DNA from: Trematomus loennbergii
Lineage: Eukaryota; Chordata; Actinopteri; Perciformes; Nototheniidae
NCBI GenBank assembly: GCA_012861695.1
Contig: JAAOOA010000654.1
Coordinates: 1-64,000, forward strand
Length of the DNA: 64,000 bases
Direction: 5' to 3'
Part shown: one piece after another, positions 1 to 64,000 of the stretch
Layout of the letters: every line of letters starts with the position of its first letter
Position numbering within the stretch: position 1 is the stretch's first letter
Made by a program: the position numbers and the translations under genes
Notes under the pieces: generated by a model
Seen by the model: the letters and a program-made list of their open reading frames with translations, nothing else
Databases searched by the model: none
Told to the model about the DNA's origin: nothing

Positions 1-2540
1 TCAAAGGTTACCATGGTGACGACATTATCAAAATACCTGTTTCTGTCTGTCTGTGGCCCCGGCCCCACGGGAACGCATACGGCAAAACGCATAGGATTAA
101 CGCAAACGCAATCGCCAAAAAGCTTCCGTCCACACGCAATATACACCGGATAGTGTCTGCCCAAACGAGACAGCTCCGTTTACATCCAACCGCTGGAAAA
201 GCTGCAGTACATATGCCGAGCCTGTACGTGGCGCTGTAACTTCCTCCACAAAAGCAGCGAAGAAGAATGGTTGTCATGGCTGCACTTCTGTTTATTCTCC
301 GCGGTGGGGGCCGAGGGAACCGGGCAGAGTTTTTCGCCGGTCAACGTGTGTTAAAGTTTAAATCTTCCAGACAAAAATATAAAAGTGCCGGTCAAAGGTC
401 TTCTTTGTTATTTATTGAGCTTTAAAACGAATAACGACTCTATATAATCAGGGGTGCACATAAGGTAGGTACGATGCGCGGCAACAATCTGAAATGCGTA
501 CCGTCACTTGTGTCACAAAGCGCATTTGCGTACCGACGTACTTGTGAAGCTTTTCCAGAAGGCGGTTAGATCACCGGTCTCCGTGTGCTGTGCACAGACA
601 GGGCTGCTGTTAACGTCGGTCTGTACAGCAGCCCTGCGCTAAAACAGCTGATCACAACGTTCACACGCCCCGCGGTCAAGAAGCTCAGTACTCGACTACC
701 ACCCCCCCCGTTGACAATCGCGAAGCGCTGTAATCCACCCCCCCCCCCCCGTTGACAATCGCGAAGCTCTGCACTCCACTACCACCCCCCCCCCCCGTTG
801 ACAATCGCCAGAAGTTGGAGTACCAAACACTGACTCCAGGTACTCATCTGAGTACCTCACTGAGAAAGTTGTGTGCACCCCTGTATATAATGATATATAA
901 TAATAAAATACACGGAGCCTCTCTTTTTCCTCCCTCTCTTCTGACAGTGTCAGTGTCTGTCTCATGCAGCAGCTGATCCAGTAATGAGTGACCGCAGTAA
1001 AAATAAACATATTTATAACTAGTTTAGGTAGTTTGAGAGGTAATTAAGATAGCTAAGGGTGATGATCTGACTTGAAGTGTGTGTTTTACTCCCGCTGCAT
1101 CACAGCGGGAGGAGCTGCGTGTCTCCGTCCTGTCAGATTAGACTTCACTCGCGTTTATGTCCATATCGAGATAAAGATAAATAATCTGAATTCAGTGTGC
1201 AGTGTACTTTTGCGGGGTGAGCAGCAGAGGTGGGGGGAGGCAGGGCTATTGCGTCATCATTATCACAAAATGATCGTATAGAGGCGATCACACGGCCCCG
1301 TTGGACCCCCCAGAGCGCTCCGTTCCCAGATCTATCCACCTTTGGACCGTTGTCGTTTGCGGGGTCCATTTCTATCGTTTCGTTACCGCCTCGTGTAGCT
1401 TAAAGGGCTATACGCAAGAGAAATATGAGGATACAACCCGTTTTCGTTCCCGTGGGGCCGGGGCCTGTGTCTCTGTCTGTCTGTGGGCATGTCTGCTCTG
1501 ATTAGATGCTGCTTGTAGCTACAAAAACCAAGTATGTGTGTTGCTGAACTTAGCGGAAAATGCAAATGCAGTGAAGCATGTCAAGGAAGTTGAGTATCTG
1601 AAGTGTAATTTTTGTTTACTTTCGGGTTAATAATGTGGCCTTTTTGGCAGTTTAACTAAAGGTGTGTGGCTGCTGCTGTGAGGAAATATCTGCCTGAAAT
1701 TACTATGGGTTTAATGGAGGCATGTTGAACGTTTTTGTCACTTCATGCCCTCAAGAGCATTTTGTTTAATATTTTTTCTTAATTATTTGTCATTTTCAAG
1801 CTACGAGATTTTCCTACGTTTCTCATGAAAGATTATGTCTGAGGAGTGTAGGGTTAGGGAATTATGGCAGGTTTAAAACATTTTTTTTGGGAGAATTTCA
1901 AGCACTCTTCCACTCTGTTTTGAGATCAAAGCACTCTAGACTTAACGAGCTGCTCCATCCACACTAATGTTAAAATCTGAAGAAAGCCTCTTTACCAAGC
2001 TCCAAACTAAGTTAATTATCTCAAGAAGTGTAAAAGATATGAAGAATCTGAAAACAAGTGTAATAGCTGAAGGTGTTGTGATCATTTGTGCTGTGGCACA
2101 GCATTCGCACTAATTATGGTAATAAATGTAAAACTGTGAATTAAAGTTTTCATATTAGAACATGATCACAGCATGATATGTTTTATATGATTGTAATGTT
2201 GTAACAAGAGAAGGTAAAAACCCTGTATAGTTTGGACATATTTTTCTTCAAATAAACTGATCCCACCTTTTGGATTGGGACAACTTAAAAAGACATCTGC
2301 GCTCTCCTCTCCTGCTTGAAAGGTAGATTGCACCCTGCCACACTCACACTTAGGTAGGGCCACACCTCATTTACTGATATCAAAGTCCTTCGGGATCGCT
2401 TAAACAGATTAAGAGGGTCGCTGAATTGAAACAGCAGTTCATTGAACCTGGTTCTTCAGGAGTTAATAGAGGTGAGATCTTGCTGACGTTGGTGGATCTG
2501 AGCCAAGCAGCAAACTTACAGACTCAATAACTTCGGTTAG
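1..2540. other. Left-edge intergenic DNA, no gene recognised
   Basis: I see no convincing exon here. A 21 bp GC-rich segment at about 54-75 (GGCCCCGGCCCCACGGGAAC core) recurs in inverted orientation at about 1445-1465, which suggests the two ends of a decayed inverted-repeat element. Between them, 695-811 holds three copies of a ~47 bp unit with long C runs followed by GTTGACAATCGC. The remainder (about 1500-2540) is ordinary AT-rich sequence without obvious structure. Confidence 0.5.
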
Positions 2541-2554
2541 GTCAATTAGGAGGT

Positions 2555-2750
2555 CTGAATAATTTTCCGGAATAAATTATCAGATGACTCCCGACTCTTA
2601 CAATACTCAATACTGGGACAATCCCCACAGGAGCAATTTGGGGTGAAGTGTCTCAGGGACACAACGACATGCTGACTGCAGTGGGATTTGAACCCGTGAC
2701 CCCCTGATCCCAACACCAAGGCTCTATCCACTGCGCCACACGCCTCTGGT
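2555..2750 (-). mobile_element. tRNA-derived SINE
   Basis: Read on the minus strand, the first ~75 bases form a tRNA-like head: a GTGGCGCAGTGGATAGAG A-box region and a GGGTTCAAATCCC B-box/T-arm. A non-tRNA body follows, with GAGACACTTCACCCC and TTGTCCCAGTATTG, as in common teleost tRNA SINEs. The head has no clean anticodon arm or 3' acceptor pairing, so it is a SINE and not a tRNA gene. Confidence 0.8.
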
Positions 2751-4540
2751 GATTACTATACATTCATAATTTCAGCGGAGGGAGCAAGAGCAGGGTGCGG
2801 GTTAAGAGGTGCCTCTTCTTCCCTTTACAAGCTTCAAAAAGGTATTTATCATGAGATTTTGGCAATAACAGTTTCATATTCTGAAAGCCAAGACTTTGTT
2901 TATTTAAAATCAAACAAAACACCCGAACCCTGAAAAACTAGTTTTTTACAGAAATCCACGTTTATTTTTAAATGAGCCGTTGCCACTTTTGACTGATTTC
3001 GACGAGCGGGTCACAAATAATAACAAATTAGAAGGAAAAAAATATATACAGATTTTAGTATTCTGAGGCTCTGAGCCATTTCTTTTCCTCACAGACGGCA
3101 AAAAAAAGCCAGACATTATACGATTTAAAATAAAAACAATAATCGTGGCTTGATATTGAGTAAGAACCAACGACTGTATATATAAAGGTAAGAACATGTT
3201 TTTATGAACCACACAGCTTCGGACAAAAAGACGCAGGCACGAAACATACTACCAATAGAAATACATTGCTTTTATAATCGTTCTGTGTGACACGAAAATC
3301 GTGTTGGTGAACACGAATCAATACATTACATTTATTTCGTGACTATAACACGAAATGCCGTGAGACTTGGTGCGTAATTAGACCTTAGCTTGTTAGTATG
3401 TTATAAATTATAAACTGAGGATATAAAATCTTGAAGTATTATACAAGTAAAACTACATTTTGCTTTAATCCCATGTAATTGTAGAATGAACACAGTCTTC
3501 TTTTGAAGATGTATAAGTCAGGTGTCTTGAGTAGTCAACATGACCTACAAATCATTGTACACATTTGTAAATATTATTTTCCACTTGTTGCCATTGTGAG
3601 TCTTTGTATGCAGCTCTGCGTGATTTTGTGGCTACAATTCAGGCTAATGACCAGAGGTGGAATAAGTACTTGAGTAAAAGTAGAAGTACTCAGATATTGT
3701 ACTTGAGTAAAAGTAGAAGTACTCAGATCTTGTACTTGAGTAAAAGTAGAAGTACCAGAGTGTAGGGATACTCTGTTACAAGAATAAGTCCCTTAATCAA
3801 AATGTTCCTCAAGTAAAAGTAGAAAAGTATTATTATCAAAATATAGTGAAAGTAGCGACAGTAAAAGTAGTCATTGTGCAGATTGGTCCATTTCAGAATA
3901 ATATATATGATATGATGATGCCTTACAGATCTACTTTTAAACTTAGTTTTCTTTTCTTTAATTTTTCATCCTCATGTAGAATGCTATCACGAAACACACG
4001 TTTGGTTGTTTATAGCATAAAGAACATCTGATTTAATGTGAGGTAGGGAAATAATCATTTGAGTATAAGTATGTGTATATAAATATGTAATTTACAACAG
4101 CTGTAAGATGCTTGAAAAGTTTGAAAATGCACCTTGAAAATGCTTGAAAAGTGCTTGAATTTGACTTTGGAAAAGGTGTAAGAACCCTGAAAGCCACTAG
4201 ACTCCTCATTTGACCTCGCACAAGTTGCTTGTCCGCTGGTGCCCTGATTGGGTTTGTTTGTGTGTTTTGTGTGATTTCATTGAATCTGAATAACCCTTTA
4301 AAACACCATAGTCACACAATAACAAGATCTAACTCACCAATCGCAGTAAATCACACCTAATACAGAAGAAAATATTATTATTATTACGTTCATTTTATAA
4401 AGCTTAGCTACTTTGCTGCGGTCTGCTGGGATTTACTTGAATTGTTATCATTTGTCACTTCTGTTCACTCATATTGTACTTGCAATTTTTAAGATGTCTC
4501 TATATAAACTACCAACAGAAATAAAGAATATTTTAACCAA
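2751..4540. other. Intergenic DNA with one short 33 bp-family repeat
   Basis: No gene is visible. 3650-3920 is a short copy of the dispersed AGTAAAAGTAGAAGTACTCA element (about three 33 bp units, then the conserved flank TAAAAGTAGTCATTGTGCAG). The rest is AT-rich unique-looking sequence downstream of the minus-strand gene that ends at 4757. Confidence 0.5.
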
Positions 4541-4546
4541 TTACCT

Positions 4547-4552
4547 TTTATT
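4547..4552 (-). terminator. Candidate polyadenylation signal of the Frizzled-CRD/PEF gene
   Basis: AATAAA on the minus strand (TTTATT on plus), about 205 bases beyond the proposed stop codon at 4757-4759. Position and sequence suit a short 3' UTR. It is the first AATAAA I see downstream, but the cleavage site itself is not determined. Confidence 0.45.
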
Positions 4553-4756
4553 GTAAGTGGGAAGTCATTGTACAGAATTCACATGTTAACCAAAAACACA
4601 AACTTCAGACATTGATAAGAAAATCTTGAATTTTCAACAACTTATTCTCAGTGTTTAATATCTCCTTGAAGAGCGAAGATTTGTGAATGTAGGAAATAAA
4701 ATGACAGCTCTTAACATCTGTGCCTTAATCCATTCAGCTTCCATGTGACCCTCAGA

Positions 4757-5588
4757 TTATGGCTGATTCATGAACTGAAAGGAGAAAAAAATAGATATTA
4801 TAAATTAAAAATATAACCGTATGTATTCCACACCAGATACAGGATATTGTCATCCATCCAAATGGGATCTAAATATTCCCACATGCATATTTGCCAGCTC
4901 ACCTGCTTGTATGAGAAGCTGGCCACCTGGCAGTCACACGGTAACCTCAGCTGATGAGTATTGAAACGATCTGAGACGAGAAGCTAGAGTATTATCACTG
5001 TCTCTATACATGTAAATAGAATATGATATGTACAAGAACAGAATATGAAATTAAATAATGTTCATTAAGACTAAATTAAATACGGTTTATTGCGGTGATA
5101 ACTATTTATATAAACAAGTAGATTTTAACACAAGAAGTCTCCTCAAACCCAAAACATCAGTTCATCATCGTTTGATTCAGAAATATAACTCACACTGGAC
5201 CAGATCTGCCGTCACGTGAAGCTTATATTCAACATTGTGGATGCACTATATATCTTGGGTGAAATACAGTGAAGTAAAGACCATGTACTATAGAATTATG
5301 TAATTGTACTGTGTTGCTCTCCACCACTGGCAGCACTAAGTGTGGGGCACAGATCATTTGGTTTCTATTAACCTGTATGTTCTTGCCTGTGTGCGTGACA
5401 TAAGCTGCTCATAACCAATAGCCCCTTGCAGGATTAATAAAGCTGTTGATTGATTGATTGATTGATTGATATTACCTCTGAGGATCAGGAGTTTGGTCAT
5501 GACGGCCACATATCGTCGTATTCGATCCCGTCTCTGGAGCGGATCCCGTTCCACAGAACTATGAAGGTTTCATCGTCCAAGTCGAATT
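4757..5588 (-). CDS. Last three exons of the CRD/PEF gene (EF4-EF5 region and stop)
   Basis: Exons 5588-5476, 4970-4903 and 4774-4757. The first encodes [19 protein letters not shown] and then, one base out of frame near 5525, [16 protein letters not shown]. Together these align with the EF3/EF4 stretch LSPQT...RI..YVA...KL of grancalcin-like proteins. The next exon joins in phase 1 ([19 protein letters not shown]) and the last gives FMNQP-stop, matching the short C-terminal exon of PEF proteins. One added base makes the 113-base exon fit its phases. Confidence 0.6.
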
Positions 5589-8500
5589 CTGCAAGGCAAC
5601 ACCAGATTAAGCAAAATGCAACTCGAGTGCTTCTGCTTTCCTTAAAGGTCTCTATCATGCACTTTTTTATACATAAATATGTGTCCCCAGGAGACTCACA
5701 AAGAAAATAAAACCCTCTCTCTTTTCCTCCGTACCCACATCTCAAAAACAGGGAACCACGGAGCTGATCCAGATTTGCGTCCGATATAACGTAATATCTG
5801 AAATGTGGGCGGGCTTTACACCCACGGGCCAATCAGAAACGTTGCTATCAGAAACAATGCGCGACATGTTTTGGACGTAATATGGTCTGTGTTTACATTA
5901 GCAAGCATCGCTAACGCTCAGAGCTAACCTGTACTGGAGAGAGTATGTGTAAAGAAGCAGGAAATACAAAAAGGAACTCACCTGGTGGTAAACCTGAGAG
6001 AGAAAAAGAGTTTGAACTCCATACTGTTTCAGAAATAATCCTTGATCACGGGAGCATTTAGCTGAGTATCTCCGTAGAATTCTGATCAGGCATTAGCTCC
6101 CACCCCCTCTTTGTTCAAGCTAAGGACCCAGAATCAGCGTTTCTCTAACAGGGCTGGAATAGAGGGATATGAGGGATGTCTAAAATGCATGATCTGTTTG
6201 GTATTTTGAGCAAAAACACATATTATATATTTTTATATATCTGAGACCCATAAGATATGCTTAAAAATAGCACGATAGGAGACCTTTAATGTGTCTAGAA
6301 GCTTGTAAGCTGATGATTCAATACGTGGTTATAAGAAAAGCAATCAGTGTGAAGACAGAACGAGTCACCGTGGACGGACAAAGCCTTTTCATTTGGGTTT
6401 GAGTGACGGAGGGCGGGTTCCTGCTCTCGTAGCTCTCCACATATTCCCGCCTGACAACAGCCGCATAGTGCTCCATCTTGAAGACCTCGACCACATTCAG
6501 GTCTCCAGACTGGTCTGCCTGAAAGCCCTCGGTTAAAGAACTTGAATTAGTCGAAGGAATGCACCTCAATATCCTTATAGCATAGATGGGAATCAACTTC
6601 AAGAGCATTATCATCTGGCCGGGGACAACAGCTGGAAATTAGCAATGTTGGCTAAAGCTGCCCCATTTACTGTTTTTGTCACAGTTGATCAACGGGGAAA
6701 CTAGACTATAACGTTGTTGTTGGAGCTAAATATTGCATCAGATCAGGTTGGTGCCAGTAGAAATGTTTGGCCGTTGCAAAGGATACGTCCATGAAGGTCA
6801 ACAGGAGACGGGCTGTCTTGAGAGTCAGGGCTAAATAAGGGGCGATAAATATGTTAGAGTGTAAAAACTTCTCATTCAGATGATTGAATATATTAAGTGG
6901 AAAATAAACGGACTATTGCCACGAACGGTGTAGCCCCCGGCGTTCAGCTTAGCGAGAACTCCTTCAGCATCCAGCGTCTGTCGGAAACAAGAGAGATGAA
7001 CCAAGAACTGACAACACAACATGCAATATATATATAATACAGTAAGTTTAATATAAACATTTTGAGGACTTTTTACCCCAAAGGCTAAGAGTTGTGTGAA
7101 ATTTGAAAGAGACATTTTAATAAAGTTTTGTGTTGTTAAATGCGGCCCCCATTAACTTCAAATCATTAGACTTTTCTCTGTTTTTTGATTATTCGATCAC
7201 TCTGACGTTTTATTTAAGGAAACACAGGTGAGTAACTGATGCACAAATTGTCAATTAGCAGATTTCTGTGCTATTTATTCTTCCAGTTTGGACTGGGCAC
7301 ATGCTATTCCTCTCAAATCAACACAGTAGGAGTCACTGGTGCAGCAATGAGGACAACATCCCAACATCTTCCCAACACGACTTACTTTTCCCTTCAGCTA
7401 CCTTTAAACCCTTAAGTTAAGTCCTCTCCTGTAAGAACTATGAACATTTATTTTGGTAAATACTCACATCTGGCCTGCTGTCTTCCTGTGAAACAAAAGG
7501 AAAGGATGTCATGTAAAAACAGAACAGCAAAGGGAAATCCAATGATCATTCATTTACATCATCAAATTGAACCCTATGATATCATATTTTTATAATTGTA
7601 AATGTATATCGTATGTGGACATACATTTAGATTTAGAAAAAAATAATTTAGTTTTTGGGAGAAGGGGTGGGATTAAATAAGTGTAAATTCTTCCCACCCC
7701 TTTTCAGATGTGTAACTAGGTAGATCATTTGTTTATATTTAATTTGTAAGTCAATAATAATTTATTTATCAATTTGATACTGCTTAGGTTTGTACAGTAT
7801 CATCAGTTTCATTTCATTATTATTATTATTGTATTATTGTTTTACACGTTCGAAATAAATCAAATCGAATCAAAACCTGTCTAAATATATTTCTATCCAC
7901 AACGTGTCCGTTTCTTACCGATACACACATTTGCTCGGGGAAAGCGTTGCACTGCAGGTCGTTTGGCCAGGAAACCCCGAAGCTGGCCATCGTCCCCTCG
8001 CAGCCCCGCTTGGCTCTTTCACAGAAGGACCTGCAGGGCCGCTGCACTTCCCCTCCAACACTTGGGGGCGTACACCATGCAGACGAACAGGCGGACGTCC
8101 ACGGGGCACATGGACTGAGCCATGGCGTTGAAGAAGGACATCTTCCCCACGCCTCCCTCTGACTGGTGTGTCCCAGCAGGTTGGGGCTGATGGTCTGGTT
8201 GTAGGAGAGGTGCTGGCACATGGGGATGGTGATCGGCTCACAGACCCCCCCACTGCTGCCCACTCCATACTGCAGCAAGAGAAGAAGAGTGCACCAAGTC
8301 AGAGAGGGCAGAAGTACACACATCCTTTCCTCAAGTAGAAGTACAGATACTCGTGTTTAAGAATACTCTGGTAAAAGTAGAAGTACTGACTAAACTTCTT
8401 TACTCAAGTAAAAGTAAAGAAGTATGGGCTTTGAAATGTACTTCAGTAAAAAGTACCCATAACTACCAGCTGTTTTTTTTTTTAAAGCCAGAAATGCTCA

Positions 8501-11500
8501 AAAGTGTTCTGATATTAGTTGGTGATTTTACAATAAAAGTGTTTTCTAAAATCAAGTTGGATTCATTTCCTGAAACAAGATGATCCTTCTTTACGAATAC
8601 CACAGCAGCTAAAAAAACATGTTTCTTCTGAGATACAAGACTATATCTCCCTGCATTGTTACTTCTTCAGTTATTAGGTCTTATATCCAGTGTGAGGACA
8701 TATTCTGACTGGAAATCAGACACATATACTTTTGAGTTTTTCGTAAACATTTGTCCTCAGAGAGCAGACTCACGTGTTCGCAGGACTCGGTGGAAAAGGC
8801 TTCACACCTGAGGGCTGTCGGCCACACAAAACCAAACTTATTCATCAGTGGTTCGCAGCCGGAGCGTGCGTGTTCACAGAGCGTCCTGCAGGGGGGCCGC
8901 GGCGTCCCCAACACACACTCAGGGGCGTAGACGGAGCACAGGAAGGGCTGGAGGTGAGGGGAGCAGCTCACTTTAACCAGAGGAAAAAACTGAATCATCT
9001 CCAGGCGGGCATCCTCCTGAGAGGCGTGGCCCAGGAGGTTCGGCAGCACAGTCTGAGAGTAGGGAAGGGTTCTGCACAGAGGGATGGTGATTTGCTCACA
9101 TGATGCAGACGATGGTTGAGGGAAACCTTGAATCTGAAAGAACGGAGATAAAAAAATATGTGAAAAATGTAGTTATTTGGCATGGCTAAGTGTCTTACTG
9201 GCTTTCACCTAAAAATGTCCCTCAAAGAGAAAAGGTAGCATTGAGGAAGAGACTCAAATGGACCACAAAGAAAACACAACTTCTACGAGATCCTAAGAAT
9301 ACAAAGAGGTGCAAAACAGCCGCTAAAAGGAAACAATAAATAACTGCAAAGACATGCAAATGAAACAGCTGAAAAAAAACAAAAGCAAAGAGACCAAACC
9401 AATCTACAAAGAGGTGCAAAACGGCTCCGAAGAGAAACAAGCCCTTATGAAACAAAAATATATTGTAATATATTGGTAAATATAATACAATATATTGGAT
9501 CATACATTTCCATATATGGGAAAGTAGTCCTTATATTTTAAATATATTGCAATATATGCATGGACCATGTATGGCTATATATTGATACATATAAAAAATA
9601 TATATTGCAATGAAAACAAAAACTGCACTATACATTTATATGTAATAGTTTTATTGAAACACTCATTTATCTTTCATGAGTTTACATAAAATTGAACAGA
9701 TATTCATAAACAGTTATCTCACTTCGTTTTGTATAGTTACCCACTTTATATATGAACATATGTTTGATGGTAGCCTACATATAAAAAAAGTACAAATTGT
9801 CCATTGAATGATGGAAAATAATATACAGTTTATAAATATATATAGACACACACATATATGCACGCATATATATATGCATATATGCACGCATATATATTCA
9901 TATATATATATATATAAATATATATATATGCATATATGCACGCATATATATATGAATATATGCACGCATATATATCTATGCATATATTACGGCCGACCGG
10001 CTATTTGGAGTGGAACGCGGCCCATCCACGGCAGACAGCCCAAACAGTATTCGAATGCGCCACTTCCGGCTGATTTCGGGGAGCCCCCCCCCCTCTCCAG
10101 CAATAGATTGATCTGATTGGCAGATTCAAATGCTGCCTCTGTCTGTTGAGCTGAGTGTCAAAGAGAAAGCATTCATCAGGTGCTTCGAAACGGAAAATTA
10201 AAAAGAAACGAGAGGAAAATACAGCACCAGAGTCAGGTATGTGTGTGAGCATTTAAAACTATTTTAAATTGAAATAATTCTGCATGTACACTATAAGTAG
10301 TCTAGTTGCTTAATCCGTATGTCCCGTCTCTCGGCACTACACCAGCTACATTAGCTAACGTTAGTTAAATTAGCTATGTTAGTTCCCTCGTGTATGAGTG
10401 TATAACCGGTCCGCAGCTTTGTGAACATTCAATTTCGAAGATTTTCGATTTTACAGTCAACTGAAGTCGACCCAAAACAGCCAAAAATAGCGGACCTTTA
10501 GATCGCTAACATTTTAGCATAAGTCAATGGAGTTTAACATAGCGAAAACTAGCCCCACGGCTAACGGACATTTTCTGACTGGTGACGATGATGAGCTAGT
10601 TAAGTAATGTAACCACAGTTAGTCTATGTCTTGTAAATTCCCCTTGTTCTCCTTGATCTGCATTATATCGTTCGTGTTTTAGTCAGGCACATTTAGGGAC
10701 AGCTAAAGTAGTTCAGCTACGGGTCTTCGAGCTGGTTACACATGTGCGTTCAGGACATTATTGCGCATCGTCACATGCATAATTACCATCGTCACAGAGA
10801 GAATGCGTTCGTGAAGAATGTGAGCATATATGCAGATCTTTAGTGTTGGTAATGTTATAAGATTGTATGCATAGTGTCCTGCTCAGTCAGTGTGTTAATG
10901 AGTCTTGATGTCCCGTTTTTAGTTTCTATGTTGTTCAGGAATTGAGCTAATGCTAGCTAGTTAGCTAAGTTAAGCTATGATAGTGTGTGGATGAGATGCT
11001 AACTTAGCTTTTATTAGCCGTGTGTTTGCAACGTGTCTAATGTGTTTTAGCAACAATTAGTATTGCTGTTGCTTATTATTAATAACCATCGTCTGGTTAG
11101 TTATTGTAATTTGAACCTTATTTCTATTTCTGTGTATTTTGCAGAAACCATTCATTCATTCTCTACTCTACGTTAGGCTATGTGTTGTGGACTAATGCAT
11201 TCAAGTTAGTTCACATTTTAGTTGTTATTGCCCCTGCTGACAATTGTGTGGATAATATGTAGCCTACAGTCAATGGCATTTCACATTTTGCTCTCCAGTG
11301 TATGTTATTTTAATGTTGACCCATAATACTATATATCTATATATTTTACAGGAGCATTGTTGAAATTCATAGGTCGAACTAAGCCTGCAGAACCACAAGT
11401 CAAGAGGACAGAGGAGCCAGATAGCAGTGGTGACTGAGACAGAATAAATAAGGAGAGAGGGCCCATGCAGAGGCAGACATCAGTAGTGAGGAATCAGACC

Positions 11501-14500
11501 CAAAATATACGAGGACAGAGGAGCCAGATCGCAGTGGTAAGGAACGCACTGTCATTTAATTTCACTGTCATTTTACTTTTCACATATCACTTTATTCACT
11601 ATTCAGCTTAGTTATCCTTGCCATGAAGGATTGAATGGATGAATGTTCTATATTATTTTAATGACAGATTGAACCACAGCAATATTGTTTTAGAGATTTT
11701 ATATGTTTAACTGCTATGCCTGTCATCTCTGCTCTGTGTCATTGTGTTGTCTCCTGGGTTCTGTAGTGCCCGGAGTCTGTCTTTTTATTTTTTTCCTCCC
11801 AAACCCCATCCCCTCAGGACGCCTTTTGCCTCCTGTCAGGTCATCATTGTAATAAGAATTTGTTCTTAATTGATTTTCCTGGCTAAATAAAGGTTCTACT
11901 ACTATTTATTCAGTTATTTTATTACTGGTACTGCTAATTGCATTATGCGTATTGTTGTATATTGTATATACGTATGTATTTACTACTACTACTTACAAAA
12001 TCGAGGGTTGTAGCTTTGTGTCAGTACATATTTCAGGGTTTTTCTATGCCTTTGTTCATCTAAATTCTAATACTCATAGGCGACTACCACTCCTGCCGAT
12101 GCGATGCCGAGGCCCAGTTCTCCCTTCCCACCACCCCAGGCTCATTGTGCTAGGTAAAACTCTCATTCAATAAAAGTAGTCTTTTAAAGGTGGGGTAGGT
12201 AATTTTGGAGAAACCAGCTCGAGTGCGCTAGAATTTGAAAATACACAGCCGGAAAAAATCTGCCACTTCCTCACAGAGCCCCTCCTCCAACACACACGAA
12301 CGCGCACATGACCAATGAGGGCACGAGATAAGTTTGTGCACAGATGGAAGGCTGACAGGCAGGTAGGCCATCCAGTCATTTCAGCCGGGCCGGCTAAAAT
12401 GATTGGATGTGCTTTTTACAGTACACGGCTTCCACAGATGATATTTTTTTATGGATTTTTTGTCAAAGCACTTCAGATATTCATTGCTATCGGGATGTTA
12501 AGAGCATTCCATGGAATATAACAAAAGTGTATCTCGAGCCGGTTTCTCAAACTTACCTACCCCACCTTTAAAGATGAATGCAATTACATTTAAAAAAGTT
12601 TTAAACAGAACTGTTACAGATGCAGATGCTTGGTCCAAATTCCATAAAATATACCAACCAGTAGCGCCACACTCAGACGAAAATGTACAAAGCCTATTCT
12701 TCCACTATTTGTATTCCCACATTATTCACCAAGCCAGCCCATGCTTTAATATAGATATTATGGATATTGTTATAATTCCTGCTGTCTTTTGTGAACTTCT
12801 AATTATTTGTAATTGTTCTGTTCCACAGATGCTGTAGTAAACCACCATCCAGGGACCAAGACATCAGATATAAGAACATCCATTAACACAAGAATTTGTG
12901 AGTAAAGGCACGAAAAAAACAAGATTGACGATCAAATAGGGTACAAGACTGTTTTTTTGGCCCTGTTCCGGACTTGTTTTAATGAGTGATCAGCTCATGT
13001 TTAAAGTTGTCACCAGGTGAAACAAAAAACAAGATTGTTAAATAGGATAACAGACTGCTCTTTTTGGCCCTGTATGAAATAACAATGCATCATTTATTAA
13101 CTATACCTATACAAAATGTAATACATTTTCCCTTCATTATGTAATAACACCTCCTTTTGTAATAATTTGCCCATTATGTAGTAAACAAGTTCAATGCAAA
13201 TATGTAATACATGTCGCCACATTTTGAAATATATTATTACATATTGCTGTGGTTATTACAAAATGAGTTGCAAACAATAACATTACAACTGTTTATTTAT
13301 TTATTCAACCATGAATCATCCTTACTCATAATTTAAAAATACTTCAGTAGAATATCTTTCATTGGCCAAAACTAGATCAAGTGTTACCATATTCATTAGC
13401 CAACATGTATATCAACATCAATTTTGGGATATATTTACAGTTTGGTTATGGTTACATAATGAATATTACAGTTTTTTAAAAGGGCAACTCACGCATTTTG
13501 TAATAACCATTGCAAAATGTAATAATTTATTACAAAATGCAGGGACATTTATTTTATATTGCGTTCAGGCTGTTACAGAATGCAGCAGATTATTACAAAA
13601 TGTGGGTTTTATTACATAATTACATAAAAATGTTCTTGAGTCATGACATAATGTGTTGTTTATAGGCCTTTTCTTTTATTCGTTCCTTGTCCTTCTTTTA
13701 ATGAGTATTTTGATAACTGTTACACATTGATAGAAAAAAACAAATTAAGCTTCTCATTATTCAGACTCAGCTCTCAGCGCTTAAGCTTCTTTTAAATGTT
13801 GATAAAACCAAGGTAATGCTCTTTTCAAAAGCTAAAAAGACACCAGAGCCTGTTTTAGATATTTTAATTACACAAGGAATAAAACTTGAAGTGGTTACCT
13901 GTTACAAATACCTTGGTATCTGGCTTGATGATTGTCTCACTTTTAAACTTCATGTCAATAACCTGCTTAAAAAACTGAGGGTTAGGCTAGGTTTCTTTCC
14001 AGGAACAAGTCCTGTTTCTCACTTGAGGCCAGAAAAAGGCTAGTCACTGTGACCTTTTTACCTGTACTGGACTATGGTGATCTGATCTATATGAATGCAC
14101 CTGCCAATTGCCTGGTCAAGTTAGATGCCGCCTATCACAGTGCACTGAGATTTGTGACAAACTGTAAAGTATTAACCCATCACTGTACCCTGTATGCAAG
14201 GGCAGGTTTGCCTTCACTAACTGTACGGAGGCTCAGTCACTGGTACATTTTTATATACAAAGCCATGTTAGGGAAACTTCCTTCCTACATCTGCTCCCTG
14301 ATCTCACGGCGAATTGTAAGTGGCTACTGCCTGAGATCGAATGCTGTGGTTTTATTAAATGTGCCAACTGCTAGGACTGTCTTAGGGAAGATAGCATTTA
14401 GATGCGCAGCTCCGCTAACTTGGAACAGTCTGAGCAATTTGGTTCCGCTAAATGTTTTTAAAGCAAGGATAGATACTATCCAATCGGAAACTGTTGGAAC

Positions 14501-17500
14501 CTGTAAATGTTACTAGCTATGTAAACTGTAGTCACTGTAAATATGCTGTATGATGTCCTTTTTTGTTTTTCTGTTATGTTTATATGTATTCATGTGGAAC
14601 CTACTTGCAGCAGGTCACCCTTGAAAAAGAGATCAATGATCTCAATGGGATTCACCTGCATAAATAAAGGTTTGAAATGAAATGAAAGATTTTTTTTATC
14701 AGAACATGCATTTCTCCTCATTGTGAACATATATTGCACTCATGTTCAGAATATATGGTACGTACATGGTCTTTTATAAATCTGAATATATATAGTGCAT
14801 ACATGTCCCCATATAATTGTGAATATATAGCGCATACATGTCCCCATATAATTGTGAATATATGCATACATGTCCCCATAAATGAATATATAGAGCATAC
14901 ATGTCCCCATATATTGTGAATATATATAGTACATGTCCCCATATAATTGTGAATATATTCTACATACATGTCCCCATATAAATCTGAATATATAGTACAT
15001 ACATGTCCCCATATATTGTGATATATATATAGTACATGTCCCCATATAAATGTTAATATATAATAAAATGTATGTTCACATATCCCCAATATATTATATA
15101 TATTTACATTATTATCAATATATGGAAAGCGGCAATTACTGATGTATTATCCCATATATTACAATATATTATCACAATATATTATTCAATATATATATAT
15201 TGTAATATATTAAACAATATATTATTCTATATATCTTCAATATATTTTCAATATATTTTGTAGATATGAATAAATATGTTTTTCATGTTGATTATTAATC
15301 AGTATCACTTGGTGTAGCCAACAGCAAGATTTCCTTTATTAAATCTTTTCAATTAACCAGTAAATCAGAAAACAAAATAATGCAATATATTGACAGTTAA
15401 TATATGGGGAAATATATTTTCTTTGCGTAAGGGAGATGAACCCAAAGGAGACTAGTGGTGGCACATAGTGAAATCACTCTTACCCCATTCACACCAACGG
15501 TGTTTCAGGGCCGGTTCGGAGCTGGAGCTTGAAAAGCACCGGGTTTTCCTGTTCACACCGCAGCGGAGCAGCCTCTAAGCTCCGGAATCCGGTTCGTTTC
15601 GAGCACCAAAAAGTTGTCCGTCTAGAAGCAAGAACCGCATACGTCACGCTTACGTCGGAGGGGGCGAGATTAACCTGAGCTAACAGTTAAGGCGAGTACG
15701 GCAAATAAAAGTTGTAACAAGCAGTAGTGCTGAGCAAAGTGACTAGAACGCAAACACACACTTGTTAAAAAAAAACACACTTTATAAAGTCAGGCAACAC
15801 TAACCAGGCTTCGTGTGATTCTGTTTATTTGTACCTTACTTTGACCATCCGTTCGCTGTTATTGATCATTGTGGAGAGCAGGCAGACGTTTTGTTTGTTA
15901 TTATAGCAGCTATCGGATGGAATCAATACATGGGCTGCACAGGTTGTCATGTCCGACTATCACAAGTAGAATCATAATGAAAAATACGCCGGTAAAAAGT
16001 GCCTGTAGAAAACGGCTTAGCAAGTAGTCAGTTTAGCTTCGGTTGCTATGCTAACATCACCCATGTTATACCAGAAACTTTCATAACAGCGTTGTGATGC
16101 CAAACAGCGTCAATTCAGACTGACACCCATTCACTTAAGGGAACTGGGGATATGTATCAGCTGCTTGTGTGACAGTCAGACAGTGAATACTTTAGAGCCG
16201 TGTGAGCTAACCCGGAGCTAACGGGAGAATACACTCCCGTTGAAGAGCAGCCAGCACTGCAGCGGTCGGTAAATGCCGCTGAAACACATTAATAAACAAT
16301 GAACCACGGCACTCTGGAGAAAAGTATAAGGTTGGAGAAGTCGTTATTTAATTTAATCTGGCTTCGTATGATTAAAAGCAACACGATCATCGACCCGACG
16401 CAGTCCCCGGCCCGTTGTTGTTGTGAGGTGAGCTCCGTTGGGGAGAAAATCAGCGACGTAAACTGTGACGTCATGACGCAGCAGCGGCAGCACCAGTCGG
16501 GCTCTGAGCGGTGTGAACAGAGCCGGAGCTAAACCGAAGTATCGGTTCTGAACCTGAAAAGCTCTAGCACGGAGCTTGAACCGGAGTTGCGTTGGTGTGA
16601 AAGGGGTATATGTAACAGTTGTGCTCCTATTGGCTAGCGCTCCAACACATGGTACGTGATAGGCTAAGGGGCGGGACATCTCTAAGCGGTTGACCAATCA
16701 CAACAGAGCCGGCTAGCTAACCAATCAGAGCAGACTGGGCTCTGGTTTCAGACAGAGGGTGAAAAGAGGTGGAGAGGACTCTTTAAAGTAGAGACACTAC
16801 ATACTGATATACACCTGAACATCAGCAGGAGAGGACTCTTTAAAGTAGAGACACTACATACTGATATACACCTGAACATCAGCAGGAGAGGACTCTTTAA
16901 AGTAGAGACACTACATACTGATATACACCTGAACATCAGCAGGAGAGGACTCTTTAAAGTAGAGACACTACATACTGATATACACCTGAACATCAGCAGG
17001 AGAGGACTCTTTAAAGTAGAGACACTACATACTGATATACACCTGAACATCAGCAGGAGAGGACTCTTTAAAGTAGAGACACTACATACTGATATACACC
17101 TGAACATCAGCAGGAGGACTTTTTAAAGTAGAGACACTACATACTGATATACACCTGAACATCAGCAGGAGAGGACTCTTTAAAGTAGAGACACTACATA
17201 CTGATATACACCTGAACATCAGCAGGAGAGGACTCTTTAAAGTAGAGACACTACATACTGATATACACTGGAAAGTAGAAAACGAGGAAGAGGAGACTTA
17301 CGTTCTCGCAGCTCTCGGTGGTGAAGGCTTCACATCGCAGGGCTTCTGGCCACTGGATGTCGTATTTGTTCATCAGGGATTCACAGCCCGACCTGGCCTT
17401 CTCGCAGAGCGTCCTGCAGGGAGGCCGACCAGCGCCCGACACACACTTCGGAGTGTAGACGGAGCACAGGAAAGGCTTCAGGTGAGAGGAGCAGCCCACT

Positions 17501-18281
17501 TGGATGAGAGGGGAATACTTGTTTATCTCCAGGCCGGCCTCCTCCTGAGAGGCGTGGCCCAGGAGGTTCGGCAGCACAGTCTCGGTGTACGTCTGGTCCC
17601 GGCACAGATCCACGCTGATCTCCTCACATGTAGCGACGATGTTTGAGCGGGGCTGGAGACCTGACCCTACAGGAACAGAAACAAATCAGCGCTGTCCATA
17701 AAACCACTTCAAAGGTTTTATTGTCATATGCACATAAGCTAGTGTAGATATGTCAATGAAAATCTTAGGTCACAGGCTCCTCCAACAGTGCAACATGAAT
17801 ATATATAGGACATAGAACAAATAAAACAGATACAATAGGATATATACAAGTAAATGGAATATGATATAAGATGCAAACAGATGAATGTTTTCACACTGAC
17901 CTGCACGCAGTTGTTCTCAGACAGAGTGTCGCAGCGGAGCCTCGACGGCCAGTTGATCCTTTTGGCTTTCAGCGGAGCTTCGCAGTCCGTCTTCACCTTC
18001 TCACACAGCGCTCGGCACGGCCTCATCCGAGCGTCCTCCTCCGAGCCGCACTCCGGCACCACGACACGGCACATGAGCAAGGCCACGTTCGGAGAGCACG
18101 AAGTCTCCACGATCTGTCCTATCTCCCGCAGGTTGTACCCCGTCGCTCCTGCCGGATGTTGGGTGGTGGAGTACCCCAAACCCTGACAAAAGGCGGAGGT
18201 CATGGGCTTGCAGTTTGTCCTGCTTTGTGCCCGCAGAGGAACCAGCAGCGAACCCAAAACTACTAAAAACAAACACTCCAT
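4757..18281 (-). CDS. Secreted protein with four Frizzled cysteine-rich domains and a C-terminal penta-EF-hand domain
   Basis: Proposed exons, in transcription order: 18281-17901, 17652-17302, 9133-8774, 8269-7919, 7485-7468, 6977-6923, 6830-6787, 6518-6369, 5588-5476, 4970-4903, 4774-4757; about 636 residues. Exon 1 starts with a signal peptide ([20 protein letters not shown]) and runs into CRD1; exons 2-4 each encode one CRD. Exons 5-11 read as a PEF domain: an EF1-like loop across the 18-base exon and its neighbour, a canonical EF2 loop [12 protein letters not shown] split by an intron after its first Asp, a degenerate EF3, and a tail ending SFSYKQFMNQP, like sorcin or grancalcin. CRDs bind Wnts or lipids in Frizzled and sFRP proteins; PEF domains bind Ca2+ and dimerise. 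What the combination does is unknown. CRD4 and the 5588-5476 exon carry frame breaks, and the 6369/5588 join is one base out. The CRD part is secure; joining it to the PEF part is inference from compatible phases and the absence of a promoter or start between them. Confidence 0.7.
5318..5475 (+). repeat. LINE 3' tail with TTGA microsatellite abutting a splice donor
   Basis: AGGATTAATAAAGCTGTTGA followed by (TTGA)n is the typical 3' end of a teleost non-LTR element. The tail begins within about eight bases of the splice donor of the exon ending at 5476, so the donor reads GTAATA and then TCAATCAA. Confidence 0.55.
5642..6289. mobile_element. MITE with TTAAAGG inverted termini (copy A1)
   Basis: Starts TTAAAGGTCTCTATCATGCA and ends AGCACGATAGGAGACCTTTAA, so the ends are inverted copies. 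The interior includes GTGTCCCC, AAACCCTCTCTCTTTTCCTC and GAGCTAACCTGTACTGGAGA. The same termini and interior recur at 21771, 50964, 51645, 40707 and 57833. It lies in an intron of the PEF region. Confidence 0.8.
6369..7485 (-). CDS. PEF-domain exons (EF1, EF2, degenerate EF3) of the CRD/PEF gene
   Basis: Exons 7485-7468 (18 bases, EDSRPD), 6977-6923 ([18 protein letters not shown]), 6830-6787 ([14 protein letters not shown]) and 6518-6369 ([15 protein letters not shown] onward). Phases join as 0/0/1/0. Order and spacing follow sorcin-like PEF proteins: an EF1 loop followed by xDAExxxxLN, a GGY hinge, an [12 protein letters not shown] helix where sorcin-family members have LETCRLMVSMLD, then the EF2 loop D-x-D-x-S-G-x-L-x-x-x-E. 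The next ~30 residues occupy the EF3 position but lack the acidic ligands. The 55- and 44-base exons rest on weak donors (C|GTGGCA, GAC|GTATCC), so their edges may be off. Confidence 0.6.
7919..8269 (-). CDS. Exon 4 of the CRD/PEF gene: CRD4, with two compensating frame breaks
   Basis: 117 codons as read, phase 0 at both ends (acceptor TTGCTGCAG, donor TCG|GTAAGA). The beginning ([30 protein letters not shown]) and the end ([26 protein letters not shown]) lie in one frame. The conserved middle ([25 protein letters not shown]) lies in another. The shifts are near 8150 (one base missing) and 8058 (two missing). No stop intervenes, so the exon stays open but about 30 residues of the domain would be altered. 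The conserved middle frame argues that the shifts are recent or are sequence errors. Confidence 0.85.
8774..9133 (-). CDS. Exon 3 of the CRD/PEF gene: CRD3
   Basis: 120 codons, phase 0 at both ends (acceptor TTCTTTCAG, donor CAC|GTGAGT). Starts [15 protein letters not shown] and continues [46 protein letters not shown]. Closest to CRD2 by eye, so these two probably arose by exon duplication. The intron separating them is over 8 kb because of a large transposable element. Confidence 0.9.
9134..9441. repeat. Simple AAAGAGGTGCAAAAC-type degenerate repeat
   Basis: Intron sequence upstream of CRD3, with loosely repeated CAAAGAGGTGCAAAACRGCC motifs at about 9300 and 9409, a common short tandem motif of fish genomes. 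No exon seen. Confidence 0.5.
9835..9990. repeat. AT-rich microsatellite (ATATATGCACGC type)
   Basis: Alternating CATATATGCACGCATATATA motifs. It is purine-pyrimidine alternating and self-complementary, so it could form cruciform or Z-like structures. Its open frames are low complexity and not genes. Confidence 0.75.
12183..12573. mobile_element. MITE with AAAGGTGGGGTAGGTAA inverted termini
   Basis: About 390 bp. The left end CTTTAAAGGTGGGGTAGGTA continues into GAGAAACCAGCTCGAG; the right end reads CTCGAGCCGGTTTCTC then TTACCTACCCCACCTTTAAAG. The arms are imperfect ~40 base inverted repeats. Nested in the 6 kb element. Confidence 0.75.
13000..13640. repeat. Degenerate TTACAAAATGTAATAA repeat region
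   Basis: Dense recurrence of ATTACAAAATG / CATTTTGTAAT in both orientations, without a fixed period. It lies inside the 6 kb element. Possibly transposase-binding sub-terminal repeats or simple sequence; no coding signal. Confidence 0.4.
13740..14690 (+). pseudogene. 5'-truncated non-LTR retrotransposon (reverse transcriptase C-terminus), broken
   Basis: The translation contains [15 protein letters not shown] and [18 protein letters not shown] in one frame, then after a stop near 14041 [37 protein letters not shown] and PLTWNSL. These are the end of the reverse transcriptase and thumb region of teleost LINEs of the Rex1/L2 type. The body ends in TGAAATGAAATGAAA after AATAAAGG, the usual LINE 3' tail. 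The 5' part, including the endonuclease, is absent, so it is a dead insertion. Confidence 0.8.
14755..15055. repeat. ~35 bp minisatellite (ATACATGTCCCCATATAATT)
   Basis: About nine copies of a unit containing ACATGTCCCCATATA and GTGAATATATAG, with length variation between copies. It yields long frames rich in YMGTC on the minus strand that are not real proteins. Confidence 0.85.
15481..16608. mobile_element. ~1.1 kb non-autonomous DNA transposon with ACCCCATTCACACCAACG termini
   Basis: Left end TACCCCATTCACACCAACG; right end CGTTGGTGTGAAAGGGGTA, its near-perfect inverse. The interior is GC-moderate with CACACC/GGTGTG sub-terminal motifs (TTCACACCGCAGCGGAGC, GGTGTGAACAGAGCC). No transposase seen. 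Confidence 0.75.
16615..17272. repeat. 57 bp minisatellite array 1, with its host-element flank
   Basis: 16771-17270 holds about nine copies of a 57 bp unit (GAGGACTCTTTAAAGTAGAG ... CTGAACATCAGCAGGA). The preceding 16615-16770 is the conserved flank of the same mobile element (CTATTGGCTAGCGCTCCAAC ... GGTTTCAGACAGAGGGTG), also present at 19064 and, inverted, near 26585-26735. One copy is shortened. It sits next to the CRD2 exon. Confidence 0.85.
17302..17652 (-). CDS. Exon 2 of the CRD/PEF gene: CRD2
   Basis: 117 codons, phase 0 at both ends (acceptor TCTCCAG, donor AAC|GTAAGT). The nearer-consensus acceptor at CCTGTAG, 14 bases earlier, would put it out of frame. Contains [51 protein letters not shown] and LRCEAF: a textbook ten-cysteine Frizzled CRD. 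Its donor lies only about 30 bases from the end of a 57 bp minisatellite in the next intron. Confidence 0.9.
17695..17890. repeat. Dispersed repeat in intron 1 of the CRD/PEF gene
   Basis: TTATTGTCATATGCACA ... CTTAGGTCACAGGCTCCTCC matches a second copy at about 31060-31265 (TCATTGTCATGTGTGCAGAG ... AGGTCACAGGCTCCTCCCA). A short teleost interspersed repeat, probably a LINE or SINE 3' end. Confidence 0.6.
17901..18281 (-). CDS. Exon 1 of the CRD/PEF gene: signal peptide and CRD1
   Basis: 127 codons ending in phase 0 at a CAG|GTCAGT donor. The start was chosen because it is followed at once by a hydrophobic leader. CRD1 runs from about residue 24 ([15 protein letters not shown]) to residue 125, with the usual Frizzled spacing: C..C near the start, [32 protein letters not shown] and NNC. 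It diverges most from the other three domains: the PNLLGH motif is replaced by HPAGATGYN. It may therefore have a different ligand role. Confidence 0.88.
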
Positions 18282-18299
18282 GGCTCTCTGAAAGCTCTC

Positions 18300-18950
18300 A
18301 AAACTATGCGCTGCTTCACAAAGACTTCAGAGGTTTAGTGGTTTCTTCTTCTCTGCTCGGGGGGTGGAGTAGGAGTCCACGAATGGAGCCTCTGCGCTGA
18401 TTTAGGACCCCTGCTGAGGTCACAAATCAATGAGATGCTCCACACATAATGAAAGCTAAACTGGTCTCAGAGCAGCGTTCTGGGGAACATCTGGTTTTGA
18501 TCGAGTGCTTTCTGAGGAACCTGGGGGCAATAAAGAGTTGCACAAAGCCTGGCATGACATTTCTGCATGGAAAGTATTTCAACACCAATAACATTGAGAA
18601 ATTCTGTGTAAACATGTTGCAATACAAAAACAAAGAACTAGGCGTCCTCTCTGGTTTGTATTTCCATAATAAAGACATTGTGTTGTTTACTGATTCACGT
18701 GTGTTTGTTTATCTTCTGCTCTACTGATCTTATTTTTGCCTTTTCTCCCTTCGATGTACATTTCTCTGCTGTGCGATGAACAAAGGGTTTTAGATTTGAC
18801 CGTAAACAGGACTAGTTGATTCTTTCTGGTTTAAGACGCTGGTTCACTTTCTTGTTTTAAAGATACCAGATTTATGTTTTCTTTAAGAAATAAGTCCGAG
18901 CTTTAAGTCGTGAGGACGCCTGAAGATAAAGGTTATTTGTTATTCTGCTT
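18300..18950. other. Upstream region of the CRD/PEF gene
   Basis: About 650 bases before the start codon at 18281 (minus-strand gene), mostly unique sequence. I see no clear TATA box or CpG island and no exon. Confidence 0.35.
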
Positions 18951-18954
18951 GTTG

Positions 18955-19988
18955 GGGTTTTCCCCTCCTGTATGTGTTATAGGTTTTAGTGCATGTTAAT
19001 GGTCTCCAAAGGCTAAAATCTCTGTGTTTCCTCCAGAGGGAGTTTCTCTCCCAAACACTATGGAACAATCCTATTGGCTAGCGCTCCAACACATTGTACG
19101 TGATAGGCTAAGGGCGGGACATCTCTAAGCGGTTGAACAATCACAACAGAGCCGGCCAGCTAACCAATCAGAGCAGACTGGGATCTGGTTTCAGACAGAG
19201 GGTGAAAAGAGGTGGAGAGGACTCTTTAAAGTAGAGACACTACATACTGATATACACCTGAACATCAGCAGGAGAGGACTCTTTAAAGTAGAGACACTAC
19301 ATACTGATATACACCTGAACATCAGCAGGAGAGGACTCTTTAAAGTAGAGACACTACATACTGATATACACCTGAACATCAGCAGGAGAGGACTCTTTAA
19401 AGTAGAGACACTACATACTGATATACACTTGAACATCAGCTGGAGAGGACTCTTTAAAGTAGAGACACTACATACTGATATACACCTGAACATCAGCTGG
19501 AGAGGACTCTTTAAAGTAGAGACACTACATACTGATATACACCTGAACATCAGCAGGAGAGGACTCTTTAAAGTAGAGACACTACATACTGATATACACC
19601 TGAACATCAGCAGGAGAGGACTCTTTAAAGTAGAGTCACTACATACTGATATACACCTGAACATCAGCAGGAGAGGACTCTTTAAAGTAGAGACACTACA
19701 TACTGATATACACCTGAACATCAGCAGGAGAGGACTCTTTAAAGTAGAGACACTACATACTGATATACACCTGAACATCAGCAGGAGAGGACTCTTTAAA
19801 GTAGAGACACTACATACTGATATACACCTGAACATCAGCAGGAGAGGACTCTTTAAAGTAGAGACACTACATACTGATATACACTTGAACATCAGCTGGA
19901 GAGGACTCTTTAAAGTAGAGACACTACATACTGATATACACCTGAACATCAGCAGGAGAGAACTCTTTAAAGTAGAGACACTACATAG
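18955..19988. repeat. 57 bp minisatellite array 2 in its host element
   Basis: 19213-19987 carries about 13-14 copies of the 57 bp unit. The left flank GGTTTTAGTGCATGTTAATGG is shared with the array near 42795, and the CTATTGGCTAGCGCTCC ... GGTGAAAAGAGG flank with array 1. The array breaks off after CACTACATAG. Long open frames on both strands are by-products of the 57 bp period. Confidence 0.85.
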
Positions 19989-20082
19989 CAAAAATGAAAC
20001 CTGAAAATGTGCATAACAGGGCCAGTTTAATTGGAAAAAACAGAGGCTAAAATATAAAAACAGTAAGACTTTGGGTTTGTGT

Positions 20083-27836
<7,754 letters not shown>

Positions 27837-29665
27837 CTCCCCATGCTGAGCAGCTGAAGGTAGATTCACTGACATGGGCTTAAAGGCCAGCTAATGCTAA
27901 CACAAGTTGTCTTGTTAACCCTGCCTTGTTTTACCAATTAAGAATACGTGTTTTAAAAAATATTGGGTACTTTAAATCGGCAGTTGATAAGCAAATCCAG
28001 CACAATAAGGCTTGTTGTGCTTAGCCACTTGATAGCTAGCATTGATGTAAAATTCACATGTAGGATGCGTTCAGGTGCGTCCGGTAATTCCTTCAGGCAG
28101 GGAGGGCGATCGAACAGAATCAGAATAAGAAATACTTTATTTATTTCCTGGGGATTTGGATTTTCGACAGTTGCTGTACTGTAATGAATTCATTTATTAA
28201 GATAAGTTTGAGTAAGAAATCGTGTATTATATTACAATATATAACAACAAAATTATATATTCATGTTTTTATTTCAACTTTCTGTTTGTCCATGAAGGTA
28301 ACATGACCCGGATGTTGAACGTTTGTTGTGAGCAGAAAGAATATCGAGGGTCGAAAGATTGCTGCAGGTCTGCTTTAACACTTTTAAAGTTATTTTAACA
28401 TATGTTATTGATGTGTATTGAATCAATATAGAACTGATTATGTTCACATACATTTATTGTTCAATTTCCGCTGAGAAACAGTTATCTACAGCGACTTAGA
28501 CACGGAGTTAGCATAGTAACGTTTGTGAGCTAACGTTAAGCTAACGGCTAAAAGGATGTTGTTTATTTTTAAAATAAGAGCTTTATTATGAGGAAACTCA
28601 GATCAACTCAGAGGAGGGAGAAGTACTCAGATGTTGTACTGAAGTCAACATAGAAGTACTCAGATCTTGTACTTGAGTGACAGTAGAAGTACCAGAGTGT
28701 AGAAATACTATTGATAAGTAAAAGTAGAAGTATTCATATCTTGTACTTGAGTCAAATTAGAAGTACTCAGATCTTATACTTCAGTAAAAGTAGAAGTACT
28801 CAGATCTTGTACTTGAGTGAAAGTAGAAGTACTCAGATCTTGTACTTGAGTGAAAGTAGAAGTACTCAGATCTTGTACTTCAGTAAAAGTATAAGTACTC
28901 AGGTCTTGTACTTCAGTAAAAGTATAAGTACTCAGGTCTTGTACTTGAGTACAAGTATAAGTACTCAGGTCTTGTACTTGAGTACAAGTAGAAGTACTCA
29001 GGTCTTGTACTTGAGTACAAGTAGAAGTACTCAGATCTGTACTTGAGTGAAAGTAGAAGTACTCAGATCTTGTACTTGTACTTGAGTACCAGAGTGTAGG
29101 AATACTCTGTTACAGTAAAAGTCCTGCATTCAAAATATTACTCAAGTAAAAGTAGAAAAGTATTATCATCAAAATATAGTGAAAGTAGCGACAGTGAAAG
29201 TAGTCATATACAGAATAATATATATGTTTTGGAGTAGATGTACAAAGAAGCATACAATTGAAATACTCGGGTAAAGTACAAGTACCTCAGAATTGTTCTA
29301 CAGTACTTGAGTAAATCTACCTAGTTACTTTTATCTACCCCATCACACTTACATTTGGTTTAATAAGAAAGCAACATCTAATGAAAGATGTGCTGATGCA
29401 TTCAAGGCCCCATGTTCTTTCTAAACTTGCAGGTTGTTGCACACCGGTTATATAAAATGTATTTTATTAAAGTCCTGCAAATGAAGACGTGATTTGATAA
29501 GGTCTCATTTCTCTCACAGGATGCTTTTTAACCGATGTGTCAGCTGATAAACGTTGCACTTACAAAGGTTGAAGACCCTTTGAGTTGGGAGGTCAAAATA
29601 AGCACATCTGCACGATTGCTTTGAGGAGACATTATTTTGACCTCTGCTGGACTGCGACCAGAACC
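27837..29665. promoter_or_regulatory. Divergent intergenic region between mettl25b and isg20l2
   Basis: The start codons of mettl25b (27836, minus) and isg20l2 (29666, plus) are about 1.8 kb apart head to head, so promoters of both must lie here or in 5' UTR exons within it. Much of it (28612-29340) is a 33 bp-array element. 28290-28560 is the most unique-looking part and the best place to look for the promoters; no TATA box is evident. Confidence 0.4.
28612..29340. repeat. 33 bp minisatellite array and flanks
   Basis: About 14 units of AGTAGAAGTACTCAGATCTT type, then the conserved flank (GTGTAGGAATACTCTGTTAC, AAAATATAGTGAAAGTAGCG) and the other element end (ACTTGAGTAAATCTACCTAG). It appears to be a complete element copy. 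Confidence 0.85.
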
Positions 29666-32661
29666 ATGTCGAACATTCTGATCAACGTGAGCCTTTCTGA
29701 CGAGCCTGCGCAGAAGAGGCCCGCCGCCGGTAAACTGGAAAACAAAAACATGCGGTATCGTAAAAAGCCTCTCTGGAAGGAAGGAATCATTACAACCACA
29801 GAACGGGACAAGTCCTGCCTCCACGGCAAAATGGAGCAAATCATTCAGCGCCTCCGACTTCCTCGAACAACACGACTTTACCGTCAAACTCACTCTGCAG
29901 CGCCCCGCCTTCAACGTCCGCTCAGTGCCAGGAAAAACCAAATGATGCTGGGAACACAAAAGCATCGCCCTCGTGCTCCAGCAGCCAGAAGCCCACCACC
30001 ACTCAGTCCTCCTCCTCCTCAGCAGCAATGCCCACCAAGTTCCTGGCCATCGACTGTGAGATGGTGGGCACGGGGCCGAAGGGCAGCATCAGCCAGCTGG
30101 CCCGCTGCAGCCTGGTGTCGTACGACGGAGACGTGGTCTACGATAAGTTCATCAACCCCCCGTGCCCGTCACGGACTACCGGACCCGGTGGAGCGGCATC
30201 CGGCACCGAGACCTCGTCAACGCCACGCCTTACATCGAGGCCAGGAAGGAGGTGAGGAAATCCTCTGATGTATTTATTTTTAAACTAATGTTCTTTTCAG
30301 AATTTAAAGATTTTCATAAGAAAAAAATCTGAATTCAGACTTTTTTCAGAACTCACATGAAAAGAAATCACTTTTCTCATTCATATAATTTCATTAAAGG
30401 TGTTTGAATACCCTTCGTTCAGTATTTCAACATGTAGCATGCAGAGGTGGGAGGATTACAAAGCAGCTAAACATTTAAATACTCAAGTAAAGTACCTCAA
30501 AATGTTTCAGTATAGTAAAAACACATTTCTGCTGCTGCACCGCAACATTTCCCAAATTGGATCAATAAAGTACTTCTTATCTTATCTTATGAGTACATGT
30601 ACTTCACTGTATACAGTCGTGGTGAGTTCATGGTCTCCAGCAAAATTAAATACCCTTCTCTCAGTATTTCAACATGTTGCACGCAGAGGTGGGAGAATTA
30701 CAAAGCGGCAAAACATTGAAATACTCAAATAAAGTACCTCAAAATTGTTCAGTACAGTACTGTAAATGTACTTCACTGTATACAGTCGTGGTGAGTTCAG
30801 GTCTCCTCTGTCGGCAGATACTTCGGCTGCTGATGGGCAAGGTGGTGATCGGACACGCCATCCACAACGACTTCAAGGTGCTGGGCTACGCGCACCCCGG
30901 GGTGCTGACCAGAGACACGTCCCGCATCCCGCTCCTCAACCAGAGGCCGGCTTCGCCCCCAACGAGGTGGCCTCGCTGAAGAGACTCACCAAGGCCATCT
31001 TCAACAGAGACATCCAGGTACCAGCAGCGCTCGGCCTTCTCTATCTGGGTTCTCTATTTTTGGTTTCATTGTCATGTGTGCAGAGCTACAGTGGAGATAT
31101 GACCATGAACATCTGAGGTCACAGGCTCCTCCCACAGAGCAACACAATAACACAAGTAAATCAAATACACTTGAATATAATAGAAACAGAATATGATAGA
31201 AACTGTGCAGAATAGTGTATATACAGTAATTGGAATATTGATATATATGAGTTGCAAACAGATTTACTTTTATGTATGCACCACGACACCAGTCAGGTAG
31301 GTGTCAACCCACCTGGTGATAAACCTGTTTCTGATTAAGAGCATTGAGAAACATATTATAAAATGGCATTTAAAAACACTCCTTTAAAAGCAAAGGAACA
31401 TGAATGAAAGTGACAGTGCCGTGTGAGATACACACATCTGAAATAGTTTTCTTTACCCTCACTTTCTTTCTACTTTCTTTTTAACTTATCCTTCAGTTGT
31501 TTCCAGTGTTTCAGGCTAAACGTCCCCCCTTTGTGAGATTATAATCTGCAACCCAATATTCCCAAATTCAACGGGCACAAGTCAGCGGTTCCCAACCTTT
31601 TCCCACTCAGGGCCACTTAAGAATCAACTAAATGTTTGCGGCCCACATTCAACCATAAACAATACGAAGGTTCTGATTGGTCGATTCAGAACATGTGACA
31701 CGTTGTAAATCCAGTAGTACAGACCGCTGTCAAGGACTGTAATGACCGTTGCTAAGGAGGATCGAGAAAGAGAAAGGAAAGGAGGTTCAAACACAAAAAT
31801 TATTCTTAATAATGAAATGTTTCCACACAAATCGTAATGTTCTGCAAATGATTTGGCGGCCCTCTTGCAATGCGTTCCCCGCTGGCATCAGTAATGTTTG
31901 TCATTTAGAAGTGGAAAGCAAAAGATATGCATATAAATGAGACGACGGTCTGAACTGATTGTATGTACAAAGAGAAAAAGGAACTACAAAGAACACAAAA
32001 CAAACAATAACAACGACGACTTAAAGGTCACCTATTGTGCAAAACCCACTTTCTCAACATGATTTAAAAAAAAAAAGATTCTCTCTCTTTTGATCCATTT
32101 CTATAAAAACCTGTCTGAAAATCAGCTGATCAGTTTTGGCCACTTTATGATGTCATAACGATGTTTTGTCTTGTGTAACCATTAGCCAATCAGCAACCAA
32201 GGTAACCCCCCCCCCCTTATCACCTGAATCTCCTCCTAGAGCACCATTGAGTTCTTTGTAACCAAATCTCTCTCAGAGGGGCGTGGGGAGGGCTCCTTAT
32301 TTTCATCTAAATAACAGACAGAGAATCAGCACTTTGGAAACAGGGCTGAAACAGAGGGGATTATGGGTAATGCTGCAACGATCTGTTTGGTGTTTCAGCC
32401 AATCAGAGACAGGCTCTGGATATATCTGAGACCTGGATATATGATGAAAAACTGTATAACAGGGGACCTTTAAGTAATGTGCTATATAAATAAACGTACC
32501 TTACATGTATGTGTGACGGCAAAGTGTCTCTCTCTCTGCGTCCTCAGACTGGGAGGAAGGGCCACTCCTCGGTGGAGGACGCCCGGGCCACCATGCAGCT
32601 CTACAGAGTGGTGGAGGAGCAGTTGGAGAGGACTCTGGCCTCAAAAGCTCAGAACACCTAG
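29666..32661 (+). CDS. isg20l2: Interferon-stimulated 20 kDa exonuclease-like 2
   Basis: Three coding exons: 29666-30251, 30818-31017, 32548-32661. Starts [19 protein letters not shown], like the family N-terminus, followed by a basic then Ser/Thr/Pro-rich linker. The DEDDh exonuclease domain shows Exo[14 protein letters not shown], Exo[13 protein letters not shown] and Exo[19 protein letters not shown], so all catalytic residues (D, E, D, H, D) are present. The mammalian protein is a nucleolar 3'-5' exoribonuclease that trims pre-rRNA to 5.8S; the same role is likely here. Three single-base deletions break the frame: near 29815-29835 in the linker, near 30166 (before the GAC TAC CGG ACC CGG TGG motif), and near 30946. 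Each is required for the exon lengths to fit splice phases, so they look like sequence errors. Ends [12 protein letters not shown] with a polyA signal 27 bases later. Confidence 0.92.
30395..30800. repeat. Short duplicated repeat in isg20l2 intron 1
   Basis: Two copies of CAGTATTTCAACATGT ... CAGAGGTGGGAG ... TACAAAGC (about 30420 and 30665), each followed by AAAGTACCTCAAAAT and GTACTTCACTGTATACAGTC. They are fragments of the dispersed AGTACTTGAGTA-type element. A LINE-like tail (GGATCAATAAAGTACTTCTT, then TATCTTATCTTAT) lies between. Confidence 0.55.
31560..32000. other. isg20l2 intron 2, no feature
   Basis: Intron DNA between a dispersed repeat (31060-31265) and a MITE (32021). It contains GGTTCCCAACCTTTTCCCAC, resembling the start of a common hAT-type element, but no complete element or exon. 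Confidence 0.4.
32021..32473. mobile_element. MITE family B, array-free copy
   Basis: TTAAAGGTCACCTATTGTGC ... ACAGGGGACCTTTAA inverted termini, about 450 bp. Interior nearly identical to the right half of the 23270-24257 copy but without its 37 bp array. It lies in isg20l2 intron 2, about 75 bases from exon 3. Confidence 0.85.
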
Positions 32662-32687
32662 TGCCAGCTTTCAAGAGACCACATGGA

Positions 32688-32693
32688 AATAAA
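32688..32693 (+). terminator. isg20l2 polyadenylation signal
   Basis: AATAAA 27 bases after the TAG at 32659-32661, followed by a T- and G-rich stretch (TTTTTTTGGTGTGTTTTGG). It implies a very short 3' UTR. Confidence 0.7.
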
Positions 32694-32719
32694 ACCGGGT
32701 TTAAATTGGACTTTTTTTG

Positions 32720-34340
32720 GTGTGTTTTGGAGGGACTCACCCCCTGCTGTCCTGGTGACGTGTGAATGAAGAAACCAGGTTCCTGACCTCCAGCTGGATT
32801 CTGATATCATGGGAGATAAAAGCCTTCAGTTTCAGCTGCTCCTTCTCAGGGTTTGCATGTGTCTTAAGGTGCTCCTGCCACTAGGGGGCAGTCATGTTTT
32901 CGTCCAGGCAACAGCACATGATCACAAACATGATAAAAACAAATATTATTTTCTACAAAGTAAGTGAGTTCAATTCAACTCAGAGTCATGCCTACACCTC
33001 TGTGTCTTCATCTGTTTCCTTTATGATATTCAAAACTATTTAAAATCTGACTATTGCCCTTTAAAAACTCAATAAAAAAGAAGTAAATTATGAGTAGATT
33101 TAAACACAACTTTTAAAGTCAGACAACATTGCCACCAAAACAACTTCCATGTCAGTGTTTTTTTAAATTGCTTTAAGTGGATATCAAAGACAATTTTAAC
33201 TCTTACAATATGCTATGAAAATTCTCACTTTTAAAATGTTTCTTTTAAATAATTTCTTTGTGGAGATCAACATCAATTTAAAGTCTGACAACATCGCCAA
33301 TAAAAAGCTCAAGTTAATATAAAATATGTCTTGATTACGCTTGAGAAGATATCAAACTCAATATAACGTCTGACAATATTACCACAAAAAAAAAACGCTA
33401 ATTTTTCAGTTTTGATTCAACCAATGATTTTTCTTCAGGGACGTTTTTTCTACTTGGTCATTTTCAGATACACGTGTTTAAATGTGACTTGCGGGTGAAA
33501 AAACCCCCCGAAAACAACCCTTTATTTGTTTATTTGTTGAAATACTGGAAGCATGGCGGTCTAGAGAGAAGACACTGTTACAAAAAAGTAGTTGTGAAGA
33601 AAAAAAGATCATTTTTATTATCCATATGTGAAAAATATACATTTATTTTGTTCAGTTTTGATGCAAACAATGATGTTCTTCATGTATTTAGAGTTGGTTT
33701 TAGAAGGTGGCTCACTCATTGTTTTAAAATGTAAAAAAAAAAAAACAGAAGTTAGACAGAAGGCACTGTTAAAGTAGTTGGTAGAGTATATTGCCAGAAA
33801 ACATTATTGTATAAAAACGTGAAAATTACACCAAAGTGAGAATGTTAATTCAGTCCCTGGTTATTCTCATAGCCGAGCCTTTGACATCCAATTCCCCCAA
33901 AAATCTAAAGTAACACATGGAACCTCCATTTCATGACTTTATTGAAATACTTCATTAGACCCTTTCTTGTTCAAAGATCTCTCCTCTCTCCGCTCAGTGA
34001 CTGTAAAATGTATTTTGGGAATATGGAAGTTTGTCTGTGGGAGTTCGTCGTACTGTTTCCTATGCAACGTCTGACGGGTTCCGATGTCTGCTGTAGATTC
34101 AGATTGGTGCTCAACTTCAATAAATCTTTCCACAATCATTTCCAGGTGTTAGAATATTTACTGTAACCAAGACAACGATCATCATCTGCATTTTTACATT
34201 TTAAGTCAGAAATTCTTGTTTTTTAAAGGGAAGTTTGTCGTTCCTGCAGCTAGGGGTCTCTCGATCAACAACAACATACGGTTTGACGACGTCGTGAGCG
34301 GCGTGGGATCATGGGAGTTGTGTTCATCGTTAACAATCCC
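32720..34340. other. Intergenic DNA downstream of isg20l2, nothing recognised
   Basis: AT-rich sequence with loosely repeated GTCTGACAACATTGCCAC phrases (about 33120, 33280, 33370), suggesting an old degenerate tandem. No exon, RNA gene or clear transposon. Confidence 0.4.
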
Positions 34341-34555
34341 TGTTGCTGGTTGTCACGCCCTGGCTCAAGGACGGACAAAAGAAGGAGACCACACATCATT
34401 CACATCCATTAAAGTATATTTATTTAAAGAAACTAAGTTAATTATGAAGTCAGTTAATCAGTAATGTGTGTGGTGTGTGGGTGTTGAACATGTAATCAGT
34501 ATATAAAAGACAAACAACCAAGGTCAGTTGAGCCAAGCAACCCAAGAGGAGAGAG

Positions 34556-35051
34556 TGGTGTTTCTCAATCGCGAGTACGCTTGCTTGGTAGCACATGTCT
34601 GCCGAGCATCTTGCTTCAGAAGCGAGGCAAGAATACTTCCTGGCATTCGGAAACAAAGAGTGTTTCTCAATCGCGAGTAAAGCTGCTTCAGAGCCACTAT
34701 TTCAAGCATACTACTACGTCATCGGTGCCGCCGAAGTACTGTTCCAATCTCCAGCATACTTGGAAATCTACCGAGCCCGCGTACTCCGTTTGGAGAAATA
34801 TCGAGGCTGCACATGAGTAGACTCCGCGGTCTTAAATCCCCACAATGCTTTGCGCACGGACCAATTTCCCCAAATCTGTGGCGGAAGATGTAAGAGGCGG
34901 GGCCTCTCATATGACGCACACCTGCACACTTGCTAGCCTGTTCCACACTTTGTTTTCCGAATGGCAGGAAGTATTCTTGCCTCGCTTCTGAAGCAAGATG
35001 CTCGGCAGACATGTGCTACCAAGCAAGCGTACTCAAGATTGAGAAACACCC
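34556..35051. mobile_element. Fold-back MITE with ~100 base inverted arms
   Basis: Left arm from GTGTTTCTCAATCGCGAGTA through GCAAGAATACTTCCTGGCAT; the right arm is its reverse complement (ATGGCAGGAAGTATTCTTGC ... GATTGAGAAACACC). A partial third copy of the arm start (GTGTTTCTCAATCGCGAGTA) begins near 34661. Nothing in it codes. Confidence 0.8.
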
Positions 35052-35183
35052 GGACTGCTCAGGCACCCATACTTGTAGCTGAGCAGTCAACCAAAATCAG
35101 GTGTCAGCAATCTCTCCTGATTGGGGAGTGGCTAACCAGGGACTTGAGTCTAAGGCCTCGGGGCCGTCACACTGGTAAAGTAA

Positions 35184-35679
35184 GGAGATCAGGGCCACGT
35201 GAATTTTTTTAATATTTTTAATATTATATAGTTTTTTTCTTCTATGAAAATGTCATGTTTTTTTTGGAGGGGAAACATTTTGTTCTGAAATTTGTTTTAT
35301 TTTTATGTCTGACATTTTTGTGATTTGTATTTGTTTACAATTTTTGTGATTTCTTTTTTTCTTTTTCTGAAAATCACAGAATTCTGACCCACATTTTAGA
35401 ATTTCTATTTACATTTTCTGATGTTTCATTTTTTTTAAACATGTTTTTATTTTGATTCAGATTTTCAGGATTTTTTTCTCTCACCATTCCGTAGAAATGT
35501 TATTTGTTTCTGAACATTTTTTTTTTTTTCAGAATTTTTGGGGAATGTATTTCCTTATTTTTTTGAGTTCTGAGACTTTAAAAAAGAAAAGAATCTGAAT
35601 TCTGACTTTTTTTCTCGGAACTCACATGAAAAAAAATCACTTTTTCTCAATTTAGTGTTTACATCTGGCCCTGATCCTC
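35184..35679. mobile_element. ~495 bp MITE with GATCAGGGCCA termini
   Basis: GGAGATCAGGGCCACG at the left and TCTGGCCCTGATCCTC at the right are inverted. The interior is T-rich low-complexity sequence (TTTTTGTGATTT, TTTCAGAATTTTT). Confidence 0.6.
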
Positions 35680-36645
35680 TTCCATAAGTACGTGATGATG
35701 GACTCAGAGCATCACTAAACTTATAAGGATCCATCTTCTGGGAACCATGAATGTCAAAATAATCCCTTCAGTAGTTGTTTGAGATATTTTGTAAGAGAAC
35801 CCAAATTATCAATCCTTTCTTAAAAAACGAAATGTAAAACTAGTTTTATTTTTGTTTCGGTAGAGAAACGTTATCGTTACAGCAGTATCTTCGATTAGCA
35901 TAATACATATTTAAGAACCTCTCTTTTTTTTCACCTGCCGCAGTGTCTCTAAACCTTTTTCAACTTTCAATGACTAAATGTTTGACCTGTCAGGTGTGAA
36001 TTTCCCAGATCTCTCAGCAGTGGAGTGAAACATATCGTTCTCTCTCCGCCTCACACTGCTCCACTTTCTGTCTCCTCTCCGTACAAAGTGTTCGTCCTTA
36101 AAGGTGAGCGATCAGCAGAAGCTCCCTGCTGTGAACCCAACACCTGCTCATTAATTATACAGCAGGCCGTCCTTCCTGTTCAAATACAAACATCTTTCTC
36201 CAGTCGGACGCAACTGCTGTGAGGCTCAGTAAAGAGGACAGAATCAATGATGCACTTTTTAATCAGGAGCAACTGGAAGTGTCAAGGACAACGAGGTGTT
36301 GGTTTGAGAGCGCTGTTTGTTAGAAAAACATATGAAACAACTAAATCCTGCTGCTATGAGGAGTTATGAGAAGCACCAGAGCACATTGGCTGCAGTCCGT
36401 GCTAAAGCTCATGTCTATCATTTCTTTTGATTTTTTTTGTATCTGAATTTTTTTGATTTGTTATTTATTTTCTGAATTTTTGGGAAATGTCTAACTTACT
36501 TCCAGAAGGGAGACAAAAGGCCTCAGCTTTTTAATTCAAAATCATAAAGTGGAGATTAACCTGCTGAAACAAACGTGTAAGTGTCATAAAGATTAATGGA
36601 AAAATGAGTGAACCAGGGAGCTGCTAACACAAATCTGTAGTCCCT
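35680..36645. other. Intergenic DNA, no gene recognised
   Basis: Unique-looking sequence between a MITE and a minisatellite. I looked for exons with acceptor and donor borders on both strands and found none convincing. Confidence 0.4.
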
Positions 36646-36651
36646 GAAACC

Positions 36652-38165
36652 AGAGGTAGAAGTACTCAGATCTTGTACTTGAGTAAAAGTAGAAGTACTC
36701 AGATCTTGTACTTGAGTAAAAGTAGAAGTACTCAGATCTTGTACTAGAGTAAAAGTAGAAGTACTCAGATCGTGTACTTGAGTAAAAGTAGAAGTACTCA
36801 GATATTGTACTTGAGTAAAAGTAGAAGTACTCAGATCTTGTACTTGAGTAAAAGTAGAAGTACTCAGATCGTGTACTTGAGTAAAAGTAGAAGTACTCAA
36901 TCGTGTACTTGAGTAAAAGTAGAAGTACTCAGATCTTGTACTTGAGTAAAAGTAGAAGTACTCAGATCTTGTACTTGAGTAAAGTAGAAGTACTCAGATC
37001 GTGTACTTGAGTAAAAGTAGAAGTACTCAGATCGTGTACTTGAGTAAAAGTAGAAGTACTCAGATCGTGTACTTGAGTAAAAGTAGAAGTACTCAGATCG
37101 TGTACTTGAGTAAAAGTAGAAGTACTCAGATCTTGTACTTGAGTAAAAGTAGAAGTACTCAGATCTTGTACTTGAGTAAAAGTAGAAGGACTTAGATCTT
37201 GTACTTGAGTAAAAGTAGAAGTACTTAGATCTTGTACTTGAGTAAAAGTAGAAGTACTCAGATCTTGTACTTGAGTAAAAGTAGAAGGACTTAGATCGTG
37301 TACTTGAGTAAAAGTAGAAGTACTCAGATCTTGTACTTCAGTAAAAGTAGAAGTACTCAGATCTTGTACTTCAGTAAAAGTAGAAGTACTCAGATCTTGT
37401 ACTTGAGTAAAAGTAGAAGTACTCAGATCTTGTTCTTGAGTAAAAGTAGAAGTACTCAGATCTTGTACTTGAGTAAAAGTAGAAGTACTCAGATCTTGTA
37501 CTTGAGTAAAGTAGAAGTACTCAGATCTTGTACTTGAGTAAAAGTAGAAGTACTCAGATCTTGTTCTTGAGTAAAAGTAGAAGTACTCAGATCTTGTACT
37601 TGAGTAAAAGTAGAAGTACTCAGATCGTGTACTTGAGTAAAAGTAGAAGTACTCAGATCGTGTACTTGAGTAAAGTAGAAGTACTCAGATCTTGTACTTG
37701 AGTGAAAGTAGAAGTACTCAGATCTTGTACTTGAGTAAAAGTAGAAGTACCAGTGGTAGGAATACTCTGTTACAGTAAAAGTCCTGCATTCAAATGTTCC
37801 TCAAGTGAAAGTATAAAGTATTCTCATCAAAATATAGTTTAAGTAGCGACAGTAAAAGTAGTCATTGTGCAGATTGGTCCATTTCAGAATAATATATATG
37901 ATATGTTTTATAATGATTGATCATCAAAGTGTTCTCAAAGCTGGTAAAGGTGCAGCTAGTTTGAATGACTTTGTATACTGCAGGGTAGCTTGTGGATTTA
38001 CTCCAGGTGGAACTAAAGTCTGATTTAACACTTGATTATATTTCACATCATTCATCCACATCTGTGAAGTAACTAAAGGTATTAAATACATGTAGTGGAG
38101 GAAAAGTACACCATGTACCTCTGAACTGTAGTGGAGTAGAAGTACACAGTAGCTTAACTCCATGT
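36652..38165. repeat. Largest 33 bp minisatellite array (~33 copies) and element flank
   Basis: 36652-37752 repeats GTACTTGAGTAAAAGTAGAA / GTACTCAGATCTT with few changes (CTTGTAC vs CGTGTAC, CTTCAG vs CTTGAG) and occasional one-base losses. 37753-38165 is the conserved flank (TAGGAATACTCTGTTACAGT ... GCTTGTGGATTTACTCC ... TAGTGGAGTAGAAGTACACA), as at 44865-45115. Confidence 0.9.
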
Positions 38166-39365
38166 TATCCCATACAGCTTACCCCCCCCTTGTTCACGGG
38201 CAATAATGGGAGTAATTAGATTTACTCCTTTTATTAGCTCCGTAAGTAGAAGCCAGAGCATTAAACCAAAAGCCTCTTCTGTTGGGGTGTTAATATGTTG
38301 AAAACAAGATGGATGCTTCAGATTTGAGGTCCAAAAACAAATGAAAAACATCGTTCAGCTCAATGATCCTTTTTAATCAGTACTATTCTTGACCTTGACC
38401 TTTGTTATAAGCAGATTAAGAGTTCACCTGCTGCATTAATAAATCCTTGAAATGCTTCAAAGAGTGCCGGGGCTCTTATTAACAAATACAATATGGATTT
38501 CAAGGATTGCCCCCCCCCCCCCCTTAAGTCAAGTTATTAGCTTGACTTTACAGATGATCCTTTCCATACAAACATCATATAAGTCGTGGCCCGGCTTCCC
38601 CCAGGTGCGTAATTCTACTTTTAAGCCTTGAGGAATGTGTCCATGTTGCACATTGGGAGTTAGCCTAACAGCTAAAGCACAGCGGGATGGAAACATAAAG
38701 GATCTTATATTATTTTATGCCATGTCCATTTTCTTCTGGCCTTTCTCACAGGGCTCGTAGATTCATTTACTCAAAGCTCCTTTAATCAAATGTACCACCA
38801 ATATCAAATTAATGGGTGCATCCTTTTTGAGAAATTGCTCTGCATGTGTTGTCAAGTCGCTGAAGATGTTTCATCATGTGTGTTTTATATCTGCATTGTT
38901 TTCTAAGCTGCAACACGTTTCCCCTGATGGAAGAGTTTTGGGTCGTTGTAGTGCGTCGGCCACCGTACCAAAACATCAAACAACGGAGAAAAAACAAAAA
39001 AACAATCAATAAACCTCAATAAATGCATAGAAATGAGAAAAAAGTGACTGCTGTTATTTGAGACGATACATTGTACTTATAACTGCTATTGGATGGATTG
39101 GGGAGGCAGGGAAACATATTTGATCCACTTCATAAAAGCAATTGAAGTTTTAGTTTATGCTATATTTAAAATAATTAAGACGAGCTGGCAAGAAAAGCCA
39201 AAGGCCCCTTAACCTATTCGGGTGGTCCACGCATCCACCCCCCCCTCAAATAAGATATTACATGCAAGTTCATGGCTACTGTAGACAACGTTCTTGTTGC
39301 TCTGTGTTGCGTTGGTAATGAGTGAGACACACCGGAGTTGAGGATCTGTGGGGTTTATTCTTCCA
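38166..39365. other. Intergenic DNA, no gene recognised
   Basis: Contains C-runs at about 38509-38523 and 39238-39245 but no exon-like segment or clear repeat structure. Confidence 0.4.
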
Positions 39366-39370
39366 AAAAT

Positions 39371-39567
39371 ATAATTTACAATTTAGGCATTTAGCAGACC
39401 CTTATTCCAAAGCGACTTACAATGACCAATTACAGGGACATTCTCCCTGGAGTAACTGAGGGCTAAGTGCCTTACTCAAGGGCACACTAGTCGTGGTGTT
39501 CCAGGCGGGATTTGAACTCGCAACCTTCCGATCATCAGCCCACCTCACTATCCATTAGACCACCAAA
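39371..39567 (-). mobile_element. tRNA-derived SINE
   Basis: On the minus strand it begins with TGGTGGTCTAATGGATAGTG (A box) and has GCGAGTTCAAATCCCGCC (B box), then a body ending near TCGCTTTGGAATAAGGGTCT and GCTAAATGCC. This head and tail are typical of abundant teleost SINEs. Confidence 0.8.
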
Positions 39568-39591
39568 AAAAATAAAATGATAATAATTTTT

Positions 39592-40059
39592 TTATGAGAT
39601 CCATTTGTGGCGTACGATATTTAATTGTGGCGGCCCGTGATCAAACATCTGAGGGTCTGGTGGAGAAGTTTTCCATGAATCCACTTCCTTTAGGAAATTC
39701 TCAAATGTTTCCATTTTGGGCTCATACCAGTCCAACGTCTCATTTTCCTTTCTTTCAGAAGGTAAAAGCATTTGGACAGCAGCATGAGCATCTTTAAATT
39801 CATCCAGAGGCACTTTTAATTGTTCCACACCTCGTAACTCCTTTTCAATATTTCCACTATCAACAAGCAGTGGTCTGAGTTCACTCATTTTCTTTGGGGT
39901 ACAAAAGCCGTTATTTATTTTCTCTTTAAAGCCACCGTCGTCAAAAACTGTAATGTTACGTCTAGAACACGGAGACTGTATATAATTGGTGCACGGATTA
40001 AAGTTGGTTTGGGTGATGCCCAGGCCCGTACCCAGGATTTCGTAAATACCGAGGTCCAA
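39592..40059 (-). pseudogene. Unrecognised open frame (155 codons), probably transposon-derived
   Basis: Reads through 155 codons with acidic, protein-like composition (KMSELRPLLVDSGNIEKELR, DEFKDAHAAVQMLLPSE, TLDWYEPKMETFENFLKEVD). I do not recognise a named family. The DWYEPKM...F..F..EV stretch resembles sequences I associate with repetitive fish open frames, so an old transposon gene is more likely than a host gene. There is no obvious splice context, and both sides are repeats. Confidence 0.35.
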
Positions 40060-40261
40060 AACATGCTAGGGGAGCTCGGCGGCAGGCCCCCCCACACAAG
40101 CATTTTACTCTGGGCTCAGCAGGTGAGAAACTAAAGAGGGGCTTCCACATGAAGCAGACCAGGTGTTGGTGCTGCCGGATTTGGCACCCCCAATATAACT
40201 TTGTCCAAGATAGTCGTACTGTCACCAAAATCACACTGTTTGCTGTCTCCCTCTAGTTGCC

Positions 40262-40672
40262 CAGTCTCACAAAACAACGTGTAATAGCTACGTTGGTCCA
40301 CAGGGCAAAACGTAGTTTATTCACAAATAACCCTCTCAAGACGTGACATGGATGCAATAATTTTTCCTTTTCATTTCTAATGACCAGTGTCCATGTCGCT
40401 GGATCGCAAATCCTAAATTGTCAGATAGTTTGGCCGTTAAATGCTTTTTTTGATTACATTTCTAGCGAGAAGTTTATATTGGACTTTTAAAATCTGCGTC
40501 CAGTGGATGTGTCGGATCTATAGTTTGATAGATATTACGAAGATTATTTGAGCTCCATGTTTTTTTTTTACAACATATTGTATCCACGTCTTGAGAGGGT
40601 TATTTGTGAATATACTACGTTTTGCCTGTGGACCAACGTAGCTATTACACGTTTTTTGTGAGACTGTGTTGG
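40262..40672. mobile_element. Fold-back MITE with ~110 base arms
   Basis: Left arm AGTCTCACAAAACAACGTGT ... ACCCTCTCAAGACGTG; right arm CACGTCTTGAGAGGGT ... ACACGTTTTTTGTGAGACT, its reverse complement. The centre is ~170 bases of AT-rich DNA. Confidence 0.8.
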
Positions 40673-40706
40673 CTCAGCAACATTATTTAAACAATACGAA
40701 AATAAC

Positions 40707-41199
40707 TTAAAGTGGACCTATCATGCTATATTTGAATAATATAGTGTAGGGCCATACCTATATAAGGCATATTTATACTTTTTTTTCAAAATACCAAACA
40801 GATCATGCATTTTAGCCATGCCTCATTTCGCTCAATTTGAAAAATGTTAGCTCTGTTTTTGCAAGGGCTGATTCTGTGAGAACAGCACCATCTACAGGCC
40901 TGGCATATGTACTACAGCGTCTCCAGCGCTTTCGAACGGCAATGGCCGTGGCTGTCTCCTCCTGATTGGTGGAGTTGGCCCAATAGCCGTAGCGCCACCG
41001 TCCTGACGTCAGGACAGTGTTCAAATCTGGATCAGTTTTTATCAGATCCGTTGCAGCCCCTTTTTTAGAGATTTGGGTATGGAGGAAAATAGAGAGGGTT
41101 TGTTTTCTGACACTTGGTGAGTTCCCTGGAACACCGGGGACACATATTCATGTAGAAAAGACGTACAAAAGTGCATTTTGCATGATAGGTCCCCTTTAA
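40707..41199. mobile_element. MITE with TTAAAGTGGACC termini (copy A5)
   Basis: TTAAAGTGGACCTATCATGC ... GCATGATAGGTCCCCTTTAA inverted ends. Interior shared in reverse with 57833-58303 (TACAGGCCTGGCATATGTAC, AACGGCAATGGCCGTGGCTG). Confidence 0.85.
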
Positions 41200-42095
41200 T
41201 GTAAAGTATGTATTTCACCTTCCGTTATTATACATCCATGGGTACAAGTCCGGACTGCGGCTGTTTGTTGATACATTGATGTTGTCTTCTTCTGTTTGCT
41301 TTAATGTAGGCTACTTAGTTGTGCAGCGCCCCCACTGCCAGTAAATGGAAGTACTACAAAGAACCTTGTTAATTATGTGCAGTTATATCACAAGTTTTAT
41401 TATATACACCTCGAAAAAATTACCGAGGACCTCAATGGTGGGTACGGCCATGGTGATGCCATCCACCATTTAAATGATTGACTGTAGATAAATCACTGAC
41501 TATGGATACGTTCCTCATGTAACCTCAATAAACACATCTCAACTAAACCTCTAACATTGTTTAAACGCATGAGCACTCTGCAAACAGATTCAGGCTTTGT
41601 GTCGGCTGGAGTTTGCTAACACATTAGCTTTAACAACTTTAAAAGGTCATGATAGCATTTTGGAAAAAGCCTCCTGTGCTCCCGACACTGAAAAAACTGA
41701 AACGTTGACTTTAATGAATCAGAATCAGATTCAAGGTTATTGCCAGGTACGTTTACACATACAAGGAATCTGATTCGGTATCTGGTGGTGCGAACAAAGA
41801 CAATCTAAAAAGACAAGTTGAAAAGTATGTTAAAAAGAAATCTATAAGGATGATAAAAAATAAGTATTTTTACAATGTAGCATTAAAAAGGATGCTTAAG
41901 TATTTACACCAAATTGAAATGTAACTACGAATGACCTTAAAAGTTAAAACACACAAAAAACGAAAACACAATTCAAGGTCATCGCACACACACATCGAAA
42001 TATCAACTCGTCTGGTGTTGAAAGTGGCTCTACAGTTATCAACAGAAGATGTAAAAAGTCATTTATAAGCACTTTTCTTTTGTTCGCAGTCTCAA
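41200..42095. other. Intergenic DNA upstream of bcan
   Basis: Contains a non-LTR-type 3' end (GAATCAGAATCAGATTCAAG ... ACATACAAGGAATCTGATTC, about 41706-41780). Otherwise no feature recognised. Confidence 0.4.
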
Positions 42096-42099
42096 TTCT

Positions 42100-42322
42100 T
42101 CTACCTCAGCAGGATTATGATTTTCCAGGCAGCGGGGAGGAAGAGGAAGAGGAAGAGGAGGAGGAGGAAGAGGGGGAGGTTTTGGTCTTTTAACACTCTG
42201 CCCTCCTCACAGTCTCTCCTCTCTCTGCGTCCCATCGGCTGCTGAAGGACTTTCTCTCGGAGACAGAAAACCATTGGAGGACACGGACAACTTCTGCAGA
42301 GCGAGAGAGGACTCTGAAGAAA
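42100..42322 (+). promoter_or_regulatory. bcan: Putative bcan core promoter and 5' UTR
   Basis: A purine-rich GGAAGAGG tract (about 42130-42178), then TGGTCTTTTAACACTCTGCC, lies just upstream of the start codon at 42323. I infer that transcription starts somewhere here because exon 1 ends four bases after the ATG triplet begins and its 5' part must be UTR. The exact start site is unknown. Confidence 0.4.
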
Positions 42323-61189
<18,867 letters not shown>

Positions 61190-61242
61190 GTACCTGACCT
61201 CCAAAAACACTATAAATATATTAAAAAGCATTCATATGACAT

Positions 61243-63651
61243 TTAAAGGGGCTCTATTGCTCATGTTCAGATGTATATCATATTTAGTGTCTCTACTTTA
61301 AAGAGTCCTCTCCTGCTGATGTTCAGGTGTATATCAGTACGTAGTGTCTCTACTTTAAAGAGTCCTCTCCTGCTGATGTTCAGGTGTATATCAGTATGTG
61401 GTGTCTCTACTTTAAAGAGTCCTCTCCTGCTGATGTTCAGGTGTATATCATTATTTAGTGTCTCTACTTTAAAGAGTCCTCTCCTGCTGATGTTCAGGTG
61501 TATATCAGTATGTAGTGTCTCTACTTTAAAGAGTCCTCTCCTGCTGATGTTCAGGTGTATATCATTATTTAGTGTCTCTACTTTAAAGAGTCCTCCCTGC
61601 TGATGTTCAGGTGTATATCAGTATGTAGTGTCTCTACTTTAAAGAGTCCTCCTGCTGATGTCCAGGTGTATATCAGTATGTAGTGTCTCTACTTTAAAGA
61701 GTCCTCTCCTGCTGATGTTCAGGTGTATATCAGTATGTAGTGTCTCTACTTTAAAGAGTCCTCTCCTGCTGATGTTCAGGTGTATATCAGTATGTAGTGT
61801 CTCTACTTTAAAGAGTCCTCTCCTGCTGATGTTCAGGTGTATATCAGTATGTAGTGTCTCTACTTTAAAGAGTCCTCTCCTGCTGATATTCAGGTGTATA
61901 TCAGTATGTAGTGTCTCTACTTTAAAGAGTCCTCTCCTGCTGATGTTCAGGTGTATATCAGTATGTAGTGTCTCTACTTTAAAGAGTCCTCTCCTGCTGA
62001 TGTTCAGGTGTATATCAGTATGTAGTGTCTCTACTTTAAAGAGTCCTCTCCTGATGATGTTCAGGTGTATATCAGTGTGTAGTGTCTCTACTTTAAAGAG
62101 TCCTCTCCTGTTGATGTTCAGGTTTATATCAGTATGTAGTGTCTCTGCTTTAAAGAGTCCTCTTCTGCTGATGTTCAGGTGTATATCAGTATGTAGTGTC
62201 ACTACTTTAAAGAGTCCTCTCCTGCTGATGTTCAGGTGTATATCAGTATGTAGTGTCTCTACTTTAAAGAGTCCTCTCCTGCTGATGTTCAGGTGTATAT
62301 CAGTATGTAGTGTCTCTACTTTAAAGAGTCCTCTCCTGCTGATGTTCAGGTGTATATCAGTATGTAGTGTCTCTACTTTAAAGAGTCCTCTCCTGCTGAT
62401 GTTCAGGTGTATATCAGTATGTAGTGTCTCTACTTTAAAGAGTCCTCTCCTGCTGATGTTCAGGTGTATATCAGTAGGTAGTGTCTCTACTTTAAAGAGT
62501 CCTCTCCTGCTGATGTTCAGGTGTATATCAGTATGTAGTGTCTCTACTTTAAAGAGTCCTCTCCTGCTGATGTTCAGGTGTATATCAGTATGTAGTGTCT
62601 CTACTTTAAAGAGTCCTCTCCTGCTGATGTTCAGGTGTATATCAGTATGTAGTGTCTCTACTTTAAAGAGTCCTCTCCTGCTGATGTTCAGGTGTATATC
62701 AGTATGTAGTGTCTCTACTTTAAAGAGTCCTCTCCTGCTGATATTCAGGTGTATATCAGTATGTAGTGTCTCTACTTTAAAGAGTCCTCTCTGCTGATGT
62801 TCAGGTGTATATCAGTATGTAGTGTCTCTACTTTAAAGAGTCCTCTCCTGCTGATGTTCAGGTATATATCAGTATGTAGTGTCTCTACTTTAAAGAGTCC
62901 TCTCCTGCTGATGTTCAGGTGTATATCAGTATGTAGTGTCTCTACTTTAAAGAGTCCTCTCCTGCTGATGTTCAGGTGTATATCAGTATGTAGTGTCTCT
63001 ACTTTAAAGAGTCCTCTCCTGCTGATGTTCAGGTGTATCTCAGTATGTAGTGTCTCTACTTTAAAGAGTCCTCTCCTGCTGATGTTCAGGTGTAATCAGT
63101 ATGTAGTCTCTACTTTAAAGAGTCCTCTCCTGCTGATGTTCAGGTGTATATCAGTATGTAGTGTCTCTACTTTAAAGAGTCCTCTCCTGCTGATGTTCAG
63201 GTGTATATCAGTATGTAGTGTCTCTACTTTAAAGAGTCCTCTCCTGCTGATGTTCAGGTGTATATCAGTATGTAGTGTCTCTACTTTAAAGAGTCCTCTC
63301 CTGCTGATGTTCAGGTGTATATCAGTATGTAGTGTCTCTACTTTAAAGAGTCCTCTCCTGCTGATATTCAGGTGTAATCAGTATGTAGTGTCTCTACTTT
63401 AAAGAGTCCTCTCCTGCTGATGTTCAGGTGTATATCAGTATGTAGTGTCTCTACTTTAAAGAGTCCTCTCCTGCTGATGTTCAGGTGTATATCAGTATGT
63501 AGTGTCTCTACTGCAGCACCTCTTGTCACCCTCTGTCTGAAACAGGGAACACAGGGATTTCAGCCTTTGCAGACCATTTACATGCACTAAAATCTAAAGA
63601 ACACGTCACAGGAAAGGGAAAACCTCAAAAAGCACAATAGGGCCTCTTTAA
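61243..63651. mobile_element. TTAAAGG-ended element with 57 bp minisatellite array 4 (~39 copies)
   Basis: Termini TTAAAGGGGCTCTATTGCTC and CACAATAGGGCCTCTTTAA are inverted. About 61288-63512 is the array, in reverse orientation to arrays 1-3 (GTGTATATCAGTATGTAGTG, TCTCTACTTTAAAGAGTCC). Right flank GCAGCACCTCTTGTCACCCT matches 26578. It is the clearest proof that the array is internal to a mobile element. Frames of up to 379 codons in it are period artefacts. Confidence 0.88.
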
Positions 63652-64000
63652 GTATATTAAACACAGTAATTACAATTAAAATACAATTAAAACAAGCTAG
63701 AATAGAAAAAGACAGGCATGATGTATTACAGGGTTTTTTCTTAACAGCTGTTTGCGTGTTTTATCTCTGACGTGTGTTTCTGAAATGCTTCATCAGGAGA
63801 GATTGTGCTGAATGTAACACCTCCCGCTGACTCAGCACCACGGAGAGATTAGCTCCTATTGTAAATTAAAACTCTGAGAACTGTAACACACAGTAAGCTG
63901 GCAGCTCCTCTCTGTGTTTCATAAGAGGTTTCACTTTGTTGGAGAAACATAACAAACACTCATCTCAAAATTAAAAAAAAGGCAGATACAAACTTCGAAA
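63652..64000. other. bcan: bcan intron 10, right edge
   Basis: Mostly unremarkable. A possible short exon at 63797-63852 (acceptor CTTCATCAG) would continue exon 10 in phase and end after 18 codons (EIVLNVTPPADSAPRRD, stop). See findings. Confidence 0.3.

Follow-up and report, generated by a model that had tools for sequence, protein, structure and literature searches.

A 64-kb stretch of Trematomus loennbergii DNA (the window) contains a gene encoding four Frizzled-type (Fz) cysteine-rich domains (CRDs) followed by a sorcin-like penta-EF-hand (PEF) tail, and both the gene and the CRD–PEF fusion look real. We read the product, tentatively and with somewhat less than even confidence, as a teleost secreted protein with FZD1/2/7-like Fz domains and a sorcin-derived PEF domain, which would act as a decoy or carrier in the manner of secreted Frizzled-related proteins (sFRPs), the PEF domain being a structural dimerizer rather than a sensor. 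Our search of the open-access literature found no description of a CRD–PEF protein among the papers listed, judged by title or the opening of the abstract, in keeping with the impression gained from the sequence-only reading that the domain combination is unfamiliar.

Gene structure and frame breaks

Rebuilt within the window, the CRD–PEF gene has eleven exons on the minus strand, from 18281 to 4752. All 10 of its 10 introns, about 11.6 kb in total, are bounded by GT–AG, and the exon phases join once deletions are allowed for. The encoded order is a signal-peptide-like start, four ten-cysteine Fz domains, and the PEF tail. Exon 1 (17901..18281, 127 codons) carries the ATG, the signal-peptide-like start, and CRD1 (PF01392, E = 4e-20). 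CRD2 occupies exon 2 (17302..17666; PF01392 E = 1.4e-31), in which alignment to P0002, the 647 aa relative from Champsocephalus esox, places one −1 shift at 17636. The most Frizzled-7-like domain, CRD3, is in exon 3 (8774..9133; PF01392 E = 3.8e-33; PDB FZD7 CRD, E = 3.3e-45), and CRD4 is in exon 4 (7919..8269; PF01392 E = 1.2e-28), with shifts at 8152 (−1) and 8057 (−2) across which the sequence was joined by hand with X at the frame breaks. Four PF01392 matches thus exceed the 32.1-bit cut-off, one in each of exons 1 to 4, which upholds the earlier account of four ten-cysteine CRDs on separate exons; every CRD of P0002 has 10 cysteines.

The CRD4–PEF junction is an 18-nt microexon encoding EDSRPD (exon 5, 7468..7485; GT–AG, phase 0), identical in P0002. 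Exon 6 (6914..6977) holds the remains of EF1, its loop end and exit helix, as judged from the P0002 alignment and from the model of P0131 against 1gjy, and exon 7 (6787..6830) encodes the EF2 entering helix. The canonical EF2 loop, a long helix, and a degenerate EF3 follow in exon 8 (6369..6518; −1 shift near 6386), EF4 with a noncanonical loop in exon 9 (5476..5588; −1 shift near 5514), and the EF4–EF5 link, with a CxC pair, and the start of EF5 in exon 10 (4903..4970). Exon 11 (4752..4774) supplies the end of EF5 and the stop, with a −1 shift at 4765; read straight, the stop falls at 4757, the coding end given earlier, which we correct to 4752. The EF2 loop and the SFSYKQF tail that had been picked out before are both present. 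Exon 2 starts at 17666 and exon 6 ends at 6914, where the P0002 alignment places them; an exon 2 acceptor at 17652 and an exon 6 donor at 6922 were rejected.

The window gene is identical to P0002 at 595 of 640 residues (93%) and to P0003 from Dissostichus eleginoides, in which some segments are missing, at 581 of 619 (94%); identities of this order suggest a notothenioid source. For CRD1 the identity is 90% with P0002 and 94% with P0003, and the PEF part is 93% identical in the P0002 comparison. Relative to P0002, six deletions (17636, 8152, 8057, 6386, 5514, and 4765), five of one base and one of two, remove seven bases. If these breaks were genuine, the window copy would be a pseudogene, a view also favored by two neighboring pieces that read unbroken, a full Xlink domain and a portion of a methyltransferase domain, so that not all coding stretches in the window are damaged. 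We consider decay quite unlikely. There are no nonsense substitutions or insertions relative to P0002, the splice sites are intact, and the PEF part has kept its similarity. Moreover, an ISG20L2-like exonuclease gene (29573-31116, plus strand), about 30 kb into the window and used as a control for assembly error, has conserved exonuclease exons that switch frame twice in ~430 coding bases; once its pieces are linked manually with X, 143 residues align with human ISG20L2 (7yw5; E = 3.7e-59). Because this conserved neighbor is also frame-broken, assembly error is the likelier cause of the breaks in the CRD–PEF gene.

The CRD–PEF build among fishes

An initial protein search returned 261 matches, and 114 of the 120 listed match a PEF profile derived from 11 members of the family. 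The PEF match is absent from the other six: P0001, P0079 (partial), P0098 (krill), P0110, P0113 (isoform), and P0119 (crinoid). A further query, the last 308 residues of five members, produced 715 matches, 120 of them listed, and added eels: Anguilla and Synaphobranchus (one CRD plus PEF, 307 aa), Conger with two CRDs, and a fragment from Gymnothorax; the salmon PEF alone retrieved 5 proteins. Of the 215 proteins fetched, 127 match the PEF profile at E 0.01, including P0123, which contains a true sorcin. The same build is predicted in many other bony fishes, from eels to percomorphs among the matches listed. No fused member was seen in zebrafish or other Ostariophysi among the matches listed (120/261 and 120/715), and P0126 from Brachyhypopomus shows three Fz domains without a PEF match. 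Members are named in databases as "uncharacterized protein," "Frizzled-1," or "atrial natriuretic peptide-converting enzyme-like," and the corin-like and Frizzled-1 names look misleading.

These relatives are mostly predicted proteins, the Salvelinus model P0123 itself reads through two genes, and the introns preceding exons 5 and 6 contain in-frame ATGs, so that a separate start is possible by sequence. Annotation programs might thus have merged an adjoining CRD gene with a separate PEF gene. Several results make such an artefact very improbable. Nine members from the source "lgn," eight full-length (530–657 aa) and one partial (302 aa), carry both halves on contigs of at most 1.64–2.75 kb, with 64–816 bases beyond the reading frame; these short contigs are probably spliced RNA. 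Reading the introns between exons 4 and 6 by eye in three frames revealed no EF1 entering helix around exon 5. The distance between the final CRD cysteine and the EF1 exit helix equals 16 in 87 of the 116 proteins examined (other spans, 5; no pattern fit, 24), and the same build recurs in eels. The proposal that one gene joins the CRDs to the PEF domain is thus well sustained by the fused build from eels to percomorphs and by the nine short contigs with both halves.

The 127 PEF-bearing proteins range from one CRD (7 proteins) through two (5), three (26), and four (74) to five (8) and six (7). These counts come from a small home-made profile and include partial models and possibly split domains; P0097 and P0093 (535 and 520 aa), for example, count as five CRDs and may contain split ones. 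Members with three CRDs include the salmonid P0118, Polymixia P0116, and Centroberyx P0105. When 51 CRDs were placed in a tree, the CRD2 and CRD3 domains of two percomorphs clustered with CRD2 of these three members (93/99), and the extra CRD therefore probably arose by doubling of CRD2. The CRDs of the family do not form one clade in this tree (two changes): the CRD1/CRD3 type stands apart from the CRD2 type, eel CRDs are apart, and a long crinoid branch lies inside. Because the CRD exons end in phase 0, their number could have risen from one to six.

Fz domains, PEF tail, and proposed function

The best PDB matches of CRD3 are FZD7, FZD2, and FZD1. Identity to a Frizzled-7 CRD found among the matches (P0190) is 64% for window CRD3, 58% for CRD2, and 31% for CRD1, compared with 47% for C. 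esox CRD4 and 62% for an eel CRD. Frizzled-type CRDs are a Wnt-binding kind of domain, and the HQFYPLVKV segment of Frizzled lines the Wnt lipid groove. CRD3 keeps QF.PLV, CRD2 has a partly changed NKYSPLIQV, the segment of CRD4 is changed, and CRD1 is without the PNLLGH segment. From these motifs, Wnt binding by CRD3 is plausible, and binding by CRD2 is less plausible than by CRD3. The divergence of CRD1 and CRD4 from the Frizzled groove segment, together with a CRD number ranging from 1 to 6, would also fit a secreted multi-CRD protein with a non-Wnt ligand, such as another lipid, an acyl protein, a matrix, or a pathogen surface. We regard that alternative as unlikely, though worth weighing, given that CRD2 and CRD3 of the window and icefish genes are still 55–64% identical to the Frizzled-7 CRD.

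Unlike Frizzled-1/2/7, the CRD–PEF proteins have no 7TM domain that we could find: P0118, P0017, and P0105 gave no 7TM profile match, and no 19-residue window exceeded 1.6 in P0002 or P0118, with P0140 doing so near residues 8–13 only. A signal-peptide-like start, an Fz CRD, and the lack of a detected membrane span are shared with the sFRPs, including sizzled and sFRP3. Whereas sFRPs combine one CRD with a netrin-like domain, the CRD–PEF family has 1–6 CRDs and a PEF domain; P0118, P0017, and P0105 gave no netrin-like match, only Fz matches plus EF-hand matches below the cut-off. Corin likewise has Fz domains, and its trypsin, LDL-A, and SRCR domains have no match in the same three proteins. 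The N terminus of the window gene, for which a signal peptide had been proposed, is indeed signal-peptide-like by hydropathy alone. This start, the 10-Cys domains, and the gained CxC pair agree with the predicted extracellular location.

When the joined translation was compared with domain profiles, the Fz half of the sequence-only reading was recovered four times over, whereas the hand-joined PEF part had no Pfam match. The PEF part does match sorcin (E 1.9e-7) and grancalcin (2.9e-4) in the PDB by phmmer, and sorcin and grancalcin are the top Foldseek matches. The P0131 model aligns to sorcin 1gjy from residue 45, and the PEF sequence begins straight after the last CRD, at the equivalent of sorcin residue 45. 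Order and fold from the EF1 exit to EF5 are thus common to sorcin, grancalcin, and the CRD–PEF proteins. Relative to sorcin and grancalcin, a signal peptide and CRDs replace the Gly/Pro-rich tail and the EF1 entering helix, the place of which is covered by a CRD-derived helix in some alignments; EF2 alone is canonical, and the CxC pair has been gained. Among the 108 of 127 PEF-bearing proteins used for site counts (the other 19, whose PEF is incomplete or split, were left out), the EF2 loop is canonical in 103 and the EF3 and EF4 loops in none, and the CxC pair, which Salvelinus sorcin does not have, is found in 106. All 4 eel members have lost EF2, its ligands being gone. Ca2+ loops in EF1–EF3 are one mark of the PEF family; here, EF2 is the only canonical one, and EF1 is incomplete.

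Sorcin is a calcium protein, normally intracellular. The EF5 segment is kept in the window gene, and dimerization through EF5 is plausible from its sequence. PEF proteins dimerize via EF5, and sorcin binds Ca2+ through EF1–3 at micromolar levels (PMC6271628). The canonical EF2 loop of 103 of the 108 relatives, which indicates constraint on the loop outside eels, could be taken to mean that Ca2+ at EF2 switches dimerization or CRD presentation in an extracellular Ca2+-responsive Wnt modulator. That idea is improbable: the loop is a single one (EF3, 0/108; EF1 incomplete), a site of the micromolar type would be saturated at millimolar Ca2+, and the four eels dispense with it. Of the Ca2+ responsiveness proposed earlier, then, the canonical EF2 survives, and the responsiveness itself is weakened by EF3 and EF4, the missing EF1 helix, and the eels. 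Since an EF2-type site would be full outside the cell, we prefer a structural, dimerizing role over a sensor role.

In the sFRP-like reading that we favor, the signal peptide would be removed and the protein would leave the cell. The ligand of CRD3 (QF.PLV kept), and perhaps of CRD2 (KYSPLI), would be Wnt or some other acylated or lipid molecule. The PEF tail would fold round one Ca2+ at EF2, and two chains would pair through EF5, with the CxC cysteines perhaps locking them together, to yield a multivalent decoy or carrier. Points against this explanation are the missing PNLLGH of CRD1, the changed groove of CRD4 and partly that of CRD2, the eels without EF2 ligands, the broken frame of the window copy, a full-length model whose pTM of 0.35 is too low to give the arrangement of the domains, and a calpain score close to or above that of sorcin in some PEF comparisons. 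If the explanation is true, the Wnt/Frizzled-domain field would gain a widespread secreted fish factor that has had no name, and a PEF domain would be seen to work outside the cell.

Origin of the PEF part and other features of the window

The Conger PEF is closest to sorcin (2.9e-15), followed by grancalcin (2e-12) and calpain (4.1e-12); for the P0017 PEF, calpain (3.5e-6) and sorcin (3.9e-6) tie, and profile A4 scores a two-PEF calpain chain (101.9 bits) above sorcin (84.1) and grancalcin (77.0). P0123, the Salvelinus namaycush "sorcin isoform X2," begins as a true sorcin whose last residues are ATFPYDD and continues as the start of a CRD–PEF protein (HRV-METWVLL), which, in that model, places sorcin immediately upstream of the CRD–PEF gene and on the same strand. 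This read-through suggests that the PEF part was captured from a tandem sorcin copy. The sorcin part of P0123 stops at the point matching the end of window exon 10 (ASFSYKQ), which suggests that sorcin and the CRD–PEF gene have an intron position in common. No sorcin gene was found inside the window by tblastn with the Salvelinus sorcin part at E 0.01. A possible scenario, of which we are far from sure, is that early teleosts captured the C-terminal exons of a tandem sorcin and so made from a Frizzled-type CRD an extracellular trap for Wnt or lipids, dimeric and multivalent, where a fold of cytosolic Ca2+ sensors would serve as an oligomerization module, and that this Wnt-pathway component is present, unnoticed, in much of the teleost radiation. 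If so, the gene would be a traceable new one, made by exon capture from a neighboring sorcin and then domain multiplication.

The window has no Rfam matches. A methyltransferase gene, presumably METTL25B/RRNAD1, lies at 22591-26392 (minus strand; PF13679, E 2.1e-11), and a hyalectan-like gene, probably brevican, lies at 50288-57345 (plus strand). In the latter, V-set and Xlink matches precede an open frame that holds ~22 copies of a 51-bp repeat. Intron 2 of the CRD–PEF gene contains reverse-transcriptase-like frames (13717-14516, plus strand), by eye apparently a LINE remnant. A 57-bp minisatellite unit forms four arrays, three on the plus strand and one on the minus strand, that match at 97–98%: 16771-17268, in intron 2 directly after exon 2, and 19214-19987, 42843-43782, and 61258-63512. 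A minisatellite with a 72-bp unit is common to 20535-21030 and 53241-54619, and a 33-bp repeat with a unit like GTAGAAGTACTCAGATCTTGTACTT.. occurs in six arrays (3666-3759, 27269-27543, 28619-29078, 36656-37750, 44368-44866, and 60075-60969).
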